A stretch of 64,000 nt of DNA, from positions 1,914,370 to 1,978,369 of the forward strand of contig NZ_CP043875.1 of assembly GCF_032878975.1 (NCBI RefSeq), written 5' to 3'. Below, piece by piece: positions 1 to 64,000 of this stretch (position 1 is the stretch's first letter; each line of letters opens with the position of its first letter). The notes under the pieces are model-generated. The model was not told the DNA's origin, ran no database searches, and saw nothing but the letters and a program-made list of their open reading frames with translations. The DNA comes from Methanoplanus sp. FWC-SCC4 (GTDB lineage Archaea > Halobacteriota > Methanomicrobia > Methanomicrobiales > Methanomicrobiaceae). A program made the translations under genes and the position numbers.

Positions 1-77
1 TCTTTGGAATTTCTGAAGGTTTCCACAGGCTCAAGGATAAATCCTTTTGCCTTTTCAATAATATTATCAAAATTCAT
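1..77 (-). CDS. 5' end of a probable YIP1-family membrane protein (runs off the window)
   Basis: The minus strand opens with ATG at 77 and stays open for 25 codons to the window edge. The visible N-terminus contains GFILEPVETFRNSK. This kind of short amphipathic leader with a 'P-x-E-T-F' motif is typical of archaeal YIP1-domain membrane proteins, but the membrane domain itself lies outside the window, so the family call is an inference from 25 residues. An AGGT sequence lies just before the start. Nothing can be said about function. Confidence 0.5.
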   Translation of the reverse strand, partial: MNFDNIIEKAKGFILEPVETFRNSK

Positions 78-348
78 TACCTAAATTTCGCGGGAATTAG
101 TATTTAAGGGAGTATGATGGAATAAATCCCGGCAGGTTACCCGCCAGTTGTATATCTGTTCATTTAATGATTTCTGGTAAAACTCTATCCTAAAAAAATA
201 TAATAAATTCTAAGGTTTTCTACAGAACCAATAATGCAGAAGAATTGAATGCCGGTACTATCAGCCGGCAGGTAAATCCCGGGAAAGAAAGGGAACAGGA
301 TTGGTCAAATCAGTCCATTTTTTTCATTGGAAATTTAAGTCAGGGACA

Positions 349-1521
349 CTACAGCCAGCCATAATAATATCTCGTTCCAAGCAGGGCATATCCTCCATCT
401 CCTGTTTTGAGAAGAGATACACAATTGATCTTCTGATTTTTATCATGAGTCATGGATAATCTTATGCTTTCATTGATAAGGCTGGGAAATTCAAGAGAAC
501 TGCCGCCCTTAAAAAGCCACAGTGGCAATTCTGAAATGTTCTTCAAAAACTCCTTCTTTTGCACCTGCCCGTTAATGTCAAACCGTGTCCTCACAATGCC
601 CTCCAGGTCATCTGAGGTAAAATTACCATGTTTTCGTGAAAGATAGATGATGTCGTATCCCGCTGAATTTTCATGCATTCCTATAAGATCATTGGGTTTA
701 CAAAGCGTATAGTTACATTTAAGAAGTGTTGTATTCCAGATTTGGGTATTATTGGCATCTGTTTTTTCAATCAGAATTTTTTGCCCGCCCTCTGTGTGAT
801 AATAATAAAATTTACCAATTAAAAAGCCACCGTCATTTGTCGCAAGAATATCCGTTGCTCCGGCAATATTTATCATATCATCTGGTCTTTTTGATAATAA
901 CGTCCCGTTTTGTGAAATACCTGCAATTAATACCGGCTTTTGCATAATATTAAAACCACCTCCGGTAAGAACTGCACAGATATTTCCATTGGATGTCGTA
1001 AAAACAGAACTCACGAACATTTCAGGATATGTCGCTCCCCCAATCAGGTGCAGATCATCTGGAATGTTTATGCCGGTTTGCATCGTTCCTGATGCATTGA
1101 AATTATCTACATGCCCGTCTTTCCAGAAAATCGAATATCCTCTGTCATCTCGCTCAACAATAGCAAGAAGAGTTTCAATAGTTCTTGTTTGTCCGGGTAT
1201 TTGCTTATTAAAAACAATGTTCCCTTTACAATCAGTCTTCAGAATTCTTAGGTAATTACCCATAGAGCTGTTTCTCAAAACGCTTACAATGAAATATCCA
1301 TTATCCAATGTCTGCATAAATTGACTGGGTCCTGGTGCATATGAACGGGGTATGTTATAGTCATTATTTTCAAATACACTGGTCCACTGAATATTTTCCT
1401 TACTATCCAGCTTCATCAATACGGTATCAGTTTTTTCAAAAGAGCCCTCAATGCATCCGGAAAATATCGTGAGCAGTATTAGAAAAGAGATAATGTAAAG
1501 GAGAACGGTGTTTTTTATCAT
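349..1521 (-). CDS. Secreted lipoprotein with DGGY-type beta-propeller-like repeats, function unknown
   Basis: I chose the ATG at 1521 (390 residues) rather than the ATG 78 bases upstream. It gives a clean lipoprotein signal: basic start, hydrophobic stretch, and lipobox FSGC at about residues 20-23. A GAGGA element sits 11 bases upstream. The mature part has recurring short blocks of the form D-G/D-G-Y/F followed by a hydrophobic strand (DNGYFIV, DDRGYSIF, NDGGFLIG, GDGGYALLG). Such blocks resemble the blades of beta-propeller lipoproteins common in methanogens. The protein is probably anchored to the outside of the cytoplasmic membrane. No catalytic motif is visible. It stands alone, with another small lipoprotein gene in the same direction upstream. 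Confidence 0.7.
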   Translation of the reverse strand: MIKNTVLLYIISFLILLTIFSGCIEGSFEKTDTVLMKLDSKENIQWTSVFENNDYNIPRSYAPGPSQFMQTLDNGYFIVSVLRNSSMGNYLRILKTDCKGNIVFNKQIPGQTRTIETLLAIVERDDRGYSIFWKDGHVDNFNASGTMQTGINIPDDLHLIGGATYPEMFVSSVFTTSNGNICAVLTGGGFNIMQKPVLIAGISQNGTLLSKRPDDMINIAGATDILATNDGGFLIGKFYYYHTEGGQKILIEKTDANNTQIWNTTLLKCNYTLCKPNDLIGMHENSAGYDIIYLSRKHGNFTSDDLEGIVRTRFDINGQVQKKEFLKNISELPLWLFKGGSSLEFPSLINESIRLSMTHDKNQKINCVSLLKTGDGGYALLGTRYYYGWL

Positions 1522-1680
1522 TTTATAATAATTCCTCAATTTTTGATATAAATATAATCGTGAATTTGTTATTGCCAGGTGCAGGCTCAATGTTGCCATG
1601 CTGTTTTAATTTTCATTTTTTCAGCATAATCCAATGGATCGGAAAATAATCAGAATATCTGCATGCAAAAAATATTTTCC

Positions 1681-2124
1681 TCATCTTTTACCAATATAAT
1701 TAATCTTTAAATCCTCAGCAAGCGGTTCATATTGGGAATTAATCTCTATTGCTTTTTGAAGACATTTCTCAGCCTCATTAAATCTTTTCAGGTTTAACAA
1801 CGAAACCGCCTTTGCATAATAGGCATGTGCAAACCCCGGGTCAAGTTCAATTGCCTTATCGTAATGTAAAAGAGCCTCTTTGTGCCCGTCTGGCAGTGCT
1901 GCACTGCTCATACCTTTAAGTGTCCATTCAAGCGGATTTTCAGGATCTTTTTTGTATTTCTCCGGATTATTGAGGTATTCCGAAAGCCATTTCTGGTGGG
2001 TTGGATTGTCATCCGTTATGATTTTGCCATCCAAAGCAGGAATCCTGTCAGTGCATCCGGCTGAGAGGAATACGGCTGCAATTAAAATTCCGGTGATGAA
2101 CAGAAATCTGTTTTTGAAATTCAA
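1681..2124 (-). CDS. Small TPR-repeat lipoprotein
   Basis: A 147-residue protein if it starts at TTG 2124. That start is preceded by a strong AAGGGGGTG ribosome-binding sequence and gives a proper signal peptide ending in lipobox LSAGC around residue 22. The longer reading from ATG 2235 adds a hydrophilic leader before the signal and has no such site, so I disfavour it. The C-terminal half carries tetratricopeptide repeats: one around AHAYYAKAVSLLNLKRFNEA, preceded by a helix ending LHYDKAIELDPG. TPR modules mediate protein-protein contacts; the partner is unknown. Anchoring on the outer face of the membrane is inferred from the lipobox. Confidence 0.7.
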   Translation of the reverse strand: MNFKNRFLFITGILIAAVFLSAGCTDRIPALDGKIITDDNPTHQKWLSEYLNNPEKYKKDPENPLEWTLKGMSSAALPDGHKEALLHYDKAIELDPGFAHAYYAKAVSLLNLKRFNEAEKCLQKAIEINSQYEPLAEDLKINYIGKR

Positions 2125-2305
2125 TTTAACACAACACCCCCTTATTAAATTAAGTCTCTGCTGAAGATCTATTATAATATATTTATAAAATACATTCCTG
2201 TATACACACAGATTTTCTGGTTCAATTAAGTTCATGCGGAATTAATTTAATAAATACGGGATAATATCAAAATAAAAATACCAGGGACTGATACTGACAC
2301 GAACA

Positions 2306-2715
2306 ATGAAAGAGACACAAACACGGATATTGATAAATATGTCATTAGGGCCGTTGACATAATCAGAAATACCACAGGTTATGAAAATGTCAATTTTATA
2401 ATGCTTTACGGATCTCTTGCGAGAAATGAAATGACAAAAAATTCCGACATTGACATATGCATAAGTTATAGAGGAACAGAAAAAAATGCAGGGATGTTTC
2501 GATTCAGAGTTATTTGTGAACTTTCCAATGAAAAATATGACATCCAGATATTTGAGCAGCTGCCATTATATGTCCAAATAGAAGTTTTAAAAGGAAAACT
2601 CCTCTATGCCAGGGACGAATCAGTTGTATATGAAACAGCGGAGAAAACAATACAGGAGTCTGAAGACTTCAAAAAATATTACTCAGATTACATTGGCCTG
2701 GAGGCTCTTTCATGA
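2306..2715 (+). pseudogene. mntA: Broken MntA-type antitoxin (minimal nucleotidyltransferase)
   Basis: The open part (2401-2715) encodes the minimal nucleotidyltransferase core GSLARNE...SDIDICIS followed by YDIQIF, matching the GSx(10)DxD motif of MntA antitoxins, which AMPylate the HepT toxin. In the same frame the coding sequence clearly extends upstream (an N-terminal helix ending TGYENVNFIMLYGS) to about 2308, but there is no ATG, GTG or TTG in that frame. The ATG at 2306 is in another frame. Losing one A from the run at 2309-2311 would explain this: restoring it yields a ~136-residue protein of normal MntA length. Its stop overlaps the HepT start (ATGA at 2712-2715). A short product starting at ATG 2401 would lack the first strand. 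A sequencing error is the alternative. Confidence 0.65.
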
Positions 2716-3146
2716 GGAAATTATTACGCAAAGAGCAGATATTATCTAAAATAACTGAGATTTAAGACAGTATCAGCCTTGTAAAGGAAAATTTCCCTGA
2801 CAATTACGATGATTACAAAAAACTGGGGATAATAAAAGACGGGATTTATAAAAGGCTTGAGTCTTCTATCGAAAATGTGACAGGCATCTGTTCAATAATA
2901 AATTCTGACCTGCGTCTTGGTATCCCTGCAAATGAACAGGACATCCTGGACAATCTTGTTTCACATGGAATTCTCTCAGAAAATATGCAGGATCTGATAA
3001 GAAAGATGAAAGGATTTCGGAATATAGTTGTTCACAGGTATGGAAAAATTGACGATAAATTGACATTTGCAATTATTTCAGAACATATAAATGATTTTGA
3101 ATTGTTTGAAGACGAAATAAGACAATTCCTTTCTAAAAATTCATAA
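2712..3146 (+). pseudogene. hepT: HepT-type toxin (HEPN RNase, DUF86) with in-frame stop
   Basis: Reading from ATG 2712, which overlaps the antitoxin stop as ATGA, the frame encodes 17 residues, meets TAA at 2763-2765, and then continues open to 3146 with unmistakable DUF86/HEPN features: KRLESSIENVTGICS, then LRKMKG-like helix and the RNase motif RNIVVHRY (Rx4-6H). HepT toxins are RNases that act on tRNA or mRNA and are silenced by MntA. Only a truncated product from GTG 2877 could be made without readthrough; it would keep the RNIVVHRY motif but lose the first helices. TAA is not used for pyrrolysine (that is TAG), so recoding is unlikely. Together with the frameshifted partner this looks like an inactivated module. 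Confidence 0.7.
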
Positions 3147-3166
3147 ACGGAATGTTTCATAGTATG

Positions 3167-3203
3167 TAATCCCTATTTAAATCACGATTTTAATCCCTAT
3201 TTA
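3167..3203 (+). repeat. Short direct repeat TAATCCCTATTTA (two copies)
   Basis: TAATCCCTATTTA occurs at 3167-3179 and again at 3191-3203, 24 bases apart, in the AT-rich gap between the hepT relic and the nuclease gene. It may be a regulatory half-site pair for the downstream gene or a chance product of AT-rich DNA. Confidence 0.4.
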
Positions 3204-3266
3204 GAGACACCAAATCCGGAGTTCAAAACCAAAAACCAGTTAATCAGGTAAAATAAAATCCCCATT

Positions 3267-4388
3267 ATGCATGGGGAAATATTTCTTTTGCAGGACGATA
3301 ACAGCCTGTTGGAAATGAAAGAAGAAAAATATGATTCCGAGGATCTTTTTCAGTCTCTTCTGGAGGATTATCCAAAACTTATCTCCGGATCACAGATAAA
3401 TCCGGATGCACCAAGAAGGTGGATTCTTGTCAAACGTGAAATGGGGATTCGTGACAAGGAAAACGGAAGCAACAGGTGGTCAGTTGACCACTTCTTCCTT
3501 GATCAGGACGGGATCCCGACACTCATCGAAGTCAAACGAAGCACTGACACAAGAATCAGGAGGGAAGTTGTCGGCCAGATGCTGGACTATGCAACAAATT
3601 CAATAAAATACTGGAATATCGATGAGATTCGTGAACTGTTTGAGCAGACCTGCTCAGAAAAGAATATTGATCACATCTCACACCTCGCAGATATTCTGGA
3701 TAAAGATGCTGACCAGGAAGAATACTGGAAAATGGTTGAAAGAAACCTTAAAAACAGCAATATACGCCTGCTTTTTGTCGCAGACATAATCCCGCCAGAA
3801 CTTCAGAGAATTATAGAATTTTTAAATGAACAGATGATAAGTGCGGAAGTGCTGGCAATGGAGGTCAAGCAGTACAGCGGACAGAACCTTAAAACTCTTG
3901 TTTCACGTGTTGTCGGCCGGACAATGAAAGCAGCTGATCTAAAGGCTGAAACCAAAGGAAAGTGGAATAAAGAACAGCTTCTTGAAGAGGTTAAAGTGAA
4001 AAGCGGCGCTAATGCTTCTTTATTTGTCAAAGGAGTGATTGACTGGTGCAATGATAAAGGCTACATCACAAGGTACGGAAAAGGGGCCACACCCAGTTTA
4101 AACATAGGGTTTTTTCAGGGAGATACCGAATGCAAATTCTTTGAACTGGATCCAAAATATATCAGGATTTCTTTTTCCGTTGCTCAAAAATGCAAGCCAT
4201 TTAATGATGTTGAAAAAAGAAGAGAACTCATTTTAATGCTCAACTCCTTTGAAGGATTCACTTTCAATGAAGAGAGCCCAAAAGGCAGTCCGGGCATCCA
4301 GATAAGCCAGTTATCTGCTGATAAATCATTTGACGGATTCTGTGAAACATTTGAATGGATAGTAAGACAGGTCAGAGAAAACAATTAA
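3267..4388 (+). CDS. PD-(D/E)XK-type nuclease-like protein, role unknown
   Basis: A 373-residue soluble protein. Residues about 65-110 have the signature of a NucS/DUF91-like PD-(D/E)XK domain: WSVDHFFLD (Asp74), then IPTLIEVKRS (Glu88-x-Lys90), then a helix with VVGQMLDYA (Gln104). This arrangement (D ... E-x-K ... Q) is what restriction-like nucleases use to bind metal ions. The C-terminal two thirds, rich in charged helices and ending in a compact DUF-like domain with FEGFTFNEESPKGSPGIQ, is not recognised. No methyltransferase or helicase lies beside it, so it is not an obvious restriction system. Its neighbours are a dead toxin-antitoxin pair and other broken genes, suggesting an old defence-type island. 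No strong ribosome-binding sequence precedes the ATG. Confidence 0.6.
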   Translation: MHGEIFLLQDDNSLLEMKEEKYDSEDLFQSLLEDYPKLISGSQINPDAPRRWILVKREMGIRDKENGSNRWSVDHFFLDQDGIPTLIEVKRSTDTRIRREVVGQMLDYATNSIKYWNIDEIRELFEQTCSEKNIDHISHLADILDKDADQEEYWKMVERNLKNSNIRLLFVADIIPPELQRIIEFLNEQMISAEVLAMEVKQYSGQNLKTLVSRVVGRTMKAADLKAETKGKWNKEQLLEEVKVKSGANASLFVKGVIDWCNDKGYITRYGKGATPSLNIGFFQGDTECKFFELDPKYIRISFSVAQKCKPFNDVEKRRELILMLNSFEGFTFNEESPKGSPGIQISQLSADKSFDGFCETFEWIVRQVRENN

Positions 4389-4587
4389 TCTGTCTTCCTT
4401 TTTTTCATAAAAATCAATATCACTTTTTTTAAGACAAAAATTCATCCAAATAAATGCAACCATAATTTCAGGTATGACGAAGTCACCAGTTTATTTATAC
4501 TATAAAATTAATTACTTCTTTCATTGATTCTAAATCCTTTTATTTCTATTTCCAAGATCAGTACTCATATAGGTTATAATAAGACTA

Positions 4588-5358
4588 TCATGTAAAAAGT
4601 TTAGTTGTATTATTTAATTTTTTACTGATCTCACAAAAAACTACATCAATCCCTTTAATTTTTCTTTCCGGTTTCTCTTGAAGCAGATCATAACGCCAGG
4701 TTACTTCATCCTTGGTTTTTATCTCATAAACTCCACTGATCATTTCAGCACTGAAAACTCTGTAATCGGATGTATTTCCAAACCAATAGCCTTCAGGCCA
4801 CTTTTTAAAAAGTGAATGCTCTCCATAAACTGTTGGATCGAAATACTTCCTTTCTCCATTATTCATAATCAATTCTACCCATGCATGGTTTCCGCCATTT
4901 TTAAATGTGGCAACAATCGGAATAACAGGTGTTCCGGTTCTGTTTGTGATATTTCCAAATAATGATGCAAGTTCTCCACAGGCACCTACTTTATAGTAAG
5001 CAATCCAGGCCGGATCATTGGCATAAAAACTTGGAGGGAATGCCCTTACAAAGCCATATGGATCATATTGATATGAATGTGAAAAAGATGAAAAGGACTT
5101 GAAATTATAATCTTTATTATTCAGAAAGTCTGTTTCCCAAAAATATTCCGTGAAATTACTTGTAACAAAATCTGCAATCATATTATATTTTTCAGATTCG
5201 TCGATTTTATTTTCAACCGTTAAATTGTTGATATTTGTGACAAAATTTTGAATTTCAGACTCTCCATTTTGATAAATTTCTTTTTCATAAATAATACCAA
5301 AATACTCATCGAGTTTTTCAGAGGTTTTTTGTGATTCATAAATTGCACCATAAGTCAC
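4588..5358 (-). CDS. Transglutaminase-like membrane protein, N-terminus probably frameshifted
   Basis: The C-terminal region has a transglutaminase/cysteine-protease-like triad: GACGELASLF (Cys127), NGGNHAWVEL (His158) and RKYFDPTVY (Asp174), counted from GTG 5358. These domains are usually extracellular. The GTG at 5358 cuts a transmembrane helix in two: upstream in the same frame the codons still encode a hydrophobic helix (SLLISIIVCLIFLLG) preceded by a hydrophilic stretch back to about 5472, where a TGA closes the frame. No standard start codon exists in that stretch. The listed coordinates are therefore a minimum; the true reading probably begins further upstream in another frame (see the entry at 5359-5591). 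Function is unknown. Confidence 0.55.
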   Translation of the reverse strand: MTYGAIYESQKTSEKLDEYFGIIYEKEIYQNGESEIQNFVTNINNLTVENKIDESEKYNMIADFVTSNFTEYFWETDFLNNKDYNFKSFSSFSHSYQYDPYGFVRAFPPSFYANDPAWIAYYKVGACGELASLFGNITNRTGTPVIPIVATFKNGGNHAWVELIMNNGERKYFDPTVYGEHSLFKKWPEGYWFGNTSDYRVFSAEMISGVYEIKTKDEVTWRYDLLQEKPERKIKGIDVVFCEISKKLNNTTKLFT

Positions 5359-5591
5359 CCCTAATAAAAATATAAGACATACAATAATAGATATAAGTAA
5401 AGATTTTACTATTTGTTTGCCATTATTACCACTTTTAGAAGACGATATTATTAATTGAATGTCTTTTATTAATCAGATATTCTTTTTGATTTTTCAAAGA
5501 TTTTAAAAAATTGATATTCTTCAGATTTGTAATCTATATTTACGCCGCAAATAATATCTCTGGAAGAAATAAACAGAATCAGAAATACCAA
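5359..5591 (-). other. Probable 5' coding part of the transglutaminase-like gene, out of frame
   Basis: On the minus strand a TTG at 5591 follows a GAGGT ribosome-binding sequence (5601-5605) by 9 bases and opens a 40-codon frame that stops with TAA at 5469-5471. The frame used by the downstream gene is open from 5472 onwards. One extra T in the GATTAA at about 5470-5474 would join the two into a ~334-residue protein with an N-terminal cytoplasmic part, one membrane helix and the transglutaminase domain. This is direct from the codons; whether it is a mutation, a sequencing error or programmed shifting cannot be told. Confidence 0.5.
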
Positions 5592-5603
5592 AAAAATTTT
5601 ACC

Positions 5604-6140
5604 TCAATCTTCTTTCCCATCCAAAACCTCCCAATGACCCCTTGTTCCACCAACTCTTTTCAAAACCCCAAGCTCTTTTAATTTATTCAGATGTTTTTTA
5701 ACGGCAGAATCATTGATCCCTATTACTTTTGCAATATCCCTGTATCCAATTTTATTATTTTTTTGAATTATCGACAGGATCTCCATTTGTCTCTCTGTCA
5801 AATTAACATTAGCAGCTCCTTTACTCCTTTCATCATCTATTGAGTCACCAGATTGAGCCACCATTGAGCCACCAACCGGTTGTTCAGTCATATGTTCAGG
5901 GGGTGCAATTGAACCATTACCAGTAGATAGTGTAGCAGACACACCACCACTTAGCAAAATATCTTTTCTGGCTGCAAACAAACCATCTTCCATTAGATCC
6001 TTATCAACAGGAAGAGAAATCCTCAGAAAATTTGCAGTGAATCTGAAACACTCCCTCGGATAAACTTTCAAAAATCGGAGCAGACCAAAACCAAGCTGCT
6101 CAACCATGCCAAGGTCCTTAAAGATACGCATAAATTCCAT
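5604..6140 (-). pseudogene. 5'-truncated Schlafen/AlbA_2-type ATP-binding regulator, winged-helix end retained
   Basis: The frame is open from about 6182 (just after a TAG) and begins in the middle of a conserved region: EGYSNPENMEFMRIFKDLG then MVEQLGFGLLRF. In intact AlbA_2/Schlafen-fold 'ATP-binding' regulators of about 450-500 residues, the equivalent 'pRN..lmriFrdlg.vEqlGsG' segment follows a ~300-residue N-terminal part that is absent here. The C-terminus keeps a helix-turn-helix: LTERQMEILSIIQKN, then YRDIAKVIGINDSAVKKHL. The region between is a low-complexity linker. ATG 6140 could still start a 178-residue DNA-binding fragment. The next gene begins only 60 bases upstream, so the missing part has been deleted. 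Confidence 0.6.
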
Positions 6141-6199
6141 ATTTTCAGGATTGGAATATCCTTCAAAGATTGTATATTCTCGCTAAAGGACTGACAGAA

Positions 6200-6856
6200 T
6201 CATTCAACAGGAACCGGCAGCCGGTAATCGTGATCCACATCCTTTGATGAATATACAATATACAAAGGTTTTGAAGAACTCATAGCAGATTTGGCATCCT
6301 GAACAGGTTTGATATATATCCCAAAATTGTCCCCGAACTCAGACTGAAAGTTAACATTTAGGATAAAATAGCTGAACTCCGGATTATCAACATCCCTGAC
6401 CTCAATAAGAAGTGCCACCGCACTCTCTGAATCGTTGACATACCTGATAATGCCCGAATAAGTATCCATAATCAGATTATCATTCATAACATGACTCCCT
6501 GTGAAATTATAATCCGGATTATACAAATCGTCATAAATTCTTGTAAGCAGTGAAGTTGTATTGTCCTGTTTTAATCCAAAATCGTCAAATTCCACCAGAT
6601 CATAAGTTTTGAGATCAGGCGGGATGTATATTGTACCGTATTTTTCCGTTATATAGTCAGGAACAGGCTCACCCGCATTGAGTCTTGCTCCTACCGCATT
6701 TGTGTATCCGATGATCTCACAGACAAGTCTCTGGTTTTCCGGATTCTCCTGCCCAAAATCAGGTTTTTCATCCCAAAAATAAAAAACAGCAAAAGCCGAA
6801 GCGGCAATTACTGCTGCTGCAAGGCATAACCCCCACAAAATCTTTTTTGATTCCAT
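6200..6856 (-). CDS. Membrane-anchored protein of unknown function
   Basis: A 218-residue protein starting at ATG 6856, with a GGGGAA sequence upstream. Residues about 5-27 form a single hydrophobic anchor (LCLAAAVIAASAFAVFYF) flanked by lysines, then a soluble outside domain of about 190 residues. The remainder has alternating hydrophobic strands and short acidic loops but no motif I recognise; there are no lipobox and few cysteines (one at about 46). It sits between the truncated regulator and the ATP synthase operon in the same direction, and is probably transcribed separately from the latter because over 100 AT-rich bases separate them. Confidence 0.6.
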   Translation of the reverse strand: MESKKILWGLCLAAAVIAASAFAVFYFWDEKPDFGQENPENQRLVCEIIGYTNAVGARLNAGEPVPDYITEKYGTIYIPPDLKTYDLVEFDDFGLKQDNTTSLLTRIYDDLYNPDYNFTGSHVMNDNLIMDTYSGIIRYVNDSESAVALLIEVRDVDNPEFSYFILNVNFQSEFGDNFGIYIKPVQDAKSAMSSSKPLYIVYSSKDVDHDYRLPVPVE

Positions 6857-6973
6857 CAATCGTATTTCCCCGTAAATATATTACTACGAAAGAAAACGAC
6901 AAATTAAAGCATAGTCTTTGTCATTTACGACAAAAGTTTATTAAATAAAAAAAATCAGAAAAAACAAAAAAAT

Positions 6974-7606
6974 TTATTTGGCCTTGGATTTGGCCTTAAT
7001 CTTCTTAAGACGGAAGAGCTCTTCTCTCTCCATCTCGTCAAGCCTCATTTTAATGAAGTCACGAGCCTCTGTAAGTTCAGGAATAACCTTAAACTCAAGA
7101 GCATTGACACGGCGTTTGGTGGACTCAATCTCATCCAAAAGACGCTTCATGGTGGTCTCAATCTCCGCTGCCTCAATGATAGCCTCTACAAGTTCCTCAA
7201 AAGAGGTTGCAGTCTCATCAATTACGGGAGACGATCCAAGCACACCATATCCACGGCCGGTTACGGATTTTCTAACTGAAGAAGCCTCAATATCAGGAAC
7301 AACAACGCCCATGATATTCTTCTCCTTTAGTGTGATCACAGGGTTTTCCTTGACAGCCATAGCCGCCCCCTTAACCCTGATAGATCCTTCCACCGTGTTT
7401 GCAACCGCAATCATCTGGTTTGCACGCTCATACCTCTCGGCAAGAGCTCCCCTGCTCTTTTTGGCGTCTTCCAGCACCTTAAAGAACTCAAGGATCAGTC
7501 CGTCGCGCTTCATTTTGAGGATGTTGTAGCCACGCTCGGAAAGCTTGATCTTCTTCTTCATGCTGATTAATTCCGAGCGGGTTGGCTTTACATCTTTAAG
7601 CGCCAT
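6974..7606 (-). CDS. atpD: A1AO ATP synthase subunit D (central stalk)
   Basis: A 210-residue coiled-coil protein, the usual length for archaeal subunit D. The start has the family pattern VKPTRSELISMKKKIKLSERGYNILKMKRDGL, seen as two segments at residues 6-20 and 21-37, and the C-terminal helix IPELTEARDFIKMRLDEME is typical. Subunit D forms the rotating central shaft with F and C, passing torque between the A3B3 head and the membrane ring. It is the last gene of the operon, 7 bases after atpB. A lysine- and alanine-rich tail (KKIKAKSKAK) ends the protein. Confidence 0.95.
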   Translation of the reverse strand: MALKDVKPTRSELISMKKKIKLSERGYNILKMKRDGLILEFFKVLEDAKKSRGALAERYERANQMIAVANTVEGSIRVKGAAMAVKENPVITLKEKNIMGVVVPDIEASSVRKSVTGRGYGVLGSSPVIDETATSFEELVEAIIEAAEIETTMKRLLDEIESTKRRVNALEFKVIPELTEARDFIKMRLDEMEREELFRLKKIKAKSKAK

Positions 7607-7613
7607 TACTGGT

Positions 7614-8993
7614 TCACTCCTTCTTTCTGTATTTCGGGTGGTACTTCTGAATCAGTCCACGATCGATACGTGTAAGCTGCTCTTCAGGCAGGGTTGAGAG
7701 AAGTTCCCATCCAAGGTCAAGTGAATCAGCAATGGAGCGGTCCTCATCGTGTCCCTGACGGACAAATCTGCCCTCAAAGAGATCAGCGAACTCAAGGAAA
7801 CGCTGGTCACGCTCTGACAAAGCATCCTTTCCGACGATTGCCACAAGACCACGGAGATCAACACCTTCCGCATATCCTGCATACATCTGATCAGATACTT
7901 TCTTGTGATCATCACGGGTCTTTCCTTCACCGATACCGAGGTTCATCAAACGTGAGAGGGATGGCATAACGTTAATCGGCGGGTAAATACCCTTTCTGTG
8001 AAGATCACGGTTAACCACAATCTGACCCTCGGTAATATAACCGGACAGATCAGGAATCGGGTGTGTGATATCGTCACCAGGCATTGTCAGAATTGACAAC
8101 TGTGTAACAGAGCCCTTTGTCTCTTTAATGATACCTGCACGCTCATAGAGTGATGCAAGATCAGTGTACATGTAACCCGGATAACCACGACGTCCCGGAA
8201 CCTCCTCACGGGCAGCTCCAATCTGACGAAGTGCTTCACAGTAGTTTGTCATATCTGTCAGAATTACAAGCACATGGTATCCAAGCTCAAATGCGAGGTA
8301 CTCTGCGGTTGTAAGTGCAAGACGAGGTGTAATGATACGCTCGACAGCAGGGTCATCAGCAAGGTTTAAGAAAACAACAGCGTGCTCAAGTGCACCTGTA
8401 CGCTCGAAATCAGCCATAAACTGATTCTCTTCTTCCTTTGTGATACCCATTGCAGCGAAAACGACAGCAAACTCATCGGATGAGCCCGGCACCTTTGCCT
8501 GACGTGCAATCTGAAGAGCGATCTCGTTGTGAGGCAGACCTGCTCCGGAGAAAATCGGAAGCTTCTGACCACGAACAAGTGTGTTTGTCGCATCAATTGT
8601 TGAGATACCTGTCTGGATAAACTCTGATGGTGATGCACGTGCATACGGGTTGATAGCAGCACCATTGATGTCGATCCTCTTCTCAGGAACAATCTCAGGT
8701 CCTCCGTCCTTTGGCTTACCGCCTCCGGAAAGGATACGTCCGACCATATCACGGCCGACAGGCATCTTGATTGTTTCACCGAGGAAACGGATACCCGAAT
8801 CCTTTCCAACACCTGCTGTTGTCTCAAAAACCTGGACACAGACAAGGTCATCGGAGGTATCAAGAACCTGACCGCGTTTGAGGGTTCCGTCAGCCTGGAC
8901 AATGTTCACAAGTTCGTTGTAACCGACAGGTTCGGTCTTCTCGACAAAAACGAGAGGTCCCTGAACCTTTGTAACTGTACGATACTCTTTCAT
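7614..8993 (-). CDS. atpB: A1AO ATP synthase subunit B (regulatory nucleotide-binding)
   Basis: A 459-residue homologue of archaeal/vacuolar subunit B. It carries the non-catalytic nucleotide-binding version of the fold: the loop reads [20 protein letters not shown] instead of a canonical P-loop, which is characteristic of B subunits. The stretch [20 protein letters not shown] matches the conserved B-subunit region. Three B subunits alternate with three A subunits in the A1 head. The start ATG (8993) lies 5 bases after the atpA stop, consistent with coupled translation. Confidence 0.96.
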
Positions 8994-8998
8994 TGAAA

Positions 8999-10747
8999 TC
9001 AGGCCTCCTTAATCTTTGCAAACTCAGCATCCATTGCCTTGTAGATCTTATCAAGCTCAGTCTTGTAATCTTCAATATACTTGATCTGAGCAAGCTCGTT
9101 CTTGGATTTGACACTGATAATTGCTGCAATCGAAGAACCGCCCTTCTGTGCGGAATATGCAAGTTCTGCGTATTTTCTGATTGCCTTTAACATGTCAAAC
9201 TGCTTCTCCATTGAACAGTAGGTATCAACGGGGTCAAACGCATTCTGCTGGAGGAAAATCTCACGAAGCATACGTGCAACCTCGATTGTGACCTGCTCTT
9301 CTTCCGGAAGTGCATCTGAACCTACAAGCTGAACGATTTCCTGAAGTTCCGACTCTTTCTGGAGAACTTCCATTGCCCATGAACGAAGAGGATTGAGCTC
9401 AGGTGAGACCTTCTCATCGTAGTATGGTGCAAGGGTATCCAGATAAAGTGAATATGAGTTCAGCCAGTTGATTGCAGGGAAGTGACGGCGCTGTGAAAGC
9501 TTTGCATCCAGTGCCCAGAAACACTTGACAATACGAAGTGTGTTCTGTGTAACAGGCTCTGAGAAGTCACCACCAGGCGGGGAAACAGCACCGATAACGG
9601 TAATTGATCCCATATCGCCGTTGAGTGTCTCAACACGGCCTGCACGCTCATAGAACTCAGACAGACGTGCTGCAAGATATGCAGGGTAACCCTCTTCTCC
9701 GGGCATCTCTTCAAGACGTGATGAAATTTCACGCATTGCTTCTGCCCAGCGGGATGTTGAATCTGCCATGAGTGATACATCATATCCCATATCACGGAAG
9801 TATTCCGCAATTGTGATACCGGTGTATACTGATGCTTCACGAGCTGCAACAGGCATATTTGAAGTGTTTGCAATGAGAATTGTCCTTTCCATGAGAGGCT
9901 TTCCGGTTTTTGGATCCTCAAGTTCAGGGAACTCGGTCAAAACTTCGGTCATCTCATTTCCACGTTCACCGCATCCGATGTAGACAACAATCTCTGCATC
10001 AGACCACTTTGCAAGTGCCTGCTGGGTAACAGTCTTACCTGATCCAAAAGGACCCGGGATAGCTGCTGTTCCACCCTTTGCAATTGGGAAGAGACCGTCA
10101 AGGATACGCTGACCGGTGATCAGAGGGATATCAGGGTTCTTCTTCTCAAACACAGGTCTTGGCACACGAACAGGCCATTTCTGCATCATGGCAACTTCTT
10201 CACCGGAATCAAGAACACAGACGATCTCATCAATTGTGAATTCGCCTGATTTGATCTCGGTTACTTTACCGCCCTTGAAATTCGGCGGAACCATGATCTT
10301 TGTGACAATGTTTGTCTCCTGAACCTCTCCGAGGACAGCTCCGGGACCTGCTTCGTCACCTTTCTTAACGAGTGGTTTGAATTCCCACTTCTTGTTATGA
10401 TCAAGACCTGGTGCGGATACACCACGTTCAATGAAGTTGCCCATCTTTTCCATGAGCACTTCGAGCGGTCTCTGAATACCATCATAGATACTTGTCAGAA
10501 GACCGGGTCCAAGCTCAACTGCAAGGGAAAGACCAGTGTTTTCTACCGGTTCCCCAGGACGGATACCGTCGGTTGCTTCATATACCTGGATAATGACGTC
10601 ATCACCATCGATCTTGATGACCTCACCCATGAGCTGCTCGTTACCGACCCTGACCACATCAAACATGTGTGCATCAAAGTCAACGGCAGTTACAACCGGA
10701 CCGGAAATCCTCTTTAGAATTCCTTTAGATTTTCCTTTTACTTCCAC
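8999..10747 (-). CDS. atpA: A1AO ATP synthase subunit A (catalytic)
   Basis: A 582-residue catalytic subunit. The Walker A loop GPFGSGKT is at residues 232-239, in the archaeal/vacuolar form. The A-type 'non-homologous region' insert lies before it (roughly residues 115-190). The catalytic stretch [15 protein letters not shown] and [21 protein letters not shown] are also clear. Three copies form the catalytic sites of the A1 head, making ATP from ADP and phosphate with energy from the ion gradient. The gene overlaps the end of atpF by 10 bases. Length and motifs give no sign of an intein. Confidence 0.97.
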
Positions 10748-11040
10748 AGATCAACACCCACTGATCTCTTAATTCTCTCTCTCATGGAAAGTCCGCCCTC
10801 TTCGCCGCCAATGGCGATTACGGTCGGCTTTACAGACTCCGAAAGTGTGGTGCGAAGCCTGAAAGGCAGTTTCTGCATATCTTCTCCTTTGAGCACCAGG
10901 ATTCCTACCTCCGAATCATCCAGAGCTTTTGTAACCAGATCTACAAGCGACTCTTCGTCATCTGCAGCATAGGTCTTCTGAATACCGGCAAGGCGGAAAC
11001 CAAGGATAAACTCACTGTTTCCAACAACTGCTATTTCCAT
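10738..11040 (-). CDS. atpF: A1AO ATP synthase subunit F (central stalk)
   Basis: A 100-residue protein starting [20 protein letters not shown], the hallmark of the small F subunit with its CheY-like fold; [16 protein letters not shown] follows in the middle. Subunit F binds the central stalk and influences ATPase activity. It sits between atpC and atpA, overlapping atpA by 10 bases and following atpC by 3 bases. This order is the standard archaeal one. Confidence 0.95.
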
Positions 11041-11043
11041 TTA

Positions 11044-12102
11044 TCACACCACCATACAGGCCCCTATCCGCTCAGACGGAAGGTTTGACTCTTTTCCACG
11101 GGCGACTGCACGAAGGTTTGAAACCTCGTACATCTTCATTTCAAGGTACAGAAGAATCGGGCAGACAGACATAGGATAACGCTTTGAAAGCCTGTCCATC
11201 TGATCGAGCTTTGCCTTGATTAAACCCAGCTCTATTTCAGATGCGGGTTTGTTCTCCCTGACAGCGTCAAATACATCACTAAATGATTCAATGTCCAGCT
11301 TTTTTCTGACGGTATCGACAATCTCTTCGACGTTTTCGATACCTGCATAGCGGACAAGCTCGTCAATTGTGAATGTTCCGCCCTCAATCATGAGTTCACG
11401 GATTGATTCGCTGTCGGTTTCGCCTTTTACACGGAATACAGTCTCAAGGTTCTTTGTATCAATGTCAAGCCTTACATATTTCAGGAAAGCATGACCACCC
11501 TTGACACCACCTTTTGATTCCCGGATCAGATCAGCATAATATGCTTTGTAGAGTTCGTTTTCCATTCTTGCGAATGAACCCGACTCAAGAGCTGCTGCCA
11601 TCTCACGGTCAAAGACTGAATAGAGTTTGTGGTCTTTCAGGTGATCCACGATTCTGTCAGGTGAGTCCTCGCCGACAAGACGATCAAGATCAACCTTGTC
11701 AAGACTTCCTGCAGGAATTAAGATCTCCTTAATTTTGCCTGACGGCACACCCTGTGTTTTCCCGCGAAGGACTGTGAGAACATTCTGGATATCCCAGCGA
11801 AGAAGGTAGCTTTTTGTAAGCTTCTTCAGATGTCCGGGCACCATTGCGATTATTCTCTGGTATTCCTTTGCAAGATTCCAGGAGAGTGCAATCTCCATTA
11901 AGTCAACGCCGGAGAATGATGATGCAAGCTCATCGATCTCTGTCTTGTAACCTGTTTCTTCAATGAAACGGGTAACCTCCGGGAGCTCCATATTCAGCAT
12001 ACGCATATACTCCTCGCGTGGAAGGAGTCCTGCCTTCCTGACACGCATACGTGTGCAGGCGTATATGTAGGGAGCAGGGCCTGTAGTATTAACTGCAGCC
12101 AT
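11044..12102 (-). CDS. atpC: A1AO ATP synthase subunit C (d-like stalk socket)
   Basis: A 352-residue, mainly helical protein of the V-type AC39/subunit d family, which forms the funnel between the central shaft and the membrane ring. Recognisable features are YIYACTRMRVRKAGLLPREEY near the start (two segments at about residues 12-32) and the YLLRWDIQNVLTVLRG block at about 103-118, a hallmark of this family. The C-terminal ISLRAVARGK-type stretch (here NLRAVARGKES) and ERI are conserved. Position between atpE and atpF fits. Confidence 0.94.
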   Translation of the reverse strand: MAAVNTTGPAPYIYACTRMRVRKAGLLPREEYMRMLNMELPEVTRFIEETGYKTEIDELASSFSGVDLMEIALSWNLAKEYQRIIAMVPGHLKKLTKSYLLRWDIQNVLTVLRGKTQGVPSGKIKEILIPAGSLDKVDLDRLVGEDSPDRIVDHLKDHKLYSVFDREMAAALESGSFARMENELYKAYYADLIRESKGGVKGGHAFLKYVRLDIDTKNLETVFRVKGETDSESIRELMIEGGTFTIDELVRYAGIENVEEIVDTVRKKLDIESFSDVFDAVRENKPASEIELGLIKAKLDQMDRLSKRYPMSVCPILLYLEMKMYEVSNLRAVARGKESNLPSERIGACMVV

Positions 12103-12118
12103 TGCCTAATACCCCCAT

Positions 12119-12697
12119 TTACTTAAACAGAGCCTCTGATGCGTCACGAAGACCTGTTTCCCAGACTTCGGTAAGAGAGGCGCCGTAGCTGTAATCCAGC
12201 TGAAGCAGCCCGTCTTTGCTCTCAGCAATGACGCCACCGGAGATGTCTTTTGTTCCTGCCAGTGAGAATCCCGAAAGAGTCTTTAACTCGGATATTGCGG
12301 CCTCCACTGCTGCCTTATCACGGTCGTTGCAGTAGAATACACCTTCACCAAGCTCTTTGGCCGCTGTTTTGCAGAGTTCTCTTACTGCTTTTTTGTGGAA
12401 ATCCTCAGGCAGATCATCGATTGATCCGACTGTTGCGGAATATACCTGATCCAGGAGATCCTTTTCCGCATTCAGGACTTCACGCTTTACAGCAAGGTTT
12501 GCAGCCGCAACTTCCCTTGTAATTAACTGGGAAGACTGGCGGTTTGCACCCTCTTCTGCAGCGGTCTTAATCGCAACTATCTTTTCATTGGCTTCGGCAA
12601 GAATTTTGTCTGCCTCTGCTTTTCCTTCTGCTTTGATAGCTGCGGATTCTTTCAGACCCTTATCTCTTATCTCACCGACTACAGCATCCAATGCCAT
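12119..12697 (-). CDS. atpE: A1AO ATP synthase subunit E (peripheral stalk)
   Basis: A 192-residue protein with a long charged N-terminal coiled coil (roughly residues 10-100) and a small C-terminal domain containing GGVIAESKDGLLQLDYSYG, typical of subunit E. It pairs with subunit H to form the two peripheral stalks that stop the A1 head from turning. It starts 28 bases after atpK ends and is followed 16 bases later by atpC. Confidence 0.94.
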   Translation of the reverse strand: MALDAVVGEIRDKGLKESAAIKAEGKAEADKILAEANEKIVAIKTAAEEGANRQSSQLITREVAAANLAVKREVLNAEKDLLDQVYSATVGSIDDLPEDFHKKAVRELCKTAAKELGEGVFYCNDRDKAAVEAAISELKTLSGFSLAGTKDISGGVIAESKDGLLQLDYSYGASLTEVWETGLRDASEALFK

Positions 12698-12725
12698 TGT
12701 CTTGTAACTCCTCTAATGACTGTAT

Positions 12726-12977
12726 TTATGTGAACAGGAGAAGAAGTGCGACTACAAGACCAAAGATAACGACTGTTTCCGGAATAACAGTGAAGAGAAG
12801 TGCGAGACCGAACATCTCTTTGTTTTCTGCGGTTGCTCCGACTGCAGCTCCTCCAATACCGAGCTGTGCGAGACCTGTACCCATACCTGCAAGTCCTACT
12901 GCAAGACCTGCACCAACTGCCTTAAGTCCAACTGCTGATGCTTCAGCGACTTCAACTGTCATTGCTTCAATTGCCAT
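12726..12977 (-). CDS. atpK: A1AO ATP synthase subunit K (c-ring proteolipid)
   Basis: I start it at ATG 12977, which has GGAGG at 12987-12991 with 9-base spacing; the upstream ATG at 13013 lies inside atpI and adds a non-family leader. The 83-residue product is a single-hairpin c subunit: helix 1 about residues 15-48 with Gln38, and helix 2 about 55-82 with the ion-binding carboxylate in VIPETVVIFG (Glu67, followed by Thr68). The Q ... E-T pattern is compatible with sodium-ion binding as described for other methanogen c-rings, but this is an inference. It forms the rotor ring together with AtpI's stator channel. Confidence 0.94.
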   Translation of the reverse strand: MAIEAMTVEVAEASAVGLKAVGAGLAVGLAGMGTGLAQLGIGGAAVGATAENKEMFGLALLFTVIPETVVIFGLVVALLLLFT

Positions 12978-12981
12978 AATA

Positions 12982-14961
12982 TTATTCCTCCGTAAATTTT
13001 CTAATAATTCCAAATGGTTCGTATCTCTTTCCTCCGCCCTGGTAGAATTTCGTAAAGAACTCTACATAGTGCAGACGAATTGAGTGTAAACCTCCGCCCA
13101 ATAGACCAAGTGCGGTGTTTAAAATGTGTCCAATCAGGAATACAACGATTCCCACAACAATCATAACTATACTTACAATTCCGAAATCTGCTATTGCAGG
13201 CTCAATTATCATACCGATTGATATGAAGTTTGTAACAGCCGCAATTGCAACAGATGAAAGACCAACAGCTGCAAGACGTGTATATGAAAGCACGTGACTT
13301 ACGATTGTCGGAAGTTCCATGAGTTCAAGGGCAGATTCACGACCGATTCCGATAACACCGACAATGATCAAAAGACCGCCGATTATTGCAAAGATGTTTA
13401 ATCCTGCTGCAATAGCTGCGAATCCTGTAAGATCAGGCATCATAGGAATTGGAGCGATTGTCCATATAATTAAAAGAATACCCCACATAACAAGTATCCA
13501 GCCAAGCTGGGCGAAAACAACCTTGTTGCGGTGTTCTCCGGGGTGAAGTTGAATTAATGCATTTCTAATGTGAATGCCTCTTCCAAGTGTTATGTGTAAT
13601 ATACCAATCCATGCGGTAATAATCAGAAGCAGAATTGCCTCAGGACCGTGACCGCCGGCATGAGCCGCACCGATATTAAAGTGACGGCTGAAGATCAGCG
13701 GATCCCATGGAAGAGCGAATCCTAAAAATTCACTATATAAAACACCAAAAATGATGCTCATAACACTGGCATTTCTTAATACGTCAAGCAACTGGTTTCC
13801 TGCAATACTGTCTTTGACCATTTTGCGGAGTCCGAAGCTTGCGATAAGCAGTACAAGACCGTAACCTACATCTCCAAGGATAAAACCAAAGAATATCGGG
13901 AAAACAATTGACACCAGTAAAGTCGGGTCAAATTCTGTGTACTGCGGTCTGGAATAGATGTCCATTAAAGCCTCTGTCGGCTTTGAAAAGTCAGGATTAT
14001 CGTATTCAATTGGTACAACATCTTTTTCGTAATCGATCTCTTCTTCGTTTACAAACACTTTTCCGCCTGTAACTTTCATAAGATCGTCAGTCAGAGCCTT
14101 TGCCTTGTCGGACGGTACCCATCCTTCAGCAACAAAAGTCTGTTCTGTGGTGGCAAATCTAAGCGGTGCTTCCGCACGCTCAACATCTGCCGTGAGCAAT
14201 TCATCGCATGCCACCAGAAAAGATGCGTGCTTTGTTTTAAGAGCAGCAATCTGCTCAATTTTCTTACCGATCTCTGATTCGAGACGGGTGATCTCATGGG
14301 TATACCACTCTGTCCTCTCCGCTGCCGTTCCATCCTCCTTTGGGATGCCAACAGACTGAAAACCTGCTTCTGAAAGGAAGCTCTCGGCTTTTTCTGCTTC
14401 GGCTTTGGGTACAACAGCTATGAGGAAATTGCCGGCAACTTCGCTTGTGAAGAATTTTTCACAATCGACAGGAATTTCAACGTCCCCGGGGATATGACCC
14501 GCATAAACGGAAAAACCATCGTAGCCATGCAGATATGAGAGATCATTAGGAAACGCTGCGAAAGGTGCAAGCTCTGCGATCTTCTGTTCGCATTCACGCA
14601 TCTGTGCTTCGAGACTGTTTTTCTCGTCCACAAATCCTGTGATTTCAGATTCGATCCCGGGGAGATCCCCTTCGATCTTATTCTGAAGAGAGCCTGCGCT
14701 CATAACGCCCGCTGCATCCACATTACCGGCTGAAACACCGATCATGTTTGCAATGGAGCGGATTCTAAGGAGCTCTGTTGAAGTCTTTCCGGCGCCTTCG
14801 ATCGGTTTTCCGATCTTGAAACCTTCATAGCCTTCAGCCTCCTGCTCGACAAAATCTTCGATATGGAAGAGATTGTAGCGGTACAACTCACGTACAATTG
14901 GCTCAAGCTGATCTTTAGACGCGGCGATGAGCAGTTTGCTCATCCTCTGAACTTTAAACAT
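12982..14961 (-). CDS. atpI: A1AO ATP synthase subunit I (a-subunit, ion channel stator)
   Basis: A 659-residue protein with a soluble N-terminal arm (about residues 1-340, with coiled-coil stretches) and a C-terminal domain of seven to eight membrane helices starting near LLVSIVFPIFFGFILGDVGYG. The key stator region reads LPTIVSHVLSYTRLAAVGLSS; the arginine in SYTRLAAVGL is the one that works against the ring carboxylate. It begins inside the last 8 bases of atpH and ends 4 bases before atpK starts. Confidence 0.96.
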   Translation of the reverse strand: MFKVQRMSKLLIAASKDQLEPIVRELYRYNLFHIEDFVEQEAEGYEGFKIGKPIEGAGKTSTELLRIRSIANMIGVSAGNVDAAGVMSAGSLQNKIEGDLPGIESEITGFVDEKNSLEAQMRECEQKIAELAPFAAFPNDLSYLHGYDGFSVYAGHIPGDVEIPVDCEKFFTSEVAGNFLIAVVPKAEAEKAESFLSEAGFQSVGIPKEDGTAAERTEWYTHEITRLESEIGKKIEQIAALKTKHASFLVACDELLTADVERAEAPLRFATTEQTFVAEGWVPSDKAKALTDDLMKVTGGKVFVNEEEIDYEKDVVPIEYDNPDFSKPTEALMDIYSRPQYTEFDPTLLVSIVFPIFFGFILGDVGYGLVLLIASFGLRKMVKDSIAGNQLLDVLRNASVMSIIFGVLYSEFLGFALPWDPLIFSRHFNIGAAHAGGHGPEAILLLIITAWIGILHITLGRGIHIRNALIQLHPGEHRNKVVFAQLGWILVMWGILLIIWTIAPIPMMPDLTGFAAIAAGLNIFAIIGGLLIIVGVIGIGRESALELMELPTIVSHVLSYTRLAAVGLSSVAIAAVTNFISIGMIIEPAIADFGIVSIVMIVVGIVVFLIGHILNTALGLLGGGLHSIRLHYVEFFTKFYQGGGKRYEPFGIIRKFTEE

Positions 14962-15277
14962 TTAACTTCACCTTGAACTGTTCTACAAGCAGTCCAACTG
15001 CCTTGTCAAGGTTAGCTGCAGCTTTCTTTTTTATAGAGGCCGCATTCTGTTCGCCGTCCTTTACAATCTTTGCATACTGTTCTTTAGCTTCAGATCGTGC
15101 GTCTGCGATACGCTTGTTCTTGTACTCTTCGGCATCTTTTTCTGCTTTCGCAATAAGATTTGCAGCTTCCACTTCAGCATCTGCGATAATACGCTTCTTT
15201 TCTACCTCAGCTTCGCTGATCATTTTTTTGTAATCTTCTTCTGTCTGTTTGATGCTCTTGAGGACCTCAGTCTTCAT
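14954..15277 (-). CDS. atpH: A1AO ATP synthase subunit H (peripheral stalk)
   Basis: A 107-residue, highly charged alpha-helical protein (long coiled coil rich in A, E and K) of the archaeal AhaH type. It dimerises with subunit E to form the peripheral stalk. It is the first gene of the operon and has a very strong ribosome-binding sequence, GAGGAGGG, just upstream (about 15283-15290). Low sequence complexity limits homology recognition, but the position before atpI settles the call. Confidence 0.92.
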   Translation of the reverse strand: MKTEVLKSIKQTEEDYKKMISEAEVEKKRIIADAEVEAANLIAKAEKDAEEYKNKRIADARSEAKEQYAKIVKDGEQNAASIKKKAAANLDKAVGLLVEQFKVKLNV

Positions 15278-15569
15278 CCAACCCTCCTCTCACGGCAATA
15301 CCTAAAGATATGTGAAAAGATGTCTATTAATGCTTCTCATTTAAGGTCTGGCAATATTTACCGTAAAACTGAGATTATTAAGAATAATAAACTGAAATGC
15401 CGAAATATTTTTTAAAATTAAATCATTTTTGCAGGATTTACATGCAATATCTCAACCGGTTCATTTTGTAAATTACAGGCCAGGTTTAAAAAAAATTTTA
15501 ATTTAGGTATTCCGGAAATATTTTTTTTTAAAAAACCGATTTTATGTGAAAAAAATAAAATCAGAGTCT
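15278..15569 (-). promoter_or_regulatory. Leader and promoter region of the ATP synthase operon, plus upstream gene's terminator
   Basis: This 292-base AT-rich gap holds no credible gene. Reading leftward it first holds T-rich tracts (minus strand, about 15480-15565) that would end transcription of the upstream 568-residue gene. A TATA-like TTAAATG (about 15339-15345) could serve the atp operon, giving a leader of some 40 bases before the strong GAGGAGGG site at 15283-15290. The promoter placement is an inference from base composition. Confidence 0.4.
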
Positions 15570-17276
15570 TTAAAATTGATTTTCATCATCTTTTAGAAGG
15601 CACCATATTTTATTCCCGTAATTTCCGAGATCAATTCTTAAAAATGCCTTTTTGGATGCAAATTTGGCAGATGCAGGGATTTCATACACAATCACGCCTT
15701 CAAACCTCTCCCTTCTGTCAAGCCATTTGGAAACGTAGGGCGCACCGGCATTTTCCATATAATCGGACGGAGTGCAGTCTTTGTACTCTTTTCCGTTATA
15801 GACTAAGGTTATATCATCATTTTTAGGCGTGAGTATCTTCTCGTTTCCTTCTCCTCTGTAACCCATATGGATTATATCAACAGTTGCCAGGAGGTACGTC
15901 TTCCCAAGCGCCGGTTTAACTAATTCTTTTTTTCCGGAACTGTCTTTTAAAAGCAGTCCCTTCTTTATCTGCCAGTTTGTGATCCTGATTGAGATATCAT
16001 TGTTTCGTCCGGCATCCTGGTAATGAAACTGTGTATTGAGGGGCATTGCATTATTTATGCATTTTATGGTTGAAATTTTGAAATTTTCAGAATCAAGAGT
16101 CATATCTCCCGTTTTTGACACGGCACTTTCAATTTTCCCAATGCCTTTTTTCAGGTATTCATTACCACTCTTTAAATCCTCATTATCGAAAAATACCGAT
16201 GCATGCCAGAATGATGATGCAGATCTCAGGACAAGAGACAGTCCGTTGAAATAATCTGATTTGACGCCGGTGAATTTTTCAGAAACAGGTACCGGCCGGA
16301 CAATTTCACTCTGTCTCAGGCACTCCCTCATCAGTCTTATGGATTCTGAAGATAATGCCTTTGTATCATCCTTTAGTGACGATTTGTCAATTCTATTGAT
16401 CATTGAAACAATTTCGGGAGAATATTCATTTATGAAATCAGAGAGATAACTGTCAGCCTGATAATCTCCGGCAAGAGAGTTTACAGGATCAAAGACAACC
16501 GGAGAAGACAGTTCATTTCCTGAATTTTCATATGGAATTATGCCATTCCCGCTTTTGATGTTTACCGATGACCAAAGATAACAGGGCAGGTATTTTTCAT
16601 CATCACCCCAGTTATCCCTGAGCCTTACTGCATCCTCTTTTGTAAGGATTAGGTAGACAACATAATTATCACTGTCATCTTTGGAATAGATTATTTTCAC
16701 AAAACCAACAGAGTCAGCTATTTCGGAATTGTAAATCTCCCTTACAATCCTGGTTGCATCCGACTCATACCACCACAGAGTGTCAGGGAATATTCCATCA
16801 GAATCCTGATAATTCAGGGTAATTATGATGCCGTATTCCCCGCTGAGATATTCCGGCACCCTTGTATCCTCATCGTTCACCAGATCATTTATTTCAATAC
16901 TGTAATAATTCAGATTACGGCCTGCATTTTCAAACCCTGACGCAGCTTTCTGATAAAGCAAACATACTTTTTCCCCGATAAGCCCGTCATCATAACCGCC
17001 CGAATATCTGACCCTTTCGTCAACAACTTTTTCAAAATATTCTCCGGCCTTTTCCGGTTCAATACCTACATTTTTTACCATAATCACAGAATCAACTTTT
17101 TTATCGAAAGGAACAACTTCCTTTTGATATTTTGTTGAATTGTCATCATCTGTGAACAAAAAGCCTGAACTGAAAATTAAAACCGATGCAAATATTGTAA
17201 TCAGCACCGCTAAAATTATCAGAAGACGATTTTTATGATAATTTTTCAAACCGTTCAAAATATTTTTTTCCGACAT
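15570..17276 (-). CDS. Membrane-anchored protein with C-terminal DUF4352-like domain
   Basis: A 568-residue protein with a basic start and one strong membrane anchor (about residues 17-40, ILAVLITIFASVLIFSSGFLF), then a large outside part. Residues about 400-560 resemble the immunoglobulin-like DUF4352 family: an N-terminal strand with ISIRITNWQIKKG, then GKTYLLATVDIIHMGYRG, and GVIVYEIPASAKFASKKA near the end, the classic 'k.yl.v.v.v.N.g' and 'G.l.Feip' layout. The middle (about 60-390) is not recognised and has long helices. It probably marks the edge of the surface-protein island; no direct partner is visible. Confidence 0.65.
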   Translation of the reverse strand: MSEKNILNGLKNYHKNRLLIILAVLITIFASVLIFSSGFLFTDDDNSTKYQKEVVPFDKKVDSVIMVKNVGIEPEKAGEYFEKVVDERVRYSGGYDDGLIGEKVCLLYQKAASGFENAGRNLNYYSIEINDLVNDEDTRVPEYLSGEYGIIITLNYQDSDGIFPDTLWWYESDATRIVREIYNSEIADSVGFVKIIYSKDDSDNYVVYLILTKEDAVRLRDNWGDDEKYLPCYLWSSVNIKSGNGIIPYENSGNELSSPVVFDPVNSLAGDYQADSYLSDFINEYSPEIVSMINRIDKSSLKDDTKALSSESIRLMRECLRQSEIVRPVPVSEKFTGVKSDYFNGLSLVLRSASSFWHASVFFDNEDLKSGNEYLKKGIGKIESAVSKTGDMTLDSENFKISTIKCINNAMPLNTQFHYQDAGRNNDISIRITNWQIKKGLLLKDSSGKKELVKPALGKTYLLATVDIIHMGYRGEGNEKILTPKNDDITLVYNGKEYKDCTPSDYMENAGAPYVSKWLDRRERFEGVIVYEIPASAKFASKKAFLRIDLGNYGNKIWCLLKDDENQF

Positions 17277-17338
17277 ATTCCTAAATCCTTCATGATCCTG
17301 TTTATGATTCCCGCCGGGGGCGTAAATTATTTTGAAAA

Positions 17339-18340
17339 TTAAATTGGATCAGGCCACCCGAACCGTGCTTCCTTAAAGTACTCTTTCATAAATTCAGCAA
17401 ACTCATATGCAGAATTTTTATTGGTGGCAGTTTCCGGGACAGTATATGCATAGACCACGGATTCTCCAACCCTCTCTGATCCGATTGATGAAAACCTCTC
17501 AAAGCTTAGCTTTACAGATATCGTGCTGTAATAGTCCTTCAGGCTCATGTTTCCAAGATTCAGTTCGTCAGGAAGGGTTACGTATTTCAAACCGTGTCCT
17601 TCTGCAACACTTCTGTACTCAAAACCATAATCAACACCGCCTGACTCAATTAAATATAACAAAAATATACTCCCGTCACGAACTGCTATTTTTGAATCGG
17701 ATGGTTTTACAAACTCAGGAAGAATTATCTCGGTTTTATCATTCTTTTTTATTATTTCAACAGGTTCTTTTAAATGGTCACCAAGGATTTTGTCAAATAT
17801 TTCGGTGTCTCCATAATATTCATTTGCAAGATAGGATACCATAAATGTACGATAACCGCAGGCATCAAGAACAGGATTTGAAAACCCGACCTTCACATCA
17901 GATCTTTTAAGTATCTCATACCAGTTCTCCGAAGTTATCTCATCAGAATACAGGGATTTGTCAGTATAGGCAATTACCATCTCATTTGTAGCAAACGCCG
18001 TATAATTGTCAGCATAATTTTTTGTACTCCCTGGCATCGGGATATACATCATATCCGGAATTAAGGACTGATCTGCAACAATTACAAGATCAAGAGGCCT
18101 TTTCAGGTCAGTAACCTGACGTATGCACTGAATACTCCCGTGGCCCTCAATTATGACATCAGTTCCCGGATGAGTCTCTTCAAAATCCCTTTCAATCTCT
18201 TCAAGGGGAAGAAGAAGACTCCCTGCCGGAACAATTTTAATTTCAGTTTTTTCAACCTGATCTTCTGTAGTACATCCTGAAAACAGAACAAAGACTGAAA
18301 GTATTAAAGATAACAGGAAGAGAAACCTGATGTTTCTCAT
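17339..18340 (-). CDS. Tungstate/molybdate-type ABC solute-binding lipoprotein (WtpA/ModA-like)
   Basis: A 333-residue lipoprotein (lipobox FSGC at about residues 20-23). The mature part begins IKIVPAGSLLLPLEEIERDF and continues HGSIQCIRQVTDLKRPLDLV and AFATNEMVIAYT, then VGFSNPVLDACGYRTFM; these match the WtpA/ModA class of oxyanion-binding proteins that hand tungstate or molybdate to an ABC permease. No permease or ATPase gene (wtpB/wtpC) is in the window. The gene overlaps the stop of the preceding SUOX-like lipoprotein gene by one base (TAATG), so the two are almost certainly co-translated. This pairs an oxyanion-binding protein with proteins of a molybdopterin-enzyme-like fold. Confidence 0.8.
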   Translation of the reverse strand: MRNIRFLFLLSLILSVFVLFSGCTTEDQVEKTEIKIVPAGSLLLPLEEIERDFEETHPGTDVIIEGHGSIQCIRQVTDLKRPLDLVIVADQSLIPDMMYIPMPGSTKNYADNYTAFATNEMVIAYTDKSLYSDEITSENWYEILKRSDVKVGFSNPVLDACGYRTFMVSYLANEYYGDTEIFDKILGDHLKEPVEIIKKNDKTEIILPEFVKPSDSKIAVRDGSIFLLYLIESGGVDYGFEYRSVAEGHGLKYVTLPDELNLGNMSLKDYYSTISVKLSFERFSSIGSERVGESVVYAYTVPETATNKNSAYEFAEFMKEYFKEARFGWPDPI

Positions 18341-18942
18341 TAGGAATTACCTCCCTTTATCTCTATTTTCTCAACCCACTTTACCCAGGAACTGCCTTCT
18401 GTAATTACATCTTTTGAATCCGAAATAATTGCAATCCTGAACGGAGCCCCGTCATTGTATGAAAGAGGCTCTTTGTCCTGCTCATACATCAGAATAACTT
18501 TTAATTCAGGGGGTTCAATCTCTTTTAAATCCGGATTTAAGGTGATGAAATCCCGACCATTTACCTGATCGTAATCAAAGACCCACATATATCCGTCATT
18601 TGCTGAAATCCATAAGGAATCGTTCTCCTTCATTCCGCCTGCTTTTTGGATAAGTTCTGTCAGGGGAACCCCGCGACATTCATAAGGCCCGTATTTTATC
18701 CCGACAGTTGAAACTGAATAGCCGTATCCTAATGCATCCTGCATCTCTAAAATTTCGTCATAGGAATAAACAGTTTCAATCCCGTCTGATCCGGTGAGTG
18801 TAAGATTTCCCTTAATGGCAGCATTTGTATCCTGACCGGATTTTTCATCCCCGGCCTGTGTGCACCCCGAGAAAATTACCATGCAGATAATAAGGGCTGA
18901 AAAAAAACCGGTTAAATAGGTTTTTTTAGAAATATATGACAA
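18340..18942 (-). CDS. Lipoprotein with a single molybdopterin-oxidoreductase-like (SUOX-fold) domain
   Basis: A 200-residue protein starting at TTG 18942, justified by GGAGGG 9 bases upstream. That site lies inside the last codons (Arg-Arg-Glu-stop) of the preceding gene. The lipobox is FSGC (about residues 23-26). The mature domain has the order typical of the Oxidored_molyb family: LTGSDGIETVYSYDEI, then YECRGVPLTELIQKAGG, then ISANDGYMWVFDYDQV, and a final VKWVEKIEI strand. The catalytic core contacts of true sulfite oxidases (cofactor arginines and the cysteine ligand context) are not evident, so I regard it as a fold relative, not an enzyme. It is coupled to the WtpA-like gene. Confidence 0.75.
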   Translation of the reverse strand: MSYISKKTYLTGFFSALIICMVIFSGCTQAGDEKSGQDTNAAIKGNLTLTGSDGIETVYSYDEILEMQDALGYGYSVSTVGIKYGPYECRGVPLTELIQKAGGMKENDSLWISANDGYMWVFDYDQVNGRDFITLNPDLKEIEPPELKVILMYEQDKEPLSYNDGAPFRIAIISDSKDVITEGSSWVKWVEKIEIKGGNS

Positions 18943-18946
18943 TTAC

Positions 18947-19798
18947 TTACTCCCTCCTTATCAAATGGACACTCAGAACAAAACCTGTAATTGCAAAGAT
19001 TATTGTCAGCGGAGACAATGGTGCAGACATATCGGTTTTTTCATTATTTTCATTTTTAAGATCATTTGAAAGGGACTTTGAAGGAGCGTTTGTCTCGCCT
19101 TTGTATCCGCCTTTATAGACCCTGATCTCGTCAACCCATTTAACAGTGTATCCACTTGTCGAAGGGTAGAGATTATCAAACAGGTGAATCTTTTCAGCAG
19201 GGAAACTCTCCCTCATATCAGTGTTGCCAAATACATGAAGTCCCTGGGGGTTTGTTGAATTGTCGGCAAGGAAAGCAAGCCTCATTCCTGCAAAAAATTC
19301 AGGGGGATAGCCGACACCCTGTTTTTCACCCGACTCTGCATCCTCTCCGTTATACCAGCAGAGAACAAGAGGACCCTGACGAGGGGAGGGCTCGCAGATA
19401 TTTTCATAATCAAATAATACGTTATATCCGTCATTTGCCCTGACCATGACATCATCTGACTCTGACATTCCGCCGACAAGGTCACAGAGATCAGCCACAT
19501 TAGTGCCTTTTACAGCACCTCTGTCCTTGAAATTCCTTGTTTCATTTACATCCCACTGCTCTTCCTTGTCATCAGAAAAAACAGGTCCCTGATGGTAATA
19601 ATGAGTGACTCCGTCACCCATAACAGGCAGGTTACTCTCCATCCAGAGGTAATCAACTGTCTTTTGTTCAAGAACCGTTTCACCATCACTGCTGACTGAA
19701 TAAACAGTGACTTCAGTTGTCGGTCCTGCATATGCAAAACCTGTAGTCATGGCAAAGGTGATTGCCAGAAATATTGCAAAAAATCTAAGTATTTTCAT
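18947..19798 (-). CDS. Secreted protein of the HVFGxxDM family with C-terminal membrane anchor
   Basis: Start at ATG 19798 because GAGGTGA precedes it and the signal peptide then begins MKILRFFAIFLAITFAM; the longer ATG at 19846 adds a charged leader. The single mature domain (residues about 24-225) has blocks LWMESNLPVMGDGVTHYYHQGP, here two segments NLPVMGDG and VTHYYHQGP, then GAVKGTNVADLCDLVGG, RANDGYNVLFDY, RQGPLVLCWYNG, GMRLAFLAD and HVFGNTDM. The C-terminus is a short PLSPL stretch, a hydrophobic helix and a basic RRE tail, an archaeosortase-like or plain anchor. The sequence is a distant, extended relative of the SUOX-like fold. Function unknown. Confidence 0.75.
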   Translation of the reverse strand: MKILRFFAIFLAITFAMTTGFAYAGPTTEVTVYSVSSDGETVLEQKTVDYLWMESNLPVMGDGVTHYYHQGPVFSDDKEEQWDVNETRNFKDRGAVKGTNVADLCDLVGGMSESDDVMVRANDGYNVLFDYENICEPSPRQGPLVLCWYNGEDAESGEKQGVGYPPEFFAGMRLAFLADNSTNPQGLHVFGNTDMRESFPAEKIHLFDNLYPSTSGYTVKWVDEIRVYKGGYKGETNAPSKSLSNDLKNENNEKTDMSAPLSPLTIIFAITGFVLSVHLIRRE

Positions 19799-19802
19799 TA
19801 TT

Positions 19803-20648
19803 TCACCTCGTTTTCTTATAAATAATACAGGACACTCCAAATGCACCGAGAATTACAAATACAGAAAGGGGTGCTTTGGATTCTGCCGGAATATCTTTTG
19901 CACCGGCCTCTTTTAACGGCAGCATCTCAATTTTGCTCACATATTTTACAGAAAGACCGCCCGATGAGGGCCATTCGCCGTTGAAATAGTGGATATATTT
20001 TTCATCAAAAAAATCATTCATATCCTGGTTTCCAAAGACATGATAACCCCAAGGATTTGTGTCCGTGTCTCCAAAGACAACAAGTCTCATTCCGGTATAG
20101 AAATCAGGAGGATATCCTGTACCCTGTCTGTCGCCTTCAGCTGAATTGTCATCCCCGTTATACCAGCAAACTACAAGAGGACCCTGCCTGTTATCAGAAT
20201 AATAAACATTTTTGTATCCGAATTTTTTTGAAAAGCCGTCTTCTGAAGCGATTCGGACTTCATAGTTCTCCGGAAGCCTTCCTGCAAGTTCACAGAGATC
20301 GGCAACATTTGTGCCCTTTACAGCCCCATAATCCCTGCTTAACACATTTTTGTCCTCTGAGGGATTCAGGGGATCGTTTTCATCAAACGTCGGACCCTGC
20401 ATATAGTAATGAGTTACACCGTCACCCATTACCGGGAGGTTTTGTTCAAGCCATTTGTAATCGTATGTTTCATCAAAGAGAACGGTGTTTCCATCCTCTC
20501 CATATTTGATTACCGAAAGCTCTTGTGTTGCCGCAAAACACGGACCTGCCATTGCCAGAAATGCTATAAATATACAGAACAATGAAATTTTGTTCAGATT
20601 AAACAGTCCTGAAAGCTGATTTTCAAAATATAAAATTATACCAGACAT
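19803..20648 (-). CDS. Secreted protein of the HVFGxxDM family with C-terminal membrane anchor (paralogue)
   Basis: A 281-residue paralogue of the next gene. A signal peptide ends near residue 39 (AMAGPCFA). The same blocks occur in order: NLPVMGDGVTHYYMQGPTF, GAVKGTNVADLCELAG, ASEDGFSKKFGY, RQGPLVVCWYNGDD, GMRLVVFGD and HVFGNQDM. The end has a proline-containing APLSVF stretch, a hydrophobic helix and a KKTR tail, again suggesting surface anchoring. Its stop lies 4 bases before the next start, whose ribosome-binding site overlaps this gene's end, so it is part of one operon with its neighbours. One His of the HYYHQGP block is Met here. Confidence 0.75.
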   Translation of the reverse strand: MSGIILYFENQLSGLFNLNKISLFCIFIAFLAMAGPCFAATQELSVIKYGEDGNTVLFDETYDYKWLEQNLPVMGDGVTHYYMQGPTFDENDPLNPSEDKNVLSRDYGAVKGTNVADLCELAGRLPENYEVRIASEDGFSKKFGYKNVYYSDNRQGPLVVCWYNGDDNSAEGDRQGTGYPPDFYTGMRLVVFGDTDTNPWGYHVFGNQDMNDFFDEKYIHYFNGEWPSSGGLSVKYVSKIEMLPLKEAGAKDIPAESKAPLSVFVILGAFGVSCIIYKKTR

Positions 20649-20666
20649 AAAACTAATACCTAAATA

Positions 20667-21932
20667 TCAATAACTCCTGATTTTTTCAGGGCTTTGGGGA
20701 ATATCTCCCGGAAATATCCCCAGTATATCGGACATTTTCCGGGATAACGAATTTTCAAAACAGGAATTTATCTCAAACCTATCCCCGTATTCATTAACCG
20801 GTTTCTGATTTATCTCAGAAGTTTTCTCAGAAAGAATTACAGGGACAAATTCGCACAATGCAGTTTTGCCGTTATCCAAAACATCAATTCTCAGATATCC
20901 GTACACTCCCGGTGAAGATTTCAGATACCCTTCCGGCTTTTCATCAGAAAGGGCGTATAAATTCCCACCTCCCGTTCCGGTTATCAGATAATGAGTCAAA
21001 TCTGAAAAGTAATGCTCATAGGCATGAACATGCCCTGAGAAAACAGCATCAACAGAGTATCTGCTGAAATAACCACTCCATTGATCCCTTATATTTTTCC
21101 ATCCCCCGGGATGCCTTTTATCCGAACTATACGGAGGATGGTGGAAATATACAAATTTTAGATTATTGTTACCAGGAAGACTCTCCTCGATCCAGTCATT
21201 TTGTAAATCCATCAGAGGACAGGCATTTTCATTGCTGTCAAGTGAATAAAAGGATGAATCGCCGCATTCAAAGGAGTACCATTCCGGATAACCAAAATAA
21301 TCATAATATAATGTGCTGTTATCCTCATGGTTACCCGGAGAGGTAAAGACTGATGAATTCCTTAGAACCGGACTCATTTCATTAAAAAATTCATCCCATC
21401 CGGAAACATCCAAACCTTCCGAGACCATATCTCCTGTAAATATTACAAACAATGGTTCCTGACCGGAAATTTCTGATGCAAGCAGGCTCCGGATATAATT
21501 TCCATCACCAGTTCCTCCGCTGGCATGGGTATCTCCAATGACCACAAAAGAAAATCCTCCGGATTTTGGAAAAGTCCTGAAAGTGCAGTCACCTGATTCA
21601 AATCCCTCCCCTGTAATTTTATAATGATATACAGTGTCAGGAACAAGACCTGAAAGTTCTGCACGATATAAGCAGGCAGCCGGATTATAATCCGGTTTTT
21701 CCAGGATTTTTGAATATCCGGCCATCTTTGTATAATTTAATTCATCGTCATAGAATAACTTAAAAGATGATTCTTCACCGGATATCCAGTTTACAAAAGC
21801 TGAGGATTGACCTGTGTTTGTTACATACGGCCCGGATACTTCGGAAATCTGACTATTTGCAGATACTGGCATAGAGGAGACTACTGACACTAAAAGCAGT
21901 GAAGAAATTAAAAGAATAATATTAGTCTGCAA
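20667..21932 (-). CDS. Secreted purple-acid-phosphatase-like metallophosphoesterase
   Basis: Start taken at TTG 21932, which follows the upstream gene's stop by 7 bases, has GGGAGTGTGAGAG before it and yields a textbook signal peptide (TNIILLISSLLLVSVVSS); ATG 21977 is the alternative. An N-terminal fibronectin-like domain with TNTGQSSAFVNWISGEESS precedes the calcineurin-like phosphoesterase core: VIGDTHASGG, FTGDMVSEG, SPGNHED, FHHPPYSS and SGHVHAYEHYF, which supply the two-metal site residues. Such enzymes cleave phosphomono- or diesters outside the cell. Its place inside the SUOX-like operon suggests release of phosphate or of a phosphorylated cofactor, but that is speculation. Confidence 0.8.
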   Translation of the reverse strand: MQTNIILLISSLLLVSVVSSMPVSANSQISEVSGPYVTNTGQSSAFVNWISGEESSFKLFYDDELNYTKMAGYSKILEKPDYNPAACLYRAELSGLVPDTVYHYKITGEGFESGDCTFRTFPKSGGFSFVVIGDTHASGGTGDGNYIRSLLASEISGQEPLFVIFTGDMVSEGLDVSGWDEFFNEMSPVLRNSSVFTSPGNHEDNSTLYYDYFGYPEWYSFECGDSSFYSLDSNENACPLMDLQNDWIEESLPGNNNLKFVYFHHPPYSSDKRHPGGWKNIRDQWSGYFSRYSVDAVFSGHVHAYEHYFSDLTHYLITGTGGGNLYALSDEKPEGYLKSSPGVYGYLRIDVLDNGKTALCEFVPVILSEKTSEINQKPVNEYGDRFEINSCFENSLSRKMSDILGIFPGDIPQSPEKIRSY

Positions 21933-21939
21933 GAAACTC

Positions 21940-24900
21940 TCACACTCCCAGGTTTGCATAGCATTCAAAAGTCTCATACGGCTCTATTGTAACGCTGTCA
22001 ATCTCTTTTTTAGAAGAGCCCGAAACAAGTTTTACCGCATAAGTTCCGATATTCATATCAGTAAAAAGATGAGGAGTTATCTCTCCGGAATATTTCCCGT
22101 TTATGTAGATCTTTGCCCCGTCAGTTTTCGATGTTACATAAAGTCTCCCTGAAGGATATTCTTTCATCTCAACATGAACAACTCCTGCAAATTCCTCATC
22201 CGAGCCCATTAATATCCTCACGGTTCCTGAGGATGGAATATAGCCCGGCTTTGAGAGGGTAACCTCGTGAAAGCCGCAGGAAAGGCCGTCTATTTTATAA
22301 GGTGTTGAAAATCCTGTTCTGAACCCGTCAATAAATATTTCAGCCCCTTTTGGTTCCGATTCAACATAAATCTCATATAACCTGTCATTGTAAGGTTCTA
22401 TTTTAAAATTATGGCTCACACGTGCATCAGGCTGAATATAGTATGAAAGATACCTGTCTTCATCAAGGACTGTAAGATAAGAATCAGAACCTGTAATCTC
22501 GCTCTCGCACGGGATTGTAAGGCCGGAATAAACCCCTTTGAAGCTTACAGAATTATCCTTGTAAACAGCGGAATCGAAACTTATATCCGAACCTTTTGTA
22601 TTCTCCGATTCAGGAACAAAAACACCGCAGACTGAATCACCATACACATAAACACCCAGTGAACCTGTCTTTTCAAGACTTTCTCTTCCTGTGGATGTGG
22701 TTGTTTTTTTCCCAAGAGTCACAGTGTGCCTGCCCGCCTTAATTCCGCTAACAACATCCGGGGTTATCCTGGATGTGTCCTTGTTGTCAATATAGATACT
22801 GAGTCCTTTAGACGGCCCGTTTACATACAGACCACCGGAATTGGAATTTGCAGGAATTTCTGAAAAGAGATCAAATTTTTCCTTGTCAGAAATTATCTTT
22901 GACAAAGATGTCATATCAGCAACAATTTCACAATCAGAACCGGCTGTGACAATCTCATCATAATCCTGATAATAATCCTTTTTTATGCTGAATTTATGCG
23001 ACTCTCCCGCAGGAATAAGAAAAACTTCGGGGGTTGTTTTCCCGGTATAAACACCGTCAAGGTAGATCAGGGCCCCCCGCGGATTGGATTTGACACTGAT
23101 ATCATAATTTTTCTTATTTTGAATGTCTTTGTCTGATTCGGAATTCTTATTTTCCCCTCCGGCCACCTGTAAATCTGTTTCCTTAATTGATACTGAAGAG
23201 ACCTCCTCTTCTCCAAAAATCAGTTTCCAGATTCCGGATATGAATCCTTCCAAAATTCCAACCGATTCGGGCTTTTCACCAACAGCATTCCCAAGGGTTT
23301 CATTTATACCGGTTGTAACTGCTGATTTGTTGTCAGCACCTGAAATTACTGAAGCAGGATTGTCAGCTTTTCTTATATCACCGGCATCTTCATTGCTTTC
23401 ATCAGATGCACCAGTCTTCAGACCTCCGGCTTTATTTATAAGAAAGACATTCCTGGTTTCAATGAGAGCCCCGTTTTTGCTTCCCTCAATGCTCTTAATC
23501 CTGATTTCATTATTGGATTTTTTCATAAAAGGCAATACGTCGCTTTCAAATGATTTCAGGCAGGAATCATCAGTATTTAATACCCCAAACCATTCTTCAT
23601 CATTAAAAAAGACAGAATTTTCTCCTTTTTCAGAAAGTCCGGGAGGATCTTCGGGGCATGAGTATATTATGCTGAGCCGGGCCTCCCCGGGAGATGCTTC
23701 AACATCACCATTCTGGTTTGCCGAAGTGATGAATTCGCCTTCCTCACCTTCCGGATTGGGATTTGCCATTATTATGTCGCAGCCCTCATAACCCCACCAT
23801 AAAATCCGGTCACAGCTCTCATTTTTGACTGTAAGAAAAAGGGCAGCACCGTATGATGTGAATTCAGAATCTGAATTCCCCGTATTTTTTACGGTGATTA
23901 TCTGTTCATCCCCTGATTTCAGGGAATCCTTAACGTCATATGCAAAGGTTTCAGAGTAATAAGAAGGTACATCCTTTGAGAGATCAAAATATTCCCTCTC
24001 GGGCTCCTTCTTTTTACCGTTGAACAATACCTCACATTCAGGTTTTAAACCTGATTTCAAAGAAGTGTCACGTGAATTTCCGATATAAACAAAGAGTCTT
24101 GCTGAATTAATTTCATCACTTTTTGAAATGCCGGTTTTTAAGGTGTACTTTGCAAGATCATCTGATCCTAAAACTTCCGGATTCCCATCCGTTTTTAATA
24201 CAAAAACGCTGCCATTTACAGACCCTTTTTCAAAAAGGCGAAGCTCTTTCCCAAAATATTCGGAAGTCTGCTCCTCCAGGGTAAATTCAAGAGATGTTTG
24301 AGTGCAGAGACTTATGCTGACAGACTTTTCTTCAGAGGGTTTATAGCCATCCTTTTCAACACGGACAAGATAACTGCCCTCATCGAGAGTATCTATATTG
24401 CAGTCTGTCAGGGCGTACTCTTCATCGTCTATGAATACGGTGGCACCAGAAGGTGTGCTCTTTATGTTCAAAATCCCGTTTGGCGGATCGTCATCACTGT
24501 AGATTTCAACCCTGCTGATTTTCTGAATTGATAAACCGGTTGTTGTAGGGTAAACACCATTAAAATAATGCCAGCAATCCTCATCAAGGGATTTCTCCAT
24601 ATCGGTAATCCCAAATACATGATCACCTGTCGGATTTGTGGTAGTGTCTGCGAGGAATACAAGCCTCATTCCCTCACGATAATCTAAAGGCACATAGCCT
24701 GAAGATTCAGAACTGCCGGTATACCATGCAATCACAATCTCACCCTGACGTGACGGGGGGGAATACACATTTTCATATGGAAAATATTTAAAAAAACCAT
24801 CTTCTGAGACTATCTTAACCTCATCACCCTCATCCATCGAGCTGACAAGATCACATATGTCACGAACAGAGCTTCCCTTTACGGCACCCATGTCCTTTGT

Positions 24901-25194
24901 CTCATAATTTATGTCCTCTTCGGGATTCCACATATTGTATGGAAGATCGGGATGGACTTCTTCCCATTTGGCCTCAAAAACGGGACCCTGATGATAATAG
25001 TGGGTGACACCATCCCCGTATACGGGCAGATTTTTCTCCATCCATTTATAATCGATGGTTTTTTCATCAATTACAGTCACTCCGTCGTTTGCATATTTTA
25101 TAGCAGTAATTTCACCGGTGCCTGCAAAGGCCTGTCCGGACAAAGCAGCCAGAAAAACCAGTACGAAAAATAAAACAGTTCTGTTAGCCGGCAT
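21940..25194 (-). CDS. Large secreted PEGA-repeat protein with N-terminal HVFGxxDM domain
   Basis: A 1084-residue secreted protein. After the signal peptide (ending AGQAFA-like, about residue 24) comes one HVFG-type domain: NLPVYGDGVTHYYHQGPVF, GAVKGSSVRDICDLV, RQGEIVIAWY, GMRLVFLAD and HVFGITDM (to about residue 235). PEGA modules follow: SGATVFIDDEEY at about 255, then further copies around 690-760, 770-830, 940-1000 and 1010-1060 (e.g. PKGAEIFIDGFRTG, DGAKIYINGKYSG). Between them lies a DUF3344-like block (DRILWWGYEGCDIIMANP). PEGA domains are surface modules often linked to S-layer or envelope contact. No C-terminal anchor is seen, so it may be held by other surface proteins. Confidence 0.75.
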   Translation of the reverse strand: MPANRTVLFFVLVFLAALSGQAFAGTGEITAIKYANDGVTVIDEKTIDYKWMEKNLPVYGDGVTHYYHQGPVFEAKWEEVHPDLPYNMWNPEEDINYETKDMGAVKGSSVRDICDLVSSMDEGDEVKIVSEDGFFKYFPYENVYSPPSRQGEIVIAWYTGSSESSGYVPLDYREGMRLVFLADTTTNPTGDHVFGITDMEKSLDEDCWHYFNGVYPTTTGLSIQKISRVEIYSDDDPPNGILNIKSTPSGATVFIDDEEYALTDCNIDTLDEGSYLVRVEKDGYKPSEEKSVSISLCTQTSLEFTLEEQTSEYFGKELRLFEKGSVNGSVFVLKTDGNPEVLGSDDLAKYTLKTGISKSDEINSARLFVYIGNSRDTSLKSGLKPECEVLFNGKKKEPEREYFDLSKDVPSYYSETFAYDVKDSLKSGDEQIITVKNTGNSDSEFTSYGAALFLTVKNESCDRILWWGYEGCDIIMANPNPEGEEGEFITSANQNGDVEASPGEARLSIIYSCPEDPPGLSEKGENSVFFNDEEWFGVLNTDDSCLKSFESDVLPFMKKSNNEIRIKSIEGSKNGALIETRNVFLINKAGGLKTGASDESNEDAGDIRKADNPASVISGADNKSAVTTGINETLGNAVGEKPESVGILEGFISGIWKLIFGEEEVSSVSIKETDLQVAGGENKNSESDKDIQNKKNYDISVKSNPRGALIYLDGVYTGKTTPEVFLIPAGESHKFSIKKDYYQDYDEIVTAGSDCEIVADMTSLSKIISDKEKFDLFSEIPANSNSGGLYVNGPSKGLSIYIDNKDTSRITPDVVSGIKAGRHTVTLGKKTTTSTGRESLEKTGSLGVYVYGDSVCGVFVPESENTKGSDISFDSAVYKDNSVSFKGVYSGLTIPCESEITGSDSYLTVLDEDRYLSYYIQPDARVSHNFKIEPYNDRLYEIYVESEPKGAEIFIDGFRTGFSTPYKIDGLSCGFHEVTLSKPGYIPSSGTVRILMGSDEEFAGVVHVEMKEYPSGRLYVTSKTDGAKIYINGKYSGEITPHLFTDMNIGTYAVKLVSGSSKKEIDSVTIEPYETFECYANLGV

Positions 25195-25707
25195 TAGAAT
25201 CTATACCCCTGAAATACGATATTTTCTGATTATAAAAGGTATATACTGAGAGATTAAATAACATTATCATTTTTTATAAGTTAACTTAATTTAATTTATA
25301 AAATTTACTTTTTGCCACAAGTAATGAAAAATAAACGCCGCACCTTCCAAAACACAACAGAAATATCATGCGTGGATAAACAAAGGCCACATATACAGAA
25401 AATGGATATTCAGGGTTTTTTTATAAATAAATTGGTACCGGACAGTTTCCAAAAGTTTTATGGGAAAATAATCTGGCAAAATGATGAGTTAACTACAATA
25501 AGTTAATTAAATCAACCAGGTTGTAAATTAAGTATCCTCTTGATTTTTAAAAATCAAAGCTTGTATTTTTCAACTTTTAGCCTGTAAAAGCTCACCAATA
25601 GGCATTTTTGCCTTACAAATTCTAATATACAACACAAATATAAAATTTACACACCGTAAGGCATTCTGCTTTACATGAAACCACACAATGTTAATGGAGT
25701 TTATTTA
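25195..25707 (+). promoter_or_regulatory. Divergent intergenic region with an operator-like palindrome before the giant surface gene
   Basis: This 513-base AT-rich gap separates the leftward PEGA-protein gene from the rightward giant gene and has no credible coding sequence (the 64-codon frame at 25312-25506 has no family features). For the rightward gene, ATATAAAATT (25638-25647) is a good TATA box and would put the transcript start near 25668. The imperfect palindrome GTAAGGC-ATTCT-GCTTTAC (25656-25674) covers that point, and GCCTTAC occurs again at 25610-25616. GGAG at 25696-25699 is the ribosome-binding site for ATG 25708. Confidence 0.5.
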
Positions 25708-28700
25708 ATGCACAGTAATAAGATGAAAATTATGGCATTAACAGCATTCAGCATTCTGCTGATGCTTTTGTTTGTCATACCGGCCGGTGCGGCAGGCACT
25801 TCTGAAGTCACAATTCAGAAAATTGCCGACGACGGCACTACCGTTCTCAACCAGACGACGGTAACAGCAATGTGGATGGAACAAAACCTGCCTGTACAAG
25901 GTGATGGTGTTACGCATTATTATCACCAGGGCCCGGTATTTGAAGGAGCATGGAATGCATCAAATGGAGACTATAATCCATGGAATCCTGAAGAAGATGT
26001 AAACTGCTATCCCGCAAAAGACCAGGGGGCTGTAAAAGGAACCGATATTAAGGATCTCTGTGATCTTATTGGAGGAGCAGAAGCAGGTGATGAAATCCAG
26101 CTTGTCTCTTCAGATGGTCTTGACCGAACATTTGGTTATTTTAATGTATACACCCCTCCGGACCGCCAGGGAAAAATGGTTCTGACATGGTATAAAGACG
26201 GCCAGTATTCAAATGGCTCATATACTGATGGAATGAAAAATGTCTTTTTCGCAGACAATTCCATAAATCCATGGCAGGAACACATCTTCGGTGCCTGGGA
26301 TATGCATGAATCCTTCGCTGATCAGTACTGGTATAACTACACAGATCAGGGCAAAGAATACCCTTCAACAACAGGACTCGGTGTAAAGTACATAAATAAA
26401 ATCAAAATACTGACAGACGAGCCCGCACCTGCAAAAGATACACTCTTCGACGCAGAACTCACCCTGGAAGATGCCACGTGCACAGTAAATGCAACATCCG
26501 AAGTATCATATGAAGTTGATCAGTTGACACCGCTTGGTGCATTAAAGATGGCATCCCTTGAAGGTGAAGGGTTTAACATAAACGTAACTGACAAGAAATT
26601 TTCAGAGTTATGCATTCTGATGCTTGATGACATAGATCAGTTTATCCGGAAAAACCCGGGATACTGGGAATGTTATGTAAACGGTGCAAAACTTGACGGT
26701 TACAGCAATAATGATACAGAAGGTCTGAATGTAAAAGCACTTTCAGATGGTGACACAGTCAACTTCTATTACGCTGAAGGTTCCTATGACATCGAAGCTG
26801 TAAATGCAGGAAATGCTCTTGCAGAGGTACTAATTACCGTAAATACCACAGCTCCACCTGCTCCGGTTGTTGATACTGTATTCTCGGGAGAAGTTGTACT
26901 TACTAATGAAAACACAACAGTAAGCACAATAGAGGGTGTCGATTACCAGGTAAACAAACTTACACCACTCGGAGCACTAAAAACAGCATCTCTTACAGGT
27001 GAAGGATTTGCCATAAATGTAACAAACAAAAAATTTGATACTCTTGGAATTCTGATGCTAAATGACATTGAAGAACATTTCTTTGTTAAATCAACAGTAG
27101 GATGGGAGTGCTATGTTAACGGCCAATACATGGACGGATACAACAACCCGGATACACAGGGACTTAACATAAAAACACTTCAGGCAGGAGATACCGTAAA
27201 CTTCTATTATGTGGAGATTATGGGGGACAACGAAGCAGAAACTGCACTAAATGCAACAGCAAAGGTCCTTATAACCGTTGCCTCACCTGCACCAGTTGTA
27301 GACACCGTATTTTCAGGAGAAATTACACTCACGGATGAAAACATAACATTAAGCACAATAGAGGGTGTCGATTATCAGGTAAACAAACTTACACCACTCG
27401 GAGCACTAAAAGCAGCATCTCTTACAGGTGAAGGATTTGCCATAAATGTCACAAACAAAAAATTCGATACTCTTGGAATTCTGATGCTAAATGACATTGA
27501 AGAACACTTCTTTGTTAAATCAACAGCAGGATGGGAATGCTATGTTAACGGCCAATACATGGACGGATACAACAACCCGGATACACAGGGACTTAACATA
27601 AAAACACTTTCAGGCGGAGATACCGTAAACTTCTACTATGTAGAAATTATGGGGGACAACGAAGCAGGAACAGCACAAAATGCAACAGCAAAGGTTCTTA
27701 TAACCGTTGACTCAGTAAATCCTGATGCTGATTATATATACAACGGAGAAGTTCTCCTCTCAGACGGGAATACCACAGTTACTGCACCAGGCGGTGCTAC
27801 TTATGAGGTAAAACAGCTCACACCACTCGGGGCACTGCAGGTTGCTTCAGAACAGGGTGACGGATTCGCATTCAATGTATCCGACAAGAAGATGCTTCCT
27901 GGATCAGACAAACCAGGACTGATGCTTCTGGATGACATTGAAAGCTACATGTACGTGGATGGCAAAAGCTGGTGCTGTTTTGTTAACGGGGTGCTGCTTG
28001 ATGACTGGAACAATTACCTGACAGACGGATTCAACCTAAAAACAGTTGCAAACGGGGATAAAGTAGTCTTTTGCTACGGAACAAAAGGCCTTACAACTCT
28101 TGAAAATGCAGAAGCAGTCGTTAAAATGACAGTAAGCACAAGTGTTGAACCACCGGTTTCATGGAAGATATCACTCACCGGAAAAAACTCTGCTGAAGTT
28201 ACAAAAACTCAGTATGAAGCTGATGTTTTGGAACGCGGTGTTGAATACACAGATGCAGACGGTACATGGAAAGGTCTTCCACTCTATTGTGTTGTTGGAA
28301 AGATAGACGATGATGACCCGGAAACATTTAATGAAGCTCTTGCCGCAGAGGGTTATTCCATAAAGCTGACATGCACTGACGGCTCTTATTCAATCAACTT
28401 TGAAAGCTCCGATATCGCAAACAGCAACGACTACATTCTGGCAAACACACTTGACGGTGAGATACTCCCTGAGACAATCGGAGAAGACAAACCATGCTTC
28501 CCCCTGAGAATGATAGGAAATCAGGTCGCTGCAGGTCAGCTGATAGGCAGCGTTTCCACAATTGAGCTTATCGGACTTCCGGAGGAACCAAAAGGATGGA
28601 ACCTTAAAATCAACGGTGTCTTAAACGACACAATCACACAGGCAGAATTTGAAGAGGGAGGCTGCCACAGGATAAACTGGACAGATCCAAACGGAGACGT

Positions 28701-31062
28701 GTGGTCTGGTGTTCCTCTCTGGGTTATGGCCTCTGTATCAGACAATATAGAATCAACAGGACACTGGACATTTGACGATGATGCAGCAGCAAATGGTTAC
28801 ACAGCAAGGCTTGTCGCATCCGACGGATTTTCAAGAGATTTTGCGTCAGCAGACATTGCAAGAAACAGCAGTTTCATCCTTGCAGACAAACTAAACGGCC
28901 AGGCCCTTGAAGTAAATGAAGACAAACCTGTTTATCCGCTTAAACTTGTAGGCGATTCCCTATGGGACAATGATCAGAACAAATTCTCAGGAAGTGCAAT
29001 CGGCGGAGTCGTTGAAATCGATCTCGTTGAACTAATCCCCGGAGAACCGGCAGAAGGTTCATGGAACCTTGCACTTGAAGGAAAGATTGACACTGTAATT
29101 ACAAAAGATTACTTCGCTCTTGCAAGGCAGTGCAGCCACCACGACACCACATATACTGACGCAAACGGATGTGTATGGGAAGGAATTCCTCTCTACGATC
29201 TCTGCGGATGGGTTGATGACAGGGTATCACACGGTTCATCAGGATTCAACATGGGTCTTGCAACCACAGGTTACACAGTCGTAATGGTTGCGGCAGACGG
29301 ATATTCAAAAGAAATTCCAAGCAGTCTGATTGTAGCAGGCATCAGTGATATATCTAAAGAGATAATTGTGGCAGACAGACTCAACGGCAGTGCACTTGAG
29401 TATTCTTCAGGTCTCAGGGTTGTCGGGCCCGGACTCCCTGCAAACAGTTACAGTATCGGAAACCTTTCAAAGATTAAACTTACCGAATTCCAGATTCCCG
29501 TCGATGCACCTACACTTACAATTGTAAAATACGGGGCAGACGGAATAACAGAAGTTGAAAATGTTACAGTAACATACGCAGACCTCGAGTCACAGTTCGA
29601 CGTCTATGGGGACGGAGAAACACTCTATAAATTCGAAGGTCTATGCTTTGCCGAAGGCGATCCCTGGGACATGGGAGAAACATACCCTGGAGGCTTCAAG
29701 ATTACAGAGCCTATGAAAGGAACAGCTGTTTCAGACATCTGCAGTCTTGTAGGCGGAATGCCTGAAGAAACTGAGATTAAATTCATAGCAGAATGCGACG
29801 GCTGGACAACAAAGCTCTCATACGATGTAATATACAATGACCGTGAGGCAAACCCGAGACTCGGAACACCGGTCCTTGCATGGTACGGCTATGCGGGAAC
29901 CGGCAAAGGTGCTATGCCGGCATATGGTGACGGATTCAGGTTATTCTATGAAACCGACGACCACATCTTCGGACAAAGAGATATGTTTGAGACCATCCCG
30001 TCTGAATACTGGCACTACAATTCAGGACTTCCGTCATGTGCAGGGCTTTCTCCAAAGTATGTTTCAAGAATAGAACTTCAGACAGTGCCTGACGCCAAGT
30101 GGAATCTTTCACTCCACGGGGCAATCGACGCAACAATAAGCAAAGGCTTCTTTGAGGGTGCAATGGGATGCACAATGGCACAGGGCGAGGAAAGCCATAA
30201 GGCAACATATACCGATGCATCCGGCAACGAATGGGCGGGAATGCCATTATGGCTGTTATGCGGTTTCGTGGATGATGCAAACCCACACACAGGCAGGTCG
30301 TACGACACAGAACTTGCTCAGGCCGGATATGACATAATAATCACCGGTGAAGACGGCAAAGAAGTAACAATTGATAGCAGAGACACCATAAGAAGTCAGA
30401 ACTACATAATTGCAAACACCAAAAATGATGTTCTCTTAAGACCGGGAGACGGATTATGGCCACTTAAACTTGTCGGAGAAAACGTAACCGGTGAGATGTC
30501 AGTGGACAACATTACAAGCATAACACTTGGAATCGAGGCTCCCGAGACCGGTACAATAACACTCAGATACGGATGGAACTTCATATCAACACCAAAGCGT
30601 CTTTCAGACGGCAAAAACACCGCATCAATATTCTCTGATGTAGACACAGACGGTCACCCTGTCTACCAGTATGATGCTGCAACTGCCACCTGGAAAACAC
30701 TTACATCATCAAGTCCGATAAATCCGCTTGAAGCAGTATGGATTTACTCAAAACAGACAGATGACGTTGTAATCACCTACACCAACAGTCCTCTCGCAAC
30801 ACCTCCTTCAAAGAAGCTTTCAAAAGGATGGAATGCTATAGGATTTGGAAACACACAGAATGCACCTGCAAATATTGCATTTATGACAGTTGCTGACAAC
30901 TGGGTATATGCACTCAAATACAATTCAGTAAACAAAAACTATGACAATGTCATTGTAAACGGAGGTACCGGAATTTATGCGGACAGCCGTGAACTGCAGC
31001 CGACAGATGCTTTCTGGCTATATTCCAAAGAGGAATGTTACCTGTCTGCGTTGACAGTATGA
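25708..31062 (+). CDS. Giant modular surface protein: SUOX-like, HVFGxxDM and DUF4430-like repeats
   Basis: Start at ATG 25708 (GGAG 8 bases upstream), giving 1784 residues and a signal peptide; ATG 25675 adds a leader without such a site. Modules in order, by nucleotide: HVFG-type domain with GDGVTHYYHQGPVF and HIFGAWDM (25800-26420); four DUF4430/transcobalamin-C-like repeats (26431-28140), each with WECYVNG-like and GDTVNFYY-like motifs; three short SUOX-like domains (about 28155-29495), each with a G-[VLIM]-P-L core such as EGIPLYDLC; a second HVFG domain with HIFGQRDM (29510-30080); a fourth short domain with AGMPLWLLC (30095-30530); and a C-terminal pair of GWNFISTP/GWNAIGFG units (30545-31059). 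There is no membrane anchor; the downstream gene may provide one. Role unknown. Confidence 0.8.
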   Translation: MHSNKMKIMALTAFSILLMLLFVIPAGAAGTSEVTIQKIADDGTTVLNQTTVTAMWMEQNLPVQGDGVTHYYHQGPVFEGAWNASNGDYNPWNPEEDVNCYPAKDQGAVKGTDIKDLCDLIGGAEAGDEIQLVSSDGLDRTFGYFNVYTPPDRQGKMVLTWYKDGQYSNGSYTDGMKNVFFADNSINPWQEHIFGAWDMHESFADQYWYNYTDQGKEYPSTTGLGVKYINKIKILTDEPAPAKDTLFDAELTLEDATCTVNATSEVSYEVDQLTPLGALKMASLEGEGFNINVTDKKFSELCILMLDDIDQFIRKNPGYWECYVNGAKLDGYSNNDTEGLNVKALSDGDTVNFYYAEGSYDIEAVNAGNALAEVLITVNTTAPPAPVVDTVFSGEVVLTNENTTVSTIEGVDYQVNKLTPLGALKTASLTGEGFAINVTNKKFDTLGILMLNDIEEHFFVKSTVGWECYVNGQYMDGYNNPDTQGLNIKTLQAGDTVNFYYVEIMGDNEAETALNATAKVLITVASPAPVVDTVFSGEITLTDENITLSTIEGVDYQVNKLTPLGALKAASLTGEGFAINVTNKKFDTLGILMLNDIEEHFFVKSTAGWECYVNGQYMDGYNNPDTQGLNIKTLSGGDTVNFYYVEIMGDNEAGTAQNATAKVLITVDSVNPDADYIYNGEVLLSDGNTTVTAPGGATYEVKQLTPLGALQVASEQGDGFAFNVSDKKMLPGSDKPGLMLLDDIESYMYVDGKSWCCFVNGVLLDDWNNYLTDGFNLKTVANGDKVVFCYGTKGLTTLENAEAVVKMTVSTSVEPPVSWKISLTGKNSAEVTKTQYEADVLERGVEYTDADGTWKGLPLYCVVGKIDDDDPETFNEALAAEGYSIKLTCTDGSYSINFESSDIANSNDYILANTLDGEILPETIGEDKPCFPLRMIGNQVAAGQLIGSVSTIELIGLPEEPKGWNLKINGVLNDTITQAEFEEGGCHRINWTDPNGDVWSGVPLWVMASVSDNIESTGHWTFDDDAAANGYTARLVASDGFSRDFASADIARNSSFILADKLNGQALEVNEDKPVYPLKLVGDSLWDNDQNKFSGSAIGGVVEIDLVELIPGEPAEGSWNLALEGKIDTVITKDYFALARQCSHHDTTYTDANGCVWEGIPLYDLCGWVDDRVSHGSSGFNMGLATTGYTVVMVAADGYSKEIPSSLIVAGISDISKEIIVADRLNGSALEYSSGLRVVGPGLPANSYSIGNLSKIKLTEFQIPVDAPTLTIVKYGADGITEVENVTVTYADLESQFDVYGDGETLYKFEGLCFAEGDPWDMGETYPGGFKITEPMKGTAVSDICSLVGGMPEETEIKFIAECDGWTTKLSYDVIYNDREANPRLGTPVLAWYGYAGTGKGAMPAYGDGFRLFYETDDHIFGQRDMFETIPSEYWHYNSGLPSCAGLSPKYVSRIELQTVPDAKWNLSLHGAIDATISKGFFEGAMGCTMAQGEESHKATYTDASGNEWAGMPLWLLCGFVDDANPHTGRSYDTELAQAGYDIIITGEDGKEVTIDSRDTIRSQNYIIANTKNDVLLRPGDGLWPLKLVGENVTGEMSVDNITSITLGIEAPETGTITLRYGWNFISTPKRLSDGKNTASIFSDVDTDGHPVYQYDAATATWKTLTSSSPINPLEAVWIYSKQTDDVVITYTNSPLATPPSKKLSKGWNAIGFGNTQNAPANIAFMTVADNWVYALKYNSVNKNYDNVIVNGGTGIYADSRELQPTDAFWLYSKEECYLSALTV
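26866..27294 (+). repeat. DUF4430-like repeat unit, copy 2 (429 bp, nearly identical to the next unit)
   Basis: The unit from GTTGTTGATACTGTA (26866) to 27294 repeats almost base for base from 27295, apart from a handful of changes. The encoded 143 residues differ at only a few sites (for example STVGWECY against STAGWECY). Copies 1 and 4 of the same domain in this protein are much more diverged. Confidence 0.85.
27295..27720 (+). repeat. DUF4430-like repeat unit, copy 3 (nearly identical to copy 2)
   Basis: This is the second member of the near-identical tandem pair; both share the motifs LTPLGALK, INDIEEHFF-like NDIEEHFFVKS and NPDTQGLNIKTL. High identity against a background of diverged copies indicates recent duplication or gene conversion. 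Such repeats may vary in number between strains. Confidence 0.85.
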
Positions 31063-31078
31063 AAAAGGAGAGTATTCA

Positions 31079-32521
31079 ATGAAAATAAAAATACTAACCA
31101 CCATTTTTCTTTTAATCTTGTCAGTGATACTTGCATCGGCAGCACCACCCATCCCTTGTGATTACTATGGCAGTGTAACAATCGACGGGAAAACTGCACC
31201 TGCAGGAACCGTAATTGTTGCAAAGGTTGACTTAAACAAAAGAGGAGAATTCACAGTCACTACACCGGGAGTCTTTGGAGATTCAGGCACATTTGATGAC
31301 AGACTCTTTGTAAGCGCAACCGAAGAAGAGATGGCAGCAGGTAACCCCGAAGTCACCTTCTGGTACGGCACTTACAAAGCAAAACAGACTTCCGCATATA
31401 CTCAGGGAGGGCACATCAGCCTGAACCTTGAATTTACTACCTCACAACCTCCGGATGCAGGAGTGGATACCCCTGTTGGAAAAAAGGATTCATCATTCGG
31501 ACTGGATGATATGGAAACCGAAGTCCAGGAAGGTGGAAAACAGAAGGTAAACATCAACACCTTTGATGCATCATCAGAGGTCACTGTTGACTCTGAAGAA
31601 GACGAAATTATTATCTCTGACAGCAGTTCCGGATGGGATACGCTAAGGATTAGAACACAAGGAGAGCCCACAGTTGAAGGAGGTAATGTTTCAGGTACGG
31701 TTGAAAGTGTAAGTGCAAAAAGCAAACCTGTAAAATCAGAAGAATTAGGAGCAGATGTCGGCCAGATAAAGGCACAGTTCTCAGTTGAAATGGGAGAGAT
31801 TCCTGCTGGTTCTGCATCCATTGAAACCACAATCAGCAAAGAGCCTCCCGCAAATCAAAAATCCGCATTCATTCTCGCATCAGAAAATGAAGGCAATAAA
31901 ATCAGTGAAATTGCATATACAATGACTGTAAACAAAGCCAACATTGAAAATGAGGAAAATGGAGGACTTATCAAGAGTGCAACAATTTACATGTCGGTAT
32001 CACATGCATGGGCTGTAAAACAGGGTGTTTCAAATATATTCATATACCGCCGCCCGGACAACGGAGGAGTGAACGACATCCAGAAACTTGCAACAACCTA
32101 TGTGGGAACTGATCCTGACAACCCTGCAAATGATCTCTTCAGGGCAGAGTCTCCAAACGGTCTTTCAACGTTCATCCTGAGTTCAATAAAGAGTGACACA
32201 CCCGCACCACAGCCCGTTAATCCGGGCGGCTCAGGCGGCGGAGGATCAGGAGGTTCTGGCGGTTCTGCAGGAGATTCCTACTTTAAGTTCAACCCTGATG
32301 AAAAAGCACCTGTAACAAAACCTGATACTCCAGACACCGATATTCCTGAACCAAAAGCTACTGAAAACAGCGATTCCACAAACCAGGATAACTCTGAGAG
32401 CACAACAGGAATTACCTTATCCTTAACACAACTCGCATCTCTGATAGCAGTTATCATTGTTGCAAATGCACTTGTAATATATTATATCAAAACCAGAAAA
32501 GATGAGGAAAACAAAAATTAA
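31079..32521 (+). CDS. Surface protein with PGF-pre-PGF-like domain, Gly-rich linker and C-terminal anchor
   Basis: A 480-residue protein 16 bases after the giant gene, with AAGGAG 6-10 bases upstream of ATG. It has a signal peptide (to about residue 21), a beta-rich N-terminal domain starting PCDYYGSVTIDGKTAPAG (about 25-120), and a middle domain (about 210-370) similar to the PGF-pre-PGF family: VGQIKAQFSVEMGEIPAGSAS, split as QFSVEMGEIPAG, and SAFILASENEGN. Then come a Gly/Ser linker (GGSGGGGSGGSGG, about 383-395), an acidic Pro/Thr/Asp stalk, one membrane helix (about 448-468) and a charged tail. It is the likely membrane anchor for the giant protein, an inference from the operon position. 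Confidence 0.75.
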   Translation: MKIKILTTIFLLILSVILASAAPPIPCDYYGSVTIDGKTAPAGTVIVAKVDLNKRGEFTVTTPGVFGDSGTFDDRLFVSATEEEMAAGNPEVTFWYGTYKAKQTSAYTQGGHISLNLEFTTSQPPDAGVDTPVGKKDSSFGLDDMETEVQEGGKQKVNINTFDASSEVTVDSEEDEIIISDSSSGWDTLRIRTQGEPTVEGGNVSGTVESVSAKSKPVKSEELGADVGQIKAQFSVEMGEIPAGSASIETTISKEPPANQKSAFILASENEGNKISEIAYTMTVNKANIENEENGGLIKSATIYMSVSHAWAVKQGVSNIFIYRRPDNGGVNDIQKLATTYVGTDPDNPANDLFRAESPNGLSTFILSSIKSDTPAPQPVNPGGSGGGGSGGSGGSAGDSYFKFNPDEKAPVTKPDTPDTDIPEPKATENSDSTNQDNSESTTGITLSLTQLASLIAVIIVANALVIYYIKTRKDEENKN

Positions 32522-32587
32522 TCCTTAATCAATTTTTTTTACATATTTCATCAGGCAGGCCGGATAAAGACTGACTGACACACTTTC
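32522..32587 (+). terminator. T-rich transcription end after the surface operon
   Basis: A run of eight T residues (about 32532-32539) follows the stop at 32521, typical of archaeal intrinsic termination. The leftward gene ends at 32588, so the two transcripts converge here. Confidence 0.45.
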
Positions 32588-33040
32588 TCATACATAACTG
32601 GTATAAATATCATCACCGCTCTCAATTCCCTCTGCAATCACACCGCCATCACATGCATAAAGCGAGATCTTTGAAAGCTCATCCGAGGCACATATGACGT
32701 TTTGTTCAGGGTGAGTACCCCTTACAATATCACACCTGGGAACAATATCCGGACCTGCCGATACTACCATTTTAAGCCTCTTTGTTCCGGGATGTTTTTT
32801 TGGCAAAACCAAGAGAGGCTGATGATAGGTTCTGACAAGCTCCAGAATCATCCGTGCCTGATCGATCTCACCGCCCTCAGGGGCTGAGACAACTATCAAA
32901 TCACCCTTCTCAACAGTCTGGCAGACCTCGCGGTCACTGGTCTCGATACACAGAACAAAGAGCTCATCTGCCTTCCCGACAAGCAAAAAAGAGGAACTGC
33001 CTTTGATTAAAAGCAAATCCGAACCCAGAGGTATTTTCAT
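32588..33040 (-). CDS. Conserved protein of unknown function, coupled to a zinc-ribbon gene
   Basis: Start at ATG 33040, which overlaps the stop of the zinc-ribbon gene as ATGA; the ATG at 33076 lies inside that gene. The 150-residue protein starts MKIPLGSDLLLIKGSSSFLL. It contains EKGDLIVVSAPEGGEIDQARM and LPKKHPGTKRLKMVVSAGPDI (two segments, about residues 45-100), a compact alpha/beta protein with no transmembrane part. I do not recognise the family. The tight coupling to the zinc ribbon suggests the two work together, possibly on a nucleic acid or a metal-binding partner. Confidence 0.6.
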   Translation of the reverse strand: MKIPLGSDLLLIKGSSSFLLVGKADELFVLCIETSDREVCQTVEKGDLIVVSAPEGGEIDQARMILELVRTYHQPLLVLPKKHPGTKRLKMVVSAGPDIVPRCDIVRGTHPEQNVICASDELSKISLYACDGGVIAEGIESGDDIYTSYV

Positions 33041-33189
33041 ATCTCTGTCACATTCTCTGACTGACACGTCGGGCAAACCGGGTGCTTCCCGACAGCCTCA
33101 AAAGTTGCCCCGCAGTCATTGCATTTGTACTTTTTTCCTTTAAGACGCTGCTCAAGATCAACGTCCATTGGTCCGCCAACAGAACACAT
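33037..33189 (-). CDS. Small zinc-ribbon protein (50 residues)
   Basis: A 50-residue frame too short for usual gene calling: ATG at 33189, stop TGA at 33037-33039. It encodes two CxxC pairs (CNDCGATFEAVGKHPVCPTC), a classic small zinc ribbon of the rubredoxin-like or Zn-finger type. The start overlaps the next gene by the ATGA arrangement, strong support that it is translated. Such ribbons are usually nucleic-acid or protein binding; a specific role cannot be given. Confidence 0.7.
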   Translation of the reverse strand: MCSVGGPMDVDLEQRLKGKKYKCNDCGATFEAVGKHPVCPTCQSENVTEI

Positions 33190-33286
33190 TAAATGATCAC
33201 CTGATTCTCAATTGTGATGTCTGAAATATTAATCATTTTGGTTTATGGATATTATTTAATCCGGAACAAAAATGCCTTTAAAAAAG

Positions 33287-34216
33287 TTATTTACCGCCTT
33301 CACAAAGCCCCTTATCACCCTGAAAAGGCTCAATGTGAATGGATATGTAAATTCTTAAAAATTCCGACTTCAAACGCATTTCTATCTCATCGGCAAGTCT
33401 GTGTGCATCCCTTACAGACATCTCAGGCGGAACAGTCATATGGAAATCAACATACCTGTCAGGCCCCGAACGGCGTGTCTTTAATGCATGGAAGGATTCA
33501 TTTTCTCCGCAGTAACTAAGAATTATCTGCCTGATTTTCTCCTCATCGGATTCCGGAAGACTTCTGTCGACAAGATCCGAAAACGAGCGTTTGGTCAGGT
33601 CCCAGGCGGTATGAATGATGACAAATGCAATAACTATCGCAATTACAGAATCTATTGCAAAAATACCGGTTACTTTCATCACAAGAAGGCCGAGAAAAAC
33701 CCCTGCCGATGTATATACATCCGTTCTGAGATGCCAGCCGTCACTTTCAATGGCAATAGACCCGGTCTCCCGGCCAACCTCAAAAAGCTTTGCCGAAACA
33801 AACCAGTTGACAACTGCCGAAAGCAGCATTACAAGAATACCAAGCGTCAAAAGCTCTTCAGAATGAATGGAGGGCCCGATTATCAGCCTGTCCGTTGCCT
33901 CAAGAATAATTATAACGGCGGCAACGAAGATCAAAAGCGCTTCAGCAAGTCCTGATACATCCTCATACTTGCCGTGCCCGAATGCATGGCATTCGTCAGG
34001 GGGGCACGCCGACTTTTTAACCGACAAATATGCTATCGCGGATGCAACAAGGTCTATTCCGGAATGGATTGCCTCTGAGAGAATACCAATTGAGCCTGAA
34101 AGAAGACCCGCAATTAACTTAACAATAACCAGAGATGCATTCGATATAACCGAAAGGCGTGCAACTCTTCTTTTCTTTTCGTTATCCAGATCAAGAGATA
34201 TATTTTTTGAATCCAT
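33287..34216 (-). CDS. Cation diffusion facilitator (metal efflux) protein
   Basis: A 309-residue membrane protein with about six helices and a C-terminal cytoplasmic domain. The metal site helices carry SEAIHSGIDL (His51, Asp55) and SDGWHLRTDVYTSAG (His-x4-Asp-like pair), the pattern of CDF family proteins that export Zn, Fe, Co or Mn in exchange for protons. A cluster CPPDECHAFGHGKYEDV (about residues 71-88) has extra His/Cys between helices 2 and 3. The C-terminal domain (about 215-300) resembles the CDF metal-sensing domain (VDFHMTVPPEMSVRDAH). Ion specificity cannot be read from the sequence. Confidence 0.85.
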   Translation of the reverse strand: MDSKNISLDLDNEKKRRVARLSVISNASLVIVKLIAGLLSGSIGILSEAIHSGIDLVASAIAYLSVKKSACPPDECHAFGHGKYEDVSGLAEALLIFVAAVIIILEATDRLIIGPSIHSEELLTLGILVMLLSAVVNWFVSAKLFEVGRETGSIAIESDGWHLRTDVYTSAGVFLGLLVMKVTGIFAIDSVIAIVIAFVIIHTAWDLTKRSFSDLVDRSLPESDEEKIRQIILSYCGENESFHALKTRRSGPDRYVDFHMTVPPEMSVRDAHRLADEIEMRLKSEFLRIYISIHIEPFQGDKGLCEGGK

Positions 34217-34227
34217 GATTCATCAGA

Positions 34228-34806
34228 TCAGTACAGTACATTTACGTTGTCTATCTGATAAGGGGCTTTTCTTGAGATGATCAAAATATTGGAACCGGGC
34301 GACTTCATCTCAAGTGAAAAACTCTCTCCTTCCAATAACTCCTCACCTTCTGTCAGGTTTATAAGAATAGTGAACACCTCACGGGGTTCAAGAAAAGTAT
34401 CTCCCGCAGCAGTGTCAGGCTTTATATCGACAACCCCCCAGTGCCCCGCGTCTATGGTTGTGTCAATAAGCGGATCATTTTGTTCGTAGTTTTTTACGAT
34501 ATCTTTCGTGCTCCAGGTAATTACCATATTTTCGAAAGGTATCAGCTTGCCCCCTGCTGAAATCCCAAGAGAATACCTTACAGATCCAATCCCGCCGTCT
34601 CTTTTGAGTCCGTAAACATTGCCGAGAAGCTCAGGGGTCGAACCCGCTGCAGAGACTGCCGAATGCAGCGTCTCCTCTGTCTTTTGTGTTGTAAAAAAAC
34701 CGGCTCCGAGCACTGCAAAAGAAAAAACCGAGGCTACGACGACAAAAGCTATAAGCACTATTGCCGCTTCAAGACCTGTAAACGCTTCGGAATCTCTTTC
34801 CAACAC
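34228..34806 (-). CDS. Archaellin-like protein with class III signal peptide
   Basis: A 192-residue protein starting at GTG 34806. Its N-terminus SEAFTGLEAAIVLIAFVVVA matches the prearchaellin pattern: a short charged leader cleaved after Gly (ERDSEAFTG), then the hydrophobic helix that packs into the filament core, followed by AVLGAGFFTTQK. That tail is found in many Methanomicrobiales archaellins. The rest, with SLGISAGGKLIPFENMVITW, is a typical archaellin outer domain. It stands 218 bases downstream of arlJ in the same direction. It is probably a filament subunit, major or minor; only one such gene is present here. Confidence 0.8.
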   Translation of the reverse strand: MLERDSEAFTGLEAAIVLIAFVVVASVFSFAVLGAGFFTTQKTEETLHSAVSAAGSTPELLGNVYGLKRDGGIGSVRYSLGISAGGKLIPFENMVITWSTKDIVKNYEQNDPLIDTTIDAGHWGVVDIKPDTAAGDTFLEPREVFTILINLTEGEELLEGESFSLEMKSPGSNILIISRKAPYQIDNVNVLY

Positions 34807-35024
34807 TCAAAACACCCATATTTTGATAATATCCATATTTTAGGAAAATAACTATTAAAGGTATAGATATTGCACCATATATAGTCGTTATTATATTGAT
34901 ATATTATCGGATCTGCCAATTTTTCATCAGACATACATTTTAATGAAATAAATATCACTAACGAAGGCCAGTCAGTTAAAAATTATTTCAAAACATTATT
35001 TTTTATGAATTTTTGTCTATCTGA
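34807..35024 (-). promoter_or_regulatory. Archaellin gene promoter region
   Basis: This AT-rich gap contains a good minus-strand TATA box, CTATATATG (about 34876-34884), that would place transcription start near 34855 and give a leader of about 50 bases before GTG 34806. A separate promoter lets the filament subunit be made in greater amounts than the platform genes. No gene is visible here. Confidence 0.45.
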
Positions 35025-36953
35025 TTAAATGAAGATATTGAATATTATAAGTCCTATTATCAGCATGATTGCTGCATGCTTGACACCGGCCTTTATTGAT
35101 CCCTCACCCATCTGTCCTGCAATAAGACCTGAGAAAAATGCCTGGATTATGCATGTATGGTAAAGAAGTCTCCGAAATGTGTCAATCGGCATTGCCGAGG
35201 CTTGTGTGAACGAGGCCCCTCCAAGACCTCCCGTTCCGCCTGTGTTGAGGGTTTCAAGAACGGAAAGAAAATTCGCATCCAGAACAGCAACCACGAATAC
35301 AAACACGAAGAATGCGAGGTAAATAATCATCGTGTATATGAACATCTCCCCTGTTCTTTCACGCTTCAGGGTTTCGTTCATTCTTGCATCACTCGATGCA
35401 ATGTTTAAAACCTCCCCGATATCGCCGCTCATCTCGCTTGCCTTTGTAATCAGGGTGACTGTTCTTGCAATGGTTGCCGTGTGGATTCTCTTTTCAAACC
35501 TTACAAGTGCATCCTGTATGCTTGCACCCCAGTCCATATCCCTCTTAATCCTGCGGATCTCATAGGAGATAATCCCGAGATTTGCACGAACCAGGACACC
35601 GATGGCACCTGCAAGTGTCATACCAACACGGTTGATCCCGGCAAGACGGTCAAGAAAATCCGGCATTCCGGATTCAATGCCCCTTACTTTCTTCCTCCAG
35701 AGTTCATTGAGTACCCCGTACGGCACCAGAATAATCAATATTGCAATAATCAGGTGATCGTCTATTATGCTGTATGTAAGCTCGGGATCGGGATACTGAG
35801 GGGTCAGGAGATAGATGCTTAAAGCATATATCAGCGCCAGAGGGACTGATACCAGAAAGGATCTGTTTGGATCTGTTGTAAACCATTCAAGAGGATTTTT
35901 CAGAAAGTCGATTATATTCCGGGTCCTGTCATACTTTTGAAGCTGCCTGAAGTAATCCTCCTCCCCTTCCCTTTTTACAACACTGACGCCTGAGAATTCC
36001 TTTAACTCAATTATGCGATAGTATCTCTCAACCTTTTCATCCTTTAGTGATATCAGGTCAACAAAAAGAATGAAGATTAAGGCACCAATAGGAAGAAGTG
36101 CATAAGTGATTGCAGTCAGCTGAATCACAGCTGATTTTCCGACAAGCCCCATTACAACCATTATGATGATTAAAAACAGGGGGCCTGCAACAAAGAGGGT
36201 GACATATCCTTCTGCAACGAGCTGAAGAAAGGAGAGAAACTGTTTCTGCTCAAATCTCGCCTCGTCATGATACAGCCTCACCCTTGATTCAAGGTATGAG
36301 GATATGTTGCCCCCGCTGTTTATAACAGAGAGAAGATCCTCTAAAAAGTCTTTAAACTTGGTTGAAGGGGTTGTTATGCTCAGATTTCTGACAGCAGAAA
36401 TAAGGTCATAACCAAAATAATCGGCATCCCTGACAACCTGCCGGAATTCAAGTGCAACCTCACCGTAGATATCGGCATTTTCTGATATCGACCGGAATAT
36501 ATCAAGAAGCTGGGCATTTCCCCTCCTCATTGCATACATATATGAAACGACATTGTGCAGAGTCAGGTTAATTTTGGTTGCACGGGCATTTTTCTGGATC
36601 TTTGGAAATTTCATCGCTATTGTGTAGGACAAAAAAAGACCGGTCAGGAAAAATAACAAAAAACCTGCAATTCCAAGTCCTGTCTTCGTCAGTCCCGGGG
36701 AATCAGAGAGTGGGATCTGAACATTATAGACATTGTAAATCTGGAGGGAGACTTCAGGTATGAAAAGCAGTGAAGATGCTAAATATCCGAACAGACCCAT
36801 CAAAAGCCCCATTACAAGCGAGACTAAGACTGAATAGCAAAGATAGCGGTGTGTTGTTATCCCCATCCTTGCAGAGGTCAGATCAGCCCTGATACTTAGA
36901 TATTTGTCAGGATTTTTTTCGAGTCTCCAGTTTACGTACCTGTCAGTTATCAT
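35025..36953 (-). CDS. arlJ: Archaellum/type IV pilus platform protein ArlJ (FlaJ)-like
   Basis: A 642-residue polytopic membrane protein with two T2SSF-type halves, about nine membrane helices. The N-terminal half has QLLDIFRSISENADIYGEVAL and DADYFGYDLISAVRNLS; the C-terminal half has DRLAGINRVGMTLAGAIGVLVRANLG as segments and EMSGDIGEVLNIASSDARM. It forms the membrane platform around which the filament is assembled. Its start overlaps the arlI stop (ATGA at 36950-36953), so they are coupled. It could serve a pilus instead of the archaellum; the adjacent archaellin favours the latter. Confidence 0.85.
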   Translation of the reverse strand: MITDRYVNWRLEKNPDKYLSIRADLTSARMGITTHRYLCYSVLVSLVMGLLMGLFGYLASSLLFIPEVSLQIYNVYNVQIPLSDSPGLTKTGLGIAGFLLFFLTGLFLSYTIAMKFPKIQKNARATKINLTLHNVVSYMYAMRRGNAQLLDIFRSISENADIYGEVALEFRQVVRDADYFGYDLISAVRNLSITTPSTKFKDFLEDLLSVINSGGNISSYLESRVRLYHDEARFEQKQFLSFLQLVAEGYVTLFVAGPLFLIIIMVVMGLVGKSAVIQLTAITYALLPIGALIFILFVDLISLKDEKVERYYRIIELKEFSGVSVVKREGEEDYFRQLQKYDRTRNIIDFLKNPLEWFTTDPNRSFLVSVPLALIYALSIYLLTPQYPDPELTYSIIDDHLIIAILIILVPYGVLNELWRKKVRGIESGMPDFLDRLAGINRVGMTLAGAIGVLVRANLGIISYEIRRIKRDMDWGASIQDALVRFEKRIHTATIARTVTLITKASEMSGDIGEVLNIASSDARMNETLKRERTGEMFIYTMIIYLAFFVFVFVVAVLDANFLSVLETLNTGGTGGLGGASFTQASAMPIDTFRRLLYHTCIIQAFFSGLIAGQMGEGSIKAGVKHAAIMLIIGLIIFNIFI

Positions 36954-38788
36954 GAAAATACCTTCACCAGATCATCAATATTTTCCATCACCCTCTCAGG
37001 ATTTATTGAATATGCCTGGAAAACCCTTGTTACTTCAACATATCTCCTGATACCCTGCTTTTGCATTGCCAGAAGAATCTCTTTTCGCCTCTGAATTTCC
37101 TCAGACATCTCAGCAGAGCTCCACCCCCTGACTTCCATAATGCCTGAATATACCTTTGATCTTCCGCTGTATGAGTGAACGTCGGTAATTGGATAATATT
37201 CAAAGACATTGTTGACCCTCAGGTTACCGGTAGCTGGATCAATGCCGGCAATCTCGACTATCTCAAGCGAACGCCTGACCCTCTCCTGGCCGCGATATAC
37301 AAGAGCCTGCACACTTACTATGTCAAGCGCCTGGACCATGTTTCTCGGCACATTCAGGGGTGCGTTTTCAAGACGGTGAATGGCTGCATCCACATCATTC
37401 CCGTGAAGCGTGGAAAATGTCGTATGGCCTGTGTTCATTGCCTGAAAGAGAGTCTGTGCCTCTGAACCGCGAACCTCTCCGACAAGGATATACTCAGGCC
37501 TCTGCCTCATTGCCGCTTTTAAGAGATCAAACATGTCAATTTTTGCACTTGCGGTTTCAGTGACAGACTCCCTTGTAACACTTGCAATCCAGTTGTCATG
37601 GTAGAGGGTAATCTCCCTTGTATCCTCAATGCTCACAACCTTTGCAAGAGGAGGTATGAAAAGTGATACTGCATTCAGGGAAGATGTTTTTCCGCTTGCC
37701 GTTCCGCCAACGAAAAGAAGACTTTTGTTGTTCTCAATCGCAAGCCAGAAGAAAGCAAGCTCATCAGCACTGAATGTTCCGTACTCCATTAATTCAACCG
37801 GAGTGAACGGATCTTCCCTGAACTTTCTTATCGTAAATGATGTTCCCCTGCTTGTAACCTCCTTTCCAAGAGTAAGCTGAAGACGCGAACCGTCAGGGAG
37901 AGTTGCATCAAGCATCGGCTGTGAGATTGAAATATGCTTTCCTGACCTCTGTGCAAGTGTAATCGCAAGAGAATTCAAAACCTCCTCTTCAAAAGATATA
38001 TTGGTTTTGATATTCCGGTATTTCCGGTGATACAGAAATATGGGTATTCCCGAACCGTCACAGGATATATCCTCAAGATTCGGATCCTTTATGAGCGGAT
38101 CAAGTCGTGACCACCCAAGGAAATTTCGATTGAGATAATAACGTAGTTTAAAGAGAGAACTTTTTTTGAGAGTTATTTTGTATTCCCTAAGCAGTTCTGA
38201 CATCCTTTCAATCAGAACCAGTGATTTTTCCTGACGGATCTCTTCATCTGTGAGGATTAAGACATCCCTCATGTCCTCAAAAAGACGCTCCAGAAGCTCA
38301 TATTCAAATCTGGTCAGAACAGGCTCAAAGAGCATATACTCATTTAAATGCGTATCATCATTATTTACGATTAAAACCTTTGATCTGCCCTCACTGACCC
38401 AGTACTCCTCAACAAGTGTGTATCCTTTTGGAATTTTTGGTTCAACAAGAGGCCCGTCCTTTTTAGGATCATACAATTCGGGAGTCTTGGTCTTTGGGAA
38501 AAAAAAGCCGAAGAGAGATCTTTTTTTGGCGACAGGAGCGGCCTTAATTGTAGACTCTGACGATTCTTCCGGCCCTGGTGAAGATAATATATCCGGATCA
38601 GGCGACTTTTCCTCATCTGAATCTAAGAGAACCGGTTCTTCGCCAGTATTATCTGCGGGAGTTTCCTCATCAGGAGAAGATGACTCTAAAAATCCGTTCA
38701 CAGGATTTTTTAAGAGCTCTTCTTGTTTAATATCTTCCTCTATATCCTGTTTTATTTCTTCAGATTCCTTTCTCCTGAAAAATGACAT
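36950..38788 (-). CDS. arlI: Archaellum motor/assembly ATPase ArlI (FlaI)-like
   Basis: Start at ATG 38788 (AAGGGG 9 bases upstream), 612 residues; the longer reading from TTG 38827 is less likely. An acidic, poorly conserved N-terminal region (about residues 1-100) precedes the type II/IV secretion ATPase domain with the Walker A loop GGTASGKT (about 361-368), the Asp box and the His-containing motif GNDVDAAIHRLEN, plus ILVGEVRGSEAQTLFQAMNTGHT. It powers archaellum assembly and rotation in the membrane platform. It is paired with arlJ and transcribed away from a divergent pair of KaiC-like ATPase genes. Confidence 0.85.
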   Translation of the reverse strand: MSFFRRKESEEIKQDIEEDIKQEELLKNPVNGFLESSSPDEETPADNTGEEPVLLDSDEEKSPDPDILSSPGPEESSESTIKAAPVAKKRSLFGFFFPKTKTPELYDPKKDGPLVEPKIPKGYTLVEEYWVSEGRSKVLIVNNDDTHLNEYMLFEPVLTRFEYELLERLFEDMRDVLILTDEEIRQEKSLVLIERMSELLREYKITLKKSSLFKLRYYLNRNFLGWSRLDPLIKDPNLEDISCDGSGIPIFLYHRKYRNIKTNISFEEEVLNSLAITLAQRSGKHISISQPMLDATLPDGSRLQLTLGKEVTSRGTSFTIRKFREDPFTPVELMEYGTFSADELAFFWLAIENNKSLLFVGGTASGKTSSLNAVSLFIPPLAKVVSIEDTREITLYHDNWIASVTRESVTETASAKIDMFDLLKAAMRQRPEYILVGEVRGSEAQTLFQAMNTGHTTFSTLHGNDVDAAIHRLENAPLNVPRNMVQALDIVSVQALVYRGQERVRRSLEIVEIAGIDPATGNLRVNNVFEYYPITDVHSYSGRSKVYSGIMEVRGWSSAEMSEEIQRRKEILLAMQKQGIRRYVEVTRVFQAYSINPERVMENIDDLVKVFS

Positions 38789-38964
38789 CCTTAACTGCCC
38801 CTTATATTCGTATAATTTCCCTTCCAAAGACTGATAAGAATTGTTTTTGTTCTCAACAAATATAAACAGACAGGTGAGGCTTTTTTCTCCTTTATGATCT
38901 TTTTTCGTCTTTTCCTAAGATTTAGAATTTAAAAGACAGATTTTTGTCGCAAAATTTACAAATA

Positions 38965-39822
38965 ATGAGCCTAAATTATCAGATTGAGATCATGCATGAT
39001 AATCTGAATGAAAGAATGCCCACAGGTCTGGCCTCTCTTGATCCTGTTCTGGACGGGGGAATACCTCCGGGTTCAGTTGTACTCCTTGCAGGTCAGCCCG
39101 GTGCAGGCAACAGGGAATTTGTATATTCATCGGTTATTTTTCTCTCAAAGCTCATGGGTAAAAACGAACCCTCCGGGAATATGAAACTCCCTAAAACAAT
39201 TGCATATACCACCTTCACACGCTTATCATCGTCTATTAAAGACGAGATGATGATGTCTTTTAAAAGCGATCTCGTATCAGACACACTTGACAATGTGAAT
39301 TTCATCGATCTCTCTGAGGTCTATTTTGAGCAGAGTGTTGTTCCAAACAGCTGGTACAGCGAATCCTCAATAGTTGAGAGGTTCAGGAAGAAGAGCGAAA
39401 CCGAGGGTATCGTTGCAAAACTGGCAGTGGAACTTGAGGGTATACAAAAAAACAGCCTCATAGTCATTGATTCCATAACCGATATTGCCACTCAGAGCAC
39501 TCCTGATAATGACTGGAGGGAACTGATTGGATTTTTAAGAGGGCTTCAGAGAGTCGCAAAAAGCTGGGGGTCCACAATATATATTCTGCTCTCGGACGGA
39601 ATACTAAACAGCCAGCGTCTGATTGAAATTGCAGACTGTTCTGATGCGATGATTACTTTCAGATGGGAAGAGAGTTCAGGCAGGAAACGACAGAGGATCA
39701 TGTACTTTGAAAAGTTCAGCGGTGTAATGCCTTATCTTGAAGAGAATGATCTGGTTAAATTCGCAGCCAGAATCACACCGGAATCAGGATTTGAAGTCAG
39801 CAACATCAGAGTGATCATATGA
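38965..39822 (+). CDS. KaiC/RAD55-like protein with a degenerate Walker A loop
   Basis: Start placed at ATG 38965 because the only upstream alternative is a weak TTG; no clear ribosome-binding site is present, and a TATA-like TTTAAAAG about 30 bases upstream would fit a leaderless mRNA. The fold is RecA/KaiC-like: GLASLDPVLDGGIPPGSVVLLAGQP, seen in two pieces at residues 20-46. The P-loop reads GQPGAGNRE (43-51), so the usual Lys-Thr/Ser is replaced by Asn-Arg, suggesting weak or lost ATP hydrolysis. A Walker B-like NSLIVIDSITD is kept. The stop overlaps the start of an intact paralogue (39819-39822). It may act as a regulatory pseudo-ATPase. Confidence 0.75.
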   Translation: MSLNYQIEIMHDNLNERMPTGLASLDPVLDGGIPPGSVVLLAGQPGAGNREFVYSSVIFLSKLMGKNEPSGNMKLPKTIAYTTFTRLSSSIKDEMMMSFKSDLVSDTLDNVNFIDLSEVYFEQSVVPNSWYSESSIVERFRKKSETEGIVAKLAVELEGIQKNSLIVIDSITDIATQSTPDNDWRELIGFLRGLQRVAKSWGSTIYILLSDGILNSQRLIEIADCSDAMITFRWEESSGRKRQRIMYFEKFSGVMPYLEENDLVKFAARITPESGFEVSNIRVII

Positions 39823-40517
39823 TTAAGGAACGAATCCTTATAGGAATCCCCGGTCTTGACGACATGATGATGGGAGGTCTCATCAAAAACAGCATGTGCT
39901 CCATCATCGGAACGTATGGTACCGGGAAGACAACATTCGCACTTCAGTTCGTTTTTGACGGACTAACAAAAGGCGAGACTGTTATTTACATCAGTCTTGA
40001 AGAGAGCGAAGAGAGCATATATGAAAAAATTGAAGACAGGGGATGGGACGTTGAGCCATATAAAAACAAAACCCTTTATGTCATAAAACTCGACCCGACA
40101 GACTTTACCCTCTCAATAAACAGCATCAAAAACGATCTCCCGGAGCTTATCAGAACAGTCGGGGCAACGAGGCTTGTAATCGATCCGATATCCCTCTTTG
40201 AAGGGCTTTTTGACGACACATCAGCCAGAAGAAAAGAGATGTTCCGTTTTGCCGAGATGATGAGAGGCATGGAAGTCACATCCCTTCTCACAAGCGAAAC
40301 CGAGCAGAACAATATTTATGCAAGCAAATACGGCCTTGTCGAGTACCTCGCTGATACTGTAATCATCCTCCGCTATATACGCCCCTCCGATCTCTCAGAG
40401 GTCCATACGGCGGTTGAGGTTGTAAAGATGAGGCGCTCAAACCATTCAAGAGAGATTAAACCCTATGAAATCCAGGAAGACAGGGTTAATGTTTACTCAG
40501 AAGCAAGCGTCTTTTAA
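39819..40517 (+). CDS. KaiC/RAD55-like ATPase
   Basis: A 232-residue RecA-like protein with intact Walker A GTYGTGKT (residues 31-38) and a Walker B strand TRLVIDPISLF (around 110-120). It begins in an ATGA overlap with the degenerate paralogue. KaiC-like proteins of this size occur in pairs in methanogens and are regarded as regulators of signal transduction. Its length is like ArlH, but the sequence is of the KaiC/RAD55 class; ArlH is not called. Divergent from arlI, it may modulate archaellum expression or motor function, an inference from location. Confidence 0.75.
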   Translation: MIKERILIGIPGLDDMMMGGLIKNSMCSIIGTYGTGKTTFALQFVFDGLTKGETVIYISLEESEESIYEKIEDRGWDVEPYKNKTLYVIKLDPTDFTLSINSIKNDLPELIRTVGATRLVIDPISLFEGLFDDTSARRKEMFRFAEMMRGMEVTSLLTSETEQNNIYASKYGLVEYLADTVIILRYIRPSDLSEVHTAVEVVKMRRSNHSREIKPYEIQEDRVNVYSEASVF

Positions 40518-40659
40518 ATCTTCATGAAAATATCTTTTTTAAAAGGAACACACGATTTAAAGCAAATAAATTTCTGAAATTTATTTCAGCAGTGGTTTTT
40601 GAAAAGAGATTTTGTTATTTTTTTGGATTTTTAAAAAATCAGATATTTTTACAGATTTT

Positions 40660-40914
40660 TTAGATATTTATTCCTGCAAAGTTCAGAATTATTAAAAGAA
40701 TCGCTCCGGGAAGACCGCCGAGTGCACATACCAAAACAGCACCCCATGTCACGCGAAAAGACTCCATTCCGAGAAGGTTCATCTGTGAAACGACAATGAG
40801 GGTAATCAGGCCCACAACAGAGTTGATGATAAGCGTCGTCACATTCTTTAAAAAATACCAGAGGACGAAAACAATACCAAGTGCAATTATTATTGTTATC
40901 AGAGTATCCAACAT
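40660..40914 (-). CDS. BofA-like small membrane protein
   Basis: An 84-residue protein with two or three hydrophobic helices (residues about 3-20, 28-45, 58-80) and no charged domain. The sequence NSVVGLITLIVVS followed by GVL-like GAVLVCALGGLPGAILLIIL resembles the pro-sigma-K processing inhibitor BofA family, widely spread in archaea where no sigma-K exists. Its role in archaea is not known. It stands alone between the KaiC-like pair and the tldE gene. Confidence 0.7.
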   Translation of the reverse strand: MLDTLITIIIALGIVFVLWYFLKNVTTLIINSVVGLITLIVVSQMNLLGMESFRVTWGAVLVCALGGLPGAILLIILNFAGINI

Positions 40915-41039
40915 TGTAACTAATTAATAACAGTCATTTTTACATTAATCTTTCTTTCAAAAATAAAAGCTTCTGAAAAATTCAGGGTAAAAAGAGTATC
41001 AGATTTTATTGCGGTTTTTTTAAAATAATTGGTATAAAT

Positions 41040-42335
41040 TTATTTTCCTACAACTGAAAGGCTGCCAAACCTCATTGCAGGAACAATGATGCTTCCAAGC
41101 TTTCTTGACTCAGGAGACATGCCCTGGATGTCTTTTAGCATCTCAAAAATATTGCCGGAAAGCATTGCGGATCTTATCGGCCGGCCCCTTTCACCGTCCT
41201 GCATCCACGATGCATTTGAGAGTTCGACTGAAAAGTCACCGGTGATTCCGTTTGCAGTGTGTGCACCAACAACTGTGTGTGCGTAAACCGCCTTTTCGTC
41301 ATAGATATTCTCACGTTTTCCGTCAACGTAGATATTGTGAGTTCCGATTACCGGCGCTCCGCCCGAACCTGCACGAACAGCACTGCCTGTCGACTGCTCG
41401 CCATAGCGGTATGCGGTCTTAAGATCGTAGGAGAATTCGTTTACGACACCCTCCTTCACAAAATCAATTTTTCTTGTAGGCACACCCTCGGAATCCCTCA
41501 GAGCAGCGCCCATGCCGTTGAACGGGTCATCATAGATGCTGAGCGATTCATCCATGCAGCACTCCCCGAGCTTGTCTGCCAGAAAAGATCTTTTTGCCTT
41601 TACACTTTTGCCTGAAAATGAAGGGAAGACTACACTTCCCAGAAGCTGACATACAGCAACAGGGGACAGGATGACATCATACTTTCCGGTATCTATCTCA
41701 TCACCATCTTTGGAATGGACTGCAAGATATGCGGCTTCACGTCCGACATTTACAGGATCAATCTCGTCCTGGAAACATGAATTGTCAAACTCATAACCTG
41801 TGGAAGTTCCGCAGATAGTCTCAAGTGAAACACCGGCACGGGTCTTTTCATTTGAATAGAAAACACCGTTTGAGTTTGCAAGTATTATGCCCCCTGATGA
41901 GACTGAGGCAGAACCGCCGACGATGTCGGCCTCATACTCAGAGGCACCCGTCTTTAATTTATTGATCATTTCAGTTGTAACCGAAATATCAACCTTTAAA
42001 CTTGTGTCAAAGGTATGCAAATCCCTCTTCTCGATTTCAGAGGGAAGTGGCAGACCTCCCCATTCCTGCGGAGTTGCAAGCTTTGCACCTGATACAGCTG
42101 AGTCAAGGCACATCTTCCATTTCAGCGGATCATTTGTTGATGAACATCCGATCTTTCCGTCTTTTATTACACGGATACCGATACCGCACGAGTCAGAACC
42201 GGATGCCTCGCCAATCTGGCTGCCTTTAAGTTCAACACCGACACCTGAGGCTTTTGCAAAAAAGACCTCAACATCGTCGGCAATCTTTTGTCCTTCTCTT
42301 AAGATATTGTCAATGACAGAAATTTTCTCAACCAT
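41040..42335 (-). CDS. tldE: TldE/PmbA-type metalloprotease partner subunit
   Basis: A 431-residue protein of the TldE/PmbA family, the non-catalytic partner of the TldD metalloprotease. Recognisable regions are FFAKASGVGVELKGSQIGEAS and the C-terminal FSVELSNASWMQDGE (GRPIRSAMLSGNIFEMLKDI follows). TldD/E heterodimers cleave unfolded or modified peptides; in bacteria they process certain peptide antibiotics and toxins. It starts 8 bases after tldD ends, so both are co-transcribed and likely form one complex. Confidence 0.9.
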   Translation of the reverse strand: MVEKISVIDNILREGQKIADDVEVFFAKASGVGVELKGSQIGEASGSDSCGIGIRVIKDGKIGCSSTNDPLKWKMCLDSAVSGAKLATPQEWGGLPLPSEIEKRDLHTFDTSLKVDISVTTEMINKLKTGASEYEADIVGGSASVSSGGIILANSNGVFYSNEKTRAGVSLETICGTSTGYEFDNSCFQDEIDPVNVGREAAYLAVHSKDGDEIDTGKYDVILSPVAVCQLLGSVVFPSFSGKSVKAKRSFLADKLGECCMDESLSIYDDPFNGMGAALRDSEGVPTRKIDFVKEGVVNEFSYDLKTAYRYGEQSTGSAVRAGSGGAPVIGTHNIYVDGKRENIYDEKAVYAHTVVGAHTANGITGDFSVELSNASWMQDGERGRPIRSAMLSGNIFEMLKDIQGMSPESRKLGSIIVPAMRFGSLSVVGK

Positions 42336-42343
42336 TTAATAGA

Positions 42344-43669
42344 TCACCCCTGTCCTCCTACAACAGCACTTTTCAGAAGAATATGCGGAGAACCGTCAGT
42401 TACAGGAACGCTCTGACCGCCTTTCCCGCAGTATCCCGGATTCATCACCCTGTCACCGGCACAGAGAACGATATTGTGCAGGGTTTTTAGAATGTCGCCT
42501 GTTAATGACACATCCCTAACCATTCCGGCAAGCTCCCCGTTTTCGATTAAATATCCGTATTCCGCATTGAACTGGAAAACCCCTCTTCCGGGATCAACCT
42601 GTCCGCCCCGTGAGCCTTTCAGAAGAATACCTGATCTGCACTCTGCAATTATTTCATCATACGAAGAGTCACCGTTTTCAATAAATGTGTTGCTCATCCT
42701 TACAAGAGGGACGGCTCCTGCCTCTCCTCTTGAATGCCCTGCATCACCGTCGCCTACGACAGCAAGTGTCTGCCTGTCATGGATGAATGAGTTTAAAACT
42801 CCGTTTTTGATAATATCGGTTCTCTTCGGAAGAACACCCTCGGCATCGACAGGCATAAATCCGAATTCGTGAAGTGTCGGATCATCCACTACACTTACAA
42901 TATCCCCACCTATTTTTTCACCGATTTTTCCGCGAAGGACTGAAACGCCCTCTTTTACAAGATCACCCTCAGAGGCATGCCCGACTGCCTCATGGGCAAA
43001 GACGCCTGCCAGCTCCTGATCCAAAACGGCATCCATTATTCCGCCCTTTGCAGGGGATGCAGAAAGAAGCTTTATTGCACGTTCCGCTGCTTCAAGGCCC
43101 TTATTTTCCTTGTGCCTCATATTAAGGCCGAGAATTGTATGCTCACTCTCGCGTCCGGCCTGCATTATGTCATTCTCTTTTGCAACGGCGGAAACAGAGT
43201 AGCCAGACCTGCACATATCATACTTATATTCGTTTCCGGAGGAATCGGTATAAAAAACAGTTCCGAGGCCTTCGGTGTAGTTTGCACGGGAGTTGACGAT
43301 TCCCTTTATTTTTGCGGCCTTTTCAATGTTTAAGAGAAGTTCACATTTTTCTTCGAGTGAAACATCCTGCGGATTCTCCTTCATGGCAGGAACAGGAAGA
43401 ATGCCTGACTTTGCATCGCCAAGGGAAACCTCCTCTTCGGTCACACTTGCGTATCTCATTGCAGTGGAGATATACTCATCAATCTCCTTTTGGGATTTCA
43501 TGCTGTAATTTTCAATAATTGCAACACCCCAACCTTTACGTCCGAGGACTCTGAGGGTTGCGGTGTCAACAAAACTTACAGAAGCAGATTCAACAATGCT
43601 GTTGTCTATCTCTATGTGGGTTGATGACCCGGAAACATGTCTTATATCATAAAATGCGGGCTCTTCCAT
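42344..43669 (-). CDS. tldD: TldD-type zinc metalloprotease
   Basis: Start at ATG 43669, preceded by GGAGGAG with 7-base spacing; the earlier ATG at 43690 lacks such a site. The 441-residue protein carries the HExxxH zinc site in FAHEAVGHASEGDL, plus the conserved C-terminal region GGQVDPGRGVFQFNAEYGYLIE, given as QVDPGRG and FQFNAEYGYLIE, and the final GKGGQSVPVTDGSPHILL. TldD, with its TldE partner, forms a peptidase cavity. The two genes form a short operon transcribed leftward. Confidence 0.92.
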   Translation of the reverse strand: MEEPAFYDIRHVSGSSTHIEIDNSIVESASVSFVDTATLRVLGRKGWGVAIIENYSMKSQKEIDEYISTAMRYASVTEEEVSLGDAKSGILPVPAMKENPQDVSLEEKCELLLNIEKAAKIKGIVNSRANYTEGLGTVFYTDSSGNEYKYDMCRSGYSVSAVAKENDIMQAGRESEHTILGLNMRHKENKGLEAAERAIKLLSASPAKGGIMDAVLDQELAGVFAHEAVGHASEGDLVKEGVSVLRGKIGEKIGGDIVSVVDDPTLHEFGFMPVDAEGVLPKRTDIIKNGVLNSFIHDRQTLAVVGDGDAGHSRGEAGAVPLVRMSNTFIENGDSSYDEIIAECRSGILLKGSRGGQVDPGRGVFQFNAEYGYLIENGELAGMVRDVSLTGDILKTLHNIVLCAGDRVMNPGYCGKGGQSVPVTDGSPHILLKSAVVGGQG

Positions 43670-43726
43670 AAAAGCTCCTCCAAAATCCAAAAAAAATTAT
43701 TTGGGAATGATTAACAGTTAATTCAT

Positions 43727-45832
43727 TCAGGCTCCGGGGACTTTCTTCCCGGATGTGCCTGAAACTTTCTCAAGAAACTCTGCCGGTGTCATCCTTGCAA
43801 GGTTTCTGATCTTTTCCATGAATGCCTCTTTCCTCTCCGGCACAAGTGCAACATCAAGAACCTCTTCGATGGTACTGACAGGAATTATCTCAACCATGTC
43901 CTTGTAGCGTTCTTCAATTAAGACATCATCAAGGTTTGAATGAGGAATAATTACAGTTTTAATTCCTGCCTTTGCCGCAGCCTCAATCTTGTATGTCGCT
44001 CCTCCGATAGGAAGAACATTGCCTCTGACAGAAAGTGATCCTGTCATAGCAACATCCTGTCTTACAGGAATGCCTTCAATTGCACTGATTACAGCTGTTG
44101 CAACACTTACCGATGCCGAGTCACCCTCAACACCGCTGTATGTTCCGATGAACTGAATGTGGACATCCATGTTTCTGATGTCACGTCCGGTGAACTTTTT
44201 GACAATCGCACTTACGTTGGTGATTGATTCCTGTGCAATCTCCTTTAACAGACCTGTTGCTACAATTGTACCTGTCGCACCCTGTGTGGGGGTTGCCTCT
44301 GCCATAATCGGAAGCACCTGACCGGAGTCCTGGCCGACAACTGCAAGACCGTTTACACGTCCGACTTTTATTCCGTCGACAACTGTCAGTTCGTAATCCC
44401 TGCTTCTCTTTGTGTACTCGTCTGAGATCTGATCCTCAACAGAGCGTGCGATTGACTTTGCCTTTAGCACATGATCGGTGGTTGTTACAGGTGCGTTGTC
44501 CTGCCTTGCCATATCACCTGCAACACGGATAAGACCGCCCATATCACGAAGCTTAAGGGTGATATGCCCCTTTCTGTTGCTGCGTCTTCTTGCCTCACGC
44601 ATGATCTCTTCTATTGCACCCCTGTCAAACGGCGGGATCTTTCCGTCGTTTTTGATCTCCTGTGCAATGAACCTGATAAACTTCTTCTGGTTTTCAGGTG
44701 TGTCAGGCATTGAATCCTGCATGAAAACCTCATATCCGTATCCCCTGATACGTGATCTGAGTGCAGGGTGCATTCCTTCCATTGCATCAAGATTACCGGC
44801 TGCAATCATGACAAAACGGCACGGTACCGGCTCGGTTTTAACCATTGCACCGCTTGAACGCTCACTCTGTCCGGTGATTGGGAATTCTCCCTCCTGAAGT
44901 GCAGTTAAAAGATTCTGCTGTGAGTGGGGAGTGAGGGTGTTTATCTCATCAATAAAGAGCACACCCTTGTTTGCCTTGTGTATTCCGCCTGCTTCCACAC
45001 GATCGTGTGCAGGGGTTTCAAGACCTCCGGACTGGAAAGGATCGTGCCTTACATCGCCGAGAAGGGCACCTGCATGCGATCCTGTTCCGTCTATATATGG
45101 TGCATTTCCATCCTTCTCACTTGAAACAAGAAGTTTTGGCACCATCATCTCGTCTTTCGGCCTTGAATACTGAAGAGCCATGAAAATAAATGCCGCTGCA
45201 ATTATTCCCATGAGCATTGCACCGATTATGATTGAATACCCGACAATTCCAAAGATAAGAACCATTATCAGAGTGTTTCTTGTCTGGGCACGCTTTCGGG
45301 CCTCGGCCTTGTGGGCATTTACAATCTCCTTTCCCCTACCGGCTTTTACTGTCCGGATAATAGGGGTATTTGAATCTTCAGAGTTCGGATATACCAGTAT
45401 ATCCTGAAGATCCTCTTTTGGAAGAAGTTCGGCCATTGCCTTTGCAAGCATGGACTTACCCGTACCGGGCGTTCCGATCATCATTACATGACGGCGCTGG
45501 ATTGCCGCTTTTTTGATGACCTCCACTGCATGCTCCTGCCCTATGACCTGATCAACAAGTCTTTCGGGAACAGGAATATCAGATGATGATTCGATATTAT
45601 CAAGGTTTATTTCATCAGTTGTCTGATGCTTTTTATCTGATTCATCTTCACCGCCGGCTGTCTCCACCGGTTGTGATATGGCGCGTGAGATTACATCCTG
45701 ACCTTCGGTAATGCCTTCTTTAATCTCTGCATTCCGGTCGTGAATTTGGTTCTCACGATCCATTGAATCCAAAGACCCGGGCTTTTCCGTCTCGTTTTGA
45801 ATATTTTCTGGTTTGTTATCGTTGTTTACCAT
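43727..45832 (-). CDS. lonB: Membrane-anchored ATP-dependent Lon protease (archaeal LonB)
   Basis: A 701-residue archaeal LonB. Walker A GTPGTGKS is at residues 120-127. The membrane insertion within the AAA module is two adjacent helices (about residues 187-222), the archaeal hallmark. The C-terminal protease domain has the serine in GDSASVSVATAVISAI and the lysine in GGATYKIEAAAKAG, the Ser-Lys pair. A low-complexity, acidic N-terminal tail of about 85 residues precedes the AAA domain. It degrades misfolded proteins at the membrane. It is divergent from prs. Confidence 0.95.
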   Translation of the reverse strand: MVNNDNKPENIQNETEKPGSLDSMDRENQIHDRNAEIKEGITEGQDVISRAISQPVETAGGEDESDKKHQTTDEINLDNIESSSDIPVPERLVDQVIGQEHAVEVIKKAAIQRRHVMMIGTPGTGKSMLAKAMAELLPKEDLQDILVYPNSEDSNTPIIRTVKAGRGKEIVNAHKAEARKRAQTRNTLIMVLIFGIVGYSIIIGAMLMGIIAAAFIFMALQYSRPKDEMMVPKLLVSSEKDGNAPYIDGTGSHAGALLGDVRHDPFQSGGLETPAHDRVEAGGIHKANKGVLFIDEINTLTPHSQQNLLTALQEGEFPITGQSERSSGAMVKTEPVPCRFVMIAAGNLDAMEGMHPALRSRIRGYGYEVFMQDSMPDTPENQKKFIRFIAQEIKNDGKIPPFDRGAIEEIMREARRRSNRKGHITLKLRDMGGLIRVAGDMARQDNAPVTTTDHVLKAKSIARSVEDQISDEYTKRSRDYELTVVDGIKVGRVNGLAVVGQDSGQVLPIMAEATPTQGATGTIVATGLLKEIAQESITNVSAIVKKFTGRDIRNMDVHIQFIGTYSGVEGDSASVSVATAVISAIEGIPVRQDVAMTGSLSVRGNVLPIGGATYKIEAAAKAGIKTVIIPHSNLDDVLIEERYKDMVEIIPVSTIEEVLDVALVPERKEAFMEKIRNLARMTPAEFLEKVSGTSGKKVPGA

Positions 45833-45912
45833 TAATGAGTTAACCTCTTGAAAACGATAGTGCTTAAATGATTCATTCGTGATACTTTAAGTACTTTCTA
45901 CAACAGGTAATT
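45833..45912. promoter_or_regulatory. Divergent promoter region of lonB and prs
   Basis: An 80-base gap holds back-to-back promoters. A TATA-like TACTTTAAGTA near 45885-45895 faces prs, and the minus strand has ATTTAAGCA (about 45862-45870) facing lonB. The two are so close that activity of one could affect the other. No gene or other feature is visible. Confidence 0.4.
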
Positions 45913-46761
45913 ATGATGAAGATCATCTGCAACGAAAAATCACAGGTTTTAGCCGCTAAAACCGCCAAATCTACAGGTTTGGAACTTGTCCCGACAGAGT
46001 TTAAAAAATTCCCCGACGGCGAATTGTATGTTAAGACAGGTATTGTCGATTCTGAAACGGTTATCATCGCCAGCATCACAGACAGCGATTCCTTCATACA
46101 GACACTTCTGTTAATAGACGCATGTGTGGGATCCGATGTAACCCTTGTAATACCATACATGGGGTATGCAAGGCAGGATAAAAAATTCAATGACGGAGAA
46201 CCGGTCAGTGCAAGGGCAATTGCAAGAGCTCTTTCAAACGGGATTAACCGTGTATATACAATTAATATACACGAAAAAGCTGTCCTTGATTTCTTCTCCG
46301 TCCCGGCAGAAGACCTCTCCCTTGCACCTTTCATCGGGGATTACATAAGCAGTATGAACCTTGAAAATCCGCTTATACTTGCACCGGACAAAGGGGCGGC
46401 AGAGTTTGCAAAGGATGTGTCAGAAAATACAGGCCTTGAATGCGACTATCTTCATAAAACAAGACTCTCGGGAACAGAAGTCAGAATGGAGCCGAAAAAC
46501 CTTCCGGCACTGGACAGATGCGTTGTTATCGTCGATGACATAATTTCAACCGGCGGGACGCTGGCAACCGCAACCGGAATGCTAAAAGAACAGGGTGCAA
46601 CAGAGGTTCATGCAATATGTGTACACGGTGTTTTTGCAGCAGGAGGATTTGCAAAACTCTCGGCAGGCGGGCCGGCCTCCGTCATATCAAGTGACACAAT
46701 AGAATCCGCATCAAGTAAGGTTTCAGTTGCAGAATGCATTAAAAGTGCCCTGATAAAATAA
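45913..46761 (+). CDS. prs: Ribose-phosphate diphosphokinase (PRPP synthetase)
   Basis: A 282-residue enzyme that makes phosphoribosyl pyrophosphate from ribose 5-phosphate and ATP. The PRPP-binding loop VVIVDDIISTGGTLA is intact, as are the phosphate-binding FPDGELYVK region and the flexible-loop DKGAAEFA. Length is typical for the short archaeal class (class III-like). The start may be either of two adjacent ATGs at 45913 and 45916. PRPP feeds purine, pyrimidine, histidine and tryptophan routes; the following genes nob1 and gfcR are on the same strand. Confidence 0.93.
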   Translation: MMKIICNEKSQVLAAKTAKSTGLELVPTEFKKFPDGELYVKTGIVDSETVIIASITDSDSFIQTLLLIDACVGSDVTLVIPYMGYARQDKKFNDGEPVSARAIARALSNGINRVYTINIHEKAVLDFFSVPAEDLSLAPFIGDYISSMNLENPLILAPDKGAAEFAKDVSENTGLECDYLHKTRLSGTEVRMEPKNLPALDRCVVIVDDIISTGGTLATATGMLKEQGATEVHAICVHGVFAAGGFAKLSAGGPASVISSDTIESASSKVSVAECIKSALIK

Positions 46762-46792
46762 AATTAAAAAAATCATACAGTATAATAGTATA

Positions 46793-47251
46793 ATGACAAC
46801 AAGAATCCTTGATTCATCTTTCTTTTTTCTCGACATACCAATAGACGGCGAGTGCATGATACCTGCACGGGTGGAGGATGAATTAATTGACATAAGGGCA
46901 AAAGCCCGCCTTGAGGCAATGAAAGCCAAAGGAATGAGGGTCTCTGAGCCTTCACGGGAATCACTTGAAAGGGCGAGAAAGGCAGCACTTAAATCAGGTG
47001 ACATTACTGTTCTTTCAGAAACCGACCTGGATGTCGTGGCACTTGCACTTGACACAGGGGGCGATGTGGTTTCAGATGATTTCGCGGTATCAAACACTGC
47101 ACAGACACTTGGCCTCAGGGTAATTCCTCTTCAGCAAAGAGCAGCCAGAAAGATTCGCTGGAGATACAGGTGTCAGGGATGCGGCAAATACTACTCAAAA
47201 CCCGGTACATGTGAAATCTGCGGTGCTGAGATTAAAAGAAAGCTTAAATGA
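46793..47251 (+). CDS. nob1: Nob1-type endonuclease, PIN domain plus zinc ribbon
   Basis: A 152-residue protein with an N-terminal PIN nuclease domain: TRILDSSFFF (catalytic Asp) and VVSDDFAVSNTAQTLGL (further acidic residues). The C-terminus has a zinc ribbon made of CQGCGKYYSKPGTCEICG. This is the architecture of archaeal Nob1, which cuts the 3' end of pre-16S rRNA at the end of small subunit maturation. Spacing of 31 bases to prs and 21 to gfcR suggests co-transcription. Confidence 0.9.
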   Translation: MTTRILDSSFFFLDIPIDGECMIPARVEDELIDIRAKARLEAMKAKGMRVSEPSRESLERARKAALKSGDITVLSETDLDVVALALDTGGDVVSDDFAVSNTAQTLGLRVIPLQQRAARKIRWRYRCQGCGKYYSKPGTCEICGAEIKRKLK

Positions 47252-47272
47252 TCAAAAACATATTCTATTTTC

Positions 47273-47896
47273 ATGTCATCCCTTGATGATCTCATTGAAA
47301 GGGCAAAGATGCTCCACTCTGAAGGCAGGAGTCAGAGTCAGATCGCTGACGAAATGAGTCTTTCCGTTGAGACTATTACATGGCTTTTAACCCAGCAGAA
47401 AGGTGAGAAGGCGGCTCCAAAGGATATACTAATTGACTGGTCGGCAATAAGCTGCTATGCCGACATGCTTGAGGATATATCCGTAATGATGCTGAAGAGA
47501 TTCTATTATGCACAAGAAGAGCTTTTGGAATCAGACGAAAAGGAGATCTGCGAACCTGATGTAATCATCGGAATTGCACACTCGGGAATTCCGCTCGCAA
47601 CCATGATTGCAGGCGAGGAGGATTGCCAGTTTACAATGTATCACCCTAAAAAACATGCACAGGGAGAAAATCCGGCAGGTTCACTCAACAGCAGTTTCGC
47701 AAATGTTACAGGCAAAAAATGCCTGATTGTCGATGACGTGATTACAAGCGGCAACACAGTTTCAGAGGCGGTTGATTATATAAGAAGCCACGGCGGATGT
47801 CCTGTCGGCATTGTTGTAATCTTTGACAAACGCGGCATTAAAGAGATCAACGATGTTCCACTGTATTCTCTCGTTAAAGCAGAGAGAATTGACTAA
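47273..47896 (+). CDS. gfcR: GfcR-type regulator (HTH plus phosphoribosyltransferase-like domain)
   Basis: A 207-residue protein combining an N-terminal helix-turn-helix (GRSQSQIADEMSLSVETITW, residues about 17-36) with a type I phosphoribosyltransferase domain (CLIVDDVITSGNTVSEAV, the PRPP loop). This is the architecture of the archaeal PyrE-like / GfcR family. In haloarchaea GfcR regulates central carbon metabolism; a PRPP-sensing regulatory role is likely here but is an inference. The close upstream prs gene, which makes PRPP, fits. Confidence 0.85.
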   Translation: MSSLDDLIERAKMLHSEGRSQSQIADEMSLSVETITWLLTQQKGEKAAPKDILIDWSAISCYADMLEDISVMMLKRFYYAQEELLESDEKEICEPDVIIGIAHSGIPLATMIAGEEDCQFTMYHPKKHAQGENPAGSLNSSFANVTGKKCLIVDDVITSGNTVSEAVDYIRSHGGCPVGIVVIFDKRGIKEINDVPLYSLVKAERID

Positions 47897-48020
47897 AAAC
47901 CCAGATATTATTTTGAAAAGGTATGCAGTCACCAGGTGACTTACATATAAAATCAATAATATTATCTCTTGCCGCACAAAAAGAATCTTAATAAAACCAG
48001 TATGACTTCAGGTGTAAATT

Positions 48021-48491
48021 ATGGCAGTAATCGATGTAGTGGTCTTTGAGATCAGTAAAACTCTTTATGCACTGGATATTAATCTTGCCCGGGAAATTGT
48101 GGAAATGATGCCAATAACCCCCGTTCCACGTGCTCCCTCACATATTGCAGGTATCATAAATCTAAGGGGAGAAATCACCAATATTATTAATCTGAACCGT
48201 ATCCTGAATCTCCCGGAAAATGAGGATATTGAAAGTCAGAAGATTATTGTATTGGTTCCGGAGGCAACCGGTGGTTCAAATATAGGAATTATTGTTGACA
48301 ACGTCCACAGTGTGATTCAGGTTGACGAAGACAGAATAGACCCGATGGACAATGCAATCTCAAAAGAAGCATACGTCAAGGGAATCATTAAGGAAAAATC
48401 TGATATCGCCGAAGGCGAGGGTAAAACAGATCTTATCATATGGATTGATCTAAGTCTTATCCTGGCAGATTTATATGAAGAGCGAACCTGA
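48021..48491 (+). CDS. cheW: CheW chemotaxis adaptor
   Basis: A 156-residue protein of the CheW fold: FEISKTLYALDINLAREIVE near the start, PRAPSHIAGIINLRGEITNIINL as segments PRAPSHIAGIINLRG and the final NIGIIVDNVHSVIQV. CheW couples chemoreceptors to the kinase CheA, which ultimately controls archaellar rotation. No cheA, cheY or receptor gene is in the window; this is a stand-alone copy, away from the archaellum genes 10 kb to the left. A separate TATA-like region precedes it in the 124-base gap. Confidence 0.85.
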   Translation: MAVIDVVVFEISKTLYALDINLAREIVEMMPITPVPRAPSHIAGIINLRGEITNIINLNRILNLPENEDIESQKIIVLVPEATGGSNIGIIVDNVHSVIQVDEDRIDPMDNAISKEAYVKGIIKEKSDIAEGEGKTDLIIWIDLSLILADLYEERT

Positions 48492-48604
48492 AGGGATATT
48501 CGGATTTTCTCTGATTATGCTCATCCAAAAGAGATAAAATACTTTTTTTCAGCATAATTACAGTTATAATAACAAATTATATAAGAAGAGATCTCAAACC
48601 AAAC

Positions 48605-48614
48605 ACTATATATA
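48605..48614 (+). promoter_or_regulatory. TATA box of the thermosome gene
   Basis: ACTATATATA, preceded by the purine-rich AAAC that suits a BRE, is a strong archaeal promoter. It would give a transcript start near 48636, downstream of ATG 48634. This rules out the longer 539-residue reading and supports ATG 48664 with AAGGAG 9 bases upstream. Confidence 0.7.
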
Positions 48615-48663
48615 GAATTACAATTCCACATTTATGGAAGATCATAGTAAGGAGTATCTGCAT

Positions 48664-50253
48664 ATGTTAGCGGGACAACAAGTAGTAATTTTACGCGATA
48701 ATGTTGATGTAACAAGCGGTATGGAGGCACAGCACTCAAATATTATGGCATGCAAGGCCATTGCAAGTGCTGTCAGAACCACCCTCGGACCGCGTGGTAT
48801 GGACAAAATGCTCGTCTCACCATCAGGTGATGTAGTTATCACAAACGATGGTGCAACAATTCTTCACGAACTTTCAGTCGAGCACCCGGCAGCAAAGATG
48901 GTCATTTCCGTTGCCGAAGCACAGGATGACGAAGTCGGAGACGGAACAACAACTGCATCTATTCTTATCGGGGCCCTTATGGAAGAAGCTGAAATTCTTC
49001 TCAAAAAAGGCATTCACCCGACAATCATTGCAAAAGGATATACCTTAGGTATGGAAAAGGCAATGGAAATTCTCAATGCAAACGTCATTGAGGCAGCTGC
49101 GGATGACCGCGAGATGCTCTTAAAGGTTGCAGGAACAGCAGTTACCGGCAAGTCAATCGAGTCAATGAAAGAGAAGATCACAGGAATCATTGTTGACGCT
49201 GTTTTAGCTGTTGCACAAAAAGCAGAGGACGGCACATACACCGTTGATGAGGATGATGTCAGGATTAAAACCGTAGTCGGCGACAGTATGGATGACGCGG
49301 AGCTTATCACCGGATTCTTAATTGACAAGACACGCTGTGATCAGGGAATGCCAAAGAAAGTGGAAAACGCTAAAATTGCACTTTTATCAATGCCTCTTGA
49401 AGTCAAAAAGACAGAGACAAAGGCAAAGATTAAAATCACAAGCTCAGAGCAGGTTGAGGCATTCTCCGAAAAAGAGAAGGAATCCCTCAAAACAATGGCT
49501 GAAGCAATCAAAGCCTCAGGCGCAAATGTTGTACTCTGCCAGAAAGGCATTGCTGACGCTGTTCAGTACTTCCTCTCCCACGATGGAATCCTTGCAATTC
49601 AGGATGTTCCTGAAAAAGACATGAAGGCATTTGCACGTGCTCTTGACGGAACAATCGTAAACGCTGTTGCAGACCTTGAAGAATCAGTTCTTGGAAACGC
49701 AGATCTCATTGAAGAGATGAAGGACATCGCTGCAACAAAGTTCACAGGATGCAAAAACGGAAGCACAGTAAGTATTCTCATCAAAGGTTCAAACCAGATC
49801 TTTGTTGACGAACTTGAGCGTGCTGTATATGACTCCGCACGTGTTGTAATGGATGCACTCGAAGACGGTAAATTCGTAGTCGGCGGCGCAGCAATCGATA
49901 CAGAACTTTACCTTAGCATTCGCGACTATGCATCAACAATGGGCGGAAGAATTCAGCTTGCAATCGAAGCATTTGCAAACATATTTGAAACAATTCCAGC
50001 CACTCTTGCAGAAAACTCAGGACACGACCCAATTGATATCCTTGTCGATTTAAAATCCGCTCATGCAAACGGAAGCAAATATGCAGGCCTTAACGTCTAC
50101 ACCGGAAAAGTTTCCGACATGTATGAAGCAGGCGTAATTGAGCCTATGCGTGTAAAAAGACAGGCAGTCCAGAGTGCATCTGAAACAGCATGCCTCTTAA
50201 TCCGTGTGGATGACATGATGGTTTCAAAGTCAGCCGCACAGATGGCAAGATAA
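48664..50253 (+). CDS. Thermosome subunit (group II chaperonin)
   Basis: A 529-residue chaperonin starting at ATG 48664 (AAGGAG 9 bases upstream; transcript start falls after the alternative ATG 48634). Conserved ATPase features are [33 protein letters not shown] (catalytic Asp) and the C-terminal GGAAIDTEL. The C-terminus ends AAQMAR without the Gly-Gly-Met tail present in some thermosomes. Sixteen-subunit double rings fold proteins in the archaeal cytosol. Other thermosome subunits, if any, lie outside the window. Confidence 0.95.
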
Positions 50254-50290
50254 TAATAAAAATAATAAAAATTTTCAATCTTTTTTTCGC
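50254..50290 (+). terminator. Terminator-like T-run after thermosome gene
   Basis: Downstream of the stop, a run of seven T residues (about 50280-50286) follows an A/T-rich stretch. This is consistent with archaeal T-tract termination. The remaining sequence to 50452 has no visible gene. Confidence 0.45.
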
Positions 50291-50452
50291 CTGAATATTA
50301 TCACATATTTAAAAAAATACAGCTTTTTGTCATTGGATAAATATTCCGATACAGGATAAACCAGATAACCGTCCTGTTACACAGTCTGATAAAACCTGAT
50401 TTATTCATTTATATATCCTCCTTTCAAACTTTTTTAAAAAGGAGAAATAAAT

Positions 50453-50980
50453 ATGAAACCTAAAAGTCTCATTTTTTCAGGGATTACAGTCATGTGCATT
50501 CTTCTGGCACTTGCAATGCCGGTTGTCGCAGGCACGGTTTCTGAGGAAATGTCTGATGCATATTTAAAAAATGCATCTCCAGTGGCACCTGAAACCAAAG
50601 ATGAAACAATATCTCTCGAACTGATTGCCAAAACGAAGGTTGTAAACAACGGCGACACCATAAAACTTGCAGCCATTGCAACTGATAGTGAAAACAGACC
50701 TCTTTTAAACCGGACGGTTTTGTTCTTCCAGAATATTGTCGTCGCAGGGATAAATGTTGACACTGTAATGGGAGAGGCTGTCACAAATGAAAACGGAGTT
50801 GCAATCTTTAAAAGCGTTGTATCAACAGACGGAAACTACGGTGAACTTTTCGCAGGTGCCGGAATACAAAAAGAAAATTCTGATGATATCTTCTCCTCAG
50901 AGCATGTCATGATAAGAGTAATAAACGAATATCCGGTAGTCTCTGAGGATAAGAGCGGAAACAAAAAAGTATTAAACTAA
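50453..50980 (+). CDS. Secreted Ig-like protein of unknown function
   Basis: A 175-residue protein with a signal peptide (cleavage near residue 26, VVAG) and AAGGAG 8 bases upstream of ATG. The mature part is a single beta-sandwich-like domain; VNNGDTIKLAAIATDSENRPLLNRTVLFFQN and the NENGVAIFKSVV strand recall bacterial Ig-like (Big_1-type) domains (quoted in short pieces: NNGDTIKLAAIATD and NENGVAIFKSVV). There is no anchor, so it is probably free or attached to other surface proteins. Its neighbours are unrelated and give no further clue. Confidence 0.6.
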   Translation: MKPKSLIFSGITVMCILLALAMPVVAGTVSEEMSDAYLKNASPVAPETKDETISLELIAKTKVVNNGDTIKLAAIATDSENRPLLNRTVLFFQNIVVAGINVDTVMGEAVTNENGVAIFKSVVSTDGNYGELFAGAGIQKENSDDIFSSEHVMIRVINEYPVVSEDKSGNKKVLN

Positions 50981-50999
50981 AATCTGATTTTTGAGCGAT

Positions 51000-51203
51000 T
51001 TATCCCCTCGAAGAAGTGGTATATACAATAATCTCCCCTTCTTTCGCGGGTTCATCCTCTGGAATGAACTTCCCGTTTTTAGAGAGAATAACAGTGTCAG
51101 GGACAACATCAATTGCCAAAAGGATATCAGCGTATGTTTCGCCCTCCTCAAAACAGCATTCCAAATCCTCATTCTCACGCTTAAAAATCAGTCTGCACAT
51201 CAT
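51000..51203 (-). CDS. ThiS/MoaD-like small beta-grasp protein with unusual C-terminus
   Basis: A 67-residue protein starting at the ATG pair at 51203/51200 (the longer frame from 51260 runs into the ilvC end). The order of strands and DVVPDTVILSKNGKFIPEDE followed by KEGEIIVYT is that of ThiS/MoaD sulfur-carrier proteins. These normally end in Gly-Gly for thiocarboxylate formation; this one ends SSRG, with a single glycine. It starts 54 bases after ilvC in the same direction. It could be a sulfur carrier that needs trimming, or a diverged non-carrier; nothing here decides. Confidence 0.65.
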   Translation of the reverse strand: MMCRLIFKRENEDLECCFEEGETYADILLAIDVVPDTVILSKNGKFIPEDEPAKEGEIIVYTTSSRG

Positions 51204-51256
51204 AATATCACAAAAGATTTCAAATAGACAGTTAAAAAGAGGTTTTGGATATGTAT

Positions 51257-52249
51257 TCAATCTTTCTTAAACTGAGGCATCATCGACCTTAATTCGGCAC
51301 CGACCTCTTCTATTAAATGCTCTTCATCAGCACGGTTTAGTGCATTGAAAACCGGCCTGTTGACCATGTTTTCCAAAATCCACTCCTTTGCAAACTCTCC
51401 GGTCTGAATCTCACAGAGTATCTCCTCCATTGCATCGTAGCTTTCAGCACCGATTACACGCGGACCTCTTGTTAAGTCACCGTACTGTGCCGTATTTGAG
51501 ATCGAGTCCCTCATCTTTGTAAATCCGCCTTCATAGATCAGATCGACAATGAGCTTTAATTCATGAAGAACCTCAAGATATGCCATCTCCGGTGCGTATC
51601 CTGCCGCAACAAGAGTTTCAAAGCCGGCTTTTACAAGACATGTGACTCCTCCGCACAATACTGCCTGTTCTCCGAAGAGATCAGTCTCTGTCTCCTCACG
51701 GAACGTGGTCTCAAGGACAACGGCACGGGTTGATCCTATTCCCTTTGCATAGGCCAGAGCGATATCTTTTGCATTTCCGGTATAGTCCTGTTCAATGGCA
51801 ATAAGCCCCGGTACACCCTTTCCGTCCTCATATGTTCTTCTGACCATATGTCCGGGCCCCTTTGGTGCAACCATTACGACATCAACATTTGCAGGAGGAA
51901 CTATCTGACCGTAGTGGACATTAAATCCGTGTGAAAACATCAGACAGTTGCCATCGGCAAGAAATGGTCTGATATCCTCTCTGTAAACTTCCGCCTGCTT
52001 CTCATCAGGGAGAAGAACCATTATGATATCGGCTTTCTTTGCCGCTTCCGAGACTCCGTAAATCTCAAAACCGTCTTCTACCGCCGCATTACGGCTTTTT
52101 CCCTCGCGGATTCCGATGATTACATTCAGACCGCTGTCCCTTAGATTTAATGCCTGTCCGCGTCCCTGTGAACCATAACCCAGCACTGCTATTGTGGAGG
52201 ATGAGATTTTTTCAAGGTCGGCATCGGATTCATAGTATTTTTTTATCAT
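51257..52249 (-). CDS. ilvC: Ketol-acid reductoisomerase
   Basis: A 330-residue class I enzyme. The NADPH-binding loop [17 protein letters not shown] is at the N-terminus, and the catalytic acids appear in [11 protein letters not shown] and the EE-containing helix [11 protein letters not shown]. It converts acetolactate or 2-aceto-2-hydroxybutyrate to the dihydroxy acid in valine, leucine and isoleucine synthesis, working with IlvB/IlvN made 3 kb to the right. It is transcribed leftward, away from the leuB operon, and 71 bases after leuA in the same direction. Confidence 0.95.
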
Positions 52250-52319
52250 CTTTTTTCCCTCTGTTCTGGTTTAGAGTAATTAACACAATTGTTATTTGAA
52301 ATTTTTCCAGGCATGATTC

Positions 52320-53894
52320 TTATTTTTCAAACGAAAACCCTCCTGAACGGCAGACGATATTGATCCCGTTTACCATCGCCTCTGCAGAGGCCAGGACTAT
52401 ATCACTTCCTGATGCACCTGCATCAAATATATGCCCTTTATTGTCCTCAACAGATATGGTAACGCTTCCGATGGCATCGGAGCCTCCGGATATCGCCTCA
52501 ACCTGATAGCTTTTGAGCTCGATTTTACCGGGGAATATCCCAAGCAGTGCCTTCATTGCAGCATCCACGGGGCCGTCACCGGTGGCTGAGAAAATCTTCT
52601 CCTCCCCCCTCACAATTGCCCTTACACTTGCAGTCGGCAGGGCATGATTTCCGGTGAAGATGGAGATGTCATCAAGGACAATCGCTTTTTCGGCTCCGCT
52701 GGTTCCCATAATGCTGTCAGCAATCTCAAAGAGATCATACTCGGTCACTTTCTTTCCCTTTCCGGAGATCTCCTTGACTTTGAAGATTATCCGGTCAAGG
52801 GTCTCTTCATCAGGATTTATTCCGGCATCAGAGAGCATCTGACGGACGGCATGCCTCCCGACATGCTTCCCAAGCTTTAAACGCCGCCTGTGGCCGACCA
52901 TTTCAGGAGTCATTATCCCCGGCTCGAATGTTTTCGGGTCTGACATAACCCCGTGGGAATGAATGCCACTCTCATGGGAAAATGCATTTTCCCCGACAAC
53001 AGGCTGAATTGGCAGAATCGGAATTCCCGATAACCTTGAAACAAGCCTTGATGTTTCAACAAGCTTTTCAGTCCTGATGTTTGTTGAAATGCCACAGATT
53101 GCCTCCATAATCATGACAGTCTGGGAAATATCCGCATTGCCTGCACGTTCACCAATACCGTTCACCGTAACCTGAACCTGATCGGCACCTCCCTCGACTG
53201 CCGCAATTGTGTTTGCAACCGCAAGCCCGAAGTCATTGTGGCAGTGAACGTCAATTTTGCATCTGACTTTTTCACGGATTTGTGATACAAGAGGTTTCAT
53301 CATTGACGGGGTAAAGACACCCACCGTATCAGGCACGTTGATAACGGCTGCTCCGGCTTCGTCTGCGGCCATATAGGCTTCGATTAATTCGACAGGGTTT
53401 GTCCTTGTCGCATCCATCGCGGAAAACATCACCTGGTCACAACCCGAACAGGCATAATCCACAATTTCACGGATAATTTCGAGAACTTCCTCATGGGTTT
53501 TTTTAATCGTGTGCTCCCTCTGAATCTCCGATGTTGGAATGAAAACATGAACCATATCAACGCCGCTGTCAATACAGCGGTCAACATCGGATTTCACAGA
53601 TCTTGCAAGACCACAGATCTTTGCCCCGGTATTTTCACCAGCAATCTTCCTGACGGTCTGGAATTCTACATCTGAAGACGCAGGAAAACCCGCTTCAATA
53701 ACATCAACACCGATCTCTGAGAGATGGCGTGCAATTTCTATCTTCTGATCAAGCGTGAAAGACACACCCGGAGTCTGTTCCCCGTCACGTAGTGTGGTGT
53801 CAAAAACAGTTACTTTTCTAAATGCTTCGCTATTCTTCACATTATCGGTGAAGAAGGCGACCTGCCGCTTGTTCAGCGACTCTCCGAATCCCAT
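52320..53894 (-). CDS. leuA: 2-Isopropylmalate synthase
   Basis: Start at ATG 53894, because a TATA box at about 53932-53941 would start transcripts near 53912 and this gives the usual 524-residue length; the frame from 53990 lies upstream of the promoter. The catalytic region has VFDTTLRDGEQTPGVSF, HVFIPTSEIQREHTIKK and the metal-site HCHNDFGLAVANTIA; the HGVMSD and LGKHVGRHAVR regions and the C-terminal LeuA dimer (feedback) domain are present. It condenses 2-ketoisovalerate with acetyl-CoA, the first committed step to leucine. The paralogue on the right is the likely citramalate enzyme, which supports the leucine role here. Confidence 0.88.
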   Translation of the reverse strand: MGFGESLNKRQVAFFTDNVKNSEAFRKVTVFDTTLRDGEQTPGVSFTLDQKIEIARHLSEIGVDVIEAGFPASSDVEFQTVRKIAGENTGAKICGLARSVKSDVDRCIDSGVDMVHVFIPTSEIQREHTIKKTHEEVLEIIREIVDYACSGCDQVMFSAMDATRTNPVELIEAYMAADEAGAAVINVPDTVGVFTPSMMKPLVSQIREKVRCKIDVHCHNDFGLAVANTIAAVEGGADQVQVTVNGIGERAGNADISQTVMIMEAICGISTNIRTEKLVETSRLVSRLSGIPILPIQPVVGENAFSHESGIHSHGVMSDPKTFEPGIMTPEMVGHRRRLKLGKHVGRHAVRQMLSDAGINPDEETLDRIIFKVKEISGKGKKVTEYDLFEIADSIMGTSGAEKAIVLDDISIFTGNHALPTASVRAIVRGEEKIFSATGDGPVDAAMKALLGIFPGKIELKSYQVEAISGGSDAIGSVTISVEDNKGHIFDAGASGSDIVLASAEAMVNGINIVCRSGGFSFEK

Positions 53895-53931
53895 ATTTCT
53901 GAGACATAACAATACATAAGTGCCGCTGAAA

Positions 53932-53941
53932 GCATATATAC
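53932..53941 (-). promoter_or_regulatory. TATA box of leuA
   Basis: On the minus strand TATATATGCT (plus-strand AGCATATATA) about 38 bases before ATG 53894. The layout gives a short leader of roughly 18 bases and supports the chosen start. Confidence 0.6.
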
Positions 53942-53982
53942 TTTTTCCACACGGTTCACACAAGCCAGATCTTCCGCAACCC

Positions 53983-54021
53983 TGGTGCATTTTTCTATAA
54001 TCTATATACTCAAATGGTGCA
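53983..54021. promoter_or_regulatory. TGGTGCA direct repeats between leuA and cimA
   Basis: TGGTGCA occurs at 53983-53989 and 54015-54021, 32 bases apart (about three helical turns), between the two divergent promoters. The second copy is 24 bases before the cimA TATA box. Such spacing lets a dimeric regulator bind both on one DNA face, so a shared regulator of both operons is possible. No protein can be named. Confidence 0.4.
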
Positions 54022-54044
54022 AAAAATTGGGTTTTGGCATAACA

Positions 54045-54053
54045 TTTATATAC
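54045..54053 (+). promoter_or_regulatory. TATA box of the cimA operon
   Basis: TTTATATAC at 54045-54053 would start transcription near 54074. The GGGAG at 54076-54080 is the best ribosome-binding candidate for GTG 54095, though it is further away than usual. A short frame starting at ATG 54091 overlaps this start. Confidence 0.55.
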
Positions 54054-54094
54054 AAATTACAATCAGAATAGTTCTGGGAGTTGAAATCCTATGA

Positions 54095-55609
54095 GTGATT
54101 ACTTTCTTTGCCGATAAAAAATTACGTTTCCTTGACACAACTCTTCGTGACGGGGAACAGACACCCGGTGTTTCACTGACACCTGAACAGAAACTAAAAA
54201 TCGCATCTGCACTCTCTGATATGGGAATACATACCATTGAAGCCGGAAGTGCCATGGCATCAGAAGGAGAGCGGGAGGCTGTTAAACTGATCTCAGAGGC
54301 TGGCCTCCGTTCGGAATGCTGTACCTATTCAAGGGCAAAACATGGGGATATTGACATTGCGGCAGATTGTGGTGCAGACTCGATACACCTGGTGGTGCCT
54401 GTATCTGACCTTCACATAACGAAGAAACTCGGGAAGACAAGGGACGAGGTGTTCAAAATGGCCATTGATGCTGTCCGATACGCCAAAGAACGCGGCCTTA
54501 TAGTCGAACTCTCAGGAGAAGACGCATCAAGGGCCGACCCCTCATTTCTAAGGAATCTGTTCAGGGAGGGAGTCAGAAACGGTGCCGACAGACTTTGTTT
54601 TTGCGACACCGTCGGCCTTTTAACGCCTGAAAAGACAGCAGAACTAATTCCTGAATTCTGCCTTGCACCACTGTCCATACACTGTCACAATGACCTCGGA
54701 TTAGGACTTGCAAACACAATTGCGGCTCTGAAATCAGGGGCCTCCTGTGCCCATGTGACTGTAAACGGTCTTGGCGAACGTGCGGGCAATACTGCACTCG
54801 AAGAGCTTGTGATGTCACTTGAAAAGCTCTACTCATATGACACGGGCATTTCAAAGGAAAAGATATACCCGCTTTCAGTCCTTGTCTCAAAGCTTACAAA
54901 AGTGCCGCTTGCAACAAACAAACCAATTGTGGGCGAGATGGCTTTCACTCACGAAAGCGGAATCCATGCACACGGACTTTTGAGGGACGCAACAACCTAC
55001 GAGCCGATGTCACCCGAGACTGTCGGGAGAAAAAGGAGGATCATACTTGGAAAGCACTCCGGCACTGCGTCAGTTAAGGCGGCACTCTCCGAACTCGGAT
55101 ATGAGCCTGACGACCAGCAGCTAAAAGAGATCGTTTCAAGAATTAAAAAACTCGGAGACAAGGGCATAAAAGTGACAGATGCAGATGTAATGGCCGTTGC
55201 TGATGCAGTCATGATGCTTGAATGCAAACCGGTGATTGACCTGAAGCAGTTTACGATTGTAAGCGGCAGCAACTCAATACCCACAGCCTCGGTTACGATG
55301 GTTATAAACGGAGTGGAAGTCACCGGGGCTTCGACAGGAACAGGTCCGGTTGACGCCGCCCTTAAGGTTCTTGAACAATCGGTTGCTTTTGCAGGCGATA
55401 TCAGACTTGAGGAATATCATGTCGATGCCATAAGCGGCGGTGCTGATGCAATGGTGGATGTCACGGTGAAGCTCAGGAAGGACGGAAGAATATTAACCTC
55501 CAGAGGCGCAAGAACAGATATCGTAGAAGCAAGTGTGGAGGCGGTAGTATCAGGAATGAATCGTTTATTGAGGGAGGAAAATGAAAACCGGAGCAGGAAT
55601 ACTGATTGA
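54095..55609 (+). CDS. cimA: Citramalate synthase (LeuA-family), first gene of the isoleucine operon
   Basis: A 504-residue LeuA-type synthase starting at GTG 54095. It has FLDTTLRDGEQTPGVSL, HITKKLGKTRDEVF, HCHNDLGLGLANTIA and HESGIHAHGLLRD, plus a C-terminal regulatory domain. The substrate-binding motifs differ from leuA, and length is close to the methanogen citramalate synthase CimA, which joins pyruvate and acetyl-CoA to bypass threonine in isoleucine synthesis. This is supported by the operon: ilvB, ilvN, leuC, leuD, leuB follow, the genes needed to turn citramalate into 2-oxobutyrate. Homocitrate synthase AksA is less likely because it normally lacks the C-terminal domain. The next gene overlaps the end of this one by 29 bases. 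Confidence 0.82.
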   Translation: MITFFADKKLRFLDTTLRDGEQTPGVSLTPEQKLKIASALSDMGIHTIEAGSAMASEGEREAVKLISEAGLRSECCTYSRAKHGDIDIAADCGADSIHLVVPVSDLHITKKLGKTRDEVFKMAIDAVRYAKERGLIVELSGEDASRADPSFLRNLFREGVRNGADRLCFCDTVGLLTPEKTAELIPEFCLAPLSIHCHNDLGLGLANTIAALKSGASCAHVTVNGLGERAGNTALEELVMSLEKLYSYDTGISKEKIYPLSVLVSKLTKVPLATNKPIVGEMAFTHESGIHAHGLLRDATTYEPMSPETVGRKRRIILGKHSGTASVKAALSELGYEPDDQQLKEIVSRIKKLGDKGIKVTDADVMAVADAVMMLECKPVIDLKQFTIVSGSNSIPTASVTMVINGVEVTGASTGTGPVDAALKVLEQSVAFAGDIRLEEYHVDAISGGADAMVDVTVKLRKDGRILTSRGARTDIVEASVEAVVSGMNRLLREENENRSRNTD

Positions 55610-57278
55610 TAGTCTCAAAGAACTGGGAGTAGAGATAATATTCGGATACCCCGGCGGAGCTGTTCTTCCAATTTATGACGAACTCTATGAGGCTGACATT
55701 AAGCACATACTTGTAAGGCATGAACAGGCGGCAGTCCATGCAGCTGACGGTTATGCAAGGGCAAGCGGACGTGTCGGAGTCTGTCTTTCAACCTCAGGCC
55801 CGGGTGCATGCAACCTTGTATCAGGGATTGCAACTGCAAATATGGACTCTGTTCCGGTAGTGGCCCTTACAGGACAGGTTCCTACCGAAATGCTCGGAAA
55901 CGATGCATTTCAGGAGTCAGACATAACCGGGATAACAATGCCGGTTACAAAGCATAATTTTCTGGTAAAGGACGTAAAGGAACTCAAAAGGACTGTAAAA
56001 GAAGCATTCCTGATTGCAGGGACGGGCAGAAAAGGCCCGGTCCTTATTGATCTTCCAAAGGATGTCCTTACTGAAAAGATAAACCCAGAAGATCTTTACT
56101 CAGACGTCCCCGATCTAAAAGGATACAAACCGACCTACAAAGGACACCCAAACCAGATTAAAAAAGCACTCGATCTGATAAATGAATCAAAAAAACCGGT
56201 CATATACGCAGGTGGGGGAGTCATTGCAGCCGGTGCATCCGGAGAACTTGTCAGATTTGCAGAGATGTTTGAGATTCCGGTTACCACAACAATGATGGGA
56301 CTCGGAGCAATACCTGCAAAACACCCGCTGAATCTTGGGATGCTCGGAATGCACGGGACAGAATACGCAAACTACGCCATCACCGAATGCGACCTTCTCA
56401 TTGCAATAGGGGCACGGTTTGACGACAGGGTAACAGGTAAAATCGAGCATTTTGCACCTGATGCAAATATCATACATATCGACATAGACCCGGCAGAGAT
56501 AGGGAAAAACATAGCAGTAAATATCCCGATAGTAGGCGATGCAGGGCAGATACTAGCGGATATGATAGAGAGAGGCAAACCAGGCGAACAAAAAGGTACC
56601 GAATGGACGAAACAGGTTCATAAATGGCGTGAAAATCACCCTCTCAAAATCATTGATGACGGAAAACTCCACCCGCAGTCAGTCATCAGGAAACTCTCGG
56701 AAATCCTGAACGGAGAAGGAATAATCGTAAGCGAAGTCGGCCAGAATCAGATGTGGGCCGCCCAGCACTATTCCTTTAAAAACCCACGCCAGTGGATTAG
56801 TTCAGGCGGACTCGGGATGATGGGATTCGGATTTCCGGCGGCAATTGGGGCACAATATGCACGGCCAAACGAGCATGTCGTCCTTATTGCAGGCGACGGC
56901 AGTTTCCAGATGAACATACAGGAACTTGGAACAGTTGCCCAGTACAGAATACCTGTCAAAATGGTGATCCTGAATAACATGTATTTAGGCATGGTACGGC
57001 AGTGGCAGGAACTCTTCTACGAGAAGAGATATTCATACACCGATCTCCCCGAAGTTGACTTTGTCGGAATTGCCAGGGCATACGGTATTCCGGGCAGAAA
57101 AGTTGAATCAGCGGATGATATTGAAGAATCACTGAGGAAAGCCATTGAAACGGACGGCCCTTATCTTCTTGATTTCCGCATAGAAAGAGAGGAGAATGTA
57201 TTCCCGATGGTTCCTGCCGGAGCCGGCATCAGTGAGATGATTGGAAAACATGAAACAGACGATAAAGGAGATGACTAA
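55581..57278 (+). CDS. ilvB: Acetolactate synthase large subunit
   Basis: A 565-residue thiamine-diphosphate enzyme. The N-terminal GYPGGAVLPIYDELYEA and HEQAAVHAADGYARASG blocks contain the activating Glu; the C-terminal GDGSFQMNIQELGTVAQ with NNMYLGMVRQWQ binds the cofactor. It condenses two pyruvates or pyruvate plus 2-oxobutyrate to start valine/leucine and isoleucine synthesis. It begins 29 bases inside cimA, with GAGGGAGGA just before ATG. The small subunit follows immediately. Confidence 0.95.
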   Translation: MKTGAGILIDSLKELGVEIIFGYPGGAVLPIYDELYEADIKHILVRHEQAAVHAADGYARASGRVGVCLSTSGPGACNLVSGIATANMDSVPVVALTGQVPTEMLGNDAFQESDITGITMPVTKHNFLVKDVKELKRTVKEAFLIAGTGRKGPVLIDLPKDVLTEKINPEDLYSDVPDLKGYKPTYKGHPNQIKKALDLINESKKPVIYAGGGVIAAGASGELVRFAEMFEIPVTTTMMGLGAIPAKHPLNLGMLGMHGTEYANYAITECDLLIAIGARFDDRVTGKIEHFAPDANIIHIDIDPAEIGKNIAVNIPIVGDAGQILADMIERGKPGEQKGTEWTKQVHKWRENHPLKIIDDGKLHPQSVIRKLSEILNGEGIIVSEVGQNQMWAAQHYSFKNPRQWISSGGLGMMGFGFPAAIGAQYARPNEHVVLIAGDGSFQMNIQELGTVAQYRIPVKMVILNNMYLGMVRQWQELFYEKRYSYTDLPEVDFVGIARAYGIPGRKVESADDIEESLRKAIETDGPYLLDFRIEREENVFPMVPAGAGISEMIGKHETDDKGDD

Positions 57279-57782
57279 ATGAGCCAGCACATACTCGGCG
57301 TTCTTGTGGAGAACAGATCAGGTGTACTTGCAAGGGTCTCGGGTCTGTTTTCAAGGAGGGGTTTTAACATTGAGAGTCTTGCGGTCGGAACCTGTGAAAG
57401 CCCTGATATGAGCAGGATAACAATTGTCGCAGGCGGTGATGACCTGCATATTGAACAGATTAAAAAACAACTCAATAAGCTTATCGAGGTCATCAAGGTA
57501 ACCGACATAACCGAGAGAAGCCATGTTGCCCGCGAACTTGCCTTAATTAAAGTAAATGCAGATCCGGGACAGGCACGATCAGAAATAATGCAGATTGCAG
57601 GAATATTCAGGGCAAAAATAATTGATGTCGGACAAAAGACGCTTGTCGTTGAAGTGACAGGAGATTGTGAAAAAATCAGGGCGATAGAAGATCTTCTAAA
57701 ACCCTACGGGATTACCGAGCTTGTAAGAACAGGAGTTGTTGCATTACAGCGGGGAGAATCCACAAACCCTACAAATAAGTGA
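57279..57782 (+). CDS. ilvN: Acetolactate synthase small (regulatory) subunit
   Basis: A 167-residue subunit with an N-terminal ACT domain: [21 protein letters not shown] and [21 protein letters not shown] (quoted in pieces [15 protein letters not shown] and [10 protein letters not shown]). It confers valine feedback on IlvB in other organisms. It begins on the base after the ilvB stop. The second half matches the IlvN C-terminal domain with [18 protein letters not shown]. Length and context are normal. Confidence 0.94.
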
Positions 57783-57787
57783 TTATA

Positions 57788-59038
57788 ATGGGCAAAACAG
57801 TAGCAGAAAAGATATTTTCAGGTAAATGCGGAAAGGAATTCCGTGCGGGAGAGGTAGTTATGGCGCCTGTTGACGGGGCGATGATCCATGACATAACAGG
57901 CCCTCTTGCAATAAACGTATTCAAAGAAATGGGCGGAAAAAAAGTATTTGATCCTAAAAAGATCATTATGCTCTTTGACCACCAGATCCCGGCAGACTCG
58001 ATTGCGGCAGCAGAAAACCATGTGATGATGAGGAATTTTGCAAAAGAGCAGGATATATTCAACTACGACTTAAAGGAAGGTGTCTGTCACCAGGTTGTTC
58101 CCGAAAAGGGAAGGGTAAAACCAGGGGACATTGTTGTCGGATCTGACTCACACACATGTGCGTATGGTGCCCTTGGTGCATTTTCAACCGGAATCGGTTC
58201 AACAGATATGGCATTTGTCCTAAAATTCGGGGCACTTTATTTCAGGATACCGGAGAGTATAAAAGTTGAAGTCAGCGGCAGTTTCCAGAGACGTGTAGGC
58301 CCTAAAGACCTCATCTTAGGTCTTGCAGGCGATATAGGAGCGGACGGGGCAACATACAAATGCCTTGAATTCTGTGGGCAAACATTTGCTGAGATGGATA
58401 TGTCAGGAAGGATGACATGTTCAAATATGGCAATCGAGATGGGGGCAAAGGCAGGCATTGTGCCGCCGGACAGGGTTACATGGGAATATCTTAAAAACAG
58501 GTGTGAAACAGAGCCTTTTCTACTCAATGCCGATGAGGATGCCGTTTATTTCGAGAAAAGATCATGCAACATCTCATCTCTCGAACCAAAAATTGCCGTA
58601 CCCCACAATGTCGACAATGTAGTTGACGTCTCGGAAGTTGCCGGAAGAAAAGTCGACCAGGTGTTTATCGGTTCGTGCACAAACGGGAGATATGAAGACT
58701 TCAAAGAGGCGGCAGAAGTGCTTGGGAATGATAAATTCTCAAACGATGTGAGGGTCATAATCGTTCCTGCATCAAAGGACGAATACCTCAAATGCCTGAA
58801 AGGAGGACTTATTGAACTTTTCGTTGAGGCCGGAGCACTCGTAGAGGCTCCCTGCTGCGGACCATGCATGGGGGGAATGTTCGGACTCCTTGCACCAGGA
58901 GAGGTCTCGCTTTCAACATCAAACCGCAATTTCAGAGGAAGGCAGGGCAGCACTGAAGCGGAAGTTTATTTATCATCTCCTGCAACCGCCGCAGCAAGTG
59001 CGATCACAGGGGTTATAACAGATCCAAGGGAGGTCTGA
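57788..59038 (+). CDS. leuC: Isopropylmalate/citramalate isomerase large subunit
   Basis: Start at ATG 57788 (416 residues); the GTG at 57779 overlaps the ilvN stop. Three iron-sulfur cluster cysteines are seen in [25 protein letters not shown] and [11 protein letters not shown], as in aconitase-family large subunits. It isomerises 2-isopropylmalate to 3-isopropylmalate (leucine) and citramalate to 3-methylmalate (isoleucine). An alternative role as homoaconitase (HacA, coenzyme B route) is possible in methanogens, but the operon with cimA, ilvBN and leuD/leuB argues for branched-chain synthesis. Confidence 0.88.
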
Positions 59039-59040
59039 AG

Positions 59041-59529
59041 ATGAGAGTATGGAAATTCGGAGATGATATTGACACCGATGCAATAATACCGGGCAGATTT
59101 CTGACAATCTATGATCCAAAGGAACTCTCCCGGCATGCATTTGAGGGAACACGCAATGATTTTGCAAATGAAGCAAAGACAGGGGACATTATCGTTGCAG
59201 GAAGAAATTTCGGGTGCGGCTCCTCACGTGAGCATGCACCCCTTGCCCTAAAAGGAGCCGGTATCGGGTTTGTGGTTGCAAAATCCTTTGCAAGAATCTT
59301 TTACAGAAACGCAATAAATACCGGTGTTCTTCCAATAGTCTGCCCGGAAACCGATGTAATAAGAGACGGCGACAGTATTTCTGTAAACTTAAAAGAGGGT
59401 GTGATCACAGCAGGCGATAAAAAGCTCTTAATTGAACCGGTTCCTGAATTTATGCAGAAAATTGTAGATTCAGGAGGTCTTGTAAACTACGCAAAGGAAA
59501 TGGAGGAGGTATCTGTATGTACAAAGTAG
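59041..59529 (+). CDS. leuD: Isopropylmalate/citramalate isomerase small subunit
   Basis: A 162-residue partner of LeuC. It contains [21 protein letters not shown] and [19 protein letters not shown], given as [13 protein letters not shown] and [10 protein letters not shown]. The loop after IIPGR reads FLTI, not the YLRT associated in the literature with methanogen homoaconitase, which favours the isopropylmalate/citramalate role. It starts 2 bases after leuC and overlaps leuB by 13 bases. Confidence 0.9.
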
Positions 59530-60635
59530 CATGTCTGCCCGGAGACGGCATAGGGCCTGAAATAATCTCGGCAGGCAGAAAAGTTCTTGATGCTGCCGGA
59601 GAGCGTTTCGGATTTGACATCGAATGGGACGAATATGATGTTGGGGCTGAAAGATATATTTCGACAGGCCAGCTCATATCAGAGGATGAATTAAAGGAAC
59701 TCTCAAATTATCGTGCCATTTATTTTGGCGCAATAGGGGATGACAGGGTAACTCCGGGAGTTCTTGAAAAAGGAATTCTCCTGGCGGTCAGGTTTTACTT
59801 TGACCAGTATATAAACCTGAGACCTGTAAAACTCTTAAAAGGAGTGGAAACACCGCTTGCAAACAAGAAGCCCGAAGACATCGACTTTGTGGTTGTGAGG
59901 GAAAACACCGAGGACTTTTACGTAGGGATCGGATCAAGGGTAAAATCAGGAGTTACAAAGAATGAGCTAAAGGTAGTCAGGGATCTCTATAGTGTTAAAT
60001 TCGGGCTTGATGTGGAGACAGACGCTGATGAACTTGCATACCAGATAGGGGTGCTGAGCAAAAAAGGTTCTGAAAGGGTCATAAGATACGCGTTTGATCT
60101 TGCAGAAAAAAGAAGTAAAAAACTTGCTTCGGTTGACAAGGCAAATGTGCTCACAGATGTTTACGGACTCTGGCGTGAGGTCTTCAATGACGTATCAAAA
60201 AATTACCCTGATGTTTCAACAGAGTTCAACTTCGTTGACGCCGTTACGATGTGGTTTGTTAAAAACCCGGAGTGGTATGACGTTCTGGTAACCCCAAACA
60301 TGTTCGGTGACATCATAACAGATCTCGGTGCAATGATCCAGGGAGGGCTTGGTCTTGCACCCGGAGGCAACATTAACCCTGACGGAACTTCGATGTTTGA
60401 GCCCATACACGGTTCTGCACCTAAATACAAAGGCAAAAATATTGCAAATCCTCTTGCGACAATCTGGGCAGGCTCGATGCTCCTTGATCACCTCGGTGAG
60501 AATGAAGCAGCGGCTGCTGTTTTGTCTTCAATTGAACACAGCATAGAGGAAAGGGCGGTAACAAGGGATATGAAGGGCAACCTTAAAACATCTGATGTCG
60601 GGGAATGGATTGCAGAAGATCTTTTAAAGGGATGA
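59517..60635 (+). CDS. leuB: 3-Isopropylmalate/3-methylmalate dehydrogenase
   Basis: A 372-residue NAD-dependent decarboxylating dehydrogenase. The start is set by GGAGGT at about 59504-59509. [10 protein letters not shown] opens the protein, NLRPVKLL and [12 protein letters not shown] form the substrate site, [14 protein letters not shown] holds the metal acids, and [17 protein letters not shown] binds nucleotide. It oxidises 3-isopropylmalate to 2-oxoisocaproate, and, on the CimA route, 3-methylmalate to 2-oxobutyrate. It is the last gene of the operon. A homoisocitrate role (AksF) is not excluded by sequence alone. Confidence 0.9.
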
Positions 60636-60733
60636 AAAGTCACCCGCATAAATTGCCGGCCGGAATTCCGGAAAAATCACAATATACTTTTTTATACACA
60701 TAAATCCCAAGGGTTAAATTAAGAGGATTTATA

Positions 60734-61006
60734 ATGAACGAACAAAATGAAGAACTGTTCTGCCAGTCATGCGGCATCCGGATAAAGAGTTCTGATGAAC
60801 AGGGGACTGAAAAGGACGGCTCAAAATCGCCTCATTACTGTAGTTACTGTTATATGAGAGGAGAATTTCTTCAGGCGGACATTACAGTAAACGAAATGAT
60901 CGAACTTAGTGCGGTAAAAGCCAATAAAATAAATGTTATGCCCTACGATGAGGCAAAAAAACTGAACTCAGTAGTCATTCCGGGATTAAAAAGATGGAGA
61001 GAATGA
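60734..61006 (+). CDS. Zinc-ribbon domain protein
   Basis: A 90-residue protein with two CxxC pairs: FCQSCGIRI at the start and YCSYCYMRGEF. This matches the small 'putative zinc ribbon' family found in bacteria and archaea, often near regulators. The C-terminal half (DITVNEMIELSAVKANKINVMP) is helical and conserved-looking. A specific job is not known. It is transcribed from its own AT-rich upstream region (TATA-like TATACTTTTTTATACA around 60682-60697). Confidence 0.7.
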   Translation: MNEQNEELFCQSCGIRIKSSDEQGTEKDGSKSPHYCSYCYMRGEFLQADITVNEMIELSAVKANKINVMPYDEAKKLNSVVIPGLKRWRE

Positions 61007-61074
61007 TATATAACGAAACCCCCCGTCATGTGAGAGTTATTGTTCATTAGTGCTGACGATTCTGACTTTTATGG

Positions 61075-61344
61075 TCACCACCTGATCTTCTCCTGTTTTT
61101 TTACCCCCTCCCCATATGGCAAAATCTCATATCCGTGGACATTTTTTTCTTCATCGATCTCAATATTAAGTGAAAGTCCGGCTTCCGGATTTTCAAAGGA
61201 CAACATCAGGGGATCTCCTCCCATCTGAATAAAACCAAGCGAAATAAGATGTTTTTCGATCCCTGATATATTTCCCTGTCCGCATTTTTCAAAAAGCACT
61301 TCTGCTTTTTCCATGATAATTTTTTGATCAACTAACCCCTGCAT
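61075..61344 (-). CDS. Small protein of unknown function
   Basis: An 89-residue soluble protein with alternating helices and strands, e.g. EKAEVLFEKCGQGNISGIEK and GDPLMLSFENPEAGLSLNIE. It has one cysteine, no signal peptide and no recognised domain. It lies on the opposite strand between the zinc-ribbon gene and the MarR gene, close to a promoter region. Start at ATG 61344 is weak; ATG 61314 (MEKAEVLF) is an alternative. Confidence 0.5.
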   Translation of the reverse strand: MQGLVDQKIIMEKAEVLFEKCGQGNISGIEKHLISLGFIQMGGDPLMLSFENPEAGLSLNIEIDEEKNVHGYEILPYGEGVKKQEKIRW

Positions 61345-61497
61345 AAGCGGATTATATACAGGGGATTTATATAATTTTTACCCAGAGTACAGGAAGTTAT
61401 GGAAGGCTAAAAATACCGGATTCTGACTTTTAATATTTTAAAATCGTTTCATATATGCCCCTAAGTCTTTGAAAAACATATTTTCCCGGCTTATTAA

Positions 61498-61549
61498 AAA
61501 CTATATCATCAAATAGTTTGAATCTCAAACTATCATACATACAAACTAT
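61498..61549 (+). promoter_or_regulatory. MarR operator: array of AAACTAT half-sites
   Basis: AAACTAT half-sites lie at 61498-61504, 61513-61519 (as ATAGTTT), 61527-61533 and 61543-61549. The central pair forms a perfect palindrome, ATAGTTTGA-ATC-TCAAACTAT (61513-61533), with 9-base arms. The promoter TATA-like AAACTATATC overlaps the first half-site, so the transcript would begin near 61525, inside the palindrome. This is the arrangement expected for a repressor that blocks its own promoter. Confidence 0.65.
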
Positions 61550-61576
61550 CACAAGATCAAAATATACGGGACACTT

Positions 61577-61993
61577 ATGAAAACGATTGAGAAATTAAAT
61601 GAGAATCTGGTGGATTTCTTCGACAGGATAACATCATGGGAGACATCTGTCATACAGTCGGGACCGCTTACAATTTCAGAGGCACATGCAATTGAAAAGA
61701 TCGGCCATTACGGCAGCATGAATATGAAAGATCTTTCAGGGAAACTCGGCGTTACAACAGGAACCACGACAATTACAGTAGACAGGCTTGAAAAGGGCGG
61801 ATATGCAGTCAGAAAAAGGCCTGAAAACGACAGAAGATCGTACATAATAGTACTGACACAAAAAGGGCAGGAAGCATTTCTGGATCATCATAATCATCAC
61901 TTAAATCTTGCAAAGGAGATCTCTTCCGTCCTTTCTGAAGATGAAATTTCAAATTTCAGTGAAATTCTGGAAAAAATCAACGAAAATATCTAA
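61577..61993 (+). CDS. MarR-family transcriptional regulator
   Basis: A 138-residue winged-helix repressor. HYGSMNMKDLSGKLGVTTGT forms the recognition helix region, and KGGYAVRKRPENDRRSYIIVLT the wing with the conserved DxRxx motif (ENDRRSY). It likely binds the AAACTAT array just upstream, repressing itself and the metal ATPase 19 bases downstream. Such repressors release DNA when they bind a metal or small molecule; the inducing metal is not evident from sequence. Confidence 0.85.
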   Translation: MKTIEKLNENLVDFFDRITSWETSVIQSGPLTISEAHAIEKIGHYGSMNMKDLSGKLGVTTGTTTITVDRLEKGGYAVRKRPENDRRSYIIVLTQKGQEAFLDHHNHHLNLAKEISSVLSEDEISNFSEILEKINENI

Positions 61994-62012
61994 TTTACAG
62001 ATCAGTGAAATA

Positions 62013-63998
62013 ATGACAGAGAAATCACAGTTACATAAAGACCATCATGAAGACAGCTGTAAGGAGAACTGCTGTGCTCATGATCATTCACATGACAAAA
62101 ACACAGGATGCGGGTGTGGATGCGGACACACCAACACCGGTAAAGACAGGTTTGTTCATGAGATAATCAGATTTACAACAGCCGGTATTTTGATAATAAC
62201 AATAGTTTTGGGAGAGTTTTTCGGACTTCTCAAACCGGAAGTCATTGCATTCATCGCAATACTCTCACTTGTGTTTACAGGAATTCCTATTATATCAAAT
62301 GCACTACGGGGACTTTTAAAAGGCAAAAGAAATGTATGTGAACTCGCAGCACTTGCGATTGTCGCCGCAGTCGCGGTAGGTGAATACACGATTGCGGCAG
62401 AAGTCGGTTTTATAATGGCAATTGGTGAGATTGCCGAAAGCTATGCCTACAACAGATCAAAAAGGGACATTGAAAAGATTGCAAAGGGAAATCCCCGGTA
62501 CGCTTTTGTAAAAAAAGAAGGACAATTTGTTGAACTGCCTGTAAACCTGATTAATGTGGGGGACACAGTACTCGTAAGACCAGGGGATATTGTTCCGGCA
62601 GACGGAAAAATAGTTCTCGGAAACACCAGCATTGACGAATCATGCCTGAGCGGAGAGAGTATTCCCGTTGAAAAGCAGGAAGGAGAAGCCGTTTTTTCAG
62701 GCACTGTCAACCAAAACGGTTCGGTTGAAATTACTGTCCTTAAAAAAGGCGAGGATTCAACCTATTCAAAGATTGTAAAGCTTGTAAAAGAGGCAGAACA
62801 AAGGCGGCCTCCGTCCCATCCGTTCATTGACAGGTTTGCAAAAATATATACACCTCTGATACTTGTGATTGTTATTTTTGTCTGGCTGTTTACAGGCAGT
62901 ATTGAGAGGGCAATTACAGTTTTAATCGTTGCATGCCCGTGTGCACTTTTAATGGCGACACCCTCGGCCATTCTTGCCGCAACCGGTGCCGGTGCAAAGA
63001 AAGGAATTTTGATTAAAAGCGGCCAGTATCTTGAATCGGCTGACAAAATTGATGAAATCCTTCTGGATAAAACAGGCACCATCACAAGCGGACAGATGAG
63101 AGTTGCCAAAATAATCACATTTAACGGTGAGTCAAAAGCCGGACTTTTAAAAACAGCGGCAGGGGCGGAAACAGGATCAGAACACCCGATAGCAAAAGCC
63201 ATTGTCAGTTATGCCACTGAAAACGGAATTGAAACTGAAAAATACTCCCAAATGAATCTTCACGCCGGCCTTGGAATAGAGGCTGAATCTGAAAGTTCAA
63301 AGGTATTTGCAGGAAACATCCACTTTATCAAAAATTCAGGAATACGGGTTTCTGAAGATGTACACCAAAAAACTGATGAGATGTCAAATTCCGGAATTAC
63401 TTCTGTAATAATCTCCAGAAATAATGAAATTATTGGAATTTTGGGCATCGAAGACACAATCAGACCTGAATCAGCAGAAACTATTGAGACTCTTGAAAAG
63501 ATGGGTATCAAAAATATTTCAATGCTCACCGGTGACAATGAGGCGGTTGCACATTCGATATCCAAAAAATGCAGAATAAAGGATGAAAATGTATATTCAG
63601 GTCTTTTACCTGCACAAAAACGTGAAATGGTTGAATCACTTCAAAAAAATGGCATGACAGTATGTTTCGTTGGTGACGGTACTAATGACGGGCCGGCACT
63701 GGCACAGGCGGATGTGGGTGTCGGTATAGGTTCACGTGAAAATACTGTTGCTCTTGAGACTTCGCATGTTGTTCTTTTAAGGAACGGGTTAAAATCACTT
63801 GCAGACTTTATCAGACTTGGAAAAAGAACTACAAAGATAATTAAGTATAATGTCATCTTTGCCATGGGGTTAAGCGGGCTGATGGTACTGCTTGCAGGCA
63901 CCGGAATCATTACCCCCTCAATTGGGGCAATAGGACATCAGGTAGCAACCCTTGCAGTGCTGATAAATTCAGCACGTTTAGGAAAATTCCTTAGCTAA
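62013..63998 (+). CDS. Heavy-metal P1B-type ATPase with His/Cys-rich N-terminus
   Basis: Start at ATG 62013, after the MarR stop; the longer frame runs through the MarR gene. The 661-residue protein is complete (stop at 63996-63998). The N-terminus (residues 8-40) is a His/Cys-rich cluster: HKDHHEDSCKENCCAHDHSHD, quoted as DHHEDSCKENCCAHDHSHD, then CGCGCGH. This replaces the usual HMA domain. The P-type motifs are SGES (213-216), ACPCAL with the CPC metal site (308-310), DKTGT phosphorylation site (352-356) and SEHPIAKAI. CPC with this layout suits Zn/Cd/Pb export, but Cu/Ag cannot be ruled out. It probably protects the cell from excess metal. Confidence 0.9.
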   Translation: MTEKSQLHKDHHEDSCKENCCAHDHSHDKNTGCGCGCGHTNTGKDRFVHEIIRFTTAGILIITIVLGEFFGLLKPEVIAFIAILSLVFTGIPIISNALRGLLKGKRNVCELAALAIVAAVAVGEYTIAAEVGFIMAIGEIAESYAYNRSKRDIEKIAKGNPRYAFVKKEGQFVELPVNLINVGDTVLVRPGDIVPADGKIVLGNTSIDESCLSGESIPVEKQEGEAVFSGTVNQNGSVEITVLKKGEDSTYSKIVKLVKEAEQRRPPSHPFIDRFAKIYTPLILVIVIFVWLFTGSIERAITVLIVACPCALLMATPSAILAATGAGAKKGILIKSGQYLESADKIDEILLDKTGTITSGQMRVAKIITFNGESKAGLLKTAAGAETGSEHPIAKAIVSYATENGIETEKYSQMNLHAGLGIEAESESSKVFAGNIHFIKNSGIRVSEDVHQKTDEMSNSGITSVIISRNNEIIGILGIEDTIRPESAETIETLEKMGIKNISMLTGDNEAVAHSISKKCRIKDENVYSGLLPAQKREMVESLQKNGMTVCFVGDGTNDGPALAQADVGVGIGSRENTVALETSHVVLLRNGLKSLADFIRLGKRTTKIIKYNVIFAMGLSGLMVLLAGTGIITPSIGAIGHQVATLAVLINSARLGKFLS

Positions 63999-64000
63999 AT

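Follow-up and report, generated by a model that had tools for sequence, protein, structure and literature searches.

A candidate cell-surface system for tungsten and molybdenum acquisition in a methanogen genome

Introduction

Methanogens that live on hydrogen and formate rely on W/Mo-pterin enzymes, the formylmethanofuran and formate dehydrogenases, and sulfidic sediments and digesters offer little of either metal. The sulfite-oxidase (SUOX) fold, the Wtp transporter family and W/Mo uptake as a kind are already known, and the closest described systems are the WtpABC tungstate/molybdate ABC transporter, the PF00174 proteins (sulfite oxidase, SoxC, YedY) and PruR. The last is a periplasmic pterin-binding protein of Agrobacterium, Vibrio and Klebsiella, in which Tyr104 and Trp160 serve pterin binding; it lacks the Mo-ligating Cys and binds reduced pterins, and its pocket is reported to be too small for Moco (PMC13259868).

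Here we analyse an island of Methanoplanus sp. FWC-SCC4 within a window of 64,000 nucleotides, the whole stretch of DNA that was analysed. The comparative evidence and the predicted structures, on which all of the argument rests, make it probable that the island is a cell-surface W/Mo acquisition system. In the open-access literature that was searched, which lacks most subscription papers, we found no description of its secreted domain family, its WtpA2 clade, the cluster or the candidate operator, in agreement with the original prediction, which knew of none for the domain pair as a system. The island thus probably serves to gather a scarce and essential metal by a route that has not been described.

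Results

We found that, as originally predicted, five copies of one domain of about 205 residues are spread over four exported proteins. The genes, with the positions of the domain copies, are the following.

15570..17276, minus strand: 568-aa exported protein, possibly the last operon gene, with a paralogue at the other tungstate locus
17339..18340, minus strand: WtpA2, a tungstate-type solute-binding lipoprotein (TIGR03730, separate clade, EGHGSIQ)
18340..18942, minus strand: SUX, a SUOX-like lipoprotein with an invariant TEGxxWVKWV motif (PF00174, 3e-7)
18947..19846, minus strand: 299-aa open frame, likely ATG start 19798, domain and C-terminal membrane anchor
19109-19720, minus strand: domain copy 1, in the 299-aa frame
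19803..20648, minus strand: 281-aa protein, domain and C-terminal membrane anchor
19911-20528, minus strand: domain copy 2, in the 281-aa protein
20667..21977, minus strand: secreted calcineurin-like/purple-acid-type phosphoesterase (PF00149, 9.7e-19)
21940..25194, minus strand: 1084-aa surface protein with the domain, DUF3344 and five PEGA
24490-25119, minus strand: domain copy 3, in the 1084-aa protein
25675..31062, plus strand: 1795-aa surface protein, likely ATG 25708 (domain searches, alignment)
25798-26418, plus strand: domain copy 4, in the 1795-aa protein
28162-28575, 28597-29034, 29062-29490 and 30100-30531, plus strand: SUOX-like repeats of the 1795-aa protein
29506-30087, plus strand: domain copy 5, in the 1795-aa protein
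31079..32521, plus strand: 480-aa exported protein with a C-terminal membrane anchor, adjoining the large protein

The minus-strand order is 1084-aa protein, phosphoesterase, 281-aa protein, 299-aa frame, SUX and WtpA2, with the 1795-aa and 480-aa genes divergent from them. Since the minus-strand neighbours overlap or stand within ~20 bp, they likely form one operon. The 1795-aa protein carries, in order, a domain copy, four DUF4430-like repeats, three SUOX-like repeats, the second copy and one further SUOX-like repeat. The 568-aa protein is 35% identical by BLASTP (E 1e-94) to its 555-aa paralogue (L115:8014-9681), and homologues of the 480-aa protein lie beside the cluster in L007, L010, L016, L017, L031 and L075. 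An Rfam scan of 15000-33500 gave no match, and RNA regulation of the island was set aside.

The copies are 37-52% identical to the first, and every pair of the five scores 228-565, where shuffled sequences reach at most 71 (z 36-110), which rules out chance resemblance. Searching all 2.31 Mb of the genome, which is a single contig, returned these five copies and no others. The domain has no match among Pfam or NCBIfam models, the diheme GEGP family scoring far below its cut-off, and a profile search of PDB sequences gave at best E 0.34; the copies are hence neither aligned by chance nor matched to a known characterised family. The HxFGxxDM signature proposed at the outset is invariant at H, F, G, D and M in the five-copy alignment, where 37 columns are invariant, but is looser across the 110-sequence family (H 75%, F 85%, G 99%, D 99%, M 74% with W 25%). 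The best-kept family residues are G72, G116, W122, W54, E58, D77 and C79, the last being the one widely conserved Cys of the domain, sitting in a predicted helix.

Upon modelling the domain for the 281-aa protein from the 110 sequences (pLDDT 96, pTM 0.92), the best Foldseek matches were PruR structures at modest E-values (1.3e-3). Comparison with sulfite-oxidase-fold proteins, which had been suggested with the original prediction, bore out the resemblance, the domain model aligning with Z 12.7 to PruR and 11.7 to chicken sulfite oxidase against ~6 for unrelated rows; staphylococcal EAP/SSL rows (Z below 6) were taken as background. The domain is therefore predicted to have the SUOX fold, with PruR among the nearest solved structures. 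This nearness would also suit a pterin sensor resembling PruR-DcpA, whose domains would detect extracellular pterins and steer surface behaviour, WtpA2 being merely co-regulated. We consider such a sensor quite improbable, as domain searches of the cluster proteins found no DcpA-type or kinase regulator, sensor kinase or c-di-GMP domain, recurrent neighbours include no such regulator, and conserved ABC transporter components are present instead.

Next, we examined the SUOX-like domains that had been said to accompany the five copies, and which do so: SUX exceeds the PF00174 cut-off (30.6 bits, cut-off 24), and four more lie in the 1795-aa protein. Membership of PF00174 by profile extends to SUX only, because the five-copy domain has no Pfam match. 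By sequence, the SUX profile matches SoxC (2.5e-6) and plant sulfite oxidase (4.6e-6), and the predicted structure (pLDDT 92) aligns to chicken sulfite oxidase with Z 16.2 and to PruR with Z 15.7. The SUOX-like domains detected across the genome are confined to the island and the second (tungstate) locus, both of which carry tungstate-binding genes. Tyr93, Trp161 and Trp164 are invariant in SUX, any equivalence to Tyr104/Trp160 of PruR being conjectural.

Such a predicted fold raises the idea that the proteins are molybdo- or tungstoenzymes of the SUOX type, put together outside the cell at its surface. The column aligned to the Mo-ligating Cys of SoxC holds A10, S9, F8, C7, G1 and Y1 in 36 SUX sequences; seven thus have Cys, but A, S or F stands in most of the others, and catalysis of the known type is therefore not a conserved property. 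Furthermore, the signal peptides look Sec-type rather than Tat on inspection, so export of a folded, cofactor-loaded enzyme is not expected, and we regard surface enzymes as very improbable. The Cys-bearing SUX sequences (L021, L032, L040, L044, L045, L046, L049) are mostly from Methanoregulaceae. The original view that nothing enzymatic is evident holds for the domain but not for the phosphoesterase, correctly placed in the cluster by the same prediction, since PF00149 is an enzyme family.

The tungstate-type binding protein foreseen in the original prediction was recovered as WtpA2, which passes the cut-off of TIGR03730 (tungstate_WtpA; 333 bits, cut-off 242.75). In a tree of 76 rows, the island WtpA2 proteins separate from the canonical WtpA of the same genomes (support 100/100), in a clade that spans archaea, Peptococcaceae and Dehalococcoidia; the sole island row outside it, L011_2541, is preceded by wtpB- and wtpC-like genes. 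An invariant EGHGSIQ-type sequence replaces the canonical [PA][GA]GS[TV], its His being found in 49/49 WtpA2 versus 0/27 canonical proteins. At the positions that we take to be carboxylate ligands of WtpA, D159 is invariant in both groups (49/49 in WtpA2), whereas E241 is found in 40/49 WtpA2 versus 27/27 canonical sequences. The signature occurs in 68/199 genomes, every one of which is among the 80 domain carriers; it is absent from the 119 genomes that lack the domain. The altered pocket beside the conserved Ser suggests that the ligand of WtpA2 may be other than plain tungstate.

The same W/Mo acquisition system could alternatively capture a plain oxyanion, with the SUOX-fold domains binding tungstate, molybdate or thiomolybdate for WtpA2 and no pterin involved. 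WtpA family membership favours an oxyanion, as do the invariant Asp position and an operator in common with wtpA, but the SUOX fold is a pterin-binding fold and PruR binds pterin (PMC13259868). Phosphoesterase homologues are present in many loci of the cluster, and the fusions that join some of them to the domain would fit an organic ligand that carries phosphate. We therefore hold plain oxyanion capture to be possible but doubtful, and lean towards a pterin-bound cofactor as the species captured by the acquisition system.

When searching other genomes for the domain, as had been proposed for archaea, we found relatives in 80/199 genomes and 24/38 genera of the order Methanomicrobiales. The domain was also observed in ethane-oxidising (Argoarchaeum) archaea and in Methanophagales, methane-oxidising relatives, as well as in bacterial contigs labelled Pelotomaculum, Syntrophomonadaceae, Peptococcaceae and Dehalococcoidia, with misbinning possible because several of the relatives outside the order are MAGs; L017, labelled Clostridiaceae, looks archaeal in the WtpA tree. 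The recurring order is large protein, 480-aa homologue, PEGA protein, phosphoesterase, domain protein(s), SUX and WtpA, the last followed in several loci by permease and ATPase genes, which are absent beside WtpA2 at the present island. Across 37 genomes with located copies, which are related and hence not independent trials, WtpA lies within 6 kb of the domain in 35 (median 1.4 kb; ~1% expected by chance).

Another explanation is that these are adhesion or envelope proteins with a structural domain, whose expression merely tracks W/Mo supply. It is consistent with the PEGA, DUF3344 and DUF4430 architecture and with several domain copies per genome, but it does not account for the strict co-occurrence with WtpA2 or explain why polar and aromatic residues are conserved within a fold of ligand-binding type, and we judge it unlikely compared with surface W/Mo acquisition.

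Additionally, the same genome has canonical tupABC and wtpABC together at a second locus (C1:175-181 kb). Its flanks carry an ECF transporter operon and genes for a PEGA protein similar to the island 1084-aa protein and for two surface proteins of 1931 and 1976 aa, each with one SUOX-like repeat. In a Pelotomaculum contig, an ECF S-component (PF09819) is fused to a C-terminal SUOX-like domain (L072:3035-4096; PF00174 E 6.5e-4, below the cut-off; SUX profile 2.5e-5), adjoining two TupA-like genes, a domain protein and an ECF A-A'/T set. Shr-like haemoglobin-interacting domains (PF07550) occur in the Pelotomaculum domain protein at L072:7884-13463 and phosphoesterase at 13609-15132. About 7 kb upstream of a bacterial cluster copy, a moeA-like C-terminal part with a PBP-like domain (L034:1-1227), a molybdenum cofactor gene, adjoins hydrogenase genes.

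Finally, we examined a palindrome, GTTAAYT-N6-ARTTAAC, that stands upstream of clusters in several genera and also upstream of wtpA, wtpB, an ECF-transporter operon, and formate and formylmethanofuran dehydrogenase genes. It was noticed by eye on comparing promoters and then tested; because its definition came from looking at this genome, the decisive test lies in other genomes. The genome motif search places candidate sites in the island as follows.

25266..25299: candidate tandem operator, sites 25266-25285 and 25280-25299, in a 14-bp register
25488..25507: candidate operator GTTAACTACAATAAGTTAAT, one mismatch, in the island divergent promoter

The tandem lies ~86 bp upstream of the start at 25194, and L007 and L008 have the same arrangement. 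Five sites with at most one mismatch occur in the genome, three at the tungstate/ECF/SUOX locus, one at the island and one at formate genes, the last (L117:3787-3806) lying between fdhAB and a formate/nitrite-family transporter gene. Among the database loci, 16/24 sites with at most two mismatches are upstream of cluster genes (1.2 expected), as are 4/4 with at most one; a spacer of 6 performs best and one of 10 second, and shuffled half-sites give 0-4. At canonical wtpA loci, 7/8 sites are upstream of wtpA, six at 50-75 bp (six other genomes) and one at 233 bp. A one-mismatch census of 16 genomes picked from carriers of the domain gave 29 sites, 13 of them within ~300 bp upstream of cluster-type or W/Mo genes (domain/SUOX-repeat proteins 7, wtpB 1, ECF operon 1, fdhA 2, formylmethanofuran dehydrogenase-type 2), and 16 with no obvious W/Mo link. 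Motif counts within the window or single loci are not above shuffles, so only genome-wide ranking and placement are informative. No near-exact k-mers are common to the promoters; de novo k-mers are mostly homologous coding sequence, with AGTTAA and GTTAAC enriched.

ECF operons in two genera, led by a 234-aa methanogenesis-marker-11-like gene, have the palindrome 63-110 bp upstream (L115:9852-13406, L129:3411-5462). Three genomes of one genus keep a one-mismatch site upstream of a gene for a YtvI-like membrane protein, at a distance of 107 bp (L125:3506, L126:3199, L135:2497).

Discussion

The neighbourhood, co-occurrence, separate WtpA2 clade and common operator-like sequence link the island to W/Mo metabolism, while surface location, a predicted binding fold without the conserved catalytic Cys and an adjacent transporter component argue for an acquisition role. 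From these computational results we infer metal or pterin binding, trimming, hand-over, transport, and a regulator with its direction of action. The secreted 1795-aa and 1084-aa proteins and the membrane-tethered 281-aa and 299-aa proteins would present SUOX-fold domains to the surroundings and there bind a W/Mo species, the likeliest being a pterin-bound one such as a molybdopterin-type cofactor from dead cells. The secreted phosphoesterase would trim the ligand, and SUX would hand the metal to its neighbouring lipoprotein WtpA2, which would feed a WtpBC permease/ATPase, its own in some genera and that of the separate wtpABC locus here. A putative regulator acting on GTTAAYT-N6-ARTTAAC would control the island together with tungstate uptake and W/Mo-pterin enzymes. 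The predicted fold speaks for a phosphorylated pterin, as do the fusions to phosphoesterase, and capture of a pterin-bound metal with the metal passed on to WtpA2 would reconcile the pterin and oxyanion hints. Going further, methanogens and some syntrophic partners might scavenge intact or part-degraded tungsto- or molybdopterin through a surface receptor built on a molybdoenzyme cofactor-binding fold and then import the metal, while the pterin might enter by way of the co-regulated ECF transporter; we put this proposal forward tentatively.

The original suggestion, that an oxyanion or metal cofactor is captured outside the cell, is partly supported and gains strength from three lines of evidence that it did not draw on: the near-fixed WtpA2 linkage, a predicted fold near that of a pterin-binding protein, and a candidate operator that also stands at genes for tungstate uptake and W/Mo-pterin enzymes. 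We count against W/Mo acquisition the invariant His beside the conserved Ser of WtpA2 and the absence of E241 in 9/49, the small PruR pocket (PMC13259868), the missing adjacent permease, the 16/29 sites without a W/Mo link and the post hoc definition of the motif. A surface system of this kind, marked by a candidate operator and a diagnostic WtpA2 signature, makes methanogen W/Mo supply directly testable, and gives a widespread undescribed domain a testable role.

Compared with the WtpABC transporter, WtpA2 passes the family cut-off and keeps the Asp position, with permease and ATPase present at some cluster loci, but differs in its separate clade, EGHGSIQ sequence, surface apparatus and orphan state in this genome. 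With sulfite oxidase, SoxC and YedY the island proteins share the predicted fold, and SUX has an EGxxWVKWV-type motif in common with SoxC, whereas their Mo-ligand Cys is not conserved in SUX and the cluster proteins were seen without a Tat-type signal and found without a redox partner domain. PruR, the top structural match of the models, is likewise a secreted stand-alone SUOX fold without the conserved Mo-ligating Cys, but it is a protein of ~170 aa whose partner is DcpA or a kinase regulator (PMC13259868), whereas here the domains sit in large surface proteins and the island has an ABC-type binding protein in place of a DcpA/kinase regulator. If the acquisition reading is true, Cys-less SUOX folds extend from pterin sensing to metal or cofactor acquisition.
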